Source: Candidatus Thiodiazotropha sp. 'RUGA' (GTDB lineage: Bacteria; Pseudomonadota; Gammaproteobacteria; Chromatiales; Chromatiaceae). From it: a stretch of 64,000 nucleotides of DNA. Below are positions 1-64,000 of the stretch, in pieces. The notes beneath the pieces were generated by a model, which worked only from the letters and a program-made list of their open reading frames with translations, did no database searches and had not been told where the DNA came from. Both the position numbers and the translations under genes were made by a program. The DNA lies in the NCBI GenBank assembly GCA_016842065.1, contig JAEPDS010000012.1, forward strand, positions 1 through 64,000, given 5' to 3'. Position 1 is the first letter of the stretch; each line of letters starts with the position of its first letter.

Positions 1-134
1 ATACTTTTGATTATCTTGCTTCACTAGAAGTAGATCGGCTCACTGTAGAGATCGAACGGCTCAAGGCTGAGAATTATGACTTGAGATTGGCCGCCATTGG
101 CTTGAATCAAGAATTCAATGGTGGTTCTCGATGA
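1..134 (+). CDS. C-terminal end of an unidentified protein (partial)
   Basis: An open frame enters from the left edge and stops with TGA at 132-134, overlapping the ATG of the primase gene by the four bases ATGA. Such overlap is typical of translationally coupled genes. The visible 43 residues are charged and leucine-rich in the middle (ending in ...NGGSR), consistent with a short helical or coiled-coil tail. Too little is present to name a family. Its tight coupling to the primase suggests a small replication or regulatory protein of the same island. Confidence 0.55.
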   Translation, partial: TFDYLASLEVDRLTVEIERLKAENYDLRLAAIGLNQEFNGGSR

Positions 135-2551
135 GTGACTATCTAAATCAATTTGAATCAGCGATGAGAGAGACCGGGATAGAGCCGCCTGAAGATCTCG
201 TGGCTGATGGTGAACTTCATCGATTCTCGTCTAATGGTAAGCCAACTGATACAGCTGGATACTACATTTTATACAGTGATGGAATTCCTGCAGGCCATTT
301 CGGTTGCTGGCGAACAGGAGTGTCCGAGAACTGGCGAGCCGATACTGATCAGGATTATAGTCCCGAGGAAAAGCACGAATATGCCAAGCGGATAGAGGCT
401 ATTCGAGAAAAAAGAGCGGCTGAAGATCGTAATCGTAAGGCCCAGGCGAGACAAAAAGCAGAAGAGCAATGGACGAACGGAAAACCAGAAATAGGTGCTC
501 ATAAGTATCTGTTAAATAAGGGGGTTTCAGGTCATGGGTTGAGATCAGATAGATTTAATCTGCTAGTGCCTATGCGTGATTCAAATGGAACGCTCCATTC
601 AATTCAGACCATTGACCCCAATGGTGGTAAGAAATTCTTATCTGGTGGGCGCGTTAAGGGCTGCTATTTCCCGATTGGTAAACCCAATGGAGTACTGTGT
701 GTCGCTGAGGGTTTCGCCACTGGTGCAAGTATTCATGAGGCTACAGGGCATGCGGTAGCAGTTGCATTCAATAGCGGCAATTTAAAGCCAGTGGCACAAG
801 CACTTAGAAAAAAACTACCCAACATCAATTTAATTCTATGTGCAGATGATGACGTAGGCACCGAAGGGAATCCTGGGATCACAAAAGCAACCGAAGCCGC
901 AAAGGCTGTTAGCGGTGCTGTCGTCGTCCCAGATTTCGGTGAAAAACGGCCAGAGGGTGCAACCGACTTTAACGACCTACACCAGCACATTGGGCTGGAG
1001 GCGGTTAAGGCTTCGTTTGAGGTGACCCACCTTTCAACAGATGAAAACTCAACTACAAACGATGAATGGATTGAGCCGCAACCCCTTATTGCTCAGTTTG
1101 AACCCCAACCCTACCCATTAGATGCACTGCCGGAGGTCATTAGAGCGGCGGTAAGTGAAGTGCAGTCATTTACCAAGGCACCTATACCTCTTGTCGCATC
1201 CAGTGCTTTGGCTGCAATCTCATTAGCTACACAAGCTCATGTTGATGTTATGAGGGCGGAGCAATTAACCGGACCATCTGGATTGTTCCTTTTGACAATC
1301 GCGGATTCTGGTGAGCGTAAATCGACTGCTGATAACTTCTTCATGAAGCCGATCAAGGAATATGAGGCTGAGCAGCATGAATTGTTCAAACCCTTACAAA
1401 AAGACCATAAAGCAGCATATGCCGCCTGGAAAGCAAAACGAGATGGAATAAAGGAAAAAATACGTCAGCTCACAAAACAGGGGAAACCAACAAGAGGCGA
1501 AGAGCTGAATTTACAAGATCTTGAGCACAGTGAACCCGTTGCTCCGAAGGAGCCGCGACTTATCTACAGTGATGCCACGCCAGAGGCTCTAAAATGGAGC
1601 CTTGCTACAGGTTGGCCGAGTGGTGGCGTTGTTTCAAGTGAGGCCGGACTAGTGTTTGGTTCTCACGGGATGTCAAAAGACTCTGTCATGAGGAACTTGG
1701 CGACCCTAAATACATTGTGGGACGGCTCCGACATTGTTACAGAAAGGCGGAGTAGTGAGTCGTTTAAAGTCCATGGAGCGAGACTCTCAATTGCGCTACA
1801 GGTACAGGAGGCCACGCTCAGGGCCTTTTTCGAGAAGTCTGGTGGGTTGGCACGGGGTACGGGGTTTCTGGCTCGTTTCCTGGTCTCGTGGCCAGAGAGT
1901 ACCCAAGGTTACCGACCATTCTCTGAAGCGCCAGAGGCATGGCCAGCATTGGCAAAATTCAATCACCGTATCTCTGCAATCCTGGGTCAGGAGGTTCTTA
2001 TTGATGAATCTGGAGGTTTAACCCCTGCGGTCTACGCAATGACCCCTGATGCAAAGCAGGCCTGGGTGAGCTTCCATGATGCCATCGAAGGTGAATTGAG
2101 ATCTGGCGGTGAACTATACGACGTGCGGGATGTGGCCAGCAAAATTGCTGACAATGCCGCTCGAATTGCTGCGCTTTTCCAATTCTTTGAGAATGGCGCA
2201 AGTGGGGCTATAGGACTGGATGCCTTTAAGCGGGCTTCCATTATTGCAGCCTGGCATCTGACAGAGGCTCGCCGGTTCTTTGGTGAATTAGCCCTGCCCA
2301 ATGAACAATCGGATGTGATTCGGTTAGACGGCTGGTTAATCGACTACTGCAGGCGTGAGAAGACCCTCATTGTTCCTCGCCGAGAGATTCAGCGAAATAT
2401 TACCCCGCATCACCTTAGGCAGAAATTAACCCTGGATATCGCTTTGAATGACCTAGTGGATTCTGGGCGAGTGCGATTGGTACAGGATGGACAAAAGAAA
2501 GAGATACACCTCAACCCGGCAATCCTGAGGAGTGTAGACAGTGAAACTTGA
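131..2551 (+). CDS. TOPRIM-DUF3987 primase/helicase-like replication protein of a mobile element
   Basis: This 806-residue protein has the layout of phage and satellite primase-helicase proteins. A TOPRIM-type segment lies at about residues 180-285 (VLCVAEGFATGASIHEATG, then ILCADDD and a TDFND motif), where a metal-binding Glu and Asp pair would sit. A DUF3987 (YfjI-like) region fills about residues 330-760. It would prime or unwind DNA during replication of the island. Lysine-rich, charged stretches near residues 90-120 and 430-480 look like linkers. A P-loop is not obvious in its canonical form, so helicase activity is inferred from the family only. The gene overlaps its neighbours on both sides (4 bp upstream, 11 bp downstream), so it belongs to an operon. 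Confidence 0.8.
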   Translation: MSDYLNQFESAMRETGIEPPEDLVADGELHRFSSNGKPTDTAGYYILYSDGIPAGHFGCWRTGVSENWRADTDQDYSPEEKHEYAKRIEAIREKRAAEDRNRKAQARQKAEEQWTNGKPEIGAHKYLLNKGVSGHGLRSDRFNLLVPMRDSNGTLHSIQTIDPNGGKKFLSGGRVKGCYFPIGKPNGVLCVAEGFATGASIHEATGHAVAVAFNSGNLKPVAQALRKKLPNINLILCADDDVGTEGNPGITKATEAAKAVSGAVVVPDFGEKRPEGATDFNDLHQHIGLEAVKASFEVTHLSTDENSTTNDEWIEPQPLIAQFEPQPYPLDALPEVIRAAVSEVQSFTKAPIPLVASSALAAISLATQAHVDVMRAEQLTGPSGLFLLTIADSGERKSTADNFFMKPIKEYEAEQHELFKPLQKDHKAAYAAWKAKRDGIKEKIRQLTKQGKPTRGEELNLQDLEHSEPVAPKEPRLIYSDATPEALKWSLATGWPSGGVVSSEAGLVFGSHGMSKDSVMRNLATLNTLWDGSDIVTERRSSESFKVHGARLSIALQVQEATLRAFFEKSGGLARGTGFLARFLVSWPESTQGYRPFSEAPEAWPALAKFNHRISAILGQEVLIDESGGLTPAVYAMTPDAKQAWVSFHDAIEGELRSGGELYDVRDVASKIADNAARIAALFQFFENGASGAIGLDAFKRASIIAAWHLTEARRFFGELALPNEQSDVIRLDGWLIDYCRREKTLIVPRREIQRNITPHHLRQKLTLDIALNDLVDSGRVRLVQDGQKKEIHLNPAILRSVDSET

Positions 2552-2936
2552 AGCTTTGATAAAAGAGAGTTTGGACAGTCTTGCGACGGCGACACCTGCG
2601 ACAACGGCGACACCTAAGGGGGATAACAGCTCAACTGTCGCCAGTGTCGCCACTGTCGCCGTCATGGAATGCTCAAATTCCCCAACTGAACAGTCCGAAG
2701 ATGTCAAAGAAGCGGTCGAGGAAAGAAAGGCGATTCTTGAATATGAGAGCGGCTTAGATAGGTCTAGTGCTGAGAAGGTAGCCGAGCTCTTTGAAGCCTT
2801 CTACTCCCACATCTTTGGTGAAGCGAAAAGAACACACTGCTGTTATCCACGCTCAGGGCGGTATTGCACAGAAGGCCAGCGGCTGAAGGATGCTTACTAT
2901 CTGGCTGTCAGGCAGGGCAATTCCCACATACATTGA
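2541..2936 (+). CDS. Small hypothetical protein coupled to the primase
   Basis: It starts at GTG 2541, overlapping the primase end by 11 bp, and encodes 131 residues. The first 50 residues are low-complexity, rich in Ala, Thr, Val and Ser, with short ATVA/TATP repeats. The rest is a compact domain with ERKAILEYESGLDRSSAEKV and a Cys/His-containing stretch (HCCYPRSGRYC) followed by EGQRLKDAY. I do not recognise a named family. The position directly behind the DUF3987 primase suggests an accessory replication role. The cysteines could bind a metal, but this is only a suggestion. Confidence 0.6.
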   Translation: MKLEALIKESLDSLATATPATTATPKGDNSSTVASVATVAVMECSNSPTEQSEDVKEAVEERKAILEYESGLDRSSAEKVAELFEAFYSHIFGEAKRTHCCYPRSGRYCTEGQRLKDAYYLAVRQGNSHIH

Positions 2937-2960
2937 TATCGAATATTAGGAGTTATTGAA

Positions 2961-3545
2961 ATGTCACAAAACGAGCATTTATCTCAAATAGACAAGGGTA
3001 AGGGACTGGCTGAGCAACCTAGCTCATTCGATCAGCTCAAACCACAGCAACAGCAATTTGTTCTTGAGCTTCTGAAACACAATTTCAACGCCACAAGAGC
3101 AGCCATTGAAGCTGGGTACAGTGAAAAATCGGCAAGATCAAAAGCGTCTCAACTATTAACAATAGTAAACATTCAGGCGGCAATCTCAGAGCAGGTCAAG
3201 GCGCAGCAGGAGCGGATTTTGGTAGATGCAGATTATCTCCTGGCGGTGCTCAGAGATGATGTGCAAGCTGATATTGCCGATATTTTTGAAGAAAATGGGA
3301 ACCTGAAACCCATTAAGGAATGGCCACCTGTCTTTCGTCGTGGATTAGTCACTAGTCTGAAGATTAATGAGATCCAAGTTCGGGGTGATGACGAACAGAT
3401 AGTTCAAGTAAAAGAGGTCAGGCTCGCTGATCGCACTAGGCTGATAGAGCTTCTCGGCAAGCACAAATCAGTCAGGGCTTTCGAGAAAGAGGCGGATAGT
3501 AGTCAGATTCATATCCATATCGAGGGTAAGGATGCGCTGCTCTAA
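2961..3545 (+). CDS. Phage terminase small subunit
   Basis: The N-terminal part contains the pattern of terminase small subunits: a QQQFVLELLKHNFNATRAAIEAGY segment (about residues 30-53) followed by SARSKASQLL, the helix-turn-helix that recognises phage packaging sites. The middle (about residues 75-150) has the family-typical ADYLLAVLRDDVQADIADIF segment. In a complete phage this protein directs the terminase large subunit to the packaging site. No large subunit follows; the next gene is unrelated. A satellite that redirects a helper phage's packaging machine, or a deleted prophage, would both explain that. The start has an AGGAG sequence about 9 bases upstream. Confidence 0.85.
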   Translation: MSQNEHLSQIDKGKGLAEQPSSFDQLKPQQQQFVLELLKHNFNATRAAIEAGYSEKSARSKASQLLTIVNIQAAISEQVKAQQERILVDADYLLAVLRDDVQADIADIFEENGNLKPIKEWPPVFRRGLVTSLKINEIQVRGDDEQIVQVKEVRLADRTRLIELLGKHKSVRAFEKEADSSQIHIHIEGKDALL

Positions 3546-3599
3546 CACGAATCGACCTAAATGCGTCAGATAGTTGAACTCAACTGAGGAATAAAAGAA

Positions 3600-5240
3600 A
3601 TGACCAAGATACCCAATGTAACATCAATCAAACGGCGTAATGACTCAGGTCAGGCCGCTGTATCTTCCTATAGCCCTGAGGGCGTGACTGCTGGTCTGGA
3701 TGCTGCGGCAAAATATGCTGAAGATCTGCGAATCAAGCGGGTTAAGAGCCAAGCTAGCAAAGCTGAAGCCGATATGATGATTTATCTTGAAAATCAGAAG
3801 ACTGCCTATGACGATGATAACGACTATGAAAACATGGAGGAACGTTGGAATAGTGGTGTCACTGAGCGATTTGGTCAACTGGCGAGCACGATCCAGGATT
3901 CTGAAGTCAGAGAGGCATTCGTCCAGAAATACAAGCCACGCATCGAGGCTCAGCGCAATGTAATTAAAGACCTTGCTTTGTTCAAAGAAAAGGACCATGA
4001 CAGGGCTGAGATTACGGAAAAGGCACAAGCGGCACAGGATTCTTTTGCTCGAACGGGTGATCCTGAATATATCAGTATAGGCCTTGGGTTGTTTGAGAAC
4101 TCAAAGGGATATTCACAAGAAGATATAACAAAACTATCGCAGTCATTCCGTGTTGGGGCCGCTAATGCAAGGCTGGACAGAATTGCTGCAGACAATCCAG
4201 AACAAGCTATTGACTACTTAAACTCTGATATTGCAGTGAATAATCTGCCAGAAGGGCAAAGAGCAGAGTTAATCACCCAGTATCAAGGCAAATCAAATGA
4301 ATACCAGGCAATGAGTATTGTCGATGATTATATGGATCGAGAGTTGTCTATTTCTGCAGGAATGGCCGAAGCTCAGGCTATTGAAAATCCGAGGGTAAGA
4401 AAAGCGGTAGAACAGCGATTCAACTACGAAAAGCGTATACAGGAAGCTGCTGAGATTGAATCGCAGGCTGCTATCCACGAAGACTGGTTTGTAAGAATTG
4501 GACCTAGAGGTGATGGATCGACCATCGACGAAATACCTATGGAGCAATGGAAGACACTAAGCCCTGCTCAGCAGAAAAACCTCAAGTCATTGCAATTTGA
4601 TCCACCAAGACCTTATTCAGATCCAGATACGCTTATCAGGTTGTCTAAGCTGGCTCTGACTGCAGAAGTGACAAATGATTGGACTGAATACAACCAATAT
4701 CTATTGGAAAACTCCAGTATGCTTTCTCATAAAGATTTGGTGAGCAATTCTGTAATTCCTCAGAAAGCACAGATCGAAGGATTAACCCCTGAAGTTACAT
4801 CTGATCTTACTGACATACAAATGATCAAGGCGGCAATGGGCAAAACCTATGAACCAACAAAAGCTGCTGTTCTTCTTGGTGAATTTGGCAAATGGAAGCT
4901 GCTACAAAGGTCTTATGGTCATGAGCCAACAGATAGCGAGAAAATGAAGACCATCGATCGCTTCTTGTTGACCTATGACGATGAGAGCTGGGGCAGTGAT
5001 CCTTACTACGAATTAACGACAGAGGAGCTCTACACAAACTTTACGGAACTGAAAGAGGATAAGCCAGAACGGTATCGGTACATTATGGCGCAGCTCACGA
5101 AGCGGAATATATTACCAACAGATGATTTAGTAATGATGCTGATGCGAGACGAGGTGTCAGATATCGATATAGAAAAGTGGCTCGGGATTCTTAAATATGA
5201 GCCTGGTGATCTATTACCGCACGAAAAAATAAAAAGATAG
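3600..5240 (+). CDS. Large helical protein, possibly a phage virion or ejection protein
   Basis: A 546-residue protein with no signal peptide or membrane segment and a mostly helical, charged composition. The N-terminus (TSIKRRNDSGQAAVSSYSPEGV) followed by long alternating Lys/Glu helices (residues 25-300) is reminiscent of internal virion or ejection proteins of tailed phages, but no motif proves this. A GAGGA sequence precedes the ATG. It follows the terminase small subunit by 54 bp in the same direction. I do not recognise a specific family; the role is inferred from context only. Confidence 0.5.
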   Translation: MTKIPNVTSIKRRNDSGQAAVSSYSPEGVTAGLDAAAKYAEDLRIKRVKSQASKAEADMMIYLENQKTAYDDDNDYENMEERWNSGVTERFGQLASTIQDSEVREAFVQKYKPRIEAQRNVIKDLALFKEKDHDRAEITEKAQAAQDSFARTGDPEYISIGLGLFENSKGYSQEDITKLSQSFRVGAANARLDRIAADNPEQAIDYLNSDIAVNNLPEGQRAELITQYQGKSNEYQAMSIVDDYMDRELSISAGMAEAQAIENPRVRKAVEQRFNYEKRIQEAAEIESQAAIHEDWFVRIGPRGDGSTIDEIPMEQWKTLSPAQQKNLKSLQFDPPRPYSDPDTLIRLSKLALTAEVTNDWTEYNQYLLENSSMLSHKDLVSNSVIPQKAQIEGLTPEVTSDLTDIQMIKAAMGKTYEPTKAAVLLGEFGKWKLLQRSYGHEPTDSEKMKTIDRFLLTYDDESWGSDPYYELTTEELYTNFTELKEDKPERYRYIMAQLTKRNILPTDDLVMMLMRDEVSDIDIEKWLGILKYEPGDLLPHEKIKR

Positions 5241-5266
5241 GCTCTACGTTACTGATGTTGCAAAGA

Positions 5267-5341
5267 AAACCCCTACTGGTATCTCGGTGCAGCAGAACTC
5301 TGATTTATCAGAGGGTACTCCATCGCCGTCAGTAGGGGTTT
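5267..5341. repeat. Long inverted repeat with nested hairpin after the helical-protein gene
   Basis: AAACCCCTACTG (5267-5278) is the exact reverse complement of CAGTAGGGGTTT (5330-5341). Inside lies a smaller perfect stem, CTCTGA (5298-5303) with TCAGAG (5308-5313). The structure starts 27 bp after the stop codon. It lacks the T-tract of an intrinsic terminator, so a small structured RNA, a processing site or a protein-binding cruciform are alternatives. Confidence 0.6.
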
Positions 5342-5640
5342 GATCTATGAGTTTATGTAAGATAATGCGTGGTGTAAAGGATGGTGATGAGTGGGCTCTC
5401 AGTGTTCGGAGAATTCCCGCTACTCAGGGATATTGGTAGTGAGATCGGTGGATTCAGGAACGGTTTAACACTTGCGTAATTTACTGAGATTTTCAGTAAT
5501 GCGCTCACTCAGGTCGGTCATGGTGAGCTAGTCATAATATTGGTAAAATCTATCAATACTATTTAGTAAATAGTATTTATTTATACTATGGGCGCAACCA
5601 ATAGAGCGTTCTATTCATTTGTAAAATGATTACTTCTAAT
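5342..5640. other. Gene-free stretch with three further inverted repeats
   Basis: No supported gene lies here. Perfect inverted repeats occur at 5481-5499 (TTACTGA, 5-nt spacer, TCAGTAA), 5503-5528 (GCTCAC with GTGAGC) and 5555-5577 (AATACTATTT, AGT, AAATAGTATT; 10-bp arms). The last lies 63 bp beyond the stop codon of the leftward gene 5641-6177 and could stop its transcript or be an operator. Together with 5267-5341 this makes a hairpin-dense segment of about 310 bp. Confidence 0.5.
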
Positions 5641-6177
5641 CTAAGGGGTATTGAAAGTAATGTCCTTGCCAATATGGGGGCCATAACATCTAATCCTGTT
5701 ATCACCATCTATTGCTGCGATGGTAAATAGATTGGCAACAGCCTTTGAGAACTCAACATCTCTATCACCCTTTGTATCCATATCATAACCGTTTCTTATG
5801 AAATGATTGTGCATAAAAAATGAGTTTATTTCAGATGAGTGATCATGCTGAGAATGGTACTCTAGTTCTCTGAATTTATTAATGATTTTTGCGCATTTAT
5901 CTTGTGAGTTCTCAAGCAGACTAGATCTATAGTACAACGTAATGACTATGTCATCCTCACCAGGATACTCTTTACGAAAATCAGGCATAACAAGGGAATG
6001 CACTATGCCTAAATCGCTAGCGACGTACTTTGACTTAATATACTGCTCTAGCCGATATATACCTAAATCGTACATTGATGCTGGCTCAGTACGTAGTTTG
6101 TTAAGTGTGGATTGATTATCGCAGAATGAGATTGAAGGCCATAAAATTATTATGATTAAGAAAAATCTAGTTGCCAT
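5641..6177 (-). CDS. Hypothetical exported protein
   Basis: 178 residues with a clear signal peptide (MATRFFLIIIILWPSISFC) and no later membrane segment. The Cys at the end of the hydrophobic stretch could allow lipidation, but the lipobox is poor. Two cysteines (in DKCAKII and RIRCYGP) may form a disulfide. AAGGAA lies upstream of the ATG on the minus strand. It is oriented against the flanking genes of the island and is AT-rich, as expected for a moron-like cargo gene. I do not recognise the family. Confidence 0.6.
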   Translation of the reverse strand: MATRFFLIIIILWPSISFCDNQSTLNKLRTEPASMYDLGIYRLEQYIKSKYVASDLGIVHSLVMPDFRKEYPGEDDIVITLYYRSSLLENSQDKCAKIINKFRELEYHSQHDHSSEINSFFMHNHFIRNGYDMDTKGDRDVEFSKAVANLFTIAAIDGDNRIRCYGPHIGKDITFNTP

Positions 6178-6231
6178 CCTGTATTCCTTTTTGCAGTCTT
6201 CCTAAGTGCTAGATTTAACAGCCGATAAACA

Positions 6232-6311
6232 AAGGCCCGACAGCTTTTACCCAGGTTAGAAGCCCGGGGTGCTGGCGAGCCTTGTAGGGATAGGAAGATC
6301 CTGAATCCCTA
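6232..6311 (+). ncRNA. Structured element A, copy 1
   Basis: Three stems can be drawn. AAGGC (6232-6236) pairs with GCCTT (6279-6283). CCCAGG (6250-6255) pairs with CCCGGG (6263-6268) around the loop TTAGAAG. TAGGGAT (6285-6291) pairs with ATCCCTA (6305-6311), enclosing AGGA/TCCT. The second copy at 7039-7112 keeps the same plan with compensatory base changes, which supports a folded RNA, although a DNA-level role cannot be excluded. I cannot assign a known RNA family. Confidence 0.5.
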
Positions 6312-6422
6312 ATGAAATCTTATGTGTAGACCGAACGAAAAGCAAAAGAAATAAAAATCAAACAAAAAAACAATAAGTTACTAGTGAAAACAATAGATAT
6401 GAAATATATGGAGAGAGTATAA

Positions 6423-6668
6423 GTGACAAACAAGCGCTCTGACGGGAAGCCGAAAAAAGAGCTACCCTCTGAAAAAGTACATTCTGAAACATCATTGTAT
6501 AAGACAGAAGAGTATTACAATCAATACGCACCGGATCTCGATCCGTTCACAGATCAGCAAGTGGAGGAGATCCTTCGCAGGCGAGCAGAAAGAAAAGCTA
6601 AAGAATCTGAAGGTCGATCTACTGAGCAGGTAGATCCTAAAGGACCATCACCAGGAACAGAAGAGTAA
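6423..6668 (+). CDS. Small acidic-basic hypothetical protein inside the A-B hairpin unit
   Basis: 81 residues starting at GTG 6423, with GGAGAGAG at 6411-6418 as ribosome binding site. The product is highly charged, without signal peptide or membrane segment, and contains TEEYYNQYAPDLDPFT followed by QQVEEILRRRAER, a probable helix. It lies between structured elements A1 and B1. A decayed copy of its middle section follows directly after the stop codon. No family recognised. Confidence 0.45.
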   Translation: MTNKRSDGKPKKELPSEKVHSETSLYKTEEYYNQYAPDLDPFTDQQVEEILRRRAERKAKESEGRSTEQVDPKGPSPGTEE

Positions 6669-6741
6669 TACGATCAGTATTGCGCCGGGCATCGATCCAA
6701 TGACTCCAGAGGAGTCGCAAGAGATCCTGGGGAGTATATAG
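6660..6741 (+). pseudogene. Degenerate tandem copy of the middle of the 81-residue gene
   Basis: Bases 6660-6741 align with the part of the preceding gene encoding EEYYNQYAPDLDPFTDQQVEEIL. With one in-frame stop (the actual stop of the intact gene) and a one-base frameshift, the copy reads EE-stop-YDQ, then APGIDPMTPEESQEIL. The copy therefore arose by internal duplication and decayed, or the intact frame is itself the truncated survivor of a longer repeat protein. Confidence 0.55.
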
Positions 6742-6801
6742 GAAAGGGAGGGCTTAAAAACCAAATGTAGCGATAAGGAAAAAAAGAAGGACAAAAAAGA
6801 A

Positions 6802-6865
6802 AACCCCGCATGGAATACGACCGTCCGGCTCCAATTGCCATGGGTGGTTCAGACCACGAGGGGTT
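6802..6865 (+). ncRNA. Structured element B, copy 1
   Basis: AACCCC (6802-6807) pairs with GGGGTT (6860-6865), and an inner hairpin GTGGT-TCAG-ACCAC lies at 6844-6857. The core at 6816-6839 matches copy 2 (7317-7340) in 23 of 24 positions. The closing stem changes in a compensatory way between the copies (C-G here, T-A at the matching position there), indicating selection for pairing. Confidence 0.5.
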
Positions 6866-7038
6866 CACTGAGAGAGTAGCTACAGGCCAAGAGCTTGTCA
6901 ACGGGCTCATGGCTGATTACCGATTTCGAAGTAGACTCAGCGCAGACCACCGGGAGTATCGGCGGCGGTAGTCCTAGTGTTTCTGAGCCTCCCTCAGAAC
7001 AGGGCGCTAAGTCTAATAACAGCATAAACCAAAAAGAA

Positions 7039-7112
7039 AAGGCCTACCAACATGAACTCGGGTTAGAAGCCCGAGGGGCTGGCAAGCCTTATTAGGGTCA
7101 GGTATTCCCTGA
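7039..7112 (+). ncRNA. Structured element A, copy 2
   Basis: Same plan as copy 1. AAGGC (7039-7043) pairs with GCCTT (7086-7090); CTCGGG (7057-7062) and CCCGAG (7070-7075) form a perfect 6-bp stem around the identical loop TTAGAAG; TCAGG (7098-7102) pairs with CCTGA (7108-7112). Relative to copy 1 the second pair of the inner stem is T-A instead of C-G, and the final hairpin has a different sequence but still pairs. No intact gene lies between A2 and B2, only a ribosome-binding-like GGAGAG followed by a four-codon frame at 7262. Confidence 0.5.
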
Positions 7113-7302
7113 TCTCCTGTTTAAAGTTTAGGGAAATGGTAAGTGCAAATCAATTGCAACGAGGTCGATATAAAAAAGCCAATAAAAACAGTAGTTAACG
7201 ATCTACTGGGTCTGTGGCAGCTTGAAAAGTTAGCAGTTTAATGAAGGAGAGATCGAAGTCTATGAGCCAATATTAGAGTTTTATCCATGAGTAAAACGAC
7301 AA

Positions 7303-7366
7303 AACCTCTCATGATCTACGACCGTCCGGCTACAATTGCCCTAGGTGGTTCAGTTCACGAGAGGTT
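7303..7366 (+). ncRNA. Structured element B, copy 2
   Basis: AACCTCTC (7303-7310) is fully complementary to GAGAGGTT (7359-7366), an improved 8-bp version of the stem in copy 1. The inner hairpin is weaker here (GTGG with TTCAC, including a G-T pair). A further perfect inverted repeat, GTTTTA...TAAAAC, lies just upstream at 7279-7296. The element ends 38 bp before the AlpA-like gene, so it would be in that gene's leader if transcribed rightward. Confidence 0.5.
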
Positions 7367-7404
7367 CTAAGAGTCTAGTTTAAATTTAGGTATCGGTACT
7401 GTCA

Positions 7405-7734
7405 ATGGAAGACTTATTTCAAAGACAACTGGTTGTCACATACGCTGAAGCAGGCAAGATCTTAATGGGAATCAGTGAGCGTACTGTCCGTCGTCTGGTG
7501 GCAAAGGGTGATCTACCGTTTATCAAGATTGGTGGGCGAGTGGGTATTCCATATGAAGCTTTGTGTAATTATGTAAGCAGTAAGACACAGTTCGTAGAGA
7601 GCAAACAGAGGAGAAAACGATATCTAACCGCAGACCAGATAGCCCATACTGGTGGATCACGTACACTGATAACACCGGCAGACAGACTTGCCGAATTAGT
7701 AAAACTAGCGACATCAAAAAAGCAAAAGGCCTAG
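7405..7734 (+). CDS. AlpA/excisionase-type helix-turn-helix DNA-binding protein
   Basis: 109 residues. Residues 10-55 form the MerR/excisionase-like winged helix: VTYAEAGKILMGISERTVRRL, then KGDLPFIKIGGRVGIPYEAL, the pattern of AlpA and excisionase-family proteins that activate integrase expression or bend attachment-site DNA. The C-terminal half is basic. It stands immediately upstream of the P4/P1-like leader RNA, in the regulatory core of the island. The ATG at 7405 has no strong Shine-Dalgarno sequence. The family assignment is good; whether it is an activator or an excisionase is open. Confidence 0.75.
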   Translation: MEDLFQRQLVVTYAEAGKILMGISERTVRRLVAKGDLPFIKIGGRVGIPYEALCNYVSSKTQFVESKQRRKRYLTADQIAHTGGSRTLITPADRLAELVKLATSKKQKA

Positions 7735-7737
7735 CGC

Positions 7738-7765
7738 TTGATATTTCAAACGACAACTCTATAAT
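7738..7765 (+). promoter_or_regulatory. Near-consensus sigma-70 promoter of the leader RNA
   Basis: TTGATA (7738-7743), a 16-bp spacer and a perfect TATAAT (7760-7765). The predicted transcription start, about 7771-7773, coincides with the first base of the direct repeat at 7772, so the repeat would be the extreme 5' end of the transcript. Confidence 0.75.
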
Positions 7766-7771
7766 TTAGAT

Positions 7772-7787
7772 ACTACTAAACTTACAG
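7772..7787 (+). repeat. Direct repeat, copy 1 (seqA-like)
   Basis: ACTACTAAACTTACAG occurs here and again, identically, at 7946-7961. Its last seven bases, CTTACAG, are the reverse complement of CTGTAAG in the leader RNA hairpin at 7905-7911. The arrangement matches seqA and seqC of the phage P4 immunity region. Confidence 0.75.
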
Positions 7788-7793
7788 CGGTTC

Positions 7794-7821
7794 CCGCACC
7801 CGTCAGATTTGCGGTTTTTTT
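7794..7821 (+). terminator. Early intrinsic terminator in the leader
   Basis: CCGCA (7794-7798) pairs with TGCGG (7810-7814), followed by seven T (7815-7821). It lies about 25-50 bases after the predicted start, so transcription into the downstream operon must pass it. In P4 and P1 immunity systems premature termination or processing in this position is central to regulation. Confidence 0.65.
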
Positions 7822-7930
7822 GTGCCTGTAACCAGGTGCTAGCGATTTCCTATGACGGGATAATAGGGCCGAATACAAGACCTTCGGGAAATAAGCCCAG
7901 CCGCCTGTAAGCGGTAGTTGAGTCCCGTCA
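7822..7930 (+). ncRNA. P4 CI / P1 C4-like antisense immunity RNA
   Basis: A compact three-way fold is visible. The outer stem is TGACGGGA (7853-7860) with TCCCGTCA (7923-7930); arm two is GGGC (7866-7869) with GCCC (7895-7898); arm three is CCGC (7901-7904) with GCGG (7911-7914), displaying the loop CTGTAA. A small hairpin precedes it, CCTG-TAAC-CAGG at 7825-7836. The sequence CCTGTAAG (7904-7911) is fully complementary to CTTACAGG at 7955-7962, which covers the Shine-Dalgarno of the next gene, and seven of these bases also match the first repeat. CCTGTAA at 7825-7831 is a second complementary site. Loop-to-leader pairing of this sort is the known mechanism of P4 CI RNA and P1 C4 RNA. Identity with the C4 RNA family is inferred from architecture, not from a covariance search. 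Confidence 0.7.
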
Positions 7931-7945
7931 CCCTCACTTGGTGGC

Positions 7946-7961
7946 ACTACTAAACTTACAG
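7946..7961 (+). repeat. Direct repeat, copy 2 (seqC-like), overlapping a ribosome binding site
   Basis: Identical to 7772-7787. Its 3' end runs into GGAGG (7961-7965), the Shine-Dalgarno of the gene starting at 7971. Pairing with the RNA loop at 7904-7911 would cover the first two bases of the site and block translation. Confidence 0.75.
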
Positions 7962-7970
7962 GAGGTCATC

Positions 7971-8252
7971 ATGACCAGATCTTGCCATAATCAAGCTTCA
8001 CTTGACCAAGCGCTCTTGAATGCCCAGCAGCAATTATTCGAGACACAGTCTCTATTGACCGTACTCTACACATCAACCTTTGATCTTGATGTGACCCCAT
8101 ACGGGGAGCCTATGGACCAGGCCGCATGGAGTGATGTCATGGTCATTCTTCGTCGTGGTGTGCAATCTGCTAATGAACAGATTGAGCCATTTTGCACAAA
8201 GGCTAGAGAAAGGGTACGGAATGTAGCAGAATCGAAGGAGCAACAGAAATGA
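7971..8252 (+). CDS. Small protein under control of the leader RNA
   Basis: The start is set at ATG 7971 because GGAGG lies five bases upstream; longer upstream frames would run through the structured RNA. The 93-residue product is helical and slightly acidic with no signal peptide (ASLDQALLNAQQQLFETQSL; later WSDVMVILRRGVQSANEQIE). I do not recognise a family. By position it corresponds to kil/icd-type genes, the first genes controlled by P4/P1 immunity RNAs, but there is no sequence evidence for toxicity. It overlaps the next gene by 4 bp. Confidence 0.6.
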   Translation: MTRSCHNQASLDQALLNAQQQLFETQSLLTVLYTSTFDLDVTPYGEPMDQAAWSDVMVILRRGVQSANEQIEPFCTKARERVRNVAESKEQQK

Positions 8253-8503
8253 CACTGGAAGAACTCGAACTAATGCAACGATCCTTAAATGGCATTAACG
8301 GTATTAGTGAGGTTCTGGATTTCATGCGGTTGTACCAAAAGGACCGAGCAACAAGGGAGCGAAACCCAGATGTGGCGCATTACATTCATGTGAACAGTAT
8401 TGATCTCAGGCTTCGTGATGCACTTTCTACATTGTCAACGTTAGCGTGTAGTGAGGCCATAAATATCAATATTGAGAATCTTATGGAGGAGAGTGAGTCA
8501 TGA
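8249..8503 (+). CDS. Small hypothetical protein, second gene of the leader-controlled operon
   Basis: 84 residues, starting with ATGA overlap to the previous gene and overlapping the next by 4 bp, so translation is probably coupled. Predicted soluble and mainly helical (MTLEELELMQRSLNGINGIS at the N-terminus; LRDALSTLSTLACSEAINI near the end). No family recognised. Confidence 0.55.
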   Translation: MTLEELELMQRSLNGINGISEVLDFMRLYQKDRATRERNPDVAHYIHVNSIDLRLRDALSTLSTLACSEAININIENLMEESES

Positions 8504-8907
8504 CAGAAGTAATCCAGCTATCAGACTTTAGGTGTGGGTCCGCCAGGCAAAGGATTAAACCGGCTAAAAAGAAAACTTCTCGACCTCAGAATGCGATATC
8601 AAAAGCTGATAAAGCAGAACTCGACGAACGTATAAAGGCAATCACACGTCGCTTCAGACATCCGGAATTGGCTAAACAAAATATTACTCGTGACATTAGG
8701 GAGAGCTGCGGTGTAGGTAGGTATTACCACATAACGCCAAGTCAAATGACCAGCTATATTTCTGAGCTGGATAGCAAAGAGTATAAGGCTTATGTGTTTG
8801 CACGCTTGCGATATGTGTTTTCCAACTGGAGCGACGGCAATCTCGAAACTGTTTTTGTTGATTGTGACTTTGACATCGATCGGTTTATAGATCGGGTTGT
8901 TGATTAG
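8500..8907 (+). CDS. Hypothetical protein, third gene of the leader-controlled operon
   Basis: 135 residues. The N-terminal 45 residues are basic (AKKKTSRPQNAISKADKAEL), suggesting nucleic-acid contact. The remainder contains DERIKAITRRFRHPELAKQ and an acidic C-terminus (VDCDFDIDRFIDRVVD). No recognised domain. The four-base overlap with the preceding gene supports co-expression. Confidence 0.55.
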   Translation: MTEVIQLSDFRCGSARQRIKPAKKKTSRPQNAISKADKAELDERIKAITRRFRHPELAKQNITRDIRESCGVGRYYHITPSQMTSYISELDSKEYKAYVFARLRYVFSNWSDGNLETVFVDCDFDIDRFIDRVVD

Positions 8908-9055
8908 TTCTGAAACTAAGAATATGAGGCCAAGGAAGGCCTGATAATTTTAAGAAAAAAGACAGAGCTTGAAATCTAACACAAGGGAATTATTTTGACT
9001 GTACATTAAAATCAGAGATTTGATTTTCTATATAAATTAATATGAGATGTAAAAA

Positions 9056-9835
9056 ATGAATCAAGAAGATGCAACAAACCTCATGGTCCAATGGCTCCGA
9101 GATCCGAATCATGGTGATTACGGCTCTTATGGATATGATATATATATTCCTAACCTTCTGCGTGGGTTTTTAATACAAGAGTATAGAAATGATCAGCAAG
9201 CATTGGAAATGAAGATACGTGAACTCATTCCAGTTTTCTATGCCTCAGGCTGGGAATTATGCCGTCGAGGAATTCTGCGGCCTGGCGTGAACAAATACCA
9301 CGCGCAATCTACAGAAGAAGGCAGTGCAGGTGCTGGGTATTCAATCACTCCATTCGGAGCGCAATGGTTAGAAGAGGCTGACTATGATAATTGGGTTCCA
9401 ACAGAACCAGGTCGCTTCGCTGAGATGTTGGCTGAATATCGAGATCGTTTTGGTATCGGATTTCATCAGCGAAGCCAAGAGGCTATTAAATGTTATGGCG
9501 CCCATGCCTATGTAGCCTGTGCGGCTATGTGTGGAGCTGCTGCTGAATCTGTTATTTTGGCAGCGGCAATTCATAAAACAAATGAAGATAGAGTATTATC
9601 GCAGTATAAATCAGCTAGTGGGCGAAAAAGAATTGAAAATCTTCTAGTCGGCCAGGCTAGGAGTCAACTCAAAGACGAATATGCAGGGTATTCTGTATTA
9701 CTTCGTTACTGGCGAGATGAGTCAGCCCATGGAACACAATCCAGCGTCCAAGATAATGAGGCTTATACCTCTTTAGCACTATTGCTTAGATTGTGTAAGT
9801 TCATAAGTGATCATTGGTTAGAGTTAACGCAGTAA
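9056..9835 (+). CDS. HEPN-domain-like protein with N-terminal winged-helix-like region
   Basis: 259 residues. The middle contains a winged-helix-like stretch (GYSITPFGAQWLEEA, about residues 99-113). The C-terminal half (about residues 145-259) is a helical bundle with AYVACAAMCGAAAESVILAA, then LLRYWRDESAHG. The R-D-E-S-A-H sequence fits the R-x4-6-H signature of HEPN domains, many of which are RNases in toxin-antitoxin and phage-defence systems; the fold also resembles DUF4145-type proteins. The gene stands alone in an AT-rich setting inside the island, as a defence cargo would. Whether it cleaves RNA is not shown. Confidence 0.55.
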   Translation: MNQEDATNLMVQWLRDPNHGDYGSYGYDIYIPNLLRGFLIQEYRNDQQALEMKIRELIPVFYASGWELCRRGILRPGVNKYHAQSTEEGSAGAGYSITPFGAQWLEEADYDNWVPTEPGRFAEMLAEYRDRFGIGFHQRSQEAIKCYGAHAYVACAAMCGAAAESVILAAAIHKTNEDRVLSQYKSASGRKRIENLLVGQARSQLKDEYAGYSVLLRYWRDESAHGTQSSVQDNEAYTSLALLLRLCKFISDHWLELTQ

Positions 9836-9857
9836 CATTGCTACGGCTATTAAAAAA

Positions 9858-10499
9858 TTAAAGCTTCTCGCAGTACAGGAGTGCAATATTCGTAGGGCGA
9901 GTTTCAATATCACCGCCACCATCTATAGTAACACTGTGATTATGTTCGCCAGCTGGCTCAGTAGGGCCGCGAGACTCGCGATTATCGTTGTTTCCATATT
10001 TGGTTCTAAAACCGGTCTGCCCAGAATTTTTATGTATATGACGCCCATTCGTGGTTGTAAATCCAGAGAAACCTTTTTGTGGCAGTGCTGTTGCCGATTC
10101 TTGGATGCTACCAGGTTTTCTAATCCCGTCAGGATCTACTTTCTTGATCCCGTTGTCTATGCCTCTGATAAACCGGCCATAAGCTGGCTTATATTCTTGC
10201 CATCCAGATGGGCATCTCGTTCCATTGAATGCTATAACCGCACCTATGAACTGTTGTGTAAGGAAATCAGACAACCCTGTATTGTTTTCCGGCGAGCTAA
10301 GTTCGATAGCTTTTGTTACTTCGCTTCTTAGTAGATTTAGATCATTCTCAACTGTACGCTTTATTCCTACTTGAAAGTCATAAATTGTATATGAGAAAGC
10401 AATAGTCATAATAAAAAGGAAAGCAATAGTAGAAAACAATGACAATTTGTAAAACTTTAGTTTTTCTTCTGGGCTATTCATAGGATTTTCCAGAGACAT
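9858..10499 (-). CDS. Membrane-anchored protein with a phage tail-collar-like domain
   Basis: 213 residues. One transmembrane helix lies near the N-terminus (about residues 18-40, LFSTIAFLFIMTIAFSYTIY). A short coiled region follows, then a C-terminal domain with the hallmarks of tail-collar/short-tail-fibre tips: GAVIAFNGTRCPSGWQEY at the start, GRFIRG, His-rich turns (GRHIHKN, GEHNHSV) and the ending ETRPTNIALLYC. In phages such domains are virion tips; a membrane-anchored form is unusual. The start overlaps the end of the next minus-strand gene by 26 bp, so the pair is co-transcribed. Confidence 0.6.
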   Translation of the reverse strand: MSLENPMNSPEEKLKFYKLSLFSTIAFLFIMTIAFSYTIYDFQVGIKRTVENDLNLLRSEVTKAIELSSPENNTGLSDFLTQQFIGAVIAFNGTRCPSGWQEYKPAYGRFIRGIDNGIKKVDPDGIRKPGSIQESATALPQKGFSGFTTTNGRHIHKNSGQTGFRTKYGNNDNRESRGPTEPAGEHNHSVTIDGGGDIETRPTNIALLYCEKL

Positions 10500-10977
10500 A
10501 TGAAAAGAGTATGATCATAAAACTTGAAAGGAAAGCAAATATCGCAATCGAAAAAACAAATGCTAAGGCCTCAACACCCTGTACTTTAACCGCAGTTATT
10601 AGAATTATTGACGATACATCTAGGGAAATGGCTACAAGAAGCAGTTTGTTCCATATGCGATTAGAATCATTTAGTGATCCAAGTTGAGAGAATTCTAAAG
10701 TTATAAAAATAAGTAACATCGATACGACAAGAGTGGCACTCAGGCCAGCAAGTGGAGAGTTCATAAGCTCTATTAAACTTGCCGTAATTGAAACAACGAA
10801 AGGAATAAAAAAGATCATTGCAACTACACCCCATGTATCTAAGAAGTGCTGAGGCGAAAATACTTTCTGTACAAGTCTATGATTAGCTGCTTGAACGAAA
10901 GCAGCAATTGATTGGATTAGATATCCAAATAATAAAACCACCGATACAACCAAAACGACACTACTAATTACCTCCAT
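10474..10977 (-). CDS. Five-helix integral membrane protein, unknown function
   Basis: 167 residues with about five hydrophobic helices (first VISSVVLVVSVVLLFGYLI, last FSIAIFAFLSSFMIILFSYV). No catalytic or transport motif is visible and no family is recognised. It is upstream of and overlaps the collar-domain gene; the two may form a membrane pair. The low GC content fits an acquired origin. Confidence 0.55.
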   Translation of the reverse strand: MEVISSVVLVVSVVLLFGYLIQSIAAFVQAANHRLVQKVFSPQHFLDTWGVVAMIFFIPFVVSITASLIELMNSPLAGLSATLVVSMLLIFITLEFSQLGSLNDSNRIWNKLLLVAISLDVSSIILITAVKVQGVEALAFVFSIAIFAFLSSFMIILFSYVSGKSYE

Positions 10978-11208
10978 TATTATTCTCCATTAGAGCCCGG
11001 CTTTGTTTTTATCCTTTAGTTATAGAGTTATATTGATGATGCTAGTAATTTCTTCTATTACATGAAAAATTATAAGAATTCCTGATTAGTTTAGATGCCC
11101 TAGTTGTGAAGGTTGCCGCATATTCAAACATTGGCAGAATAGAATAGCAGAATTATACTGGATTGCGGTAACACTGCTCATTATCAAGATATGGCTATAT
11201 ACTGAATT

Positions 11209-11463
11209 TCAATAGAAAATTCTTCTTACAAATATCCAGCCAACCCCGTCACATTGAATACAGCGTTTGCTAGAAATTCGCCCTACGGCGTTACATGAGG
11301 AACACTCTTCCCAGTCTTCCTCTTTTAGTGCGCTTCCATAGGCACCATTGCAACGTTTTCCATTATATGTAGCACTGCATCTCTCATTGATTCTGCAAGC
11401 ATTAAATGTTGTTTCTCCACAAATGGTGCAACTTCCAACAGGCATATTACGTTTGTCATTCAT
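11209..11463 (-). CDS. Small cysteine-rich zinc-ribbon protein, DnaJ-type CXXCXGXG-like
   Basis: 84 residues with ten cysteines. The first half has CTICGETTFNACRINERC and CNGAYG. The second half has a DnaJ-like zinc-finger repeat, CSSCNAVGRISSKRCIQCDG, a close variant of CxxCxGxG pairs. Such free-standing modules bind zinc and proteins or RNA. There is no J domain, so this is not a DnaJ. No neighbour explains its job. Confidence 0.55.
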   Translation of the reverse strand: MNDKRNMPVGSCTICGETTFNACRINERCSATYNGKRCNGAYGSALKEEDWEECSSCNAVGRISSKRCIQCDGVGWIFVRRIFY

Positions 11464-11506
11464 GAAAAGTACTCCTAAGTACTTGAGTCACTAAGGGGAT
11501 ATCAAC

Positions 11507-11788
11507 ATGAGTACGATAATCAATGAGTTCGCTTACTCAGCAATGATGTCATTTCGCTGGTTTAAAGGATGGCTGTTAATGACAAGGGGTAGGTTTATGT
11601 GTGGGGTGGGTAACCACAGAAGAAAGGCCAAACAAGAATCATTCGGGCTGAAGGTGGGGTATCACCTTTGTTTTCAAGGATACTCTAATAGCAGATTTCT
11701 GTGGGTGAGCTTTACGCCGGTAGAAATTGCTACCCTATTTGCTACCCCAAACCAAAAAGGCCTACACCGTTACAGTGTAAGCCTTTGA
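11507..11788 (+). CDS. Doubtful small frame at the island end
   Basis: 93 codons starting at ATG 11507 with AAGGGG nine bases upstream, but the last third runs through the tRNA-Asn terminator hairpin and the composition (many Trp, Arg, Phe) is atypical. It may be a remnant of a gene cut at the integration junction. Two short direct repeats, GCTACCC, lie near its end (11729-11747), possibly integrase arm sites. I give it little weight. Confidence 0.25.
   Translation: MSTIINEFAYSAMMSFRWFKGWLLMTRGRFMCGVGNHRRKAKQESFGLKVGYHLCFQGYSNSRFLWVSFTPVEIATLFATPNQKGLHRYSVSL
11754..11786 (-). terminator. Terminator of tRNA-Asn
   Basis: On the minus strand a hairpin (AAAGGCTTACAC with GTGTAGGCCTTT, one bulge, 7-nt loop) is followed by T residues (11754-11758). 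It lies nine bases after the tRNA 3' end. Confidence 0.7.
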
Positions 11789-11794
11789 TTTAAT

Positions 11795-11870
11795 TGGCTC
11801 CCCGGGACAGGCTCGAACTGCCGACCTAGTGATTAACAGTCACCCGCTCTACCGACTGAGCTACCGGGGA
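11795..11870 (-). tRNA. tRNA-Asn (GTT)
   Basis: Read on the minus strand, the 76-nt sequence has acceptor TCCCCGG pairing with CCGGGGA, a D-arm with AGCTCAGTCGGTAGAGC, anticodon loop CTGTTAA giving anticodon GTT, a T-arm GTTCGAGCC, and an encoded CCA. The accessory island to the left abuts its 3' end, the usual integration side for tRNA-targeting integrases. No integrase is in the window. Confidence 0.95.
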
Positions 11871-11940
11871 ATTGTTCAAGAGGGGCGCATAATAATGAGA
11901 CTGAGCCCTAGCGTCAATAGTTTATCGATAAAAAGTACAA

Positions 11941-12504
11941 TCAATGGTCACATTTAATGGGGGCATCCCCAGCACCCCGCTCAGAAATGCGGATACGACC
12001 TACGTTATTGACGATCAATGCTTTGGGTTTGATTCGTTCCTTGGGATCACAGAAGGAGAGCGTCAGGTTGTAGCCGCTGGGGCGGCCGTCTCCATGGTAG
12101 ACCACCCGTTTACGGTGCTGGCTTGAGCGGATCGTCAGCTCCGCATGTTCAGGCAGCAGGTATTTCGCCAGGATCGGCTCGTCAGGGCCCAGAATTCCAT
12201 CCCGCTGGCTGTCTTCGAAGATGATCAGTCCATCACTCCAGATCGCCTCTTGCCTGCAGTGCTCCCCACCTGAGGTTGGGCAGAGGATGATGTGCTGCTC
12301 CTGCTGTATGGCCTGGCTTCTGGCCAGGTAGAAGTGAGTGAGAAAGCCGTTGAGACTGGTTGATTGTTCGTTCCTTATGGAAAGGGTCGACAGGAACGGC
12401 ACGCCGAGTGCGATGAGGATCGTCAGCACCGTCAGGGCAACAATCATTTCAATCAGGGTTAAGCCGTAATTTCGATACGCACAGGTAAGAGATGAATATC
12501 TCAT
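11941..12504 (-). CDS. GspH/FimT-family type IV pseudopilin
   Basis: The start at 12504 is chosen because GGAGGGAG lies just upstream, giving 187 residues. The N-terminus carries the prepilin peptidase site and hydrophobic stem: YG/LTLIEMIVALTVLTILIALG, with the conserved Glu at position 5 of the mature protein. The rest is a globular GspH/FimT-like beta domain. Minor pseudopilins of this family prime type IV pilus assembly. It stands alone without other pil genes, which is common for FimT copies. Confidence 0.85.
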   Translation of the reverse strand: MRYSSLTCAYRNYGLTLIEMIVALTVLTILIALGVPFLSTLSIRNEQSTSLNGFLTHFYLARSQAIQQEQHIILCPTSGGEHCRQEAIWSDGLIIFEDSQRDGILGPDEPILAKYLLPEHAELTIRSSQHRKRVVYHGDGRPSGYNLTLSFCDPKERIKPKALIVNNVGRIRISERGAGDAPIKCDH

Positions 12505-12593
12505 GGGACTCCCTCCTTGGAGTAGCTGTAGGGTGCATCCTGCACCCATTGTGTTTCAGGCCGGATCGGTGATCCGGCCGGTATGCAAGCTGA

Positions 12594-13781
12594 TTAGCCT
12601 TTGAGAACGCCTTCGATGCGATCCAGCGCCTGTTCCAGCTTATCCTTGCTGGTGGCGATGGAGATGCGCACATGGCCGGCAAGACCGAAGGCGGTACCGG
12701 GCACCAGGGCGACGCCGCCCTCTGAAATCAGATACTCGGACAGTTCCAGGTCATTGTTTACCCCATCGATGCCGGCCAGGGCCTCTTCGACTTTGGGAAA
12801 ACAGTAGAAGGTGCCGTCACTGGGCAGACAGTCGATGCCGGGCATGCTGTTGAGTCGCTCGACCACGTAGTCGTGGCGCTCTTTGAAGGCGGTCAGCATC
12901 TCGGCGATACAGGCCTGAGGTCCCTCCAGCGCCGCCTGCGCCGCCACCTGCGATATGGAGGTGGGATTGGAGGTGCTCTGGGACTGGATCTTTTTCATCG
13001 CCTTGATGATCTCAGCCGGCCCGCCCGCATAACCGATACGCCAGCCGGTCATGGAGTAGGCTTTGGATACCCCGTTGAGCACCAGGGTGCGATCCTTCAG
13101 TTCCGGGCAGGCATTCAGAATGTTGACGAAGCTGTTGCCGGGCCAGAGGATATGCTCATACATATCATCTGTAGCGATGATGATGCGTGGGTGCTCCTTG
13201 AGAACCTCGCCCAGGGCGGCCAGCTCCTCTTTGGTGTAGGCCATGCCGGTGGGGTTGGAGGGGCTGTTGATGACAAACAGCTTGGTCTTATCGGTGATCG
13301 CCGCGGCCAGCTGCTGGGCGGTGATCTTGAAATTCTGCGCCGCACCGGCCGAGACCAGTACGGGTACACCACCGGCCAGGATCGACATATCGGGATAGGA
13401 TACCCAGTAGGGTGCCGGGATGATCACCTCATCGCCTGGATCGAGAATCGCCTGGGCCAGATTGTAGAAGCTCTGTTTGCCACCGCAGGAGACCAGGATC
13501 TGATCCATCGCATAGTCAAAGCCGTTGTCCCGCTGAAACTTGTCGATGATCGCTTGCTTCAGACCGGGCGTGCCGTCTACTGCAGTATATTTGGTGAAGC
13601 CATCGTTGATCGCCTCAATGGCGGCCTTCTTGATATGCTCGGGGGTGTCGAAATCGGGTTCACCTGCGCCCAGTCCAATGACATCCTTGCCGGCGGCGCG
13701 CATCTCCGCTGCACGGGCTGTGACTGCGAGAGTCGGTGAGGGTTTTACGGCTTTTACGCGGCTTGATAGTTGTGAATTCAT
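12594..13781 (-). CDS. Pyridoxal-phosphate aspartate aminotransferase (class I/II)
   Basis: The 395-residue protein has the full class I/II aminotransferase layout. SPTLAVTARAAEMRAAGKDV and LGAGEPDFDTPEHI form the substrate loop, NSPSNPTG the conserved Asn turn, and SKAYSMTGWRIGY carries the lysine that binds pyridoxal phosphate. The prokaryotic aspartate transaminase subgroup (about 395-400 residues) fits best; it exchanges amino groups between aspartate and 2-oxoglutarate in the cytoplasm. The start at 13781 gives the usual family N-terminus (MNSQLSSRVKAVKPS); an upstream codon at 13811 would add ten atypical residues. Confidence 0.92.
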   Translation of the reverse strand: MNSQLSSRVKAVKPSPTLAVTARAAEMRAAGKDVIGLGAGEPDFDTPEHIKKAAIEAINDGFTKYTAVDGTPGLKQAIIDKFQRDNGFDYAMDQILVSCGGKQSFYNLAQAILDPGDEVIIPAPYWVSYPDMSILAGGVPVLVSAGAAQNFKITAQQLAAAITDKTKLFVINSPSNPTGMAYTKEELAALGEVLKEHPRIIIATDDMYEHILWPGNSFVNILNACPELKDRTLVLNGVSKAYSMTGWRIGYAGGPAEIIKAMKKIQSQSTSNPTSISQVAAQAALEGPQACIAEMLTAFKERHDYVVERLNSMPGIDCLPSDGTFYCFPKVEEALAGIDGVNNDLELSEYLISEGGVALVPGTAFGLAGHVRISIATSKDKLEQALDRIEGVLKG

Positions 13782-13944
13782 GGCGGTTATTGATCCCAGC
13801 TGCTCAAACATCAGCCCAATGGATGACCATTGGATTTGTTAATGAAAGACATCCATTATGCCCTCAACCCGGTCGATCGAGGTAGTATGATTTCGATGTC
13901 CGGATGCCATAATAGCCAATTAATTGACGATGAAGAATCCCTAA

Positions 13945-15951
13945 ATGAGTAAAGCGTTTAAATTAAGCTCAAAATTCTCTCCCTCAGGGGACCAGCCAGC
14001 GGCGATCGAACAGTTGGTGGAGGGGCTGGGAGACGGTGAGGCCGGGATGACCCTGCTGGGTGTGACCGGCTCGGGGAAGACCTTCAGTGTCGCCAATGTA
14101 ATTCAACAGGTGCAGCGGCCAACCCTGGTGCTGGCGCCCAACAAGACCCTGGCAGCCCAGCTCTACGGCGAGTTCAAAGAGTTTTTTCCCGACAACGCAG
14201 TGGAGTATTTTGTCTCCTACTACGACTACTATCAGCCGGAAGCCTACGTACCGGCCTCCGATACCTTCATCGAGAAGGATGCCTCGATCAACGACCATAT
14301 CGAGCAGATGCGGTTGTCGGCCACCAAGGCGCTGCTGGAACGGGAGGATACCATCATCGTCGCCACCGTCTCATCGATCTACGGTCTCGGCGATCCCCGC
14401 TCCTATCTGGGCATGATGCTGCATCTGAGTCGCGGTGAACTGATCGATCAACGGTCCATTCTGCGTCGTCTGGCCGAACTGCAGTACAAACGTAATGATG
14501 TGGAGTTGCACCGGGCAACCTTCCGGGTCAGAGGGGAGGTGATCGACATCTACCCGGCGGAATCCGATTCAGAAGCGGTACGGATTGAACTGTTCGATGA
14601 CGAGATCGAACAGCTCTCGGTATTCGATCCGTTGACCGGCGAGGTGCTGCGGAAGGTGCCACGCTATTCGATCTTTCCCAAGAGCCACTATGTCACCCCG
14701 AGGGAGACGCTGTTGGAGGCGGTGGATCAGATCAAGGTTGAACTGAACGAGCGACTGACCCAGCTTGAGTCGGCACACAAACTGGTGGAGGCTCAGCGGC
14801 TCGGGCAGCGTACCCGTTTCGATATCGAAATGATTACTGAGCTGGGCTACTGCTCGGGGATCGAAAACTACTCCCGCTATCTCTCCGGCCGGTCGGCCGG
14901 TGAACCGCCACCAACCCTGTTCGACTATCTGCCGGATAACTCTCTGCTGGTGGTGGATGAGAGCCATGTCACCATTCCTCAGCTTGGCGGGATGTTCCGG
15001 GGTGACCGCTCGCGCAAAGAGACCCTGGTGGAGTATGGCTTTCGCCTGCCGTCTGCCCTGGACAATCGACCTTTGAAATTTGAGGAGTTTGAGCACCGGT
15101 CACCACAGACCATCTATGTCAGTGCCACACCCAGGGATTATGAGATCGACCGCTCCGGCGCCATCGTCGAACAGGTGGTCAGGCCAACTGGATTGGTCGA
15201 TCCGGAAGTGGAGGTGCGTCCCGCCAGCAGCCAGGTGGATGATCTGTTGTCTGAGATCCGACTGCGGGTTGCGCAAAAGGAGCGGGTGCTGGTGACCACA
15301 CTGACCAAGCGCATGGCGGAGGATCTGACCGACTACCTGGGGGATCATGATGTCAGGGTGCGCTATCTGCACTCCGACATCGACACCGTGGAACGGGTCG
15401 AGATCATTCGTGATCTGCGACTGGGAGAGTTCGATGTGCTGGTGGGCATCAACCTGCTGCGGGAGGGGTTGGATATGCCAGAGGTCTCGCTGGTGGCGAT
15501 ACTGGATGCGGACAAGGAGGGCTTTTTACGCTCGGAAGGTTCTCTGATCCAGACCATCGGCCGGGCGGCGCGTAATGCCAATGGCAAAGCGATTCTCTAT
15601 GCCGACCAGGTGACGGGGTCCATGCGCCGGGCAATCGATGAGACAGAGCGGCGCCGAGTCAAACAACAGCAGTATAACGAGGCCAACGGCATTACCCCGC
15701 AGACCATTCTTAAATCCATCGCCGACATCATGGAGGGTGCCTATCCCGGTGCGCAGATGAACGCCAAAGGCTACGCGAAAGTGGCGGATCAGGAGGCGGA
15801 ATATGCGCAGATGAGCCCCAAACAGATGGCGAAACGGGTGCAGCAGCTGGAGGAGCAGATGTACCGGCATGCCCAGGATCTGGAGTTCGAGGAGGCGGCC
15901 AGAATTCGGGATCAGATCAAAGGTCTTCAGCAGAAAGGGTTGATTGCCTGA
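13945..15951 (+). CDS. uvrB: Excinuclease ABC subunit B
   Basis: 668 residues, the usual length. Walker A is GVTGSGKTF (about residues 38-46). The beta-hairpin region contains [12 protein letters not shown], and helicase motif II is VVDESH. The second helicase lobe has the family-typical [14 protein letters not shown] and QTIGRAARN, and the C-terminal UVR motif is at about residues 628-663 ([13 protein letters not shown]). UvrB verifies DNA damage together with UvrA and recruits UvrC. The gene is divergent from the aminotransferase. I see no LexA-type CTG-N10-CAG box in the 130-bp gap, so SOS control is not evident. Confidence 0.97.
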
Positions 15952-16202
15952 CAATTTCCATGCCGATGGTGGGTCTCTGAAGGCGGTTCAGCCGATACCC
16001 GCATTCATCGCTTGCTGAGGTGAAAAACCATTACTCCAGGGGAGTTGCTGTGGAGCAGCACGGGCAGGGTGTCGAATTCATAATACTTACAATTGATATA
16101 TTTTTTATAGATAGTTAGCGAAAGCCTTTAAAAATTCAGGTGTTATTCTAGAATAGAATAAATCTAAACTATATTTAGTACTGGCGTAACCCAAGGTCGA
16201 CT

Positions 16203-16856
16203 ATGGCAGATATTGAGGCAATGCTCCATGATATAGAGGCGGAGGCGAACTACGCTTGTCGCATGACAGGCCGTAATACGCTTAACGACCACGTTCTCGA
16301 TGCAATGAGCCGGGTGCCCCGGAAGCGTTTCGTGCGAAAGAACTTCCGCCCTTATGCCTATGAAAACAGTCCCCTGCCGATCGGCAAGGGGCAGACAATC
16401 TCCCAACCCTTTATCGTTGCCCTGATGACCGATCTGGTTGCCCCCAAAAGCGATGACAAGGTGCTGGAAGTGGGTACCGGTTCCGGTTATCAGACTGCGG
16501 TACTGGCCGAGATGGTGGATCAACTCTACACCATCGAGATTATTCCGAAACTGGCCGAACGATCCCAGCGACTGCTGGAGAAACAGGGTTACAACAACAT
16601 CAATTATCGAGTTGGCAACGGCTATTTCGGTTGGCCGGAAGAGGCGCCTTTCGATGCCATCATGGTGACAGCGGCTGCGGAAGAGATTCCCCAACCACTG
16701 ATCGATCAGTTGGCTCCTGGCGGTCGCCTGGTACTGCCGGTCGGCAAGCGCCACTACACCCAGGATCTGATCTTGCTGCAAAAGGATCATTCAGGTGAGG
16801 TGCACACGTCAAACCTGCTGCCGGTCACTTTTGTACCCCTGACCGGAGAACGATAG
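16203..16856 (+). CDS. pcm: Protein-L-isoaspartate O-methyltransferase
   Basis: 217 residues. The SAM-binding motif I is VLEVGTGSGYQTAVLA (about residues 87-102), preceded by PLPIGKGQTISQPFIVALM, the substrate-binding segment diagnostic for this family, and followed by GGRLVLPVG. It repairs spontaneously isomerised aspartyl residues in cytoplasmic proteins. The start is at ATG 16203 with no strong ribosome site; the frame does not extend further upstream. Confidence 0.93.
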   Translation: MADIEAMLHDIEAEANYACRMTGRNTLNDHVLDAMSRVPRKRFVRKNFRPYAYENSPLPIGKGQTISQPFIVALMTDLVAPKSDDKVLEVGTGSGYQTAVLAEMVDQLYTIEIIPKLAERSQRLLEKQGYNNINYRVGNGYFGWPEEAPFDAIMVTAAAEEIPQPLIDQLAPGGRLVLPVGKRHYTQDLILLQKDHSGEVHTSNLLPVTFVPLTGER

Positions 16857-16928
16857 ACGCGCCTCAATCAGGTTGTTGCCTTGAGGCTTGCAATCTTCAT
16901 GGGGCTGCCTGTATGATTCGCACCTTTC

Positions 16929-17005
<77 letters not shown>

Positions 17006-17014
17006 AATTAAATC

Positions 17015-17047
17015 AAGCACTTATGGTTCGCCCAGAGTGCTTTTTTT
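17015..17047 (+). terminator. Terminator of tRNA-Val
   Basis: AAGCACT (17015-17021) pairs with AGTGCTT (17036-17042), followed by a run of T. A homologous terminator follows the degenerate tRNA copy at 20621-20652. Confidence 0.8.
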
Positions 17048-17206
17048 ATGCAAAAAAGGCTCTGGGCTGAAAAATGCGTGCAGCCACTGGAGCAAAAGTA
17101 TTTATTAAGACTGATGTGGCCTTAGGCAGGCGCTGCTGCCTAAGGCCACCATTTTCTTACCCGTCAGCTTAGTTATCAGCTTAGCTATTCGAATAATCGT
17201 TACAAC

Positions 17207-17809
17207 TCAGTCTTCAACTTCCTCATAACCGGTAATCATGGCCTTTACATCAGCCCCTGGAGGATCGCTCATGGTAATTGCCAGGTAGAGGTGGGCAACC
17301 AGGAAGGTGAGCATGAGGAACGCGGCACCGGTGTGTATCAATGCAATCGCTCCAAGCGGTAACCACTCCAATCCGATACCACCCAGGTCCCCATAGAATA
17401 GATAGAGCAATCCGCTGATCCAGATAGCCGGCCCGATGAACAGGTGGAGACCGAGATAGGCTGACCTTTGTAATGGGTTATGCTTATGGCTGCGGTCTTT
17501 GTGGAAGGGGTGTCCCTTGCCCTGAAAGATCTCAAAAGCGTAGTACTTGACCATCGCCAGTATGCGCTCCATCGGCGATGGGATGTATTGCTTCCACTCC
17601 CCTGTGGTCAGGTGCCAAAACCAAGCGAAGGCCCACAAACCAATCAGGGTCCAGGCAGCAAAGCGGTGAATCTCAGCGGCCTGTTCCCAGCCTAACAGGG
17701 TAAAGGTGCCGTGTATCTCAAATCCGGTTATCAACATGAGGATAACCAGTGCGGCTTGGGACCAGTGCCAGAACCGTTCAAAGCCGGCATAGAGTTTTAC
17801 CATTGCCAT
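17207..17809 (-). CDS. Cytochrome b561-type quinone oxidoreductase subunit
   Basis: The ATG at 17809 overlaps the stop of the octaheme gene in TGATG, giving 200 residues. Four transmembrane helices carry histidines placed as in the cytochrome b561/hydrogenase b-type fold: FERFWHWSQAALVILMLITG, EIHRFAAWTLIGLWAFAWFWH, LGLHLFIGPAIWISGLLYLF and a fourth with HTGAAF and VAHLYLA. It would bind two b hemes and exchange electrons between quinone and the octaheme cytochrome with which it is translationally coupled. The direction of flow cannot be read. Confidence 0.85.
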   Translation of the reverse strand: MAMVKLYAGFERFWHWSQAALVILMLITGFEIHGTFTLLGWEQAAEIHRFAAWTLIGLWAFAWFWHLTTGEWKQYIPSPMERILAMVKYYAFEIFQGKGHPFHKDRSHKHNPLQRSAYLGLHLFIGPAIWISGLLYLFYGDLGGIGLEWLPLGAIALIHTGAAFLMLTFLVAHLYLAITMSDPPGADVKAMITGYEEVED

Positions 17810-19395
17810 CAGCTGCTCCTCCCCTTTTTGGAAACCATCCGTCCAAGACCATGTACCGTGACACCACCAAATGTGCCTAGTACCATCAACCATCCAATCA
17901 GGTCCAGGGTTTCGTTCCTGTCCCTTCCCGGCATGTAAAAACCACCGACACCGGCCAATCGGCCATTACGGTCATGACAATCAACACATCCCAGGGCGTT
18001 CTCCTTAGGCGCCACCATGTGAGTGACGGGCCAAAAATATTCGGTCTCTACAAATCCATATTCTCCGCTGAACTCCTTACCCCTCGCCATCAGACCAGCC
18101 TTCAGGGCTCTGCCCCAATCAAAGCTCTTCCAGAAAGCGTCCGGATCCTTACCGAATAGATGCGGTACAGCGAGGATTTTGTTCTTGCTGTCATAGGGCT
18201 GTTTGCCACGCATTACTTTGAAAGGCCAGATTCGGGAGTCAGGATCCTCGTAGCTGCCTTGGATCCGATTGATCGGTACCACGCCACTATCGTCTACTTG
18301 CTCACCAAACAACGTGTAACGCACATCACCGTCAAACCAGAAGTACTCCGGTACCACATTCTCTTCCCAGGTAAAGTCACCCTTCTTGAAGTGGTAAACT
18401 GCGTAGCCATCCTCCTTTTTTACCAGCGGTTTGCCATTGGCGTCCTTTCTACCGGCAGTGGACCAATCCCACCACATCTTGGTCTTGCGGCCACCACGAG
18501 CAAACTCTGGAACGTGGCAGGTGACACAGGCTACCTTATCGGTATGGCTGTTGAGTTTTGGATTCGCCTCTTCGCCGTGTGCTTCACTGCCATGGCAGGA
18601 CTCACAGGTGGCACGATTCTGATCCGGTTGCCCTGGAATCACCACGCCCCGTTCATCCGCTGGTTTTGGTGCATAGCGGCTACCGGCAATCTCATGGCCG
18701 CCCGTCGTATGACAAGTCTGGCAACTGAAATTCAGTCCTTCACTATCCATATGCACATCGGTAGCCCGGTTTGGCTTGTGCATGGAAGAGTCGAGGTGAC
18801 CGTGCTTGACGCCGTCTCCGCCACCACCGTAGAAGTGGCAGGCGCCGCAATTACTCCGGCCTGGCTTGCCAACTTTCTGTGCGATCAACTGCAAATCGGG
18901 GGGCTGACGAAGCTTGCCCTTTTTCGGTGGCCACTTCTTTGGTTCATAGTTGGGATGACCTGCACCGGTAGGAAATTTCTTATAGGTCCCGGTGGTATCA
19001 TGACAAACCAGGCAGTCCACATTTTGTTCTGAGCTGAGATCGAAGCTGTCGTCTTTCCAGCCGTAACCTATATGGCAACTGGTACAACGCGGCCAATTGG
19101 TAGCCGTGGCAACACAAAAATTATTGAGTACGTTCTTCTTACCAAGCGTCTGGCCAGTGAGTTGGTTTTCAAAAGCCCATGTCCAGTGCGTGGTTTTGTG
19201 CAGTTGTTTGGCCGCTTCGGTGTGACAAGAGAGACAAGCTTTGGTGACTTCCGGACCTGTCTCGAACTCCTCTTGGAGCTGTTCGAATTTACTGTGATCC
19301 GCTGTTGATTGAGTATCTTCAGCCCATATTGGGCCAACACACAAAAACAGCACGGCAGATAATAGCCATCTCAAACATGACTGTAAGCTTTTCAT
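17809..19395 (-). CDS. Octaheme c-type cytochrome of the tetrathionate reductase (OTR) family
   Basis: 528 residues with a signal peptide (MKSLQSCLRWLLSAVLFLCV), eight CXXCH motifs (CLSCH, CTSCH, CLVCH, CGACH, CQTCH, CESCH, CVTCH, CVDCH) and a C-terminal membrane helix (LIGWLMVLGTFGGVTVHG). The OTR family reduces tetrathionate, and in vitro also nitrite and hydroxylamine, in the periplasm. The coupled b561 gene provides the quinone link. An FNR-like TTGA-N6-TCAA palindrome lies 169 bp upstream. The true substrate here is open; in a sulfur oxidiser tetrathionate is attractive. Confidence 0.85.
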   Translation of the reverse strand: MKSLQSCLRWLLSAVLFLCVGPIWAEDTQSTADHSKFEQLQEEFETGPEVTKACLSCHTEAAKQLHKTTHWTWAFENQLTGQTLGKKNVLNNFCVATATNWPRCTSCHIGYGWKDDSFDLSSEQNVDCLVCHDTTGTYKKFPTGAGHPNYEPKKWPPKKGKLRQPPDLQLIAQKVGKPGRSNCGACHFYGGGGDGVKHGHLDSSMHKPNRATDVHMDSEGLNFSCQTCHTTGGHEIAGSRYAPKPADERGVVIPGQPDQNRATCESCHGSEAHGEEANPKLNSHTDKVACVTCHVPEFARGGRKTKMWWDWSTAGRKDANGKPLVKKEDGYAVYHFKKGDFTWEENVVPEYFWFDGDVRYTLFGEQVDDSGVVPINRIQGSYEDPDSRIWPFKVMRGKQPYDSKNKILAVPHLFGKDPDAFWKSFDWGRALKAGLMARGKEFSGEYGFVETEYFWPVTHMVAPKENALGCVDCHDRNGRLAGVGGFYMPGRDRNETLDLIGWLMVLGTFGGVTVHGLGRMVSKKGRSS

Positions 19396-19563
19396 GAATA
19401 CCCCCTGGGATACATTGAGGCAGACCGGCCAAACAGCTGATGGCGGTCATGAATCATGAAACTGCTTAGGATTATGTTGTCGCTTAGCTGTCAGGTTATT
19501 GTTATTTCAGACCTGCTTCTTTGTATTTATAGTCGATATTTTTTCACCTGTGACGTTCAATTA

Positions 19564-19577
19564 TTGAGTTTTGTCAA
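19564..19577. promoter_or_regulatory. FNR/CRP-type palindrome upstream of the octaheme operon
   Basis: TTGAGTTTTGTCAA shows the outer TTGA...TCAA symmetry of FNR-family sites (consensus TTGAT-N4-ATCAA), with G in place of the inner T/A. It lies between rquA and the octaheme gene, 169 bp before the latter's ATG. Anaerobic control is plausible but unproven. Confidence 0.4.
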
Positions 19578-19595
19578 TGAAAGGTGAATGATGGC

Positions 19596-20333
19596 TCAGC
19601 TGGCATGAAGATCTATGCTCGTCATCTGGTACAAGCCACCAAAAAAGAGTCGTTTCTTGATACCTGCCTGCTGTCTGTCCAGCCTGGCCCAATTCTCAAT
19701 ATCCTTGGACCAGAAGTTTTCGGCGTAAGGCTCTAGCAGTTTAAATACGCCTTTCATGAGATAGCGCATGGGATTCCAGATGGCTGGCAGGTGGTAATCA
19801 ACAAATACGATGCGACCGCCTTTGGCGGTAACCCGAACGGCCTCAGCAATGGTCGCCAGACGAACAGTTTCAGGCTGTTCATGTAACAGAAAGAAGACAA
19901 CGGTGTTATCAAACTCGCCATCCTGAAAATCCATCTTGCTGGAATCTTGTTGATGCAGCTTGACCTGGCCATGGTTGCCAAGCTTATTGTGCGTATTGTC
20001 CAGCTGGACTGGTGCCACATCGATGACGTCGAGTGTGGCGCCAGGCATCAGCTGTTGCGCCAGGCGCGGGGTGAAATCACCGTAAACACAGGCGACCTGC
20101 AGGGTTTTGCCTTCAATGGAGTGTCCAAGTTTCTCGAGTACGGCATCTCTGAGAATATTGAAATTGCCCCACAGGATCAGGTTGACCAGCCACTGCCGTT
20201 CAAAGAAGCGTACTGCCCTGGGGTGTAAATAGGCCCACCAGTACGCTTTTTCCAAATATGAAGGTATTTTTTTGTCACGATTGCTAGCGGGGGCCGTCAA
20301 TCTACTTGAATCCACTGTAGATGATCTCTGCAT
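19596..20333 (-). CDS. rquA: Rhodoquinone biosynthesis methyltransferase-like protein RquA
   Basis: 245 residues. The diagnostic N-terminal block YLEKAYWWAYLHPRAVRFFE and RQWLVNLILWGNF matches RquA. So does the unusual SAM-fold motif I, VACVYGDFTPRLAQQL, in which the Gly-rich loop of ordinary methyltransferases is replaced by VYGDFT. RquA converts ubiquinone to rhodoquinone, a low-potential quinone used for fumarate reduction and other anaerobic respiration. It lies next to the octaheme/b561 pair in the same orientation, consistent with a module for low-oxygen respiration. Confidence rests on recalled family motifs. Confidence 0.8.
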   Translation of the reverse strand: MQRSSTVDSSRLTAPASNRDKKIPSYLEKAYWWAYLHPRAVRFFERQWLVNLILWGNFNILRDAVLEKLGHSIEGKTLQVACVYGDFTPRLAQQLMPGATLDVIDVAPVQLDNTHNKLGNHGQVKLHQQDSSKMDFQDGEFDNTVVFFLLHEQPETVRLATIAEAVRVTAKGGRIVFVDYHLPAIWNPMRYLMKGVFKLLEPYAENFWSKDIENWARLDRQQAGIKKRLFFGGLYQMTSIDLHAS

Positions 20334-20381
20334 TTCTTGTTATTCACTGGTTCATTGAATCCGAAAGCTCAAGCATATGTC

Positions 20382-20419
20382 AAAAAAACCCATCAGGTTA
20401 ACCCTTTTATTTGTGATGG
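20382..20419 (-). terminator. Leftward intrinsic terminator-like hairpin
   Basis: On the minus strand CCATCA (20419-20414) pairs with TGATGG (20395-20390), followed by seven T (20388-20382). It would stop leftward transcripts, for example read-through from the anti-sigma operon, before they enter rquA. The loop is long (18 nt), so efficiency is uncertain. Confidence 0.4.
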
Positions 20420-20529
20420 TTTAAGGGTGTCTCATGTTCTCAGAGCCATATGCGAGAATCTGGTGCTATATCTGCTACTAAAACTAGAAATGCTATGAAC
20501 CATGTTGCTGACAGCATGTTAGAAAATAT

Positions 20530-20612
20530 GCGTAGCTCTGAGATCACCACATTGGTTTGTAGCTACCTTGACATGGTAGAGGTCGTAAGTTCGACTCCAA
20601 TTGCGCCTACCA
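20530..20612 (+). pseudogene. Degenerate tRNA-Val copy with an insertion in the D-arm
   Basis: The segment from 20562 to 20612 repeats the 3' two-thirds of tRNA-Val (anticodon arm with GAC, T-arm and ACCA end) with only a few changes. Upstream, GCGTAGCTC (20530-20538) and TTGGTT (20552-20557) match the D-arm, but about 13 extra bases separate them and the acceptor 5' strand no longer pairs. It therefore cannot fold as a working tRNA. Confidence 0.75.
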
Positions 20613-20864
20613 ATTAAATCAAGGACTTATGGTCAGGCATAAGTGCTTTTTTTGGCGTTAAGCATTGGATCGAGAGTTTGAGGTACGGATAGTTTAGGAT
20701 AATCTCACCAGGGATACTGGATTGACAATGCTGGTCGAAGCCCGTCAATTTAGGCAATATTCCAAGGTTCATCTGTCCATGGGTCCATAACAGGTGCCCA
20801 CCCGAATAATGTGGTCGCGGAGTGTGTCTGGTAGATAGCTGGGGCTAAGGACAAACAATCACCA
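20613..20864 (+). other. Duplicated tRNA terminator and otherwise gene-free stretch
   Basis: At 20621-20652 the stem AAGGACTTATG/CATAAGTGCTT with a T run repeats the terminator found after the intact tRNA-Val (17015-17047), together with the preceding ATTAAATCAAG. Homology between the two loci thus extends beyond the tRNA itself. The rest up to 20864 shows no gene or clear site. Confidence 0.6.
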
Positions 20865-21635
20865 TTAAAAATTGAGTTGATTGTAGACAGATTCAGCCAT
20901 CGGACGTAGCTGATCCTTTCTCATATCACCGGCGATTGCGTATTCGATGGCATCATCAACCCAGTAGAACACCGATACCTCATTTTGTTTGGCATAATGG
21001 AATGCACTGCTGTTTCCAGTTGAGTGGCAGGCGTAGAGAATGATGCGCTGACCATGTTCGTCTTCGTACATCAGTAAGGCGCCAGGACCATCATCGGATG
21101 AAATCAATCTTCCACCAAGCAGTTGCATATTGTGGGATTCCAAACGGGGTATGATGATTTGACGTCCCATGCGTTTGCTCAGCCAGCTGACCAGGTGATC
21201 CTGTTCGTTAGCGGAAACTTCAACCGGATGGCGAACCTCGGGAGCATATACAGCGTAGGCCATAGCGGCTTCGGTCACCACATGGTCGAGCTCTTTCTCA
21301 GCCGTCACCGGCACCAGGGTTTGATTCAAGCCGAGATAAAAGCCGGAAAACAGTCCGATTGCCAGCAGGATCAAGGCTGCAGCCATCTGCTTTACGATCG
21401 GCCAGTATTTGTGGCGAGGTCTTGTCTGGAGTAGTGCCGGTGGTATGGGTTCCTCGAGCATTGGATCATAGAGCTGTTTGAGTAGGCTGTTGATCTGCTG
21501 GTACTCATCAACCTGGCGACACGCCTCTGGATTTTTCGTCAGATGGTTTTCGACACTTTCTGCCGTGGCACTGTCGAGTTGATTGTCCACATAGGCATGC
21601 AGTTTTTCCTGTTCCGGTGTGAGGGTCTGTTTCAT
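20865..21635 (-). CDS. Transmembrane anti-sigma factor
   Basis: 256 residues. The cytoplasmic N-terminus (about residues 1-75) has the helical anti-sigma pattern (EQEKLHAYVDNQLDSATAES, then NHLTKNPEACRQVDEYQQIN). One membrane helix lies at about 85-107 (MAAALILLAIGLFSGFYLGL), followed by a periplasmic domain of about 150 residues. It would hold the ECF sigma factor encoded just upstream at the membrane until a periplasmic signal frees it. The two genes overlap by 4 bp. No classical HxxxCxxC zinc motif is present. Confidence 0.85.
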   Translation of the reverse strand: MKQTLTPEQEKLHAYVDNQLDSATAESVENHLTKNPEACRQVDEYQQINSLLKQLYDPMLEEPIPPALLQTRPRHKYWPIVKQMAAALILLAIGLFSGFYLGLNQTLVPVTAEKELDHVVTEAAMAYAVYAPEVRHPVEVSANEQDHLVSWLSKRMGRQIIIPRLESHNMQLLGGRLISSDDGPGALLMYEDEHGQRIILYACHSTGNSSAFHYAKQNEVSVFYWVDDAIEYAIAGDMRKDQLRPMAESVYNQLNF

Positions 21636-22144
21636 TTGATACGCCTCAATTTTGCTGGCTCTTCACCACGCAGTATCTGGCGCAGAGCTTCCCGTGCCCG
21701 ATGCAGGCGGGACATCACGGTACCCGTCGCGATATTCAGTACCTGTGCCACCTCTTCATAACGCATGCCTTCAACGCAGACCAGCATCAGGATCTCACGC
21801 TGATCATCGCTGAGTTTGCTCAATGCGCGCTCCAGGTCACGTATCTGTATCATGCCTTCCTGCCCTGACTGCTTATGATCAGCGGTCTCAGACTGTTCTA
21901 GGGACTCCCAAGTCGTGCTGGGACGTCTGCCACGCAGGTTGCTGACATGGAGATTGTGCATGATGGTGAACAGCCAGGCGCGTAGATTGGTGTTGCTCTT
22001 CCATTGGTGCATCCGACTCAAGGCGCGGTCAAGACAGTCCTGCACCAGGTCATCACTCTGGTGCGGATCCCGGGTCAGGGATCGGGCGTAACGTCGCAGA
22101 TGCGGAATGTTGTCGATTAGTAATTTGGAAAAATGGTCCGCCAT
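21632..22144 (-). CDS. ECF-type RNA polymerase sigma factor
   Basis: 170 residues with sigma region 2 (LRRYARSLTRDPHQSDDLVQ, then NTNLRAWLFTIMHNLHVSNL) and region 4 (LSDDQREILMLVCVEGMRYE, then VAQVLNIATGTVMSRLHRAR). It directs RNA polymerase to stress or envelope-response promoters. The downstream overlapping gene encodes its anti-sigma factor. Genes of its regulon are not evident nearby. Confidence 0.92.
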   Translation of the reverse strand: MADHFSKLLIDNIPHLRRYARSLTRDPHQSDDLVQDCLDRALSRMHQWKSNTNLRAWLFTIMHNLHVSNLRGRRPSTTWESLEQSETADHKQSGQEGMIQIRDLERALSKLSDDQREILMLVCVEGMRYEEVAQVLNIATGTVMSRLHRAREALRQILRGEEPAKLRRIK

Positions 22145-22451
22145 AGATTCATTATAATCAGCTCATTGTACAAACATTACTCGGTTTTGGGTGATTTCGT
22201 CACCACCTCGGGTTCCCACACAGACTGATCAGCTCGAAATGCTCAGTGGTATGTTTAGCCGATAGGATCCATTCTGACAAACCAACCCTCATGAGTGGCC
22301 TAACTGATGCATCAAATATGTTCCAATTTCATGTTTTACCAACACTATTTTCGTAATGTTGGTGAAGCTACTAGTGATATTAACGGTAAATTATGGGAAA
22401 TATTCCATGAATTGTCAGTGGGCGGCCCTCAGCCGCCCACATCATCCATCC
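22145..22451. other. Gene-free stretch with a hairpin and a partial palindrome
   Basis: No gene is supported. GTGGGCGGC (22418-22426) and GCCGCCCAC (22432-22440) form a perfect 9-bp stem with a 5-nt loop, 12 bp beyond the stop of the leftward DUF5666 gene. It probably acts as its transcription end, although no T-run follows. TGGGAAATATTCCA at 22394-22407 resembles the palindrome on the other side of that gene. Confidence 0.5.
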
Positions 22452-23897
22452 TCAATCCTCGAATTCCACCTCATCGGCGCTACCGTTTCCAGGTTCATCA
22501 TCCTTGATTTTTACCAGTGAACCCAGGGACAGGCTGTTGTAGAAACTTTCAGCGCTTATCGGTGAATCATTGATGTCTTCAAACTGGGTGGATGCGGAAG
22601 TGAAGAATGTCACCCCCAGAATGGTAATCGAGCTGTTGGCTGTAAAATCTTCAACCGGCCCCTGCAAAACCAGGTCGTCGGCATCATCACGTCTGAGTTC
22701 GGTCAGTACCACTTGGCTGCTGCCATCCAGCAAACCTCGTACTTCGATGAAATCACCACTGGCCAGGTCAGTGAGTGAGAGGGATTCTACCGCTTTGGTC
22801 TTGTCCTCCATGCGTGTCCGGTTGTCGACGAAGACGGTAACACTACCGCTGCTCAGTCTCAGCGTAATCGAGTTATCCTCGCTGGATACACCATCCACAT
22901 GGGCATCGATTTCAATATCTGTACCGCCCCCACCGCGTGCCTCAATGGTTAATGCCTCGAGTGTTCCTTCCACAATCGGTCCCTCGGCTTCAACCTTGAT
23001 GCCGTTGGCTAATGTCAGGCTGGCCGGTGAGAAAACAGCGGTGGAGGCATCAACGGTTCTGCCTGAGATTCTGAAATTCGAGTCGTCGACATAATCGGTG
23101 ATGATACCTTCCAGGCTGACCTTACTGATACTGTCATCCAGCGCGGCATCTTCATGGGCTACGCGGGTCGCTTGGATTTCATCATTTGTGCCGAGTGTGC
23201 CTTTGACCTCGACCAGGTCCCCATCAGAGAGGGTGCCTGTCAAACGGCTGAGGTCGGTGCTGATACCGTCGGGGTCGTAATGGATGGTAATCCCGTTAAT
23301 TTGAAAGCTTTCTGCAGTACTGTTGCTGACCGTTCCCTTCAACTCGATTTCACTCACACCAGCGGTAAAACGCTCTTTGTTTTCGAGAAATGTAGCATTC
23401 AGAACCAGTGAGCCATCATAGAATCCGCTGACCTCAACAAGGTCACCATTGGCCAGGCTGTCGAATGTCGTGTCGTGAAAACTGGTGCCGACCCTGTCAA
23501 CGGTTACGCTAACGCCCAGTAGTGTGAAGGTTTTGGTTTGACCATCCGAATCGCTAACAAGATTGGCAACCGGCCCCTGTAACTCATTGTCAAATACGAT
23601 GCTGCTGGCGTTGCCTGTATTGTCATCGTTCAAGGTGGCAGTTACGGTAACCACCATGCCCAGCCTGAGATCGCTCTCGGCGCCTGGACTGTCATCGACC
23701 GTGAATTCAGTTGAATTGGTATGATAGCGAACACCGTTGACATAGACACTGCCAAATCCGGTGATCGCACCCCTGGCGGTTATCGAGGAATCACTTGTGC
23801 TACTGCTTCCACCACCACCACCGCCACCACAGGCGGTGAGGGTTAGGCAGGATATCAACAGCGGATAAAGGATTTTTGGTTTTAGGCTCGATCGCAT
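22452..23897 (-). CDS. Lipoprotein with DUF5666 repeats
   Basis: 481 residues. A lipoprotein signal ends in LTLTACGGGGGGG, with the Cys as lipidation site followed by a glycine and serine linker. The remainder consists of about five to six repeats of 70-80 residues with the DUF5666 pattern (for example RGAITGFGSVYVNGVRY, then DLRLGMVVTVTATL, LVEVSGFYDGS and FIEVRGLLDGS), predicted OB-like beta barrels. Function is unknown; it is likely an envelope protein. Its transcription is leftward, away from the cytochrome locus. Confidence 0.8.
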   Translation of the reverse strand: MRSSLKPKILYPLLISCLTLTACGGGGGGGSSSTSDSSITARGAITGFGSVYVNGVRYHTNSTEFTVDDSPGAESDLRLGMVVTVTATLNDDNTGNASSIVFDNELQGPVANLVSDSDGQTKTFTLLGVSVTVDRVGTSFHDTTFDSLANGDLVEVSGFYDGSLVLNATFLENKERFTAGVSEIELKGTVSNSTAESFQINGITIHYDPDGISTDLSRLTGTLSDGDLVEVKGTLGTNDEIQATRVAHEDAALDDSISKVSLEGIITDYVDDSNFRISGRTVDASTAVFSPASLTLANGIKVEAEGPIVEGTLEALTIEARGGGGTDIEIDAHVDGVSSEDNSITLRLSSGSVTVFVDNRTRMEDKTKAVESLSLTDLASGDFIEVRGLLDGSSQVVLTELRRDDADDLVLQGPVEDFTANSSITILGVTFFTSASTQFEDINDSPISAESFYNSLSLGSLVKIKDDEPGNGSADEVEFED

Positions 23898-24373
23898 GGT
23901 CTCGGCTCCTGTTTGAATCTTGGTTTTTAACTTTGCAGGTCAGAAATTCGGGGAGTGGTTCATATTGACCCTCAGTTAGATAAACGCCATGAATGGGAAA
24001 ATATTCCCAAAACTTATTTTGTGTTATTTAAATAAACACTATCTTGTTGATTTTGATGAGATTAAATAGGTAATCAGGCAGTGGTGTAGGGCACTTTCAG
24101 GACAACTGGCGTATCGGGTAGTTTCAATGGACTGACCTGTCCGGAATGAGGAAAGGATTTTACTGTCTGAGATAACCGCAGAACGTGGTGGTGGATTGTG
24201 TCCGGACTGTTTACGAGATCCTGCCAACCCTTGCACCATTGACATCACTGATGAGTCGGAATTGGCGACAAATCTGCGAAAAAGAGGCGGGGATTGGTTC
24301 TGCGTCCCTGCAATTGATCTGACCGGCACTCATGCTATGTACTGCAAGCCGCAATGTAGCGTAGCGTTACAAA
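23898..24373. other. Gene-free stretch with a perfect spaced palindrome
   Basis: TGGGAA (23994-23999) and TTCCCA (24004-24009) form an inverted repeat with spacer AATA, 97 bp upstream of the DUF5666 start, a fitting place for an operator. Frames longer than 70 codons exist on both strands at 24039-24432, but their composition looks random and none has a ribosome site, so I do not call a gene. Confidence 0.4.
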
Positions 24374-25501
24374 TCACTGGTATTGAGCAAGTCCGGAGTA
24401 GCCTTCGTCTTCGGCTAACCCGGCAGGCCTGAAAACCTCAACCTTGCGAAAGAACTGATCGACCAGATAGATGCGTCCATCCTCATCAACATCGATGCCT
24501 GCCGGCAGCATGTACTTGGCCGGTCCTGCCGTTTCGGAACGCGTACCAAGATATAGCAGCAACTCCCCATTTGGGGTGAAGATCTGAAAATTTCCAAATG
24601 CGGCATCGACAACGTAAATATTCCCTGCGTTATCGGAGGCAATTCCTTTGGGGCGCGAGAATTGACCCAAGTGTCTTCCCGGTGTCCCCCAGCTGCGGAT
24701 GTTTTCACCCTGTTGGTCGATCACCTGCACCCGGAAGTTACCGCCATCGGTGACGTAGAGGTGGTTGTTTTGACCTACAGCGACATCTCTGGGGAGATTG
24801 AATTCACCGGATTTTGTACCGCGACTACCAAGGGTGCGCAGGTGTGATCGACTGTGTGTATCGTATACCGCAACACGATGCCGTTTCGATTTAACCCCAC
24901 CGATATCAACCACAAAGACGGTACTGCCGTCGCCACTGACTTCAACGCCGCTTGGTCGGTCCATCTCATTGGAAAGATCAATGTCGTAACGCCATTTACC
25001 GTTGCGATCGTAGAGCATTACCTTTTTTAAATGAATATCGCACACATAGAGATTTCCCTGGTTATCTGTAGCAACTCCCAATGGCTTGAACAAGTCGCTG
25101 GCATCTCCACTGTCACCAATGATGATGGATTCACCCGAGACAAAATCGAGAGCAAACACAACCCGATGTACAGTATCACTGATAAACAGTCGTCCCTGGT
25201 GAACGGCGATATCGAAAGGTTTGGCAAAAGCGTAGCCATCACGCTGGTCGGCGCCGGTGAGAATACTCTTCAGGCGTGACATTTTGTCTGCGAGTTTGAC
25301 CGCACCTGTGCCAAATATCGTTCTTTCATAATAGTAACGGGGTTGATCAGGTGGTGCCGGAAAGGCGATGGGTTTCGGTTTTTTCGTTTCAGGACTACCA
25401 GCGCATCCTGCGATCAGTATTAGGATTACAAAAGGAAGGATTGCTTTCGAACCCTTTACTATAAGATCATTGTATGAGCGTGTGTTGAGTTTATATCTCA
25501 T
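24374..25501 (-). CDS. NHL-repeat beta-propeller lipoprotein
   Basis: With the ATG at 25501 the protein has 375 residues. The lipoprotein signal ends in LILIAGC. Residues about 95-370 hold five to six NHL repeats with recurring LYVCDIHLKKVMLYDRNG-, LYVTDGGNFRVQVID- and IYVVDAAFGNFQIF-type strands, which fold into a six-bladed propeller. It is a paralogue of the lipoprotein at 35695-36762 and divergent from a triheme cytochrome. NHL-propeller genes also accompany multiheme filament cytochrome genes such as omcS in Geobacter, so a periplasmic or outer-membrane scaffold role is plausible. Confidence 0.85.
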   Translation of the reverse strand: MRYKLNTRSYNDLIVKGSKAILPFVILILIAGCAGSPETKKPKPIAFPAPPDQPRYYYERTIFGTGAVKLADKMSRLKSILTGADQRDGYAFAKPFDIAVHQGRLFISDTVHRVVFALDFVSGESIIIGDSGDASDLFKPLGVATDNQGNLYVCDIHLKKVMLYDRNGKWRYDIDLSNEMDRPSGVEVSGDGSTVFVVDIGGVKSKRHRVAVYDTHSRSHLRTLGSRGTKSGEFNLPRDVAVGQNNHLYVTDGGNFRVQVIDQQGENIRSWGTPGRHLGQFSRPKGIASDNAGNIYVVDAAFGNFQIFTPNGELLLYLGTRSETAGPAKYMLPAGIDVDEDGRIYLVDQFFRKVEVFRPAGLAEDEGYSGLAQYQ

Positions 25502-25525
25502 CGATAGTACCAATTAATAACTGTG

Positions 25526-26560
25526 ATGAAGCTGATTAAACGATTACATCAATACCTGAACCTGTTGTGGTTGATGCTGTTTTCCGCATTAGGCTGTCTC
25601 CAGGTCACTGCATCCGAGCTAACAGATGCTGCCATTGATACCGATCAGAATGGGTATCTGCAAAAAGGGCGTGATATCTACAATTTTCACTGCTACTTCT
25701 GCCATGGCTATGCGGGAGACGCCCAGACCCTGGCGGCCAAATTCCTCAATCCGCCTCCCAGAGATTTCACTGCTTCAGATCCCAACGAGCTGACCCGTGA
25801 GCGTATGCAGCATTCCATACGTGACGGTCGTCCTGACACTGCCATGAAACCTTTCAAAGGTATTCTTACGGACCAGGAGATAGAGGCGGTTACCCGGTAT
25901 GTGCGCGCTGCATTCATCGTCGGTAAGCTACCGAATACCCGCTATCATACAGTTGAAAACGGTTGGTACGATCATCAGCGTTTTCGTAACAGCTACCCCT
26001 TTGCCACCGGTGAGATTCCCCTGGACACGCCGGTCGGCTCCTTGAGCGAAAATCAGCAGCAGGGGCTGAGGGTCTACCTCAGTAGCTGTATCAGCTGTCA
26101 TGACAGGTCTCAGGTTGACGATCCAACCGTCACCTGGGAATCGGTCGCCATCTCCTATCCAAGACTTGGATTTAAGACGGGTGACAGTCTGCTGCCACCC
26201 GATGCCCAATCCGGCGCCAGCCCTTTTGCCAAACACGATATTGCACCCTCCATTTCCGATTTGACCTCCACTGAGCAACTCGGCGAGACACTATTCCAGC
26301 AGAACTGTGCCTTTTGCCACGCTGCAGACGGTACAGGTAAAAACTGGATCGGCACTTTTCTAAGACCCCATCCGCGGGATTTGACCGATCCAAAGATCAT
26401 GACCAATTTGAGCAGCGAGCAAATCAAATTGGTTATACGCAACGGTCTCGTAGGTACATCGATGCCGGCCTGGAAATCGGTGCTGACCGATGCACAGATC
26501 GATGCGCTAGTTCATTATATTCATCGTGCATTTCACCCACTGGCCGGGTTAGCTGATTGA
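25526..26560 (+). CDS. Triheme c-type cytochrome made of class I-like domains
   Basis: 344 residues with a signal peptide (MKLIKRLHQYLNLLWLMLFS) and three CXXCH motifs: CYFCH, CISCH and CAFCH. The first and third lie in class I cytochrome c folds (GRDIYNFHCYFCHGYAGDA, then QNCAFCHAADGTG with later PHPRDLTDP and IRNGLVGTSMPAW, where Met is the likely sixth ligand). It is periplasmic. Its 3' end overlaps the convergent triheme gene at 26533 by 28 bp. It and its convergent neighbour are probably electron shuttles of the adjacent locus. Confidence 0.85.
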   Translation: MKLIKRLHQYLNLLWLMLFSALGCLQVTASELTDAAIDTDQNGYLQKGRDIYNFHCYFCHGYAGDAQTLAAKFLNPPPRDFTASDPNELTRERMQHSIRDGRPDTAMKPFKGILTDQEIEAVTRYVRAAFIVGKLPNTRYHTVENGWYDHQRFRNSYPFATGEIPLDTPVGSLSENQQQGLRVYLSSCISCHDRSQVDDPTVTWESVAISYPRLGFKTGDSLLPPDAQSGASPFAKHDIAPSISDLTSTEQLGETLFQQNCAFCHAADGTGKNWIGTFLRPHPRDLTDPKIMTNLSSEQIKLVIRNGLVGTSMPAWKSVLTDAQIDALVHYIHRAFHPLAGLAD

Positions 26561-27558
26561 GTTCTGGATGCGCCAGGCCGGATGAACACTTGGTATACAT
26601 ACTCCACGATATCAGCGATCTGCTGTGCCGATAGCACCTTTTCCCATGCTGGCATATCAGTTCCCCGAGTCCCTTCGGCGATGGCGGTGTAAAGTCTCGG
26701 CCTGTTCAAGGTGTGGCGCGCCGCATCGTGTTGAAAATTTCGTGGTTTGGGTAGAATGAAATAGGCGCGGGGACCCTTGCCGTCACCCTTGACGCCATGG
26801 CAGGCAGCACAATTCTGCAGGTAATACCGTTGTCCTCTGGATGCATCGCCTGAGAGATCCTGGTCAAGTTGTTTTTCCATCTCTTGTGCAATTTTTATGT
26901 TGATATCTTCAATCTTATCTGTTTGCTTGCCACGTTCTGACATGAAAGCCTGTCTTACGTAGTTGACCACCTGTGATATGTCATGATCACTCAATTGAGA
27001 TGCAAAGCCTGGCATCGCTGTATCGGCCTTACCGTATCGCACTACTTTCAACATGTGATCAAGGGAGAGTTGCTCGGCAGTTCCAGGAACTGTGAAGTTT
27101 CTCGGTGGCGGCTTGAGATTGGTTAGTGTCCAACGGGCACCGCTGCCATCGTCACCGTGACAGACAGAACAGTTTTCAGCATACAGGCGCCGACCCTGTT
27201 CACCCTCTTCAACTGTTGTTGGCCGCATCATGGTGATGGTTATGTAATCAACGATTCCTATTATCTGTTCGCTTGTTAGCTGATTTTTCCAGCCTACCAT
27301 GGCAGTACCGGGGCGGCCTTCTGTTATTGAGTTGATCATGCGATCACGGTTCAACTCAACCGCTGACTGAGGAGAGGAAAAATCTCTTGGTGGCGGGATC
27401 ATGCTGCCACGTGCGCGGCTCTTCCCATCTCCCCGGTCACCGTGACAGACAGAACAGTATTCTGCATAGAGCCCGGCTGCATCTACCACTTTTCCCATTG
27501 CAAGAGAGTGGGCAGACAGCAGGGTTAGAAAAAGTACTACAACAATTCTTTGTCTCAT
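26533..27558 (-). CDS. Triheme c-type cytochrome with three tandem class I domains
   Basis: The ATG at 27558 gives 341 residues and a signal peptide (MRQRIVVVLFLTLLSAHSLA). Three near-identical modules each begin with a heme site (EYCSVCHGDRGDGKS, ENCSVCHGDDGSG, QNCAACHGVKGDGKG), continue with PPPRNF/PKPRNF, and carry a later Met in GTAMVGW, DTAMPGF or GTDMPAW as likely axial ligand. It has a predicted sigma-54 promoter at 27613-27628 and shares its control region with the large rightward operon. It is probably a high-potential periplasmic electron carrier of the conduit. Confidence 0.88.
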   Translation of the reverse strand: MRQRIVVVLFLTLLSAHSLAMGKVVDAAGLYAEYCSVCHGDRGDGKSRARGSMIPPPRDFSSPQSAVELNRDRMINSITEGRPGTAMVGWKNQLTSEQIIGIVDYITITMMRPTTVEEGEQGRRLYAENCSVCHGDDGSGARWTLTNLKPPPRNFTVPGTAEQLSLDHMLKVVRYGKADTAMPGFASQLSDHDISQVVNYVRQAFMSERGKQTDKIEDINIKIAQEMEKQLDQDLSGDASRGQRYYLQNCAACHGVKGDGKGPRAYFILPKPRNFQHDAARHTLNRPRLYTAIAEGTRGTDMPAWEKVLSAQQIADIVEYVYQVFIRPGASRTQSANPASG

Positions 27559-27612
27559 CTTGATATAAACGTTTCGCAAAGAAGATTATTCACAACGCAT
27601 CAAAACATTCAT

Positions 27613-27628
27613 TGCAAAAAACGAACCA
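27613..27628 (-). promoter_or_regulatory. Sigma-54 promoter (leftward)
   Basis: On the minus strand TGGTTCGTTTTTTGCA matches the sigma-54 consensus TGGCACG-N4-TTGCA: GG and GC are separated by exactly ten bases. Predicted start about 27601, giving a leader of some 43 nt before the triheme gene. Confidence 0.65.
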
Positions 27629-27733
27629 GGCATTGTTCGAGGTGATTGCTCCTTGATATGTCCGTAAAAATGAAGAAATCAAACTGTTTTGGATAGCGTC
27701 GGCCATCACGGGAAATTAGTGATTATCAATTTT

Positions 27734-27747
27734 CGGAATCTATTCCG
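27734..27747. promoter_or_regulatory. Palindrome between two divergent sigma-54 promoters, possible activator site
   Basis: CGGAAT-CT-ATTCCG is a perfect inverted repeat roughly midway between the promoters at 27613-27628 and 27836-27851, about 100-120 bp upstream of each. That is the expected place for an enhancer-binding protein such as the NtrC-type regulator encoded at 43796. Flanking TTT and GGGAAA extend the symmetry partly. Confidence 0.45.
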
Positions 27748-27835
27748 GGAAATGAGAAAAATTTCACGCCATTTACGCCGTGCAAATCGCAGGTTTCATC
27801 TTTAATCCCCTGAAAGTAATGACTAATCGAATGAT

Positions 27836-27851
27836 TGGCGCAGTTATTGCT
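27836..27851 (+). promoter_or_regulatory. Sigma-54 promoter of the large cytochrome operon
   Basis: TGGCGCAGTTATTGCT fits TGGCRCR-N4-TTGCW with correct GG-N10-GC spacing. Predicted start about 27862, 45 nt before the tetraheme gene at 27907. Confidence 0.75.
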
Positions 27852-27906
27852 GCCTCAAGGTACGTTTTGTGGGAATCATGTTGAATCAGAATTATGGGGA
27901 GGAGTA

Positions 27907-28746
27907 ATGAACTACAGACTCATCTTAATCGGCATCGTATCGATGCTGCTATTCGCAGCCAACAGCCACGCGGCTGTACGGGGAAGTGATCATGACCTGT
28001 CGGCTGGAGGTACAGCGCAAGCAACTACTTCCGCCACCACCGAGGTCTGTGTTTTCTGTCATACACCTCATGGCTCCAACACCGCTGTCAGTGCGCCCTT
28101 GTGGAACAAAGCGAGTCCTGCAACCGCCTACACGCGCTACTCTGATCTGGGGACCGCAACCCTCGATGGGTCAGAAGTTACCGTCGGATCAGTATCCCTG
28201 GCGTGTCTATCCTGTCATGACGGGACCCAGGCTATGGATGTGGTTGTCAATGCGCCTGGTTCCGGTGGCTGGACAGCAGCAGGAGCGGAACTCGATGCGG
28301 TTGCCATTTCAGCGATGGCAAACACAGGCGGTGCACCCATTCCCATGTTGGGTACCGATCTGAGAAATGACCATCCGATCAGTATTGCCTATGCCGGTGG
28401 TGGTTGTGGTGTGGGTGTTGATCCCTGCACACCTTCCACGGGTGCAACTGCCGACACTGACTTCAATGATGCACAGCACGCCACCATTAATGGCAACAGT
28501 CAGTGGTGGATCGATGTGGCCTCATTCGATAGCACGGGTGATGGTATCCGCGATGCGACAGGTACCGCTGACACCCGTGAAAAATCTGACATGATTCTCT
28601 ATACCCGGGACTTCACCGGTGTTGATGGACCATCTGTGGAGTGCGGGAGTTGTCATGATCCCCATGAAGATAGCGCACGACCAGTCAGCTTTCTGCGTAT
28701 TGCCAATACAAACAGTGATGTCTGTCTGGCATGTCACATCAAGTGA
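27907..28746 (+). CDS. OmcE-like tetraheme c-type cytochrome (doubled CXXCH family)
   Basis: The start at ATG 27907 follows GGGGAGGAG; upstream codons would overlap the sigma-54 promoter. The product has 279 residues with a signal peptide (MNYRLILIGIVSMLLFAANS). Four heme sites follow: CVFCHTPHGS (from residue 48), CLSCHDGTQ, CGSCHDPHED and the C-terminal CLACHIK. The pattern HDLS, CVFCHTPHG, PLWN, CLSCHDGT, NDHPIS, CxSCHDPH, CLACH is the doubled-CXXCH family that includes the Geobacter tetraheme filament protein OmcE. The same module begins the 11-heme protein at 36759. It is the first gene of the operon and is followed by a chaperone and a barrel. A secreted, possibly polymerising electron conductor is the best guess. 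Confidence 0.85.
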   Translation: MNYRLILIGIVSMLLFAANSHAAVRGSDHDLSAGGTAQATTSATTEVCVFCHTPHGSNTAVSAPLWNKASPATAYTRYSDLGTATLDGSEVTVGSVSLACLSCHDGTQAMDVVVNAPGSGGWTAAGAELDAVAISAMANTGGAPIPMLGTDLRNDHPISIAYAGGGCGVGVDPCTPSTGATADTDFNDAQHATINGNSQWWIDVASFDSTGDGIRDATGTADTREKSDMILYTRDFTGVDGPSVECGSCHDPHEDSARPVSFLRIANTNSDVCLACHIK

Positions 28747-28758
28747 TGCCAGCTAGTC

Positions 28759-29895
28759 ATGAGTAACATAGATCACAGAAGTGGGCTAGGTGTGGGGGCG
28801 GTGGTAACCGCCGGAGAATTGCAATGGCGGTTATCCTCAGCCCCGTGTTTTGCAGAGTCTCAGGGCGATCACTCCCGTGGTCTGACAGTGATCATCGTCC
28901 TGCTGATGCTGACTATCGGTCTTTTTCCAGGTTCAGTGCATACAGCGGAGGGTGAGAGTAAAGCTGATCAGGTTTTTGCCACCGTGAATGGTGAATCCAT
29001 TCAGTTATCTACCTATCGCTCTATTCTGCATATGGGGGCGCGACAACGGTTTTACCATGGTCAGCCCCCTGCGGAGGAACTCAAGGCCTACAGGAAGGAG
29101 GTAGGGGAGCAGTTGGTGGAAGAGATGGTGCTTCACCAGGAAGCACTGCGGCGTGGAATCGAAGCCAACTCAGAACGTGTCAAACATGAAGTGGAAAAAA
29201 ATATCAAACGCTTGCAAACACAAACCGGGTGGCAGGACGCAAAAAATAAAATGTTGCCCATTCTGCAAGAGGGATTGGCGCGAAACGACAGGATCAGGCA
29301 ACTTCAGGATCAGTTCAGGAGTGAGGTAACGCTGCCTGACGAAACTGAATTGGAAACTTTTTATCAAGCCAATCTCGATAAGTTCACATCACCACCACAG
29401 ACACGCATTTCAATGATTTTACTCAAGGTGCCACCCTGGGGAGGCGCCGACCAATGGCGCACAAAGCGAGATGAGCTTACGCAGATAAAACATAAAATAA
29501 CTAAGGGAATGGAATTTAGTGAGGCTGCGAAGCGTTATTCCAATGATGGTTCAGCCAGCAGTGGTGGCGACATGGGCTATCTGCATCAGGGAATGCTTGG
29601 GACGCAAGCTGAACAAGCAATCTCCAAACTGGGGATCGGTGAAATTTCGGATCCGATAACCCTGCTGGAAGGGGTTGCTCTGTTTCACCTGATTGAAAGA
29701 TCGGATGCGCGTATAAATCCATTGGAACAGGTTCGTCAACGCGCTGTAGATCTGTTGATGAGAGAGCGTCGTGAAACTGTTGTTTCAGAGCAGAAAAGAC
29801 GCTTACGCATTAAAGCGGATATCCATTATTTGGTCCCTGATTACTATGAACAACGGCAGGAGGTGAGGGGCCGTAGTAATAAGAACAAATCTTGA
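28759..29895 (+). CDS. Parvulin-type peptidyl-prolyl isomerase (SurA/PrsA-like chaperone)
   Basis: 378 residues. A hydrophobic signal segment lies at about residues 42-61 (GLTVIIVLLMLTIGLFPGS); the long N-terminal extension suggests that the real start may be downstream of 28759. The SurA N-domain-like part starts with VFATVNGESIQLSTYRSIL. A parvulin domain at about residues 205-310 contains TRISMILLKVP, AAKRYSNDGSASSGGDMGYL and IGEISDPI. It is periplasmic and would help fold the cytochromes or the outer-membrane barrel encoded on either side, 12 and 36 bp away. Confidence 0.88.
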   Translation: MSNIDHRSGLGVGAVVTAGELQWRLSSAPCFAESQGDHSRGLTVIIVLLMLTIGLFPGSVHTAEGESKADQVFATVNGESIQLSTYRSILHMGARQRFYHGQPPAEELKAYRKEVGEQLVEEMVLHQEALRRGIEANSERVKHEVEKNIKRLQTQTGWQDAKNKMLPILQEGLARNDRIRQLQDQFRSEVTLPDETELETFYQANLDKFTSPPQTRISMILLKVPPWGGADQWRTKRDELTQIKHKITKGMEFSEAAKRYSNDGSASSGGDMGYLHQGMLGTQAEQAISKLGIGEISDPITLLEGVALFHLIERSDARINPLEQVRQRAVDLLMRERRETVVSEQKRRLRIKADIHYLVPDYYEQRQEVRGRSNKNKS

Positions 29896-29931
29896 TCGGG
29901 AACATCGTAAAGCGATGGCCGAGTCCAGGTG

Positions 29932-31710
29932 ATGAAAAAAGGTGGGCTGTTGATCTTGTTTACGGGAACACTCATTACGACGACCGGGGAGGTTCATACT
30001 ACTGAATTTAATCAGTCAGGTGCCATTCTATCCGGTAGTTTAGGAATGCGATTCCGCGAAGTGATTCCTGATTCCGGCAAGTCATCCTTTCATCGTGCTT
30101 ACACCGGTGAGGTGATGGCGCGAAACCACATCTGGATGCCCTGGTTTGGGAATTGGAAAGGGAGATTGTTATCGAGTTGGGAGAATAAGGAAAATGGTCG
30201 TGAGACTGAAAATCAAATTCTCTCTGGTGCGGCTGAAGTCAATCTGTTTCATTTGAGTAAGTTTCCGTTTTCCGCATTTGTTGATGTCAAGGACAGTCGA
30301 ATCGATGACAGTGAACAACTCGAACCTGGTCGAGAGGAACGACTGACTCGCTTAGGCTTGCGTCAATCCTATTCACCGGAATTGGGTGGTATGAACGCCA
30401 CCCTCAATTTATTTCATGACGATCGCAAGGATTTACTGACTGGCGATACAGAAAAGAGTACACGTGGAATAGTAAGCGGTTATATGCATCGGGGCTCTCA
30501 TCGCATAACGACACTCATGGTGGCGAATGATCGGAGCAGGAGCCTGGTTACGGATCGTCATAAGGATTGGCAGTCGGATCTGACACATAGCTACAATCCG
30601 ATGAGTAATTTCAGCTTGATCACAAGTCTCGGTGTCAGTGGAAGTGATACCGAAGATATTTTGGGAGAGAGTGAGTCATCTCAGAAAAGAGTGGCTACAA
30701 ACTTGATGTGGAGAGCAACAACACTGCCAGTGACATTACGTAGCGACATTTATTTCAAGTCGCTTGATACCAGCTCGGCTTCCAACATAGATAAAGAGGA
30801 GAATGAGACAAGAGGTAATCTCTCATTGACCTATCTGCCGTATGATCGTTGGCGAATACGAGGTAGATTGGGGGTACTGGTACGTTCAGGTGATGTTGAT
30901 GAAGAACGCTATATTCAATCAATCACCACAGATTATACATCGAAAGTAAGTCCTCTAGGAGCATTTACTTACGGTTATGGTATTGGGACAGGATTCTCGA
31001 ATGAGATTAATACCGATGACGAAGATGAATGGATCGGTCAGGCAAGCTTTTCTCATAATCTAAATCGCACCTGGCAATATGACTGGTTTGGACCAATCGG
31101 TGCATCATTTACGTTTGGCCAGGATTTGAGTTATGAAAACTCTTCTCTTGAAGAGGATCTTGGGACATTGGTTAATAGAATCTCCTACAGTTTGAGTTCG
31201 ATCGGCGAGGATCGGTCAACAAATCTCAATCTTGTACTCTACGACTCCCGTAATTCCGGGCGCAACGATTTTGTTACCCAGAATGTAAGTGTCAATGCAA
31301 TACATAACCAACGGCTTTCCCGATATTCTGATTTCGGCATCACCTATAATGTCAATTTCACAAAGCAGCGGGGGGATAATTCTACTGTTGATGACGATGA
31401 TTTTTTTGATGTGGATAAACAATTTCGAAACGACGATACAGAATACAGCAGTCTGGAAGTATTCTTTCACAGCAATCGCTTGTTCAAGGTTCGAAATCTT
31501 CGCTTTGCCAGTCGTCTCAGAGCCTCCAGCAGATCTCTCTATCTGGACGATATGGATGAGGATCATGGTAGTGAATATTTCTGGGAGAATCGGATTGACT
31601 ACACCATCGGTAAACTCGATATCGATTTTCGAACAACCTGGGTTGAACGGCCTTCTGTGGAAAACGGAGGCACCAAGACCATTACCTTGAATGTGCGACG
31701 ACTGTTCTAA
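29932..31710 (+). CDS. Outer-membrane beta-barrel protein of a cytochrome conduit
   Basis: 592 residues from ATG 29932, with a signal peptide (MKKGGLLILFTGTLITTTGE). The remainder shows alternating hydrophobic/polar strands with acidic loops throughout (for example RISYSLSSIGEDRSTNLNLV, KLDIDFRTTWVERP) and ends in Phe (TLNVRRLF), the signal for outer-membrane insertion by Bam. Length and strand density would allow more than 20 strands. It has no CXXCH. Standing between cytochrome genes, it could be a porin sheath comparable in role to MtrB/PioB or to export barrels of filament cytochromes, although I see no direct MtrB motif. Confidence 0.8.
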   Translation: MKKGGLLILFTGTLITTTGEVHTTEFNQSGAILSGSLGMRFREVIPDSGKSSFHRAYTGEVMARNHIWMPWFGNWKGRLLSSWENKENGRETENQILSGAAEVNLFHLSKFPFSAFVDVKDSRIDDSEQLEPGREERLTRLGLRQSYSPELGGMNATLNLFHDDRKDLLTGDTEKSTRGIVSGYMHRGSHRITTLMVANDRSRSLVTDRHKDWQSDLTHSYNPMSNFSLITSLGVSGSDTEDILGESESSQKRVATNLMWRATTLPVTLRSDIYFKSLDTSSASNIDKEENETRGNLSLTYLPYDRWRIRGRLGVLVRSGDVDEERYIQSITTDYTSKVSPLGAFTYGYGIGTGFSNEINTDDEDEWIGQASFSHNLNRTWQYDWFGPIGASFTFGQDLSYENSSLEEDLGTLVNRISYSLSSIGEDRSTNLNLVLYDSRNSGRNDFVTQNVSVNAIHNQRLSRYSDFGITYNVNFTKQRGDNSTVDDDDFFDVDKQFRNDDTEYSSLEVFFHSNRLFKVRNLRFASRLRASSRSLYLDDMDEDHGSEYFWENRIDYTIGKLDIDFRTTWVERPSVENGGTKTITLNVRRLF

Positions 31711-31754
31711 TGATTGACCCTGTAGATAGCTATTCCAATTTGGAGGTGCAAGTG

Positions 31755-32153
31755 ATGCGGATAAAAAATCAAATGGTATTGTTCTTGTTTTCAATACTGT
31801 TGATATTCGCATTCATCGTCGATGACGCAAGTGCGGAGTATGGGGATGTGGTGATCAATAATTATTCTGATGAAGCCGGTATGAGACCGGTAGTTTTTCC
31901 CCATTGGTTTCACAGGATACGTTTCCGTTGCAAGGTGTGCCATGCCGATCTGGGATTCAAGTTCCAAGCCGGTGGTAACGACATTACCATGCTTAAGATA
32001 ATCGATGGCGAATACTGTGGCGCTTGTCATAATGGCGACATCGCCTGGTCGGTGGAAAATTGCAATATCTGCCACTCGGCAACACCTGGTATCAATACCC
32101 AGGTACATGAAAGCACTCTGCAAAAACTGATTGCGCCAGAAGCGGCTAAATGA
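31755..32153 (+). CDS. Triheme c7-type cytochrome, PHWFH type (copy 1)
   Basis: The start at ATG 31755 has GGAGG eight bases upstream, giving 132 residues with a signal peptide. Three heme sites are CKVCH, CGACH and CNICH, with additional histidines in FPHWFHRIRFRC. The pattern FPHWFH, RCKVCHADLGF, ITMLKIIDGEYCGACHNG, AWSVENC is the c(7)-type triheme domain also found in periplasmic shuttles and nanowire-associated proteins of metal reducers. The paralogue at 35302 is close (FPHWFHRIRFRCKVCH is identical). Periplasmic electron transfer is likely. Confidence 0.88.
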   Translation: MRIKNQMVLFLFSILLIFAFIVDDASAEYGDVVINNYSDEAGMRPVVFPHWFHRIRFRCKVCHADLGFKFQAGGNDITMLKIIDGEYCGACHNGDIAWSVENCNICHSATPGINTQVHESTLQKLIAPEAAK

Positions 32154-32166
32154 TGGAGTTGAAGTA

Positions 32167-32985
32167 ATGACGAACACCTGTGCAAGATTGCTTCTAATAC
32201 TGAGTCTTACTCATGTTATGCCGGTATTTTCGGCCGATATCTCTCCAGTAGGCAAAGTCAATGTCGATGATGTGGCAACTGATTCGAAAGCGGATTCTGC
32301 GGCGATGTCTGCTGCTGACAATGTCAAGAAAGATAGTGAAATTATTTCTACGGACGAGAAAGAGTCAGGTAAAGAAAAGGAATCACAGGAAGCACGATCA
32401 AACGTCAAACAGATTCCGCTTGATGATAAAGCTCAGGAACAGCCAACTAATACAGATGGTTTAGCAGTCATGTCGCAGAAGAAACTGGCCTATAAGCGTA
32501 GCCCAAACAGTTTCAATCGCCTGATGAAGCCGCCGTCTAAACGAAATCCACCACCAGCTAAAGATGGTATACACGATCCTGATAATGACGGTACATATGT
32601 CCTACAACCACCCAAAGACTCGTTCAGTCAACTGAGTAAGTCGAATTCAGGGAATCGTGTGGATTGGGTTGCGGCCCTGCAAAAAGGAGAAATTAATCCA
32701 CGTTATGATCGTCTTGATCCCGAAAAAGTGCCGATCATCCTCGACTTGAATATCGTACGTGAAGTCAAAGGCAGTATGCCTGATGTGGTTTATCCACATA
32801 AACAACATACAGAGTGGCTGGATTGTTCAAACTGTCATCCAGCAATTTTTATCCCCATGAAAGGGGCTAACAATATCAGCATGGCTTCGATTCTATTGGG
32901 TGAAAAATGCGGTGTATGTCATGGCAAAGTCGCATTTCCGGTTTCGGAATGCAGAAAGTGCCACTCCAAGAATAAATCGGAGTAG
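32167..32985 (+). CDS. Triheme c7-type cytochrome with long N-terminal linker (copy 1 of the DGIHDPDN type)
   Basis: 272 residues from ATG 32167. After the signal peptide comes a charged, low-complexity stretch of about 100 residues rich in Asp, Ser, Lys and Glu, then KDGIHDPDNDG, and a C-terminal c7 domain with CSNCH, CGVCH and CRKCH plus the ligand histidines in YPHKQHTEWLDCSNCHPA. The downstream paralogue at 34735 shares the DGIHDPDN and HTEWLDCSNCH signatures but lacks the long linker. The linker may bridge the periplasm. Confidence 0.85.
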   Translation: MTNTCARLLLILSLTHVMPVFSADISPVGKVNVDDVATDSKADSAAMSAADNVKKDSEIISTDEKESGKEKESQEARSNVKQIPLDDKAQEQPTNTDGLAVMSQKKLAYKRSPNSFNRLMKPPSKRNPPPAKDGIHDPDNDGTYVLQPPKDSFSQLSKSNSGNRVDWVAALQKGEINPRYDRLDPEKVPIILDLNIVREVKGSMPDVVYPHKQHTEWLDCSNCHPAIFIPMKGANNISMASILLGEKCGVCHGKVAFPVSECRKCHSKNKSE

Positions 32986-32988
32986 TGA

Positions 32989-33831
32989 ATGTACTTGCGC
33001 AGCATGATGATCAGTGTAAAGGTGGTTACAATACTATCCATGCCTGCAACTATTCATGCTGAAGTTGATTCTGAGAAACAGGGCGCTGACCTTATTAAGC
33101 GCAAAGCGCAACTCGGATACCAGATGCTGGATCAACTCGATACAGATAAGGCGAAACAGCTGAAAGCAACTCTAACAAAAATGGTATCACCATCGAATGT
33201 TAAAAGCATAGATTTACATCTGCAAAGTATGGACAGGCTATTGGCTCAGATAGCAGAGCTCTACAGACAACGACATGACCGCAAAACACTACAGAAGCAA
33301 CTAGAAAAATCACGATATATCCAAAGCCGTGAGGAGATAATGACTCTGGTGGAAACATTTGAACATAGCGCCAAAAAAAAGCAGAGCGAAGTGGATTCGT
33401 TTCCACTGATTAACCAGGACTTTGTTGATCAACTGGCGCACGCTGAGTCTCTTGCAGACGCAGGTGACTACAGTCAAGCAATTACCGTTTTGAGTAAGGC
33501 AAAAAACAAGGTGATTCAAGCGATAGCCATGATCAATAAAAATCGCACAATAGAGTACAAGCTTGTATTTGAGTCTGTAGCAGAAGAGTACGAATATGAG
33601 TTGCGCCGTTATGCCAGTCAGAAAATGTTACTGCAACTTGCGATTCACGAAAAAAAACCGGATTCAGGTAGAGTGCAAAAGATAGAACAAGACCTGGCAA
33701 TTGCTGACGCTCTACACCTGGAGGCACGTACTCATGCACAATTGGAACGGTATCATGAGGCCTTGAGCAGTCAGGAGATGGCTGTCGGTAAACTTAACTC
33801 AGTTTTACGACTGATGGGCTACTTCTTTTAA
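32989..33831 (+). CDS. Exported helical protein of unknown function, paralogue 1
   Basis: 280 residues with a signal peptide (MISVKVVTILSMPATIHA) and an almost entirely helical, coiled-coil-like remainder. No cysteines for heme. The signature VFESVAEEYEYELRRY at about residues 185-205 corresponds to KFASSEEEYVYELDRN in the next gene, so the two are paralogues. TPR-like helix pairs (LADAGDYSQAITVLSKA) are visible. The position between two pairs of c7 cytochromes suggests a scaffold that spaces or positions them; function otherwise unknown. Confidence 0.6.
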   Translation: MYLRSMMISVKVVTILSMPATIHAEVDSEKQGADLIKRKAQLGYQMLDQLDTDKAKQLKATLTKMVSPSNVKSIDLHLQSMDRLLAQIAELYRQRHDRKTLQKQLEKSRYIQSREEIMTLVETFEHSAKKKQSEVDSFPLINQDFVDQLAHAESLADAGDYSQAITVLSKAKNKVIQAIAMINKNRTIEYKLVFESVAEEYEYELRRYASQKMLLQLAIHEKKPDSGRVQKIEQDLAIADALHLEARTHAQLERYHEALSSQEMAVGKLNSVLRLMGYFF

Positions 33832-33848
33832 CACAAGAGGATAACGTT

Positions 33849-34730
33849 ATGCGGTGCCTCGGCATAAAATCGCTTATTAACATAATTATATTTACATTGA
33901 TATCAATATCAATGATCTATGCTGAGGAAAACAAAAAACCGAAATTCTCTCTTGAACGCCAAGCTGTCGAGAGCCGGCTCAACAATGTTGAAAGGCTTAT
34001 CTACCAATCTTCCGGTGCGCGACGAGTTGCTGGCGGAAGTGATCAGGCAAAAGCCTTACAGGAGCAAGCAGCCAACCATTTCGAAAAAGCTCAACTCTAC
34101 TTCAAGTCAAGTAATATGCAGCTGGCCAATGATGAACTACAGCAGGCAACGCTGATCATGTTCCAGGCAATCAGACTGGTGGGTACAGGGGAGGTAGGTG
34201 AAAGTAAACTGAAGAGTGATTATCAAAAAAAGCGTAATAGTCTCCAGGCATTACTAGAAGCGTTACAACGTGTTGCTGTTGAAAAACAGTCGCCAAGCCC
34301 TGAAACGGACAAGATTATTCAGTATGCGGAAGCGGCGGACAAACTTGCAGCAGAGGGTAATATTAAGCAGGCGCAACAGCAACTGAATATTGCCTACGAT
34401 ACAGTTAAGCAAGAAGTGGAAAAACTACGCTCAGGCGATACCCTGGTACGTACGCTGAAATTTGCCAGCAGTGAAGAGGAGTATGTTTACGAACTCGATC
34501 GTAATGATACCCACTTCATGTTGGTAAAGTTGTTACTTGAAGACCGAAACATAAATTCAAAAACTCAGGTGGCAGTTGATCAGTTACTCTTACAAGCCCG
34601 TCAACTACGTTCTCAGGCAGAAGAGGACTCAGAAGGAGGTGATTTCGAAGAGGGGATAAAAAAGCTGGAACAATCCACCAGTCAGATCGTACGTGCTATC
34701 AGACGTGCGGGTGTCTATATTCCTGGATAG
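33849..34730 (+). CDS. Exported helical protein of unknown function, paralogue 2
   Basis: 293 residues with a signal peptide (SLINIIIFTLISISMIYA) and long helices with TPR-like repeats (NHFEKAQLYFKSSNMQLAND; AADKLAAEGNIKQAQQQLNI). It shares the EEYxYEL signature and overall size with the preceding gene. No heme motifs. Together the two paralogues form the centre of the mirror-symmetric c7 block. No named family recognised. Confidence 0.6.
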   Translation: MRCLGIKSLINIIIFTLISISMIYAEENKKPKFSLERQAVESRLNNVERLIYQSSGARRVAGGSDQAKALQEQAANHFEKAQLYFKSSNMQLANDELQQATLIMFQAIRLVGTGEVGESKLKSDYQKKRNSLQALLEALQRVAVEKQSPSPETDKIIQYAEAADKLAAEGNIKQAQQQLNIAYDTVKQEVEKLRSGDTLVRTLKFASSEEEYVYELDRNDTHFMLVKLLLEDRNINSKTQVAVDQLLLQARQLRSQAEEDSEGGDFEEGIKKLEQSTSQIVRAIRRAGVYIPG

Positions 34731-34734
34731 GCTT

Positions 34735-35295
34735 TTGAAATATAGAGCAAAACTCTTACACAACCACGGCTCCGTTTTTGTGATGCTGATGGTAGTGATG
34801 TGTTGTGGAGCGGCTCACAGCGATACGCCGGTGTGGAAATCGATTTCCGATGACGGGATTCACGATCCTGATAATCCTGCAATTTCTCTCTTGCAGGAGC
34901 CGGTCACAGCACTCTCTATACTGCCGTTTGATACTGCCGGCAACCAGGTGCTTTGGGTTAGAGCGCTACAGGAGGGCTATATCGATCCAAGGACAAATAT
35001 ATATCCCGATACCAACATCAAAGTACTTGATCTCGATATCATCATGCCCCGTACAGGTTCTGCCAAATATGTTCGTTTTCCCCATCGTGCACATACCGAG
35101 TGGCTCGATTGCAGTAACTGTCACGATGCCATCTTCAAGGCTAAGGCCGGCGCCACTCCGGTCACGATGCTAAAGATTTTATCTGGAGAGTATTGTGGAC
35201 GATGTCATGGTGCAGTTGCCTTTCCACTGACTGAATGCGATCGCTGTCATAGCGTAAGCAGTGCAACTCAGCCTGGTGTGGTCAAGGGGCAATGA
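34735..35295 (+). CDS. Triheme c7-type cytochrome (copy 2 of the DGIHDPDN type)
   Basis: The start is uncertain. ATG 34693 would overlap the previous gene and lengthen the signal peptide; TTG 34735 gives a plausible n-region and hydrophobic core (SVFVMLMVVMCCGAAHS). ATG 34783 is a third choice. Heme sites are CSNCH, CGRCH and CDRCH, preceded by the DDGIHDPDNP motif and HTEWLDCSNCHDA. It is a shortened paralogue of the protein at 32167. Periplasmic electron carrier. Confidence 0.82.
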   Translation: MKYRAKLLHNHGSVFVMLMVVMCCGAAHSDTPVWKSISDDGIHDPDNPAISLLQEPVTALSILPFDTAGNQVLWVRALQEGYIDPRTNIYPDTNIKVLDLDIIMPRTGSAKYVRFPHRAHTEWLDCSNCHDAIFKAKAGATPVTMLKILSGEYCGRCHGAVAFPLTECDRCHSVSSATQPGVVKGQ

Positions 35296-35301
35296 TCAAT
35301 C

Positions 35302-35682
35302 ATGGTATTGGTAGTAATAATTCGATGGTGGCTGTTGCTTGCAGCCCTGATGGTGACAACCATGGCCAGTGCGGAATATGCTGATGTCATTCTCAATCGT
35401 TATGCAGAAAAGGAGGGCATGCGGCCAGTCATCTTTCCGCACTGGTTTCATAGAATTCGCTTCCGTTGCAAGGTCTGTCATAACGAATTGGGGTTTGAGA
35501 TGCGAGTGGGAGCCAACGATGTCACCATGAGCGATATCATCGACGGTCGCTTCTGTGGTATGTGCCACAACGGTGAAGTCGCCTGGTCTGTAGAAAACTG
35601 CGATCTCTGTCATTCAGGTAAGAACGGGCTTAAAAGTGGCATATTCGGTGGTCATCAGACTGGAGGGCCTGGCCATTGGTAG
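35302..35682 (+). CDS. Triheme c7-type cytochrome, PHWFH type (copy 2)
   Basis: 126 residues with a signal peptide (WWLLLAALMVTTMASA). Heme sites are CKVCH, CGMCH and CDLCH, with FPHWFHRIRFRCKVCHNELG and AWSVENCDLCHSG, near-identical to the copy at 31755. The tail is Gly- and His-rich (IFGGHQTGGPGHW). It lies six bases after the previous gene. It closes the mirror-image block. Confidence 0.87.
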   Translation: MVLVVIIRWWLLLAALMVTTMASAEYADVILNRYAEKEGMRPVIFPHWFHRIRFRCKVCHNELGFEMRVGANDVTMSDIIDGRFCGMCHNGEVAWSVENCDLCHSGKNGLKSGIFGGHQTGGPGHW

Positions 35683-35694
35683 CCTCGAGATAGC

Positions 35695-36762
35695 ATGAAA
35701 TATCCAAGCTTACTTCTTATGCTGTGTTTGCTGCAGGCCTGTACGGAGGCGCCGAAACGTCTCTACCTGAATCAAACTGATGGAGAGGTAGCGGAGCAGC
35801 TCGAAGTGTGGCCAAGAAATGGTGATGTACCGCGCTATGCCTACGCGGGTGAGTTGACTGGGCAGAATAATTTTCGAACTTCACCGGACCATGAAGCCAG
35901 CCGCACACTGAAAATACTTTCCTGGCTTGTCGGTCTCGATCCGACGCGAGCCGAGAAGCCTGTAATCCTACAACGTCCCCAGGGTGGAGTTGTCGATGAA
36001 CAGGGAAGGATCTATGTCAGCGATGTCAGCCGCCAGGCGGTTTTTGTCTTTGATCCTCTTTTGGGTGAACTGCATGTCTGGGAGTGGGCTGATAGATCAA
36101 AACGATTCCGTTCCCCGGTCGGTTTGGCGATTCGTAAGGATGGGGAAGTATTGGTGGCGGATTCCGAACTTGGACAGGTTGTACGTCTTTCAGCGGATGG
36201 CAAACCACAGGGTGTTTTCGGTTATGGCGATCTGCAGCGCCCGACGGGGATTGCACTGGATCATGACAGCGGGCGGGTTTATGTTGCTGATACGCGAGCC
36301 AATGACATCAAAATCTATGATCAGCATGGAGAACTGATCGATAAATTCGGCCAGGCCGGCGATCAGGCCGGGCAGCTCAATGCGCCTACCTATATTACTG
36401 TCTCAGAGGGGCGTGTTTATGTTACCGATACCCTGAATGCACGAATTCAAGTCTTCGATACCCAGGGGCGCTGGCTGCAGCTGATCGGTGAACGGGGACA
36501 CTATATCGGCAACCTAAATCGTCCCAAGGGTATCGCAGTGAGTCAGGACGGCTTGCTCTATGTCGTTGAATCCTACTACGACTCCCTGCTTGTGTTTGAT
36601 CGGAATGGAGAATTTCTGATGCCGATCGGTGGCCCTGGAAGTCAGCCCGGTGAATTCATGTTGCCAGCAGGCGTCTGGCTTGACGACCATGGCCGAGTCT
36701 ATGTATCCGACATGCTTAATGGCAGGATCTCAATTTTTCAGTTTCTGGGAGCGGACCAATGA
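35695..36762 (+). CDS. NHL-repeat beta-propeller lipoprotein
   Basis: 355 residues with lipoprotein signal LLLMLCLLQAC. Six NHL-type blades occupy about residues 95-350 (GRIYVSDVSRQAVFVFD, RVYVADTRANDIKIYD, RVYVTDTLNARIQVFD, LLYVVESYYDSLLVFD, RVYVSDMLNGRISIF). It is a paralogue of the leftward lipoprotein at 24374. The 3' end overlaps the 11-heme gene by ATGA. It lies directly before the large cytochrome, as NHL genes do beside Geobacter filament cytochromes; a docking or assembly role is inferred. Confidence 0.87.
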   Translation: MKYPSLLLMLCLLQACTEAPKRLYLNQTDGEVAEQLEVWPRNGDVPRYAYAGELTGQNNFRTSPDHEASRTLKILSWLVGLDPTRAEKPVILQRPQGGVVDEQGRIYVSDVSRQAVFVFDPLLGELHVWEWADRSKRFRSPVGLAIRKDGEVLVADSELGQVVRLSADGKPQGVFGYGDLQRPTGIALDHDSGRVYVADTRANDIKIYDQHGELIDKFGQAGDQAGQLNAPTYITVSEGRVYVTDTLNARIQVFDTQGRWLQLIGERGHYIGNLNRPKGIAVSQDGLLYVVESYYDSLLVFDRNGEFLMPIGGPGSQPGEFMLPAGVWLDDHGRVYVSDMLNGRISIFQFLGADQ

Positions 36763-39155
36763 GGCGGGATCTACTGTTGGCCTGCCTTCTGTCTGTTGTC
36801 TCCGGCGATCTCAACGCCGAACGAATCTCGGACATCCGCAACACCAAACACAATCTCTCGATCAGCGGGCCTGGGCCGGTTAGAGCGACCAGCGAATCCG
36901 AGGTTTGCGTCTTCTGTCATACGCCCCATGGGGCTTCGGACATACCTGCCGCACCACTCTGGAATCGGGCGCTTTCCGGAGCCACTTACACACCCTACAC
37001 CTCCACCTCCATCGATGCCCAGGACACCACGGCAGAGCCGGGTGGCAGCTCCAAACTCTGTCTCTCATGTCATGACGGCACGCTCGCGATCGGCGCCGTC
37101 AACGTTGCAAATGGACAGGCCAACGCCAGTATCTCTCTGCAGGGCACAGCAGCCGGTGGCACCATTCCTGACGGCAGCGGTGCATTGAGTGGATTTACTC
37201 GCCGCATCGGTGTGGACCTGACCAACGACCATCCGATCTCATTCACCTATGACAGTGCACTGGCGCTGGCCGATGGTGAATTGCGGGATCCTGCCATTGA
37301 ATCCCATATCGCAACCCGGGCGCCAGGCCAAAATCCCAAACCTTCGGTGCCCCTGGAATCGGATCGTCTTGAGTGTGTCAGTTGCCATGATCCCCATATA
37401 CGGGATACCGATCCTAACAAAAACATTAAATTCCTCAGACTCAATCGTTTTCAGGAAGGCATACCGGGCAGCAGCTTTTCCGAGATCAATGATATCGTCT
37501 GCCTGGCCTGTCATGATAAATTGGCACAGCGCTGGGCGGACTCCGCCCATGCGGATCCGTCAGTCGCGGATGAGACCTATAAAACCGGGCCGGCGGATTT
37601 GAGGGAGTTTCCGTCCGGGATCGCCGTCTGGCAGGCCTCCTGCCTCAACTGCCATGACACTCATACCGTGCAGGGATCGCGACGTCTCTTGAGGGAGGGT
37701 AGCGATGCCCTCGGAGGGCCAACACAGCCCAGACTCGGTGGGGCCGCCGCTATTGAGAGTACCTGCTACCAGTGCCATACCAACGATGCCTCATCAGTGC
37801 TGAATTTCTCGCTTGAGGTGCCCAACATCGAGGATGATTTCTCCCTGGCCAGACATATGCCGATCAGCAGTCTCGATCAGGCCGCTGGTGTTGAGGTGCA
37901 CGATATCGCTGATGCGGATTTCAGCGAAAATCCACTTCTCCTCGGCAAGGGTGATCTCAATAACCGACATGCGGAATGTACCGATTGCCACAATCCTCAC
38001 CGATTACAGCGCAATACCCTGTTCAATGCCAGCGGTTCCAATCAGACCGGTACTCACGAACATGGCGCTGCCCATTCCAATATCGCTTCGGGAGTATTGC
38101 GTGGTACAACCGGTGTCGAGCCGGTCTACGGCTCAGCCGGTTTTTTTGATCTGCCCTTGAGCTATACCCTCAAACGTGGCGATGGTGGTGATGGCGCAAG
38201 CGATCTGGCGATCAGCCCATGGGTCACCCGGGAATATCAGATCTGCCTCAAATGTCACTCCGATTACGGCTACGATGACAACAATCTCTATCCAATCGGT
38301 AACCGTCCGGCCTTGGGTGATTCCATCGGTACGACTACCCCCGGCACCAATGGTCTGACCCAGTACACCAATCAAGCCAGAGAGTTTCAGGCCCCGATCG
38401 CCCATCAGGGATCGGGTACACCCGGGGACAGTGGTGCAGACACTGACTATCTGACCAATAACCAGCGTTCCTGGCATCCGGTGATTGCAGCTACGGGTCG
38501 AAGTGGATTGCAACGCAACCAGGGTGATAACGACATCTCGAGTAACTGGGTGCCGCCGTTCGATGACGCTGTGGGCAGTCAGACCATGTACTGCAGCGAC
38601 TGCCATGGATCAACTACCGCCGCGGGTACCGTGGTGCCGGATGGTGGCGATAACGGTAAGCCCTGGGGCCCACATGGTTCAAACCATAACTTTATCCTTA
38701 AGGGTGACTGGTCAGCCGACACCGGTACCGGGCGTCCCCAGGACCTCTGTTTTAAATGTCACGACTACGCTGTCTACGCCGGCGGCGATCGTGGAGTTGA
38801 CAGTGGTTTTGGACGTGGTGATAACCTCCATGCTGACCACTTCGAGCGCATCACCGGCAACCGGGTGAAATGCATGTGGTGTCATGTGGCCGTACCTCAC
38901 GGTTGGAAGAACAAGGGACTGCTGGTCAATCTCAATGATGTTGGTCCCGAGGCCGGACTGCCGCCTGGCACCGAAGTACCGATTCAGTCCAATGCAGAGG
39001 TCTATAGCCAGGAACCTTACTATTTCAATGCCAAGCTCAAGGTCATCAACTTTGCCCAGTCGGGAGATTGGCGCCCGGACAACTGCGGCTCTGCCAGCAG
39101 CAATCCGGATGTCGGCCGGGACTGGATGGGGGCGGTATGCCAGAATCCACCCTGA
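36759..39155 (+). CDS. Eleven-heme c-type cytochrome (doubled CXXCH family)
   Basis: 798 residues with a signal peptide (LLLACLLSVVSGDLNA). CXXCH sites in order are CVFCH (residue 50), CLSCH, CVSCH, CLACH, CLNCH, CYQCH, CTDCH, CLKCH, CSDCH, CFKCH and CMWCH. The first four reproduce the entire tetraheme module of the protein at 27907 (CVFCHTPHG, PLWN, CLSCHDGT, NDHPIS, CVSCHDPH, CLACHDK), followed by seven hemes in a different arrangement. It has no transmembrane anchor after the signal. It is probably exported to the periplasm or the cell surface, acting as terminus or cap of the conduit. It overlaps the genes on either side. Confidence 0.9.
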   Translation: MRRDLLLACLLSVVSGDLNAERISDIRNTKHNLSISGPGPVRATSESEVCVFCHTPHGASDIPAAPLWNRALSGATYTPYTSTSIDAQDTTAEPGGSSKLCLSCHDGTLAIGAVNVANGQANASISLQGTAAGGTIPDGSGALSGFTRRIGVDLTNDHPISFTYDSALALADGELRDPAIESHIATRAPGQNPKPSVPLESDRLECVSCHDPHIRDTDPNKNIKFLRLNRFQEGIPGSSFSEINDIVCLACHDKLAQRWADSAHADPSVADETYKTGPADLREFPSGIAVWQASCLNCHDTHTVQGSRRLLREGSDALGGPTQPRLGGAAAIESTCYQCHTNDASSVLNFSLEVPNIEDDFSLARHMPISSLDQAAGVEVHDIADADFSENPLLLGKGDLNNRHAECTDCHNPHRLQRNTLFNASGSNQTGTHEHGAAHSNIASGVLRGTTGVEPVYGSAGFFDLPLSYTLKRGDGGDGASDLAISPWVTREYQICLKCHSDYGYDDNNLYPIGNRPALGDSIGTTTPGTNGLTQYTNQAREFQAPIAHQGSGTPGDSGADTDYLTNNQRSWHPVIAATGRSGLQRNQGDNDISSNWVPPFDDAVGSQTMYCSDCHGSTTAAGTVVPDGGDNGKPWGPHGSNHNFILKGDWSADTGTGRPQDLCFKCHDYAVYAGGDRGVDSGFGRGDNLHADHFERITGNRVKCMWCHVAVPHGWKNKGLLVNLNDVGPEAGLPPGTEVPIQSNAEVYSQEPYYFNAKLKVINFAQSGDWRPDNCGSASSNPDVGRDWMGAVCQNPP

Positions 39156-40198
39156 CTACCAAACTGGATGGCCGCGAGCAGATTGGCAACTGCCGTCATA
39201 TGAGAAACCGCAGTAGAGTCTGGCTACGCGGCCTGGCATCACTGCGAATTACCGGAATTGTTCTGCTACTACTGGGCGCAGGAGGAGTGGTCGCGTCCAC
39301 TCAAAGCCAGAACAGTCAATGGTTGATTGTTGCTTCGCTTTCGCTGCTCGTCATCAATCTGAGCGCCGCACTGGTTAGCAATCCACTGTTTCGCTTGAAA
39401 CCCGCCCTGTTCGGCATGCATATCGGCCTGTTGTTACTGGCGTTATCCCTGGCCTACGGTCATTTGAGCCGCTTCCGTGGCCATTTCGAAATCACCGAAG
39501 GTCAGGGTTTTGATCCGCATCAGGTGATTGTCGACCGCCAGGGTCTGCTGGCTCACGAGCTGCCGCTCGAAGACGCCTTCAGGCAAGGGGAGGTACGGAT
39601 AAACTATGCCCCGGGGATGGTGCGCAGGGATACAAACAGTCGATTGTTATTGGCTGATGGCAAGACGTCGATCGCAACCGATGGACAACCCGCGGTAATC
39701 GAAGAGAATCGTTTCTATGTCACCCATAACAAGGGCTTTTCAGCTGTGGTCAGCTGGTGGCCGGCTGGTGGAGACACGGCCAGTATCGGCACTCTCCATT
39801 TCCCCTCCTACCCTAGACTCGCACCGATGCAGCAGCTCTCCTGGACGGCACCTGATGGCACAGAGTTGAGTATCGAGCTCGAACCGAAGCGCATACCGCA
39901 AGACGAAAACTGGACCCTGAGTCACAGCATGTCGGAAGCGTTACTGCTGGTTACCCAGGAAGGAAATACGACGAGGCTTGGACCGGGTGAGAGTATCCGT
40001 CTGGAAGGTGGTGTCTGTCGTTTCGAGGGTATTCGGATGTGGATCGGATACCGAATCTTCCATGACCCGAGTCTCTACTGGTGTTTTGCATCAGCCATGG
40101 TGGTCGTCTGCTGTCTAGCCTGGCACATGGCAGGGCGCTATCTGCGAAAATCCAAACGCAACACGATTCTGGCAGACGCCGGGAGGGTAAAGCTATGA
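39137..40198 (+). CDS. ResB/Ccs1-like cytochrome c assembly protein
   Basis: The start at 39137 (after GGGGGCGG, overlapping the previous gene by 19 bp) gives 353 residues; ATG 39200 is an alternative. Three membrane helices occupy the first 120 residues (ITGIVLLLLGAGGVVAS, WLIVASLSLLVINLSAAL, GMHIGLLLLALSLAYGHL). A periplasmic domain of about 200 residues follows, with a C-terminal helix (CFASAMVVVCCLAWHMAG). This is the ResB topology of System II cytochrome c maturation, which with CcsA carries heme outward and attaches it to CXXCH motifs. Confidence 0.8.
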   Translation: MPESTLTTKLDGREQIGNCRHMRNRSRVWLRGLASLRITGIVLLLLGAGGVVASTQSQNSQWLIVASLSLLVINLSAALVSNPLFRLKPALFGMHIGLLLLALSLAYGHLSRFRGHFEITEGQGFDPHQVIVDRQGLLAHELPLEDAFRQGEVRINYAPGMVRRDTNSRLLLADGKTSIATDGQPAVIEENRFYVTHNKGFSAVVSWWPAGGDTASIGTLHFPSYPRLAPMQQLSWTAPDGTELSIELEPKRIPQDENWTLSHSMSEALLLVTQEGNTTRLGPGESIRLEGGVCRFEGIRMWIGYRIFHDPSLYWCFASAMVVVCCLAWHMAGRYLRKSKRNTILADAGRVKL

Positions 40199-41007
40199 GC
40201 GATTACAACCTATGGTTCTATCTCGCGGCGATTAGCTATCACCTGCTGGCTGTTTTATCGATTCAGGAACTGATCGATCGATGCAACGACTACAGTCGTT
40301 GGATCGGAGGCTTGGTTGTGACAGGGACTCTGTTTGTCACGATAGCCATCGCCTGGCGTTGGCTGAGTTATGGTCAGGGTCCCTTTCTGACCATGCATGA
40401 GATCCTGATCAGTAGTCTGTTCAGCCTGTCTCTTATCTATGGGTTGGCCTATGTTTTCGTGCCAATTACCCGCATCGGTGCACCATTCGCCTCACTTACC
40501 ATGCTGTTGCTGTTCTATTGGGCTGTAAAGAGCGACCCTGGTATCAGGCTTTTACCTCCGACCTATGAAACGCCTTGGCTCTGGGTGCATGTCATTTTTG
40601 GGAAGCTTTTTCTTGGATCCTGTCTGCTCGCAACCAGCATTGGTATATGGCTGCTCACGCCAGTAAAGCGTTTCGTCCGCTCTGTACGTTATCTGTGGGT
40701 GCCACAGCAACTTGAACGGCAAGTATGGATATGGCTCTCGATAGCCTTTCTGTTTCACACTGTGATGCTGATCGCGGGTGCAGTCTGGGCGCAGGATGCC
40801 TGGGGACGCTATTGGGATTGGGACCCCCTTGAAACCTGGGCCTTTATCACCTGGCTCTGCATGGCGATAACCCTGCACATGCGTTCAGTCTTTCCGCCCG
40901 GACCGCGCGCGCTTTCAATGCTGGCAATGGGAGTGTTCGTTCTGGCCTTTCTGACATTTTTCGGGGTGCCGTTCATCAGTGTCAACCCCCATCAGGGGGC
41001 AGTATGA
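40195..41007 (+). CDS. CcsA/ResC-like heme handling protein of cytochrome c assembly
   Basis: The ATG at 40195 with GGGAGGG before it overlaps the ResB stop by 4 bp and gives 270 residues. About eight membrane helices are visible. The heme-handling tryptophan-rich motif is present as WGRYWDWDPLETWAFITWL, flanked by His-containing helices (HVIFGKLFLGS; FLFHTVMLIAG; ITLHMRSVF). With ResB it forms the System II synthetase. Being encoded within the cytochrome operon suggests a dedicated assembly line for the operon's own multiheme products. Confidence 0.88.
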   Translation: MSDYNLWFYLAAISYHLLAVLSIQELIDRCNDYSRWIGGLVVTGTLFVTIAIAWRWLSYGQGPFLTMHEILISSLFSLSLIYGLAYVFVPITRIGAPFASLTMLLLFYWAVKSDPGIRLLPPTYETPWLWVHVIFGKLFLGSCLLATSIGIWLLTPVKRFVRSVRYLWVPQQLERQVWIWLSIAFLFHTVMLIAGAVWAQDAWGRYWDWDPLETWAFITWLCMAITLHMRSVFPPGPRALSMLAMGVFVLAFLTFFGVPFISVNPHQGAV

Positions 41008-41543
41008 GAGTAATTAAGGATCTGCGCATGAGGGTAGCCGTCCTGGTTATCCTGACGACCCTGATGGTGGCTCTGCTGATCCGGGGTGAAATTACCCCGC
41101 CAACTGCTAAAGTTGAAATGGAGCGGGTGACTCTCGATGAGACGGAGAAACACCCGATTCACGAGCTATTCCTGAACGCGGTGGGTTTACTACACACGCG
41201 ACAGTTCGAACCGGCGGCACGTTCTTTCAGCAAGCTTACGGAACTGGCGCCCTGGATGCCGGAAGCGGAAGTCAATCTGGCTTTTGCCTTGATGGGTTTG
41301 GGGCAGTATGCCGAGGCGCAACGTCACTTTCATCGCGCACTCGAACTGAATGATCGTCAGCTAAACGCCTACTATGGCCTCGCGATTTCCATGGAACATC
41401 AGGGTGATCTGGCTTCGGCATTGGGTGCGATGCGCGTTTATGTGCATCTGGCATCGGATGACGATCCCCATAGGCGCAAGGCATGGGCGGCCATCTGGGA
41501 GTGGCAGGATCTAAGCGATAATGGAGAAAAGGTGATCGAATGA
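41004..41543 (+). CDS. Membrane-anchored TPR protein
   Basis: 179 residues with one N-terminal membrane helix (VAVLVILTTLMVALLI) and two to three TPR units (FLNAVGLLHTRQFEPAARSF, EVNLAFALMGLGQYAEAQRH, YYGLAISMEHQGDLASALGA). It overlaps its neighbours by 4 bp on both sides. By position behind ResB/CcsA it could hold apocytochromes, as the TPR protein CcmI does in System I; this is inferred from context. Confidence 0.75.
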   Translation: MRVIKDLRMRVAVLVILTTLMVALLIRGEITPPTAKVEMERVTLDETEKHPIHELFLNAVGLLHTRQFEPAARSFSKLTELAPWMPEAEVNLAFALMGLGQYAEAQRHFHRALELNDRQLNAYYGLAISMEHQGDLASALGAMRVYVHLASDDDPHRRKAWAAIWEWQDLSDNGEKVIE

Positions 41544-43786
41544 GTAGACGATTCCTGAGCTTCACCCTTTTGAGTTTGGTCGGCATGACGGCGGTTACGA
41601 TCATGTTGATCGCCGTCTTCAGAGATATCAACCAGACGACTCTGGAGGGGCATTTTCATGAACACAACGTGTTACTGGCCCGTATCCTGCGTAACGATCT
41701 GATGGATGAAAGATTACCCAGAACGTTTTTAAGTGGAGCGGATGGCAACGAAGATTCCCGGCTGATCTCACTGTTTGAAACAAACCTGAAACAGTATTTA
41801 AAGGATCTGCATGTTGCAAAGATCAAGATTTTTGATCTGGGAGGAATCACCATCTATTCATCAACTCCGGGAGAAGCTGGCCGGGATGCAAGCAGAAACC
41901 CTGGCGTGTTTGGTGCGCTGAATGGTCTCAGTTCGGGGAGTATGGTCTATCGGGACAAGATCAACAGCTTCGACGGTATGATCGAAAAGCGCAATCTTTA
42001 TCAGCAGTATATCCCCATACACGGTTTGATGGATGATCGTATCGAGGGGGTCTTTGAAATCTATTCCGATGTCACACCATTCCTGCGAGCCGTAACAGAG
42101 ACAGAGCGGAAGTTTCTTGTCGGATTATTGGTTGTACTGGGTACCTTCCTGTTGGCGCAGATCTGGCTCTATCATCGAACAGACTCTGCCTTGGTCAAAG
42201 AACAGGCACAGACCGCGCAATATCTTCGCCAGCTGGAAGATCACCGTACGGACCTGGAATCGCGGGTAGAAGCGCGCACCGAAGAGCTCGAGTCATCACA
42301 CTATTTTCTGCAATCGGTCATCGATGGCATTGCCAACCCATTATTCGTCATCAAGAAGGATCTGGAAATCTCGCTGATGAATAAGGCGGCTAAGGGTTTG
42401 ATCAATGTGAATACACCCAAGGAGAAAATGACCTACTGCTACCAGATATCCCACCGTCGCGATACGCCTTGTAGCGGAATTGAGCACCCCTGTTCCTTCC
42501 AGGAAGTTATGCGCAGTCAATCGACTGCCACTGTGCAGCACAAACACTATGATGCAGATGATAATCCAATCATCGTCGATGTGATATCGACACCTCTCTA
42601 TGATAGAAAAGGTGAATTGCAGGGGATCATCGAAGTGCAGCATGATGTCAGTGAACTTGTTCATGCGAAACAGAATCTGGCGCAGAGTGAAGCCAGACTG
42701 CAAGCCATTCTCGACCATATACCCGATGCCATTTTTACCCTCGACACCAGCGGACGGGTGGAATCCGCCAATATGGCTGCATTGGGCATGTTCAACTACC
42801 CACAAGGGGAGATCATCGGCAAAAGTTTTGAATCGCTCTTTTCAGAAGAACGTGAGGTTTTGCTCAGAAGCACAAATCAGGGTGAAAGTGAGTATTGTGC
42901 TCAAAAGCAGGGTGACAAGCTCTTTCCAGTCGACCTCTGGGTGGGTGATTTACAGTTCGGACAGGAAAAACGGTTGGTTGCGGTGGTCAGGGACATCAGC
43001 GAGAACAAAAAAGCAGCTCAAGAGTTGGAGCGTACCAGGCAGCAGTACTATCACCAGGAAAAAATGGCAGCTATCGGTCAGTTGGCTGCCGGCATCCTGC
43101 ACGAGGTGGGTAATCCGATTGCCGCCATTGCAGGGGCTGCGGATGATATGCGCTCCGCCAGTGGATGGAAGGGACAACAGAGTGGTGAACCGATCGACTT
43201 TCCAAAAGTTGTCAGCCGTAATCTACAGATGATCGAAGAGCACACCGAACGGCTCTCAAAGATAACCCGTGATATTGCGGATTTTGCCTCACCTAGAATT
43301 CGCAATCGGGAATTGACCGACATCAACGGTTTGATCAGGAGCACAACCCGACTCCTGAGTTACGACCACCGTTACCGAAAGATGGAAATCAAACAGACTT
43401 TCGACAATCAACTCCCTGCCGTGGAAGCGGTACCGGATCAGATAACACAGGTATTGGTGAACCTGATAATCAACGGACTGGATGCCTGCAATACCGATGA
43501 TCAACAACCAAGGGTTGAAGTCATTACACGTGTTGTTAAGAACGGTATCGAGATAGAGATAAAGGACAATGGCATCGGTATGGATGAGCAGACCTTGGAA
43601 CACGCGCTGGAGCCATTTTTTACTACCAAAGAGCCGGGTAAGGGAACAGGACTGGGTCTTTCATTGTGCAATTCAATTGTGAGCGAACATCAGGGCAAAC
43701 TGCATATTGAAAGCCATCCCGGAACAGGTTCATCTGCAATTGTCTTCCTCCCCGTAAATGAAGTATTTTCAGAGAACAATGTCTAG
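41540..43786 (+). CDS. PAS-domain sensor histidine kinase
   Basis: 748 residues. Two membrane helices (about residues 7-28 and 192-212) bracket a periplasmic sensor domain of about 160 residues. A coiled coil follows ([20 protein letters not shown]), then two PAS domains (about 255-375, containing a Cys-rich insert [10 protein letters not shown], and about 385-500). The dimerisation helix has the phosphorylation His at residue 521 in [14 protein letters not shown], and the ATPase domain has [18 protein letters not shown] and [10 protein letters not shown]. The LHEVGNP box is common in kinases paired with NtrC-type regulators. It signals to the adjacent regulator. Confidence 0.92.
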
Positions 43787-43795
43787 GAGCGCGGC

Positions 43796-45154
43796 ATGAA
43801 ACAGATGCATGTTCTGGTGGTTGATGATGAAGCTGCCATCCGCCAGGTTTTGGCTGCACAGTTGACGCGTGCAGGACATACGGTTGAGCAGGCGGATTGT
43901 GGAGAGAGGGCATTGAAGGTCCTGCAAACCTCAGATCTTGATGTCTGTATCTGTGATTTGCGATTACCCGATCTGGATGGGATTGAAGTCATCAGACGTT
44001 GTCGTGCAAAAGAGATGGATATAGCTTTCCTGATGATCACCGCTTTTGCATCGGTCGATACCGCTATAGAGGCAATGAAGCTTGGCGCCTACGACTATCT
44101 GATGAAACCAGTCCAGTTGGAAGATGTATTGATCCGTTTGGAACATATCGCCGATGTAGCGCGTCTGCGCGATGAGAACCGCTATTTACGAAAAATTGTG
44201 GAAACGGATGCCAGTTCGGATGCCTTGGGGTTGTCTGCTCCGATGCAAGAGATACAAACCTTGATAAAAAAAGTGTCTCGAACTGACGGGACTGTTTTCA
44301 TAACAGGTGAAAGTGGTACTGGAAAGAGCCATGTTGCCAGGACAATCCACAATGAGAGCAATCGACATACCCGAACCATGGTGACTGTTAATTGTGGTGC
44401 GATCCCAAAAGAGTTATTGGAGAGCGAACTTTTTGGTCACATCAAAGGCGCTTTTACCGGTGCGGACAGAAACAAAAAGGGACTCTTCCGGGAGGCGGAT
44501 GGCGGTACGCTGTTTCTGGATGAAATTGGTGAATTGCCGCTCGCTTTGCAGGTAAAGCTGTTGCATGTCATTGAGGAGAAAGAGGTCAGGCCAGTGGGTG
44601 CTGAACAATCGAGAAGAGTTGATGTACGTATTATAGCGGCAACCAACAGAAATATTACTGAAATGATGCAGACTGGAGAGTTTCGGGAGGATCTCTATTA
44701 CCGTTTGAATGTGCTCCATATCACTCTGCCGCCTTTGCGCAGTCGCCAAGAGGATATACCACTCTATATTGAGTATTTCCTCAATTCGGAGATCGCAAGA
44801 CTTGGGCTGGAGGGAAGTTACAGCATAGATCCCGAGGTAGAGGAGCAACTGCTTAAATACAAATGGCCCGGAAACCTCAGAGAATTGCAAAACGTGATTG
44901 CCCGGATGCTGGTCCTTGCCGAAGAGTATACCATCAATATGGGGGACCTGCCGTCTCATGTGACTCGTTATGAACACAACGACGGCAAATACGAGATCAG
45001 CAAAACATTTGGCTCATTGAGAGAGCAGGTAAAACAATTTGAAATCGGTGTGATAAAAAAATCGATCGATGCTGCTAAAAACGATCGAGCACTTGCTGCA
45101 AGAGCTCTCGATATCAGCCTTTCTACCCTCTATCGGAAGTTGGAGGAAAGGTAG
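43796..45154 (+). CDS. NtrC-family sigma-54-dependent response regulator
   Basis: 452 residues. The receiver domain (1-120) has phosphoacceptor Asp54 in CICDLRLPD and the acidic pair VVDDE. The AAA+ domain has Walker A GESGTGKS, the sigma-54-contact loop GAFTGA, Walker B GTLFLDEIGELP and an R-finger region (RPVGAEQSRRVDVRIIAATN). A Fis-type helix-turn-helix ends the protein (RALAARALDISLSTLYRKL). It would open sigma-54 promoters such as those at 27613-27628 and 27836-27851; since its own gene lies in the latter's operon, it may reinforce its own expression. Confidence 0.95.
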   Translation: MKQMHVLVVDDEAAIRQVLAAQLTRAGHTVEQADCGERALKVLQTSDLDVCICDLRLPDLDGIEVIRRCRAKEMDIAFLMITAFASVDTAIEAMKLGAYDYLMKPVQLEDVLIRLEHIADVARLRDENRYLRKIVETDASSDALGLSAPMQEIQTLIKKVSRTDGTVFITGESGTGKSHVARTIHNESNRHTRTMVTVNCGAIPKELLESELFGHIKGAFTGADRNKKGLFREADGGTLFLDEIGELPLALQVKLLHVIEEKEVRPVGAEQSRRVDVRIIAATNRNITEMMQTGEFREDLYYRLNVLHITLPPLRSRQEDIPLYIEYFLNSEIARLGLEGSYSIDPEVEEQLLKYKWPGNLRELQNVIARMLVLAEEYTINMGDLPSHVTRYEHNDGKYEISKTFGSLREQVKQFEIGVIKKSIDAAKNDRALAARALDISLSTLYRKLEER

Positions 45155-45203
45155 TGTGCATCCCTAACCCGTAAAGCTGCAATTAACCATACGATCTGAA
45201 GCT

Positions 45204-45737
45204 ATGCTCAAGAACACCCTTAAACCCATACATTTACTACTGGCGCTTACCCTGCCACTGATATGCTATGCCGATCCACAGGCGGATTATCAGAGCGGTT
45301 TGGAGGCTTATCAGCGCGAAGACCTGATCACTGCAATCGAAGCGTTGAGGAGTGCTGCGGATAGTGGCCATGGCAAAGCACAAAGTCTACTCGGTTATGT
45401 ATTCGATATTGCCGAAGAGAACCTGCAGGCACAACATTATTATCAATTGGCTGCAGAGCAGGGTGAGGCTGAGGGTGCCTATGGTCTTGGAACCCTGTAC
45501 GCCACCGGGCAGGGTGTTACACAAGATCATGAACAAGCGGTTAAGTGGTATCAACGAGCTGCTGAGGCCGGTCATCTGATGGCCATAGATGCTCTGGTTA
45601 CTGCTTATTTGGACGGTGGGTTGTCGCTGAGCAAAGATCGCCGGAAGGCGATTCTGCTGTTGGAGCGTGCCGTGGAACTAGGGCATTCACCATCCCTGCA
45701 ACGCTTGAAATCGATCAAGGACGAATCGGGTATTTGA
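45204..45737 (+). CDS. Exported Sel1-repeat protein
   Basis: 177 residues with a signal peptide (LLLALTLPLICYA). Four Sel1-type repeats follow (SAADSGHGKAQSLLGYVFD, LAAEQGEAEGAYGLGTLYAT, RAAEAGHLMAIDALVTAYLD, RAVELGHSPSLQRL). Sel1 repeats form helical solenoids for protein contacts. It lies 50 bp behind the response regulator in the same direction and is periplasmic. Its partner is unknown. Confidence 0.82.
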   Translation: MLKNTLKPIHLLLALTLPLICYADPQADYQSGLEAYQREDLITAIEALRSAADSGHGKAQSLLGYVFDIAEENLQAQHYYQLAAEQGEAEGAYGLGTLYATGQGVTQDHEQAVKWYQRAAEAGHLMAIDALVTAYLDGGLSLSKDRRKAILLLERAVELGHSPSLQRLKSIKDESGI

Positions 45738-45781
45738 CCACCTTGTGACAACAGAAGAGATACACACCCGGCAATTCCAAT

Positions 45782-46909
45782 ATGAATAGATTAATTAAAT
45801 ACCAACTCACTAGCTTGCTTGTCTTTTCAATACTCGCAATGACATTTACGCCACCTGCAATGAGTGATGCCTCAAACAGTGATGCTGAATCTGCGACACC
45901 AGCTGAAAGCAGTCGCGTCGAGGTTCTGGAGCGTTATGAAATCGGTGAAAATGTCTACGCTAGGGCCCTTGCTGTGGAGCCCAAAACCAACAGCCTGTGG
46001 GTCGGTACATCAGCGGGGGTACATGAAATCGACCTGGGGGATCAATCGATTCGAAACACATTTACACGCGAGCACGGATTGGCGAACGAATACGTGTTTG
46101 CGATCGGCATAGACCGGGGCGGCAATAAATGGTTTGGTACGAATGCGGGAGGTATGTCCCGCTATCGGGATGGTGAGTGGAAGACCTGGTTTCCCATGCA
46201 GGGTCTTGCCGATTATTGGGTCTATGCATTTGCTTGGCAAACGGATGGCACACAGTGGATAGGAACCTGGGCTGGCGCAAACAGTCTTGATCCACAAACA
46301 GGTGAGATGAAAACCTACCTTAGAGAGCTGGTGAACGAGTGGGTATATGGTATAGCCGTCGATTCGAAAAACCGGGTCTGGTTCGGAACCGAAGGTGGCA
46401 TAAGTCGTTTTGACGGTCAATCTTGGGAGTCCTGGGATCATGCAGACGGTCTGGGTGAAAAGAACAGCGAGAAGAAACCTTTCAGCCGCAATACGGGACT
46501 CGGCACTCGAAGTCGTCATGATCTGGGAGTGCTCAGTGGCGGTGAAGCGACCTATAACCCCAACTATGTATTCTGCGTTTTGATTGATTCCCGGGACGAG
46601 CTCTGGGCTGGCACCTGGGGTGGTGGCCTCTCACACTTTGATGGTGTTGAGTGGACAAACTATACCGCTGAAGATGGCCTTGCAGGAGACATTGTCTACT
46701 CTATGGCACTGGAATCCAACGGCGTGCTCTGGGTCGGTACAAATGGGGGTTTATCACGATTTGATGGAACCAATTGGGAAAACTATGGGCATCGTGAAGG
46801 CTTAAGTGACCTGAATGTCTACGCCGTTGTCGTTACGCCTGAGGGAGAGGTTTGGGCAGGCACCAAGGGGGCAGTAGTCAGGCTGGGTAAAACCAAGGGT
46901 GACGGGTAA
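45782..46909 (+). CDS. Exported two-component-regulator-type beta-propeller protein, copy 1
   Basis: 375 residues with a signal peptide (LLVFSILAMTFTPPAMS). About seven propeller repeats follow the pattern of the periplasmic domains of hybrid kinases: WVGTSAGVHEIDL, KWFGTNAGGMSRYRDGEWKT, VWFGTEGGISRFDGQSWESW, LWVGTNGGLSRFDGTNWENY. No kinase domain is present, so this is a free propeller, perhaps a ligand or protein sensor. The next gene is a paralogue starting at the adjacent base. Confidence 0.82.
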   Translation: MNRLIKYQLTSLLVFSILAMTFTPPAMSDASNSDAESATPAESSRVEVLERYEIGENVYARALAVEPKTNSLWVGTSAGVHEIDLGDQSIRNTFTREHGLANEYVFAIGIDRGGNKWFGTNAGGMSRYRDGEWKTWFPMQGLADYWVYAFAWQTDGTQWIGTWAGANSLDPQTGEMKTYLRELVNEWVYGIAVDSKNRVWFGTEGGISRFDGQSWESWDHADGLGEKNSEKKPFSRNTGLGTRSRHDLGVLSGGEATYNPNYVFCVLIDSRDELWAGTWGGGLSHFDGVEWTNYTAEDGLAGDIVYSMALESNGVLWVGTNGGLSRFDGTNWENYGHREGLSDLNVYAVVVTPEGEVWAGTKGAVVRLGKTKGDG

Positions 46910-48196
46910 ATGAAAATGATGAATAAGAAACTGCTTTATGCCGGTATTGGTCTAATGGCCGTTGCAACTGCCTATTGGGCTGGCACACAAAATATACCAT
47001 CTGCCGAACAACAACCGAAGCTGGAGCAGGTTGGCATGGAGACGACACCTCAACAACAAACCGCTACAACCTCCGATGTTGAGCATGCTCAGCCAAACAC
47101 TCCAGCAGTGAATGCGGTTTCGAAGCAACACCTGCCGACTACTCCAAACCAAGCACAAGTCATCGAGGATAAAGGGATGCGCTTCGCCCACTTCAGAGTC
47201 GGTAACAGTAACGTCAAGGCGATGCTGGATGATGGAGATATATTGTGGGTGGGAACCTCTGGCGGAGTTATTCGTTACGATAAGGCCAAGGATGAACACA
47301 GATTGTTCGATGTTCGCTCAGGATTGCTTTCGAACGGTATCTTTCATCTGAGTAAATATGGACGGAAACTAGCGGTTGGTACCTATGGTGGAGGACTCTC
47401 GCTACTCGATCCAGAGACAGAAGTTTGGGAGAACTACAACATTCAACATGGATTGGCCGATGCGTTCATCTATGATTTGCTGGAGATGGAAAACGGCGAT
47501 GTATGGATTGCCACCTGGTCAGGTGCAAACAGAGTAATCGGGGGTGAATTCGATAATCGATCGGCATGGCAGACATTCACAGTGGAAAATACTAAAGGAG
47601 GCCTGCCCAACGATTGGGTCTATGCGGTGGCGAAAGGTTCAGATAACGAGGTGTGGATGGCAACGGAAGGGGGACTGGCCAGATACAAGGGTGGAAATTG
47701 GAAAAACTGGAAACATGAAGATGGGCTCGGTGCACCATATGACTTGGTAAAAGATCAGATTGAGTTCGATCGGGATCCTGCAAAAGAGTCGAGTCATCAT
47801 GCGCGACAGAAGGTTGAAATGGGTCTTCAGAGTATCGATGTCGCATACAATCCCAACTACATTGTTTCTCTTCATGTCACACCGCAAGGCATTGTTTGGT
47901 GTGGAACCTGGGGTGGTGGCCTGGCCCGGTTCGATGGAGAGGTGTGGAGTTATTTTACCGCCAATGACGGTTTACCGGCCAATCATATCTTTATGCTGGA
48001 GCCAGCAGAGAACGGGGATTTATGGATTGGCACCAGCAATGGCTTGAGCAGGTTTAATGGTAAATCATTCGATACGCTCACCACTCATGACGGCCTGTTT
48101 GCAAATAATGTGTTTTCCTTGGCGATGGAAACAAATGGGACACTATGGGTAGGCAGTTTCGGTGGAGTTTCCAAGCTACAGAACGGTAAGTTATAA
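46910..48196 (+). CDS. Membrane-tethered two-component-regulator-type beta-propeller protein, copy 2
   Basis: 428 residues. The N-terminal hydrophobic segment (LLYAGIGLMAVATAYWAGT) looks like an uncleaved anchor, followed by a flexible Gln/Thr/Pro-rich linker to about residue 85. The propeller repeats match the preceding gene (LWVGTSGGVIRYDKAKDEHR, VWMATEGGLARYKGGNWKNW, LWIGTSNGLSRFNGKSFDTL). Tandem duplication is evident, including the AYNPNYIVSLHV region. It is the last gene of the long rightward unit. Confidence 0.82.
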   Translation: MKMMNKKLLYAGIGLMAVATAYWAGTQNIPSAEQQPKLEQVGMETTPQQQTATTSDVEHAQPNTPAVNAVSKQHLPTTPNQAQVIEDKGMRFAHFRVGNSNVKAMLDDGDILWVGTSGGVIRYDKAKDEHRLFDVRSGLLSNGIFHLSKYGRKLAVGTYGGGLSLLDPETEVWENYNIQHGLADAFIYDLLEMENGDVWIATWSGANRVIGGEFDNRSAWQTFTVENTKGGLPNDWVYAVAKGSDNEVWMATEGGLARYKGGNWKNWKHEDGLGAPYDLVKDQIEFDRDPAKESSHHARQKVEMGLQSIDVAYNPNYIVSLHVTPQGIVWCGTWGGGLARFDGEVWSYFTANDGLPANHIFMLEPAENGDLWIGTSNGLSRFNGKSFDTLTTHDGLFANNVFSLAMETNGTLWVGSFGGVSKLQNGKL

Positions 48197-48473
48197 GTAT
48201 GCAGAGCAAACTCTCGAAGTGTGATAGAGAGCTTGGTGAGTCTGTTTCGTATTTAAACGGGCTGGTTGGCATTGGATGTGTCTAACTATTGTACAGGAAT
48301 TGTGCTCGACAGGCTCAAGATACCCCCGTGTAAGCTGCTTTCTTTCTTCACTGACTGCTTCGTAAGTCTTTGTAGTCATTAGATTACTTATTTAGAAATT
48401 AAAACCCTACTGAATGTCGATATATTTTACACAGGGTTCAATTGGTGTGATCTAAGTTATTGATTCTTAGTGT
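48197..48473. other. Gene-free stretch before the PEP-CTERM promoter
   Basis: No gene is supported. I see no strong intrinsic terminator after the propeller gene, only a weak CTCTC...GAGAG repeat near 48209-48231. I also did not find a copy of the CGGAAT-N2-ATTCCG palindrome that lies between the cytochrome promoters, so the activator of the sigma-54 promoter at 48474 may be a different one. Confidence 0.4.
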
Positions 48474-48489
48474 TGGCACGGGAAGTGCA
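48474..48489 (+). promoter_or_regulatory. Sigma-54 promoter of the PEP-CTERM gene
   Basis: TGGCACGGGAAGTGCA matches the consensus TGGCACG-N4-TTGCA with a single deviation (G for the first T of the -12 element) and correct GG-N10-GC spacing. Predicted start about 48500, 45 nt before the ATG at 48545. Confidence 0.75.
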
Positions 48490-48544
48490 TATAGTCATGC
48501 AACAGGGTCTTGCCCTTCACTAGTTTTAAAGCTTGGGAGCTATC

Positions 48545-49183
48545 ATGAAGAAGTTGTTTGGTTTGTTTTTGGCTGCATGTCTCGGTATTTCGACAAATGC
48601 CAGTGCACTCATTATCAATAACGGTTCTTACACCACCGTCAATGATCTGGACTGGTTGGATCTTACCTTCACCGAGAACCGTACGGTAGAGCAGGCACTG
48701 CTGGAAAATCCTGACTATACACTTGCTACTGCCAGTCAGTTCTGGTCCATGTGGTCTGAGTTCGATACAGCTGGCGACAGCGTGCTGTTCGGTCAAACCG
48801 CAAGCTCTGTCTCCACAAGCGGTAATACCGAAATTTTCACCGCAACCGGTTCCAGCTGGTACAACAACCCATTCTTCTTTCTCTTCGGTGTTACCTATGA
48901 GGAAGTTTCAGGTACCAACAACATGCGCGGTTCCTTAGGCTTCGTGGATGATGAGGTGGGTGGTCTGTCACTCGCCGGTCTGCTGGTTGTGGATAGCACC
49001 ACCAACGACAGCGCCTATATCAGTGACATGTTCTACAACCCGAATGAAGTGGATGATGATTTCGGCAGCTTCCTGGTCAGAAACCACAGCTCTTCCAATG
49101 TACCAGAGCCTTCTGCGCTGCTGCTGCTGAGCACCGGGCTGATTGGTTTCGGTGTCATGCGCAGACGTCAAGCCAAAAGCTAA
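48545..49183 (+). CDS. PEP-CTERM sorting-domain protein
   Basis: With the ATG at 48545 (GGGAG upstream) the protein has 212 residues. It has a signal peptide (MKKLFGLFLAACLGISTNA) and a C-terminal sorting signal VPEPSALLLLSTGLIGFGVM followed by RRRQAKS, the substrate signature of exosortase. The middle domain starts with NDLDWLDLTFTENRTVEQAL, seen in many PEP-CTERM proteins. It would be exported, cleaved and held in or passed to the exopolysaccharide layer. No exosortase gene is in the window. Confidence 0.9.
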   Translation: MKKLFGLFLAACLGISTNASALIINNGSYTTVNDLDWLDLTFTENRTVEQALLENPDYTLATASQFWSMWSEFDTAGDSVLFGQTASSVSTSGNTEIFTATGSSWYNNPFFFLFGVTYEEVSGTNNMRGSLGFVDDEVGGLSLAGLLVVDSTTNDSAYISDMFYNPNEVDDDFGSFLVRNHSSSNVPEPSALLLLSTGLIGFGVMRRRQAKS

Positions 49184-49205
49184 AACATCTGAGCAACCCA
49201 TGCTG

Positions 49206-49239
49206 AAAAAGCACTCAGGATTTTCCTGAGTGCTTTTTT
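49206..49239. terminator. Bidirectional intrinsic terminator
   Basis: AAAAAGCACTCAGG (49206-49219) and CCTGAGTGCTTTTTT (49225-49239) form a 9-bp GC-containing stem with A/T runs on both sides. It lies between the rightward PEP-CTERM gene and the leftward protease gene and can serve both. Confidence 0.9.
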
Positions 49240-49269
49240 CATTTTCAGACCCTCAATAACAGTGAGTTC

Positions 49270-51327
49270 TCAAGGAAAGCTGATCCTCCAGAAATCGATG
49301 TAACCTCTCCCTCGGTTGCCCAGATCCTTGACCTGCAGAATCCATTCCCCATCAGAAGGTAGTTCCGCCAGTTCGAGGTGATAGGTTTCGAACAGATCAA
49401 CACCACTGCCGCCAAATCCCTTCAAACTGTGTTTAACTCCACTGGGATCGATCAGCGTGACGGAGATCTCCCGAATCGATTGATGGACGATACCGACTTC
49501 GACTTGGATGCTTTCAGAGGCACCGGCCCGGTCCACAAGGATTGGACTCAGAGTGCCCTGTAGACTCGATTGTGGAATCTCATAATCCTCGTTATTGCTG
49601 TATGTCTCGCCACTACCGGGCTCAGGGTCGTGCAGCTGATAGTCGGCAACAAGATTGAGATCCGAGAAGGCAGTGTAGCCATGCAGCATCACGTAGTATC
49701 TGCCGGCCGGGGCGGGTCTGATGACACACGCCTCATCATTTCCATACAGATAGGGGCGGCAGTCGAACAGATCCAGGTCGGGTTTGGCTTCATGTCGCAC
49801 ATAGAGGTCTGCATCACCAATGCCGGCGTAGCTCTGCAGGGACAGACTGTTGACGCCGGGTGGGACATCAATGGCGAAAAAGTGTTGACTCTCCAACTCG
49901 CCATTCAGACCGGTCTGCGGGATACCATCCTCCAGCCTCGTTACACCGGGTTCATCGGTGGTCAGCATCTCTACAGCGGCACGGGCATCCAGAATACCTT
50001 GGCCGCAACCCGGACAGGCATTCGGAAACGGCCGGGCACTGCGCCTCAGGATGTCGGACACCTCATCCGGTGTGATGCGGGGATTAATGCCGTAGAGCAG
50101 GGCGGCGACACCACTCACATGAGGGGTGGACATACTGGTGCCACTCATCAGCCGATAGCTTTCGCTGCCAGGACCGATGACGCCGTCGTTATGGGTCGAC
50201 AGGATGCTGGTGCCTGGTGCAGCTAAATCGACAACAGCTCCGAAATTGGAAAAACCGGCGAGCGCACCATCCTCATCGGTTGCGGCAACGGTAATCACCC
50301 CTGGGCAGTTGGCCGGCGCGAACCCTGAACTCTCTTCACTGTCGTTGCCCGCCGCGACGACGATGGTGGCGCCTCTCTGGCGTGCGATATTGATTGCTTC
50401 CAAAGCGGTTTCCGGGCAGCTGTCCGATCGCCCGCCGAGACTCATGTTGATGACTTTCGCCGGATTGGCATTGGTTGGTACTCCAGCCACCTCGGCACCG
50501 GCCGCCCAGACAATCCCGTCTGTGATATCCGACAGATAGCCACCGCATCGACCCAAAACTCTCACCGGGACAACCTTCGCCTGATAGGCGACCCCGGCAA
50601 CCCCCAGGGCATTGTCGGTAACCGCGCTGACCGTCCCGGCAACATGGGAGCCGTGCCAGTCACTGATGTACTCATTGCAACTTGGGGCGTAGTTGCCGGG
50701 GTCGGTGGCATCCCCATCGCGACCATCCCCATCATTGGCGGTAAATGCATCGCTTACCATGTCATAGCCGGGTAGAAGATTGGCATTCAGATCCGAGTGT
50801 GGCTGGTAACCGCTATCGATGACAGCCACCACTGTTGTTTCACCCCGGGCCAGGTCCCAGGCCAGTGGCAGGTTGATGCCGCCGGCCTGCTGGAAGTAGT
50901 GCCACTGCTCACTGTATCTGGGATCATTCGGGGTGAGTTGCGCTGTCATGATCAGATCCGGTTCCGCATATTCGATCTGAGGTTGCCGGGTGATGTCAGC
51001 CGTCAGTGTCTGCATATCCTCAAGTGGGATCTGACGACTCAGTTGGATCACATGAGCACCACTGAATGTCTCTCTGACAACGCTTGATGATACACCGGTA
51101 AAGGCCGCCACCAGATTGGCCAGATTCTGAGGGTCGGTCTCGTCAGCCTCGCTCGGTTTAAATTTGATGATAAGCCGGTCAGTGGTGATATCGTAGGCTC
51201 GATCATTTGTTGATGGAGCAATCGAGGGATCGATCAGCTCTCCTGCAGTCGAGTTGGAGAAGACAAAAACAGACAGTGTCAGAAGACCAGCCTGACGGGT
51301 CAAATAAATCAATCTTCTTATTTTCAT
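49270..51327 (-). CDS. Secreted subtilisin-like serine protease (S8) with PPC and P domains
   Basis: 685 residues. The order is signal peptide, inhibitor-like propeptide (about residues 45-130), and S8 catalytic domain (about 145-455) with Asp in VVAVIDSGYQ, His in DWHGSHVAGT, oxyanion Asn in VVAAGNDSEE and Ser in SGTSMSTPHVSG. A pre-peptidase C-terminal domain (about 480-560) and a proprotein-convertase P domain (about 585-685, ending YIDFWRISFP) follow. It is an extracellular endopeptidase, probably exported through the type II pathway. It is convergent with the PEP-CTERM gene. Confidence 0.93.
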   Translation of the reverse strand: MKIRRLIYLTRQAGLLTLSVFVFSNSTAGELIDPSIAPSTNDRAYDITTDRLIIKFKPSEADETDPQNLANLVAAFTGVSSSVVRETFSGAHVIQLSRQIPLEDMQTLTADITRQPQIEYAEPDLIMTAQLTPNDPRYSEQWHYFQQAGGINLPLAWDLARGETTVVAVIDSGYQPHSDLNANLLPGYDMVSDAFTANDGDGRDGDATDPGNYAPSCNEYISDWHGSHVAGTVSAVTDNALGVAGVAYQAKVVPVRVLGRCGGYLSDITDGIVWAAGAEVAGVPTNANPAKVINMSLGGRSDSCPETALEAINIARQRGATIVVAAGNDSEESSGFAPANCPGVITVAATDEDGALAGFSNFGAVVDLAAPGTSILSTHNDGVIGPGSESYRLMSGTSMSTPHVSGVAALLYGINPRITPDEVSDILRRSARPFPNACPGCGQGILDARAAVEMLTTDEPGVTRLEDGIPQTGLNGELESQHFFAIDVPPGVNSLSLQSYAGIGDADLYVRHEAKPDLDLFDCRPYLYGNDEACVIRPAPAGRYYVMLHGYTAFSDLNLVADYQLHDPEPGSGETYSNNEDYEIPQSSLQGTLSPILVDRAGASESIQVEVGIVHQSIREISVTLIDPSGVKHSLKGFGGSGVDLFETYHLELAELPSDGEWILQVKDLGNRGRGYIDFWRISFP

Positions 51328-51995
51328 AGGTACTCCATGTATTTTAATTCCATAGCATTGTTGATTGGCCAGTCACGTGAGTAAGCGGAGCCACGGACTG
51401 GCCGCTCTCGATAATTTAATGAAGCACGAAGAAGTGATGGGAGTGCGGGTTGCTAACAGAAAACGATAATTTGAACACCACTGTATCGCTGAACTTCAAT
51501 CTCAGCTTGAGGCCGCAGTAAGTGCAACGATTTCGATCGGTAAGCCAAGCATCCATGACTTGTTCAGAGCTTCCTTGATAATGGATAGATCGTCGTAAAA
51601 GTTAACGAACACCTTTCCTGTACCCAATTGCAAACTGTTTTATTTGAATGGGTTCAACTGAATAGTGAGAAGGCGGTTACAGTATACTGAACTCTCTTTT
51701 AGAGAGGTAGTACAAGTGTGATCGAAATGCGAGTTTTTTGGCAATCGGCTAACCGGATCTGCAAATGATCAAGGTTTAGAAGATAGCTGTAACTCTATAT
51801 CGCTTAACTTCCAAGTCACAGTTCTCCTGAAAACTTAAGAATGGATGCTCTAATGGGCTAATCTTAGTGGTTTTCGCAACTGTGTATGAAGAGAGTTGCA
51901 GGGGGGCGAACTCGGAGTCCCATGGAGGAGCATAGCGACGAAAACCCAGACCTGCTTAGCATGTAATGGTCCGTCTCTTTGTTTCCCAATGATAC
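51328..51995. other. 668-bp gene-poor region with an inverted repeat and a possible coding relic
   Basis: GGCCAGTC (51367-51374) and GACTGGCC (51396-51403) form a perfect 8-bp inverted repeat upstream of the protease. On the minus strand, 51633-51502 reads as about 43 codons (GKVFVNFYDDLSIIKEALNK in part) with protein-like composition but no good start, ending in TGA; it may be a gene fragment. Nothing else is supported up to the ABM gene. Confidence 0.35.
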
Positions 51996-52292
51996 TTAAC
52001 GAGTATGGTCTTCGATCTCCGAGTAGGCCTCGACGGAAATGCGCTTAGCCAGTTTCCTCATATCGTCCATTTGTTCGGGGTTCGCATTTCCCCAAAACTT
52101 TGTCCAAGCCTCGTAGGACTCCCACTTGGCTATGGTTATTACCTCCATTTCATTTTTATGCCCCTTGAGCATGAAGCTGCCCAGAGCGCCTGGAACGGAT
52201 GTATGAATTCGGTTCGTTGTGGTACGCCAGGTTTTTTTGAATGCTTCAAAATTCTCCGGTGCCACTTCCCAACGATAAATCACTCGGAACAC
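51996..52292 (-). CDS. ABM-fold (antibiotic biosynthesis monooxygenase-like) protein
   Basis: 98 residues, the usual size for a single ferredoxin-like ABM domain. MFRVIYRWEVAPENFEAFKK, then TSVPGALGSFMLKG and EVITIAKWESYEAWTKFWGN follow the family pattern. Such proteins act as small monooxygenases, isomerases or heme-degrading enzymes, but most are of unknown role. It stands alone. Confidence 0.75.
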   Translation of the reverse strand: MFRVIYRWEVAPENFEAFKKTWRTTTNRIHTSVPGALGSFMLKGHKNEMEVITIAKWESYEAWTKFWGNANPEQMDDMRKLAKRISVEAYSEIEDHTR

Positions 52293-52603
52293 TCGTTACT
52301 CCGAAGGCCACTAATTGGTTTAACACATAATAGGACATTGTTTGACTAAACACTCGCCGCAGCGGCGAATGCCGGATTCCAGAATACAGTGCTCACAAAC
52401 TGATTGCCTGGAGGCGTGGTTTTGAATTATGTTTATTACTTTAACCTATCCGGAATCTCACGACTGCCGTTCAGAAGAATAGGCCTCTCGCCTTGATTTC
52501 GGTTAAGCCATTCATTATCGGTCTCAGGTATAAAACAGTTTCCAGTTGGATAGGCATTTTATCACTTCAACCCTTGAGAATCAGGCAGAGATCAGCTGAA
52601 TCA
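52293..52603. other. Gene-free stretch with a GC-rich palindrome
   Basis: Between the divergent ABM and YgbA-like genes. TCGCCGC-A-GCGGCGA at 52354-52368 is a tight GC-rich inverted repeat in an AT-rich context, perhaps a REP-like unit or operator. No convincing NsrR or FNR box was found. Confidence 0.35.
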
Positions 52604-52939
52604 ATGAGTCGTCGAATCAAGCGTGAACAAAAAACCATCGGTGCCATGATGGTGATCTATTGCCGGGACAAGCACGCTACGGATGGCACGCTCTGTGAGG
52701 CGTGTGAGAAGCTCCTGGATTACGCGGAACGGCGCTTGGAGTCCTGTCCATTCGAGGACCAGAAACCGGCCTGCAATCACTGCACCGTCCACTGTTATTC
52801 TAAGCAGATGCGTACCCAGGTGCAGGATGTGATGCGCTATGCTGGCCCCAGGATGCTGCTGCGCCATCCACTGTTGAGTCTCTACCATCTGCTGGACAAA
52901 TTTCGCAAAGTCCCCCAGCTGCCGAAAGGTAAGAAATAG
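52604..52939 (+). CDS. YgbA-type (nitrous oxide-stimulated promoter family) protein
   Basis: The start at ATG 52604 gives 111 residues beginning MSRRIKREQKTIGAMMVIYC. Conserved cysteines and histidines follow: HATDGTLCEACEKLLDYAER, then CPFEDQKPACNHCTVHCY. This pattern is the YgbA family, whose members are induced by nitric or nitrous oxide and may help iron-sulfur or metal homeostasis under nitrosative stress. The four or more cysteines could coordinate a metal cluster. Longer upstream frames lack the family pattern. Confidence 0.85.
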   Translation: MSRRIKREQKTIGAMMVIYCRDKHATDGTLCEACEKLLDYAERRLESCPFEDQKPACNHCTVHCYSKQMRTQVQDVMRYAGPRMLLRHPLLSLYHLLDKFRKVPQLPKGKK

Positions 52940-53275
52940 CGCTGAATCTTCATGGATTCGATTCGGCCACTCTGTCGCTAGGCCTCTACAGGCGTGCTGA
53001 AATCGACACAAAATTTCATGAATCGGCTTCACTCGCCATATTACAATTTTCTCTCCATCATGTTTCCGTAACAATTACCGGGCTAGAATGGGTTTTAAAA
53101 CCGGTTAGGATGAGTTTACAGGATAAGGTTTTGAAAGATTGCTGGCCTTTGCTGAGCAGAGAGTGACTCAGGTAGTCGTTTTCCTGGATTCTGGCATTCG
53201 CCAGGATGAGTTAGAGAGATCCACGTTGCGAGCCAGCAATCAGAGAATCGATCAATAATAAAAGAGGAGCATGGC
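52940..53275. other. Gene-free stretch upstream of the sugar-metabolism genes
   Basis: No gene supported. GGTTTTAAAACC at 53091-53102 is a perfect 12-bp palindrome. The last 20 bases hold AGAGGAG, the ribosome site of the dehydrogenase. No promoter element is strong enough to call. Confidence 0.35.
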
Positions 53276-54091
53276 ATGAGCGGGCAACAGCCAGATCTGC
53301 TGAGCGGACAACGGGCCATCGTTACCGGCGCCAATTCCGGTATCGGGGAAGCGGTGGCCAAGGGTTTGGCCGGGGCCGGTGCGAAAGTGGCGGTCAACTA
53401 TGTGGTCAACGAGCCGGAAGCCCAAAGGGTGGTCGAGGAGATCGATCAGCTCGGCGGAGAGGCGATGGCGGTCTATGCCGACGTCAGCAACGAAGCGGAT
53501 GTGGAAAGGATGTTCGAGCAGGTCATCGAGGCTTGGCAGAGTGTGGATATTCTGGTCAACAACGCCGGTATCCAGCGGGATGCGGCCTTTGTCGATATGA
53601 GCCTCGATCAATGGAACAAGGTCATGGATGTCAATCTGACCGGCCAGTTTCTCTGCACCCGGGCCGCCGCCCGGGAGTTCCTGCGACGTGGTGTGGATCA
53701 GACTCTCTCGTGTGCCGCCGGCAAGGTGATCTGCATGTCCTCGGTGCATGAGGTGATCCCCTGGGCCGGTCATGTCAATTACGCTGCCTCCAAAGGTGGG
53801 GTGATGATGTTCATGCAGAGTGTGGCTCAGGAGCTCGCTCATCAGAAGATCCGGGTCAATGGGATTGCGCCGGGAGCGATCAAAACACCAATCAATCGTT
53901 CTGCCTGGGAGACACCGGAGGCGGCCGCCTCGCTGTTGGAATTGATTCCCTATGAGCGTATCGGTGATCCGGATGATATCGCCAAGGCAACCGTCTGGCT
54001 CGCTTCGGATCAGTCCGACTATGTGACCGGCACAACCCTGTTCGTCGATGGCGGCATGACCCTCTATCCGGGATTCCGAGAGGGCGGTTGA
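53276..54091 (+). CDS. Glucose 1-dehydrogenase-like short-chain dehydrogenase
   Basis: 271 residues of the classical SDR fold: cofactor motif TGANSGIG (about residues 18-25), NNAG (about 95), catalytic Ser in MSSVHEV and YAASK with the Tyr-Lys pair. The C-terminus GGMTLYPGF is characteristic of Bacillus-type glucose 1-dehydrogenases. It would oxidise glucose to gluconolactone with NAD(P). It sits one base before a glycogen debranching enzyme gene, fitting a role in processing released glucose. Confidence 0.87.
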   Translation: MSGQQPDLLSGQRAIVTGANSGIGEAVAKGLAGAGAKVAVNYVVNEPEAQRVVEEIDQLGGEAMAVYADVSNEADVERMFEQVIEAWQSVDILVNNAGIQRDAAFVDMSLDQWNKVMDVNLTGQFLCTRAAAREFLRRGVDQTLSCAAGKVICMSSVHEVIPWAGHVNYAASKGGVMMFMQSVAQELAHQKIRVNGIAPGAIKTPINRSAWETPEAAASLLELIPYERIGDPDDIAKATVWLASDQSDYVTGTTLFVDGGMTLYPGFREGG

Positions 54092-54092
54092 T

Positions 54093-56081
54093 ATGTCCGA
54101 TCTGGTCTGTTTCGGGCGTGACATTTGCGGCGATCTGGCTCAGGCGGAGCGTCGAGAGTGGTGGCTCACCAATGGTCTAGGTGGTTACGCCGGGGGCACC
54201 ATTGCCGGTACCCTGACCAGACGCTACCACGGCCTGCTGATTGCGCCCTTGCATGGGGCGATGGACCGGCAGCTGCTGATGGCCAAGGCGGATGCCACCC
54301 TGGACCTGGCTGGCAGAGAGTGGCCTCTGTTTACCAATCGTTGGTACGGGGATGTGGTGGAGCCAGCCGGATATCGGAATATCGAGCAGTTCCGTCTGCA
54401 GGGGCGGATGCCTGTCTGGCGTTTCGCCTGCGCCGATCGCATCGTGGAGATGCGGATCTGGATGGTGGCGGGGGAACATACCACCTATGTGGCATACCGC
54501 TGCAGTGGCGGTGGCGACGAAGCGGCCAGGCTCAGGCTGAAGCTGCTGATGAACCATCGTGACCACCATGGCAACATGCCGGTAACGGGCACTACCGCCG
54601 CGCTCAAACAGAGAGACAGCCGACTGGAAATCGAATGGCCGGAGGGGGGGCGACTCTATCTGCATTCCACCCCGGCGGAGATGGAACCCAGACAGGATTG
54701 GCACGAAGGCTTTCAATTGAAACAGGAGGCGGAGCGCGGCCTTGCCGACATCGACAACAACCTCTCTCTGGGGCAACTGATCTTTAGCCTGCAGGAGAAT
54801 GAATGGGTTGGTTTTGCAGTCACCCTGAATGACCAGCTGCAGTTCGATCTACCCGCTGCGATGCAGAGTTTTCTGGATCGGGACAAGAGCCTGAGTCAAC
54901 CTCCATCAGAAGGTGTCAGGGAACCCGATTGGGTAGCGCAAATGCGTCTATCGGCAGACAGCTTCCTGATCAAAAGAGTACTGCCCTCAGGCGAACTGGG
55001 CGATTCGATTATCGCCGGATATCCCTGGTTTGGTGATTGGGGCAGAGACACCATGATCTCCCTTGCCGGACTGACCCTGGCCGTCGGTCGCCTGGAGAGC
55101 GCCCGCTCCATACTGTTGAGCTATGCCAAGCTGGTGGATCAGGGACAGCTGCCCAACCGCTTCACCGATCGGGGTGAAACCGCGGAGTACAACACGGTGG
55201 ATGCGGCACTCTGGTACTTCGATGCCTGGCACGCCTATCTCGAAGCCAGTGACGATCTGGATAGTCTGCAGCAGATCTATCCGGTACTGCAGAGCATCAT
55301 CGAGTGGCACATCAAGGGCACCCGATACGGCATCGGTATGGATCCCCAGGATCATCTGCTGCGCGCCGGGGAGGCCGGGGTTCAGTTGACCTGGATGGAT
55401 GCGAAGGTTGGCAACTGGGTGGTGACACCGCGTACCGGCAAGGCCGTGGAGATCAATGCGCTTTGGTACAACGCCTTGATGATCATGGCAGGATTCGCTG
55501 AACGCCTGGGTGAGTCGGCTGCGGACTATGCTGAACTGGCTGATGCGGTGAAAGCCAGCTTCAAGCGCTTTTCCCATCCCGAGGGTGAGGGCCTGTTCGA
55601 TGTGTTGGATGGGCCGAATGGTGACGATTCCAGTCTACGTCCCAACCAGATTCTGGCGGTGAGTCTGTCTCACTCACCACTGGATCCCGAACAACAGAAA
55701 CAGGTGGTGGAGATCTGTTCCCGTGAGTTACTCACTTCCCATGGGTTGCGTTCCCTGAGCCCACGTCACAAAGACTACGCCCATCGTTACAAGGGTGGCG
55801 TTGCGGATCGGGATGGGGCCTACCATCAGGGCACGGTGTGGGCCTGGTTGCTGGGCCACTATGCCTGGGCAGAGTATCGGGTGCGTGGTGATGCAGTGGC
55901 GGCACAACAGCGCCTGGAACCCTTGGGAGATCATCTGAAGGATGCGGGGCTTGGTCATGTCAGCGAGATTTTCGATGCAGACCCACCCCATCAACCCAGA
56001 GGGGCGCCGGCACAGGCCTGGTCCGTGGCAACCATCCTGGTGGTCTGGCAACGACTGCAGCAGATCATCAACGGGCAGTGA
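54093..56081 (+). CDS. Glycogen debranching enzyme (amylo-alpha-1,6-glucosidase)
   Basis: 662 residues. The N-terminal domain starts with the family signature WWLTNGLGGYAGGTIAGT, then TRRYHGLLIAPL. The C-terminal (alpha/alpha)6 catalytic domain has PWFGDWGRDTMISLAGL, the most conserved block of bacterial amylo-1,6-glucosidases, and later AVSLSHSPL and YHQGTVWAWLLG. It removes alpha-1,6 branch residues from glycogen or similar glucans in the cytoplasm. The start follows the dehydrogenase stop within 2 bp. Confidence 0.92.
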   Translation: MSDLVCFGRDICGDLAQAERREWWLTNGLGGYAGGTIAGTLTRRYHGLLIAPLHGAMDRQLLMAKADATLDLAGREWPLFTNRWYGDVVEPAGYRNIEQFRLQGRMPVWRFACADRIVEMRIWMVAGEHTTYVAYRCSGGGDEAARLRLKLLMNHRDHHGNMPVTGTTAALKQRDSRLEIEWPEGGRLYLHSTPAEMEPRQDWHEGFQLKQEAERGLADIDNNLSLGQLIFSLQENEWVGFAVTLNDQLQFDLPAAMQSFLDRDKSLSQPPSEGVREPDWVAQMRLSADSFLIKRVLPSGELGDSIIAGYPWFGDWGRDTMISLAGLTLAVGRLESARSILLSYAKLVDQGQLPNRFTDRGETAEYNTVDAALWYFDAWHAYLEASDDLDSLQQIYPVLQSIIEWHIKGTRYGIGMDPQDHLLRAGEAGVQLTWMDAKVGNWVVTPRTGKAVEINALWYNALMIMAGFAERLGESAADYAELADAVKASFKRFSHPEGEGLFDVLDGPNGDDSSLRPNQILAVSLSHSPLDPEQQKQVVEICSRELLTSHGLRSLSPRHKDYAHRYKGGVADRDGAYHQGTVWAWLLGHYAWAEYRVRGDAVAAQQRLEPLGDHLKDAGLGHVSEIFDADPPHQPRGAPAQAWSVATILVVWQRLQQIINGQ

Positions 56082-56121
56082 ACGCCTTTACTAATCCTCA
56101 ACACAATTGGCAGGAGCGGGG

Positions 56122-58812
56122 ATGAACGACCGACAACTCAATGAAGAGCAACTGCGCCTGCAACAACAGCGCAAGGGGGAAGTGGATTGGAATCTGTGGG
56201 GGCCCTACCTCTCAGAACGGGCCTGGGGAACCGTCCGTGAGGACTACAGCCCCGCAGGCACCGCCTGGGAGTATTTCGATCACGATCAGGCCAGATCCAG
56301 GGCCTACCGCTGGAATGAGGATGGTCTTGGCGGGATCAGTGATGAGAAGCAGCGTCTCTGTTTTGCTCTTGGATTATGGAACGGGGTGGATCCGATTCTG
56401 AAAGAGCGTGCCTTTGGCCTCACCGGCAACCAGGGCAACCGGGGTGAGGATGTGAAAGAGTACTACTTCTACACCGATGCGACTCCCAGCCACAGCTGGT
56501 TAAGATATCTCTACAAATACCCCCAGGCCGAATATCCCTACTCTAGACTGGTGGAAGAGAACCGCCACCGGGACAGACTCGATCCCCCCTTCAATCTGCT
56601 CGACAGCGGTGCCTTTGACGAGAACCGCTATTGGGATGTCTCTGTCATCTACGCCAAGGCCGAGGCTGATCAGATTCATATCCGTATTACTGTTCAAAAC
56701 CACGCTGAACAGAGTGCGCAGCTACATCTGCTTCCCCAGCTCTGGTTTCGCAACGACTGGTCCTGGGGGGAAGAGAGCAACAAGCCTTCAATAGAAAAGC
56801 ACGACAGTGGCCAGGCAGCCAACTGGTGTGTTCAGGCATCTCACCAGGAACTTGGGGATTACCATCTTTATGGTGAACAGCAGGCGGAACTTCTGTTCAC
56901 CGAAAATGAAACCAATACACAAAAGCTATGGGGAGTCGCACCACAGACACCCTATGTAAAAGATGCCTTTCACCGTTTGATCATCGATGGTGAAGAGGCG
57001 ACGGTCAATCCGCAACAACAGGGGACCAAATTCGTTGCCTTGTATCGACTCGAAGTTCCCGCTGGGGAATCGAGAAACATCGATCTGGTATTGAGCAAAC
57101 AGCCGTTGGCAGAACCCTTCGCTGAAACAGAACGCCTCATCGCTACGCGTCGCGGTGAGGCGGATGTCTTTTACGATGAGCTGCTGCCGGAGGGAGGACC
57201 AGAGGACCACCGCATCATGCGGCAGGCATTGGCGGGGATGATCTGGGGCAAACAGTTTTTCCATTTCGACGTCTATCGTTGGCTGCATGGGGATCAACAC
57301 CAGCCACCCGATACGCGCAAGCTGGGTCGTAATCACCAATGGCGACATCTCAGGGCGGCGGACATTCTCTCCATGCCCGACGCTTGGGAGTACCCCTGGT
57401 TCGCTGCCTGGGATCTCGCCTTTCACTGTGTGGCACTGGCGCTGGTGGATGTGGAGTTCGCCAAGCAGCAGATCGAAGTGTTGCTGGGAGAGAACTATCT
57501 GCACCCCAACGGACAGATCCCGGCCTATGAGTGGTCCTTCAGCGATGTCAATCCACCGGTCCACGCCTGGGGAGCGCTAAAGGTCTACCGGGCGGAACGG
57601 ATCCAACAGGGCAGGGGAGATAAAAACTATCTGCAACGGGTCTTCCACAAACTGCTACTCAACTACGCCTGGTGGATCAACCGTAAGGACATACATGGCC
57701 AGAATCTGTTTGAAGGGGGATTTCTGGGGCTTGATAATATCTCTGTCTATGACCGGTCCAGACCACTGCCACCCGGTTATACCCTGAAACAGGCAGATGC
57801 CACCGGCTGGATGGCCATGTTTGCCCTCAACATGACGGTGATGGCATTGGAACTGGCCATCGATGACCCTGACTATGAGAACATCGCAATCCAGTGTTAC
57901 GAACAGTTTCTGGCGATCGCCAAAGCAATCAGCGGCGGCGATGAGCATGGCCCCTCTTTGTGGGATAGGGAGGCGGGATTCTTCAAGGACCTGCTGATCA
58001 CCCCCTACGGAACCTACCACCGGATCGATGTCTACTCCTGGGTTGGTCTGATCCCCATGTTCGCTACGGAAGTGGTGGATAAACGCTTACTGGAGAACGT
58101 CCCCAGATTCAGAGAGATGTTGAAGGTCCACAAAAAGGGGCTGTTTCAGGGCAGCTATGTCTGCGCCTGCCCGGATTGGGAAAATGATCAAGGTGAACAT
58201 CTACTGGCACTGGTCGACCACTCCATGCTGCCGCGAATTCTCAACCGATTATTGAATGAGGATGAGTTTCTCTCCTCCTATGGTGTACGCAGTCTGAGCA
58301 AACTGCATGAACACTATCGGGATCTGGGTAAACTGCCGGGCATCGGTCACATCGGTATCCACTATGCGCCAGGAGAGTCAGAGAGCCATCTGTTTGGTGG
58401 TAACTCCAACTGGCGTGGCCCTGTGTGGATACCGACCAATTACGCATTGATACAGGCAATCGAAAAGTTTCACCGGTTTCTCGGTGATGGTTTCAAGTAT
58501 GAAGTTCCAGCACTCTCGGATGAACCTCTGACACTGCGTGACATCGCCACGCTAATCTCAGAGCGCCTGGTCAATCTCTACAGGCGGGATGGGGATGAAC
58601 GGGTGCCTGCACTAAGACGTGACAGCCCATTCCAAACCGAAGAGGCTTGGCGCGATCTCAGTCTGTTTTATGAATACTTTCACGCTGAAACAGGGCAGGG
58701 ACTCGGTGCCGCACACCAGACTGGCTGGACAGGATTGTTGGCCAATCTGGTAATGCGCCGTTATCGCAAGGATATACCGGTGTTTTTGGGTGAGGATGAG
58801 TCAGTTGGGTAG
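56122..58812 (+). CDS. GH63-like glucosidase
   Basis: The ATG at 56122, after AGGAGCGGGG, gives 896 residues. The N-terminus (WNLWGPYLSERAWGTVREDY, then WNEDGLGGISDEKQRLCFAL) and the C-terminal (alpha/alpha)6 region (HAWGALKVY, NWRGPVWIPTNYALIQAI) match bacterial relatives of mannosyl-oligosaccharide glucosidase, glycoside hydrolase family 63. It has no signal peptide, so it is cytoplasmic. It probably hydrolyses alpha-glucosides such as glucosylglycerate-type compounds or glucans; the exact substrate is not readable. Confidence 0.85.
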   Translation: MNDRQLNEEQLRLQQQRKGEVDWNLWGPYLSERAWGTVREDYSPAGTAWEYFDHDQARSRAYRWNEDGLGGISDEKQRLCFALGLWNGVDPILKERAFGLTGNQGNRGEDVKEYYFYTDATPSHSWLRYLYKYPQAEYPYSRLVEENRHRDRLDPPFNLLDSGAFDENRYWDVSVIYAKAEADQIHIRITVQNHAEQSAQLHLLPQLWFRNDWSWGEESNKPSIEKHDSGQAANWCVQASHQELGDYHLYGEQQAELLFTENETNTQKLWGVAPQTPYVKDAFHRLIIDGEEATVNPQQQGTKFVALYRLEVPAGESRNIDLVLSKQPLAEPFAETERLIATRRGEADVFYDELLPEGGPEDHRIMRQALAGMIWGKQFFHFDVYRWLHGDQHQPPDTRKLGRNHQWRHLRAADILSMPDAWEYPWFAAWDLAFHCVALALVDVEFAKQQIEVLLGENYLHPNGQIPAYEWSFSDVNPPVHAWGALKVYRAERIQQGRGDKNYLQRVFHKLLLNYAWWINRKDIHGQNLFEGGFLGLDNISVYDRSRPLPPGYTLKQADATGWMAMFALNMTVMALELAIDDPDYENIAIQCYEQFLAIAKAISGGDEHGPSLWDREAGFFKDLLITPYGTYHRIDVYSWVGLIPMFATEVVDKRLLENVPRFREMLKVHKKGLFQGSYVCACPDWENDQGEHLLALVDHSMLPRILNRLLNEDEFLSSYGVRSLSKLHEHYRDLGKLPGIGHIGIHYAPGESESHLFGGNSNWRGPVWIPTNYALIQAIEKFHRFLGDGFKYEVPALSDEPLTLRDIATLISERLVNLYRRDGDERVPALRRDSPFQTEEAWRDLSLFYEYFHAETGQGLGAAHQTGWTGLLANLVMRRYRKDIPVFLGEDESVG

Positions 58813-59016
58813 AGAATTGCATCTGAAGCTGAGGCTAATTAAGTAGTGTGTTTTCTTTCGCTCATTCATCTTAAACTTACTGCCATCCCATAACCTCCAT
58901 ACAGTATGGTGATAGCTGACTAATCCTTAGTTGATTAAATGATGATTGAAAACTAAGACTTAAAAAAAACAGCTCGAGATGGCCAGAATGATTGTCAGGA
59001 GTTCAAATAGGCAGGG

Positions 59017-59037
59017 ACTCTCCCCTTGTGGGAGAGT
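59017..59037. terminator. Hairpin between convergent genes
   Basis: ACTCTCCC (59017-59024) and GGGAGAGT (59030-59037) form a perfect 8-bp stem with loop CTTGT between the glucosidase (rightward) and the kinase (leftward). No T-run follows, so termination strength is uncertain. Confidence 0.45.
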
Positions 59038-59088
59038 GGCTTTCGTCATGATGTTGGGAAGCTTGAAAGTTGATTGGACAGCAGCTGG

Positions 59089-60360
59089 TCAAACGCTCTT
59101 CAAGGCAAACAGTGCTGCGCCATAAGCCGCTTCTTGTTGAACCGCACGGATTACCGGCACTCCTAATTGTTGTTCCCGCATCTGCCGCCAAGGTTCATTA
59201 ACAGCGCCACCACCAATCGAGAAAATCCGTTTAGGCTTGGGTGCTCCAAGCTCCTGTAATCGGTCATATCCTTGTTGTTCGATTTTAGCGATACCTTCGA
59301 GAATTGCCTGGAAGAATAAGCGGTCACTTTTCGGCCTGGGGCTTAATCTGGGTGCTAGGTCTGGATCGTTAATCGGGAACCGCTCTCCGGCTGATACCAG
59401 AGGGTAGTAGTCAAGGCCGGTGGGTAGATCAACCTGCATTGCAGCGGTTAATCCAGGGAGTTCATCGGGTTTGAAGTAGTGACGCAACACAGCGCCACCA
59501 CAGTTGGATGCACCACCCACCAACCACCGGTCCCCGAGACGATGGCTGTATATACCATATCGTGAGTCGAAAACCGGTTTATCCGAGAGAATCTTCAACA
59601 CCAGTGTGCTGCCAAGAGATGTGACCGCGTCACCGATCTCATTCACACCGGATGCCAGGCAGGCTGCGTTGCTGTCCGTTGTACCAGCCACTACAGTAAT
59701 TCCACTTTTCAACCCGGTTGCCTGGGCCGCTTCCGTACTCAATTGCCCAACCGCTGTACCGCAGGGGTGAACCTGGGGTAAGCAGTTGGTATCGAAATTA
59801 AGACTGTTGATCCACTCCGGCCATTGCCGAGCGATTGGGTCGTACCCCAATTTCAGTGCATTGTTCTCATCACTGAGGCGGTAGTTTCCAGTCAGACGCC
59901 CCACAATCCAATCGGCCTGGTGTAGGGCGCAATAGCTGTCGGTTTTCAGATTGCGACTGAGGTGCAACAGCTTTGCCAGACTGGAGCTGGCGCTCAATAC
60001 CGGGCTACCTTCTGGTGCGACTTGTTTCAGCAGTTCCAAGCTGTCACGGCTGCGACTGTCGTTGTACATCAGGGCCGGGGTGATCGGCGTGCCCAGGTGA
60101 TCGGTCAACAACAGGGTTGAGGAGGTGCCATCCACGGCGATCGCATCTACTGGTTTGTTACCGATCTTTGCAACGGTTTCCTGTAACAGTTCGGTGACCG
60201 CGTGCCACCAATCCTGCGGGTTTTGCTGCTGCTCGCCTTTCGCGGGCGAAACAGAATCCGGCAACGCTCGGGTCAGGGTGGAGACCACTTCGGCATGCTC
60301 GTCGATTGCGATCACCCGGCAACCCGAGGTGCCCAGATCGATGCCTATGCAGAGTCCCAT
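59089..60360 (-). CDS. FGGY-family carbohydrate kinase
   Basis: The ATG at 60360 gives 423 residues starting with the phosphate-binding motif GIDLGTSGCRVIAIDE. Further marks are AIAVDGTSSTLLLTD, GTTDSNAACLASG and the second ATP-binding region FSIGGGAVNEPWRQM. This is a short FGGY kinase, related to gluconokinase and xylulokinase. Gluconate would fit the nearby glucose dehydrogenase, but the substrate cannot be assigned from sequence. The gene is convergent to the debranching operon and 28 bp downstream of queF. Confidence 0.82.
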   Translation of the reverse strand: MGLCIGIDLGTSGCRVIAIDEHAEVVSTLTRALPDSVSPAKGEQQQNPQDWWHAVTELLQETVAKIGNKPVDAIAVDGTSSTLLLTDHLGTPITPALMYNDSRSRDSLELLKQVAPEGSPVLSASSSLAKLLHLSRNLKTDSYCALHQADWIVGRLTGNYRLSDENNALKLGYDPIARQWPEWINSLNFDTNCLPQVHPCGTAVGQLSTEAAQATGLKSGITVVAGTTDSNAACLASGVNEIGDAVTSLGSTLVLKILSDKPVFDSRYGIYSHRLGDRWLVGGASNCGGAVLRHYFKPDELPGLTAAMQVDLPTGLDYYPLVSAGERFPINDPDLAPRLSPRPKSDRLFFQAILEGIAKIEQQGYDRLQELGAPKPKRIFSIGGGAVNEPWRQMREQQLGVPVIRAVQQEAAYGAALFALKSV

Positions 60361-60388
60361 GATCCTGTCCCGGTGTTGCTGGTTATAG

Positions 60389-60778
60389 TCAGGGCAGGGT
60401 GACCGGTACCGGTGGCTGCCAGTCTTCCGCTCTGTGGTCTGCAACCACGGTGGTATAGATGCCACCGCGAACGTTGAATTCGGCAGTCAGTCGCATATAG
60501 CGGGGTTGGGTGGCAGCCACCAGATCCGCCAGAATCTCATTGGTGACTGCCTCGTGAAAAGCCCCCTGATCACGGAATGACCAGATGTACATCTTCAGGG
60601 CTTTGAGTTCGACGCATAGCTTCTCAGGAACATACTCCAGAGTCATTTCAGCAAAATCGGGCTGGCCGGTTTTTGGGCAGAGGCAGGTAAATTCAGGGAT
60701 GTTGATGCGGATCGTATAGTCCCTTTCCGGTTGAGGATTTTCGAAAGTTTCCAGATCTTTGCTTGGTTGGCTGGGCAT
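60389..60778 (-). CDS. queF: NADPH-dependent 7-cyano-7-deazaguanine reductase (preQ0 reductase)
   Basis: 129 residues, the short (unimodular) form of QueF. The catalytic Cys is in [16 protein letters not shown], the NADPH motif in [20 protein letters not shown], and the ending [12 protein letters not shown] is family-typical. It reduces preQ0 to preQ1 in queuosine biosynthesis. It probably shares a short operon with the kinase downstream only by proximity. Confidence 0.95.
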
Positions 60779-60952
60779 GGTTTCACAGTCTCGTCAGTAA
60801 AATGGCGATGAATTATACGTGAGCCTGTGCCCAGTCTGAAGTATTTCCTTTATAAGCTTGAAAAAACAGTAAGTTATAAAAAAGAGTTCAGGTACAAATT
60901 TTTGCTTTTGTCCCCTGTAACATTGCCCCTCTTTGGTGTATCTTAGCGGCCC

Positions 60953-63900
60953 ATGCGTCTGGAGAAAATCAAGCTCGCCGGGTTTAAATCATTCGTCGAT
61001 CCAACCACTGTACCGATTCCGAGTAATCTTGTCGGCGTCGTTGGACCGAATGGTTGCGGCAAATCCAATGTTATCGATGCGGTCCGCTGGGTGATGGGTG
61101 AAAGCTCAGCAAAAATGCTGCGTGGCGAATCGATGGCGGATGTTATATTTAACGGCTCGTCAGCCCGTAAACCTGTCGGCGCGGCTACCATCGAACTGCT
61201 TTTCGATAATGCGGAAGGGCGGGCCGGTGGTCAGTATGCCCAGTACAACCAAATATCGGTCAAACGTCAGGTCTCCCGAGACGGTCAATCCCTCTACTAT
61301 TTAAACGGGGTACGTTGCCGTCGTCGTGATATCACCGATCTCTTCTTAGGCACCGGTCTGGGGCCACGCAGCTACTCGATCATCGAGCAGGGCATGATCT
61401 CCCGTCTGATCGAAGCGCGTCCGGAAGATCTGCGGACCTTCCTCGAAGAGGCGGCCGGTATCTCCAAATATAAGGAGCGTCGTCGCGAAACCGAGAACCG
61501 CATCCGTCATACCCGGGAGAATCTGGAGCGCCTTACCGACCTGCGGGATGAGGTGGCAAAACAGCTGCAGCATCTGCAACGGCAGGCAGCAACCGCAGAA
61601 AAGTATCAAACCCTGAAGCAGGAAGAGCGGCAGACCAAGGCGGAGTTGCTGGCACTGCGCTGGCGCACCCTGGACCAGGATCTGCAACAGCGGGAGCGCA
61701 ACATCGCTGAGCTGCAGAACCATCTGGAAGCAGCCCTGGCGGAGCAGCGCAAGCTGGAGTCGGTGATCGAAGAGGATCGGGAGAAGCACACCGAAGCCAA
61801 CGATCTGTTCAATGAGGTACAGGGGCGGTTTTACAGTCTCGGCGCGGAGATCAGCGGTCTAGAGCAGGCGATCCAGTTTGCCCGGGATACCCAGAAACAA
61901 CAGCATCAGGATCTGGAGCAGGTCGAACAGGCCTTTCAGGAGTCGGAGGCCCATCGGGCGCAGGATGAGTCACGCCTGAATGAGCTGAATCACAATTTGC
62001 AGACCGAAGAGCCCCAGCTGATGGAGGCGAGGGAGGATGAGCATAAGCTCTCCGAAGCCCTCAATCAGGCCGAGCAGGCGATGCAGAGCTGGCAGGCGGA
62101 GTGGGAGCAGTTCAATCAACAGGCGGCGGAACCCGCTCAGACCGCACAGGTGGAGCGCACCCGGATCAACCATCTTGAGCAGCAGGGCAGCAACCTGGAG
62201 CGCCGCCTGCAGCGATTCGATGAAGAGCTTTCACGCCTCGATGACAGCCGTCTGCTGGGTGAGATCGGCGAACTGGAATCGGAGGAGTCGGGCCAGAAAG
62301 AGTCGGTGGATATCCTGCACAATCAGTTGAGTGAGATGGTCGATCAGATCAATCAGCAGCGGGAGCTCAACAATCAGCAGGCGAATCAACTCGATCAGGC
62401 TCGGGCGGAACTGCAGTCGAACAAAGGTCGTCAGGCCTCCTTGGAGGCGCTGCAGCAGGCCGCCCTGGGTGAGGCGGAAAGCGATATCGCGGAGTGGCTG
62501 GAGCGAACCCAGTTGCAGTCGGCCCAGCGGCTGGCGCAACAGATCAAAGTCACCCCACGCTGGCAACAGGCGGTTGAGGTGGTGCTCGGTTTTCATCTAC
62601 AGGCGGTCTGCATCGATAATCTCGATCAACTGAATGATGCATTGCCTGAGTTGCAGAAAGGCACCCTGACCCTGTGGGAAGGCAGTGCGGCTAGCACAGC
62701 CGAACCCCATGGAGATGATCTTGCCACCCAGATCGAAGCGCCCTGGAGCCTGCAGAATCTGCTGGCTGGAGTGCGGATGGTGGATGATCTGCCGACCGCG
62801 CTGCATCGTCGTCACAGTCTCAATCCGGGCGAGTCACTGATCACCCCCGAGGGAGTCTGGCTGGGTCGCAACTGGTTGAGAATCACCCGCGAGTCGGATG
62901 AGCGGGCCGGTGTACTGGGTCGGGAGGAGGAGCTGCGCATCCTGAAACAGACTCTGCAAGAGCAACAGCTGCAGGTGGACGAATTGACCGAACAGCTGGA
63001 GCAGGGGCGTGAGCGGCTGAAACATCTGGAGCAGGAGCGGGAGCAGTCCCAAGCCAGCTACAACCAACTCAACCGGGCCCTCTCCGAGGTGCGTTCCAAC
63101 CTGAGCAGTAAGCGGACCCGCGCCGACCATCTGCGCCAGCGCCGGGAGCAGTTGCAGCAGGAGCAGCAGGAGATCGCCGAGCAGATTGAAAATGACCATC
63201 TGTTGATGGAAGAGACCCGGCAGCGCCTGCATCTGGCTCTGGAAGCGATCGAGACTCTGGGCTCCCGACGGGAGACCCTGGTGCAGCGTCGCGATGAACT
63301 GAGAACCCAGGTCAGCGAGGCGAGAGAGAAGCTCAACCAGCAGCGAACGGCTACCCACCAGCGGGAGCTGCAAGTCGAATCGATGCGCACCGTACACACC
63401 TCGCTGACCCAGAATCTGCAACGGGCCCGCAGTCAGCTGGAGCAGTTGACTCAGCGCCGCGATGAGTTGAAGCAGAGCCTGGAAAACGCTGACGCGCCGA
63501 TGCAGCAGCAGCTACAGGATCTGAATGTCAAACTGGAAGCCCGCAGCAGTGTCGAGCAGGAGCTGAACCAGGTCCGCCAGGGACTGGAGGATGTGGATGG
63601 CCAGCTGCGTGAGAAGGAGCAGCAACGGCATCAGGCCGAGCAGCGGGTGCAGCAGCGTCGGGACAAGTTGAATCAGGCCCAACTGCAGAACCAGGAAGTC
63701 TCAGTCAGACGCAACACCCTGCAGGAGCAGCTGGACGAAGGGGGACTGGTTGCAGAAGAGCTGTTCAAGACCATGCCGGAAGAGGCCAGCGAATCGGTAT
63801 GGCAGCAGAAGGTGGAGACACTGGCGAACCGGATCCAGCGACTCGGGCCGATCAATCTGGCGGCCATCGACGAGTTTCAGGAGCAGTCCGAACGTCTCAA

Positions 63901-64000
63901 ATATCTTGAAGAGCAGCATGCGGATATCACCTGTTCCCTTGAGACCTTGGAAAATGCCATTCGCAAGATCGATCGGGAGACGCGAACCCGTTTCAAAGAG
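60953..64000 (+). CDS. smc: Chromosome segregation protein SMC (truncated by the window edge)
   Basis: The frame opens at ATG 60953 and is still open at 64000, giving the first 1016 residues of a protein of about 1170. The N-terminal ATPase half has MRLEKIKLAGFKSFVDPTTV and Walker A VGPNGCGKSNVIDAVRW, then IIEQGMISRLIEARPEDLR. A long coiled coil follows to about residue 520, a hinge lies at about 520-650 (WQQAVEVVLGFHLQAVCIDN), and a returning coiled coil rich in Gln/Glu/Arg continues to the edge. The C-terminal signature and Walker B motifs are outside. It condenses and segregates the chromosome with ScpA/ScpB. Confidence 0.96.
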   Translation, partial: MRLEKIKLAGFKSFVDPTTVPIPSNLVGVVGPNGCGKSNVIDAVRWVMGESSAKMLRGESMADVIFNGSSARKPVGAATIELLFDNAEGRAGGQYAQYNQISVKRQVSRDGQSLYYLNGVRCRRRDITDLFLGTGLGPRSYSIIEQGMISRLIEARPEDLRTFLEEAAGISKYKERRRETENRIRHTRENLERLTDLRDEVAKQLQHLQRQAATAEKYQTLKQEERQTKAELLALRWRTLDQDLQQRERNIAELQNHLEAALAEQRKLESVIEEDREKHTEANDLFNEVQGRFYSLGAEISGLEQAIQFARDTQKQQHQDLEQVEQAFQESEAHRAQDESRLNELNHNLQTEEPQLMEAREDEHKLSEALNQAEQAMQSWQAEWEQFNQQAAEPAQTAQVERTRINHLEQQGSNLERRLQRFDEELSRLDDSRLLGEIGELESEESGQKESVDILHNQLSEMVDQINQQRELNNQQANQLDQARAELQSNKGRQASLEALQQAALGEAESDIAEWLERTQLQSAQRLAQQIKVTPRWQQAVEVVLGFHLQAVCIDNLDQLNDALPELQKGTLTLWEGSAASTAEPHGDDLATQIEAPWSLQNLLAGVRMVDDLPTALHRRHSLNPGESLITPEGVWLGRNWLRITRESDERAGVLGREEELRILKQTLQEQQLQVDELTEQLEQGRERLKHLEQEREQSQASYNQLNRALSEVRSNLSSKRTRADHLRQRREQLQQEQQEIAEQIENDHLLMEETRQRLHLALEAIETLGSRRETLVQRRDELRTQVSEAREKLNQQRTATHQRELQVESMRTVHTSLTQNLQRARSQLEQLTQRRDELKQSLENADAPMQQQLQDLNVKLEARSSVEQELNQVRQGLEDVDGQLREKEQQRHQAEQRVQQRRDKLNQAQLQNQEVSVRRNTLQEQLDEGGLVAEELFKTMPEEASESVWQQKVETLANRIQRLGPINLAAIDEFQEQSERLKYLEEQHADITCSLETLENAIRKIDRETRTRFKE

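Follow-up and report, generated by a model that had tools for sequence, protein, structure and literature searches.

The 19 genes on the forward strand between positions 27907 and 48196, spaced no more than about 50 bp apart, open with a uet locus, as judged from gene membership and order: the first 11 are counterparts of the Uet cluster uetABCDEFGHIJ of Tenderiales, said to have been described by Eddie et al. in mSphere in 2022. What is new here is a further carrier of Uet, a known cluster with little experimental testing. In the available portions of the published accounts (PMC10734462, PMC12575090, PMC13386937, PMC5371394), the experiments on uet genes are expression data in Ca. Tenderia, with no differential expression of the undecaheme gene. 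The likely job of the locus is heme-protein export and electron transfer across the outer membrane, and this part of the original prediction stands; its "new type" of conduit does not, as uet was already published. With moderate confidence, we read the locus as devoted to building and wiring an apparatus for extracellular electron transfer, with UetA displayed outside, most likely as an OmcE-type polymer.

Gene content of the locus

The features found in the window, the whole stretch of 64,000 nucleotides analysed, are as follows.

24374-25513 (-): upstream NHL lipoprotein, lipobox-like N-terminus read from the sequence
25523-26560 (+): 3-heme cytochrome with cbb3-III-type domains (domain search)
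26533-27579 (-): 3-heme cytochrome with cbb3-III-type domains (domain search)
27836-27851 (+): sigma-54 type -24/-12 promoter-like site, starting 71 bp 5' of the uetA ATG
27907-28746 (+): uetA, predicted secreted tetraheme c-type cytochrome of the OmcE family, 279 aa, ATG at 27907
28759-29895 (+): uetB, SurA-N/PpiC prolyl isomerase (Rotamase 3.2e-14, SurA_N_3 8.4e-11), 12 bp after uetA
29932-31710 (+): uetC, predicted 28-strand outer-membrane beta-barrel (AlphaFold2), 36 bp after uetB
31710-32153 (+): uetD-like triheme c7 cytochrome (TIGR04257 nanowire_3heme 1.7e-18)
32131-32985 (+): uetE-like triheme c7 cytochrome with a long N-terminal extension (TIGR04257 2.2e-17)
32989-33831 (+): uetF-like protein, copy 1, judged helical/TPR-like solely from its position and weak Pfam matches
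33849-34730 (+): uetF-like protein, copy 2 (Pfam and relatives)
34693-35295 (+): uetG-like triheme c7 cytochrome (TIGR04257 4.8e-19)
35302-35682 (+): fourth triheme c7 cytochrome (TIGR04257 1.7e-19)
35695-36762 (+): uetH/I-like NHL beta-propeller lipoprotein (NHL 2.7e-33), lipobox LQAC read from the sequence
36759-39155 (+): uetJ, 11-heme cytochrome, 798 aa, 11 CXXCH
39068-40198 (+): ResB-like cytochrome c biogenesis protein (PF05140, 24.5 bits against a cut-off of 24.6)
40081-41007 (+): CcsA-type cytochrome c assembly protein (PF01578 3.3e-22)
41004-41543 (+): TPR protein (weak CcmH/CycH TPR match, 1.6e-5)
41540-43786 (+): PAS histidine kinase (Pfam)
43796-45154 (+): NtrC-type sigma-54 activator (Sigma54_activat 1.7e-71), within the 19-gene run
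45204-45737 (+): Sel1-repeat protein (domain search)
45782-46909 (+): Reg_prop beta-propeller protein 1 (PF07494 3e-21)
46910-48196 (+): Reg_prop-like beta-propeller protein 2, similar to propeller protein 1

The secreted tetraheme, the parvulin and large barrel at 12 and 36 bp, and the NHL lipoproteins and 11-heme cytochrome in the same locus are thus present as originally predicted. The listed start of the uetG-like gene overlaps the preceding gene, and its true start is perhaps further in. Copy 1 of the uetF-like genes (ANAPC3 0.0039, below cut-off) lies between trihemes, matching the placement of the TPR gene in Ca. Tenderia, and relatives of it were found. The triheme model TIGR04257 was above cut-off in none of 14 control genomes, and PF05140 gave no match at 0.001 when searched over the whole genome.

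Distribution and conservation

The 19-gene set had been thought non-standard, and a neighbourhood survey of the tetraheme, parvulin and barrel trio had been proposed. The survey shows a recurrent arrangement: among 80 fetched relatives, 70 have an isomerase gene that starts no more than 1.5 kb beyond uetA, and in 65 of the 80 a barrel-size gene (an ORF longer than 1.3 kb starting within 0.6 kb) comes next. These counts include misses at contig ends and come from a sample that may omit near records. Recurrence in relatives rules out an unusual arrangement for the trio and core. Beside UetJ, ResB and CcsA are each found in 18/20 genomes, with the TPR gene after CcsA in 17/20 (genomes with 20 kb beside UetJ, chosen from 29, three ending at contig edges), which refutes these three as rare companions; the figure of 1-5/44 loci for ResB, CcsA, kinase, activator, Sel1 and propellers comes from 10 kb flanks that stop short of these genes. 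The unusual part of the run is its tail only. The kinase, sigma-54 activator, Sel1 protein and both propellers occur in that order in one of 20 genomes (G096), some of these tail genes lie upstream of uetA in L008, L011, L012, L016 and L034, and within the genus two of 22 genomes encode propeller protein 2.

Among the 64 relatives with enough sequence, as required for the core counts, 48 have a relative of the NHL protein on the upstream side of uetA, relatives of the 3-heme cytochromes at 25523 and 26533 lie upstream in 38 each, and the fourth triheme is found in 42. Of the 369 genomes sampled from the host's class, 39 encode full-length UetA. Carriers outside Geobacter, by record title, include Dechloromonas hankyongensis XY25 and Herbaspirillum sp. 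ST 5-3. A Ca. Tenderia record (L049) has the order tetraheme-isomerase-barrel-triheme-triheme, as here, with UetJ on another contig of that genome.

Promoter and regulator

The pattern TGGYRCN5TTGCW, which we take to be the sigma-54 -24/-12 consensus, has a single match in the window, the one upstream of uetA. In shuffled sequence 0.46 matches are expected, with at least one match in 38 of 100 shuffles; because chance matches are this frequent, the case for the site lies solely in its position and strand. In relatives, 81 upstream stretches, each of 400 bp, were scanned with a slightly looser pattern: four have it, at -95 to -101, where the background predicts about 0.8, and the other 77 lack it. 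The NtrC-type activator at 43796 is the probable regulator of the uet unit.

UetA and its kinship with OmcE

The uetA start codon is preceded by GGAGGAG, and the encoded N-terminus is signal-peptide-like. CXXCH motifs stand at residues 48, 100, 246 and 273, and Paired_CXXCH_1 is matched at 1.3e-10 (Pfam). As a single sequence, UetA matches the solved OmcE chain (7tfs) with E = 2.9e-24, and this match together with four heme motifs in a protein predicted to be secreted is far beyond chance. A family profile of 78 rows, which includes the tetraheme of a second cluster on the contig (below), matches 7tfs at 9e-43 and 9yuq at 1.5e-40; the rows are 78 of 82 candidates from the window, L007 and 80 loci, with L040, L050, L067 and L070 excluded as long. 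The predicted membership of UetA in the OmcE sequence family is therefore supported. UetA shares one tree with the Ca. Tenderia tetraheme of L049 (44% best-segment identity). Distal histidines at residues 29, 55, 156 and 253 are conserved in 77, 77, 78 and 78 of the 78 rows; four CXXCH motifs and four conserved distal histidines suggest that all four hemes are bis-His ligated.

Exactly two residues follow the last CXXCH in 87/87 ORFs (those with UetA as best match at 1e-30, duplicates within one locus counted separately), and the OmcE and 9yuq chains end in the same way. The corresponding tails are 20-45, 9-32 and 5-52 residues long in the first, second and third trihemes. In the fourth triheme the tail is also invariant (22 residues in 44/44), so an invariant tail alone is no sign of a polymer. 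Small class III cytochromes, such as the Ppc proteins, may have short tails quite generally. The AlphaFold2 model of UetA (monomer only, 78 sequences) is poor (pLDDT 62.8), and a Foldseek search with it returned nothing at E <= 0.001.

The isomerase UetB and the barrel UetC

UetB is probably periplasmic. UetC, for which GTG at 29929 is an alternative start, gave an AlphaFold2 model with mean pLDDT 90.7 and pTM 0.74 from 49 sequences (the window plus 48 of 64 barrel ORFs within the length range). The model has 28 long strands by manual count, leaving out one strand of three residues. There is no Pfam match to UetC, its profile finds no link among solved chains (best E 0.2), and MtrB_PioB (PF11854) matches 0/49 UetC barrels at 0.01; these sequence searches connect UetC with neither MtrB nor PioB. 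Foldseek indicates only a general barrel likeness, with query TM 0.23-0.38 among the matches listed (50 PDB rows of 797). These are mostly TonB-type receptors, and the Mtr complex barrel 6r2q_B has the top value (0.38) among them. Of the 65 positional UetC relatives, 64 form one linked set that includes Ca. Tenderia L049; the window's UetC, which is outside that count, matches relatives directly.

UetJ

Residues 6-216 of UetJ match OmcE chain 7tfs at 1.1e-22, and seven further hemes lie beyond that unit. The number of 11 CXXCH is constant in 21/21 ORFs from 20 other genomes; it rests on these and on the window's own UetJ, as 44/45 UetJ ORFs from the relatives' loci are cut by the locus end. 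In 29 of the 39 genomes with full-length UetA, the UetA profile has a second match, to an ORF that is 811-963 aa long and lies no more than about 15 kb away. Among 37 UetJ ORFs with 300 aa or more, 22 have all four distal-His motifs and 12 lack the first (120-residue window), perhaps through cut or misplaced starts. Identity to the UetJ of the Ca. Tenderia genome is 58% over residues 8-557 and 50% over 555-781. With its OmcE-like start and seven more hemes, UetJ could anchor or cap a UetA filament; an OmcE-like unit inside this larger protein also means that homology alone is no proof of polymerisation.

A second cluster on the same contig

A smaller OmcE-type cluster lies about 37 kb further along the same contig, at 84.7-92.9 kb (L007). 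It comprises an NHL protein, an OmcE-like tetraheme, trihemes, a large protein in the barrel place, an NHL lipoprotein and an 11-heme protein with an OmcE-like start. Unlike the uet locus, it is without the isomerase, and its 671-aa barrel-like protein has no recognisable relation to UetC (hhalign of the one sequence against the UetC profile, probability 2.4%). The genome also has one weak MtrB_PioB match, on contig C22.

Proposed mechanism and alternatives

In the system that we favour, UetB would keep UetA competent in the periplasm. UetA would traverse the outer membrane at UetC or through it to be displayed on the outside, where an OmcE-type polymer, short or long, is its most likely form. 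Between periplasm and barrel, electrons would travel by way of the trihemes, and UetJ would join the barrel end to UetA via its OmcE-like unit. Electrons might be taken up, as proposed for Tenderiales, where homologues in Tenderia are linked to the cathode according to the available parts of the Uet papers, or exported; the sequence fits either. A narrower version, which we offer tentatively and hold rather unlikely, is that the cluster, rather than forming a fixed porin-cytochrome plug, assembles a conducting filament of OmcE type: UetB folds UetA, UetC exports it, UetA polymerises end to end via its C-terminal heme, UetJ, whose chain continues into seven more hemes past the point where UetA and OmcE end, caps the inner end and wires the filament to the membrane, and ResB/CcsA matures all. 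If this were true, about one in ten of the species sampled in the host's class would have OmcE-type nanowires with a built-in anchor, far beyond known metal reducers.

The cluster may instead encode a static porin-cytochrome conduit without a filament. UetC would then be a wide pore around cytochromes, either the trihemes or UetJ, while UetA would work outside the cell as a monomer, in the role of terminal cytochrome. This is possible, if doubtful. It comes near the view of Uet in the Gallionellaceae paper, where the available text of PMC10734462 has a porin-MHC complex with UetA extracellular and UetDEG periplasmic; a 28-strand barrel could hold a cytochrome, and the Mtr barrel heads the fold matches listed. 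However, that TM value is low and the fold matches are mostly TonB-type receptors, no UetC barrel matches MtrB_PioB, and no locus protein searched reaches the cut-off of the DmsE/MtrA-type decaheme model (UetJ, 43.9 against 192.2 bits). Moreover, UetA is closest to the filament-forming OmcE, and the cluster has a dedicated isomerase and propellers, as in the osc nanowire operon as far as PMC13194489 describes it.

The osc genes, assigned to folding, secretion and morphology in the available parts of PMC13194489 and PMC12977616, lend some weight to a UetC that is an OscG-like secretion channel only. Electrons would then cross elsewhere, for example at the second OmcE-type cluster or the weak MtrB-like protein on C22. 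The unit's own trihemes and 11-heme cytochrome, needless for a pure secretion device, make this unlikely. A periplasmic electron-storage or respiratory cytochrome set would fit the export signals, which are all that the cytochromes carry, their extracellular site being predicted here; it is very improbable given the barrel model, the lipoprotein-like propellers, the OmcE homology and the cathode link.

An extracellular apparatus as favoured here bears on the anchoring and feeding of cytochrome filaments at the membrane, an open question in the available part of PMC12307469. The widespread uet cluster combines an OmcE-family cytochrome with a barrel, a chaperone, a cytochrome-assembly pair of its own and a larger cytochrome that starts with an OmcE-like unit, and because named strains outside Geobacter carry it, the anchoring question is testable by ordinary genetics.

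Comparison with known systems

MtrCAB/PCC conduits share with uet a large barrel and periplasmic and outer multiheme cytochromes, whereas UetC is undetected by MtrB_PioB and trihemes take the place of an MtrA-like decaheme. With the OmcE filament of Geobacter sulfurreducens (7tfs), UetA shares sequence family, four hemes, aligned His ligands, the NDHP and PLWN motifs and the chain end. UetA exceeds OmcE by about 47 aa, most of which lie between NDHP and the third heme; OmcE polymerises, and UetA may do so too.

The osc (omcS companion) operon of G. sulfurreducens was reportedly described by Shen et al. in 2025, and OscH is presumably a prolyl isomerase. By role, as compared from partial descriptions only, the two loci are alike in having a prolyl isomerase, a secretion channel and a propeller-type morphology protein beside a filament cytochrome, the osc counterparts being OscH, OscEFG and OscD. 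In osc, however, that cytochrome is the hexaheme OmcS, which is without sequence similarity to OmcE (PMC9473688, available part), rather than a tetraheme.

The published Uet cluster and the present one have in common the tetraheme UetA, isomerase UetB, barrel UetC, triheme c7 cytochromes, NHL protein, 11-heme UetJ and a TPR-like gene between trihemes, and their order agrees as far as the four Uet papers show. By the same sources, there are four trihemes here against three (UetDEG), two UetF-like genes between the second and third triheme, one more than published, and, against two NHL genes (UetHI), a single one in the H/I place and another found upstream on the opposite strand. After uetJ, the present locus continues with ResB, CcsA and TPR genes, which the available parts of the Uet papers do not name, then the kinase, sigma-54 activator, Sel1 protein and two propellers.

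The window holds a Uet cluster

Sequence comparisons identify the gene run in the window as an undecaheme electron transfer (Uet) cluster, a known system. Its first three genes are found where the original prediction placed an OmcE-like tetraheme, a parvulin and an outer-membrane barrel:

27907-28746, plus strand, tetraheme cytochrome (UetA), 279 aa
28759-29895, plus strand, isomerase (UetB)
29932-31710, plus strand, barrel (UetC)

The trio opens a run of 19 same-strand genes that reaches 48196, has no gap longer than about 50 bp and includes, as also predicted, an NHL lipoprotein and an 11-heme cytochrome (UetJ). The run also holds four triheme c7 proteins matching TIGR04257 (NCBI's 'nanowire_3heme'), two proteins in the place of the TPR gene of the Uet cluster, a ResB-like protein, a clear CcsA and a TPR protein, then a histidine kinase and a sigma-54 activator, and at its end a Sel1 protein and a pair of propeller proteins. 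The ResB-like protein scores just under the Pfam cut-off, and a genome-wide search with that family gave no match. The only sigma-54-like site in the 64 kb lies 71 bp upstream of the first gene; its place and strand are suggestive, while the count is insignificant alone (0.46 expected). Just beyond the cluster is a PF11783 multiheme cytochrome (4.2e-73; 17809-19395, minus strand). A Toprim/DUF3987 protein (3.4e-95; 131-2551) lies in a stretch of lower GC content (0.40-0.48 across the first 12 kb) that may be a mobile element.

The founding Uet paper is reportedly that of Eddie et al. 2022, and gene naming here is based on secondary descriptions. One of these describes the set from Tenderiales and from six Gallionella, four of which gave a UetC by BLAST: UetA is an extracellular tetraheme, UetB an isomerase, UetC a barrel, UetDEG trihemes, UetHI NHL proteins and UetJ an undecaheme protein (PMC10734462). 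UetJ is also reported, together with its porin, from the Sphaerotilus-Leptothrix group (PMC13386937), and uetABCDEFGHIJ is described as a conserved cluster for electron uptake (PMC12575090). In Ca. Tenderia electrophaga, the undecaheme protein has locus tags neighbouring those of three trihemes and of a TPR gene that lies among the trihemes; on a cathode the trihemes ranked with the most strongly expressed genes, and the undecaheme gene was without differential expression between potentials (PMC5371394).

A scan of 84,980 species, one genome each, with an alignment of the tetrahemes from the window and from a second cluster of the same genome gave at least 586 stretches and at least 574 confirmed relatives; 80 were kept. 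In 70 of the 80, the tetraheme is followed within 1.5 kb by the start of an isomerase ORF; a barrel-size ORF comes next in 65 and then a relative of the first triheme in 61. Our second cluster, set beside these 80 as an 81st row, lacks the isomerase. Among loci with enough sequence, the isomerase is present in 71/77, the first triheme in 66/73, the second triheme in 65/72, the middle gene in 58/67, the third triheme in 60/66, the fourth triheme in 42/64, the NHL gene in 55/59 and the 11-heme protein in 46/58. A Ca. Tenderia record (L049) has the same gene order as the window from the tetraheme to the second triheme, and UetJ lies on another contig of that genome (58% identity over residues 8-557, 50% over 555-781). 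The arrangement of the trio and core, originally taken as non-standard, recurs in relatives and matches published Uet; an electron-transfer set had been correctly sensed, but the known system went unrecognized. In variant loci of Aromatoleum toluolicum (L025) and Azoarcus sp. Aa7 (L030), the tetraheme, the isomerase and a gene of barrel size are followed within 10 kb by ResB and CcsA, and no match to the first triheme, second triheme or UetJ falls in between.

UetA, UetJ and OmcE

The predicted likeness of UetA to OmcE, the filament-forming tetraheme of Geobacter sulfurreducens, is borne out by profile search: UetA alone matches OmcE (PDB 7tfs) at 2.9e-24, and the UetA-family alignment, which includes the tetraheme of the second cluster, at 9e-43. 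The solved chain 9yuq (16 chains, 'putative multiheme cytochrome c') is matched at 2.5e-23 and 1.5e-40, respectively. As a single sequence, the second cluster's tetraheme is closer to OmcE (6.4e-35) than UetA is. UetA and OmcE align at all four heme motifs and at the four distal histidines, and these histidines are kept in 77, 77, 78 and 78 of 78 rows. The tail past the last heme motif is two residues long in 78/78 rows and 87/87 ORFs, as it is in OmcE and 9yuq; in three triheme families from uet loci its length varies. This fixed tail may reflect a packing constraint at the C-terminal heme and would fit end-to-end stacking, but does not prove it, because the tail of the fourth triheme (35302-35682 and relatives) is equally fixed, at exactly 22 residues past the last CXXCH in 44/44 ORFs, and is perhaps a docking tail. 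The literature covered, partly as the best 20 matches listed and with Eddie 2022 and Shen 2025 outside its scope, showed no statement tying UetA or Tenderia to OmcE filaments in the text available; in the available part of PMC12575090, OmcE is mentioned in a reference title. The UetA-OmcE link is not claimed here as new.

UetJ has exactly 11 CXXCH motifs in all 21 ORFs from 20 genomes (one genome has two). Its residues 6-216 match OmcE at 1.1e-22, and this unit is complete by motif (hemes at 50, 101, 206 and 248, with matching distal histidines), with seven further hemes following. Among UetJ ORFs from named loci that reach 300 aa, 22 of 37 have all four distal-histidine motifs. Full-length UetA is present in 39 genomes; 29 of them (hand count) have a second UetA-profile match no more than about 15 kb away on the same contig, in a large ORF (811-963 aa). 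For the other ten, the large-ORF match is on another contig in three (G225, G341, G370) and about 46 kb away in G238, the match in G399 falls in a short frame close to the end of a contig, and five have no match of that size. As UetJ appears to be one OmcE-like unit with its free end occupied, it would suit a role as cap or anchor.

The barrel and the genes downstream of UetJ

The UetC model is confident (pLDDT 90.7, pTM 0.74); its secondary structure has 28 long strands and lacks a separate plug domain. The UetC set is not covered by any porin family of Pfam or NCBIfam, and one of its 49 members touches OMP_b-brl. Foldseek finds general barrel likeness only, the highest query TM among the 50 rows listed being 0.38, to the Mtr complex barrel 6r2q_B. 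UetC may export UetA, hold a cytochrome, or do both. Elsewhere in the genome, a 759-aa ORF has a weak MtrB_PioB match (contig C22, 11684-12136, minus strand) and may be a further cytochrome-complex porin.

The sequence next to UetJ, up to 20 kb, was examined in 20 of the 29 genomes with UetA and UetJ close together. Relatives of ResB and CcsA follow UetJ in 18 (L119-L129, L132-L138) and a TPR protein in 17; the window equivalents lie at 39068-41543. In the two genomes without ResB and CcsA, one contig ends about 2.8 kb past UetJ and the other offers the full 20 kb. The complete tail, with kinase, activator, Sel1 protein and two propellers, is in the window's order only in G096. The Uet unit exceeds the published ten genes; the ResB, CcsA and TPR genes are not named in the available parts of published Uet descriptions. 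Because the genome also encodes System I assembly (ccmB on contig C6), the ResB/CcsA pair appears to be a second, dedicated set for heme attachment. L132 (genome G335) has two successive 11-heme UetJ-like genes ahead of ResB/CcsA.

Distribution and a second cluster

The UetA-family profile matches 46 of 369 sampled genomes of the class at 1e-30, our own included, and 39 at 1e-80 (hand count from listed best values). Within the genus, UetA itself is found in two of 22 genomes, our own and G004 (94% identical), as is the last gene of the 19-gene run, and 24378-48183 is colinear with G004 in a single alignment (76%). The nearest fetched relatives are other gamma-, beta- and Magnetococcales records (tree of fetched loci; bootstrap not settled). 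Patchy presence in the genus may also have arisen through loss elsewhere; together with nearest relatives in other groups, it fits horizontal gain of the cluster. In the same tree, UetA of L059, a record titled Caldilineales (Chloroflexota), is nested among gammaproteobacterial ones near Ca. Tenderia, reflecting either transfer or a mis-binned contig.

The second, smaller OmcE-type cluster lies on the same contig:

84.7-92.9 kb (L007, 711-8872), minus strand, second OmcE-type cluster, no isomerase

It comprises an NHL protein, a 214-aa tetraheme, a triheme lipoprotein, a small triheme, a 671-aa barrel-like protein, an NHL lipoprotein and a 603-aa 11-heme protein, most of the same cast as the window cluster but without the isomerase. 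Shorter OmcE-like tetrahemes of this kind (tetrahemes were counted, not clusters) are found in 14 of the 22 genomes of the genus. One of the genus, G007, has 11 OmcE-like matches over several contigs, some in tandem, a local expansion of these cytochromes as judged from the matches. G032, of the same family, has 19 TIGR04257 matches over several contigs, often two per ORF.

Proposed mechanism and comparison with osc

Sequence comparison establishes the parts of the cluster, their order and their family memberships. From these we infer that the isomerase would assist folding of UetA, which would be exported at the barrel and displayed on the surface, probably as a polymer, and that the trihemes and UetJ would pass electrons. 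In Geobacter, the osc operon, a companion of omcS, is described as serving OmcS filaments, its products having roles in their folding, secretion and morphology (PMC13194489, PMC12977616). The operon backs the proposed Uet mechanism by analogy, the two being likened by described roles.
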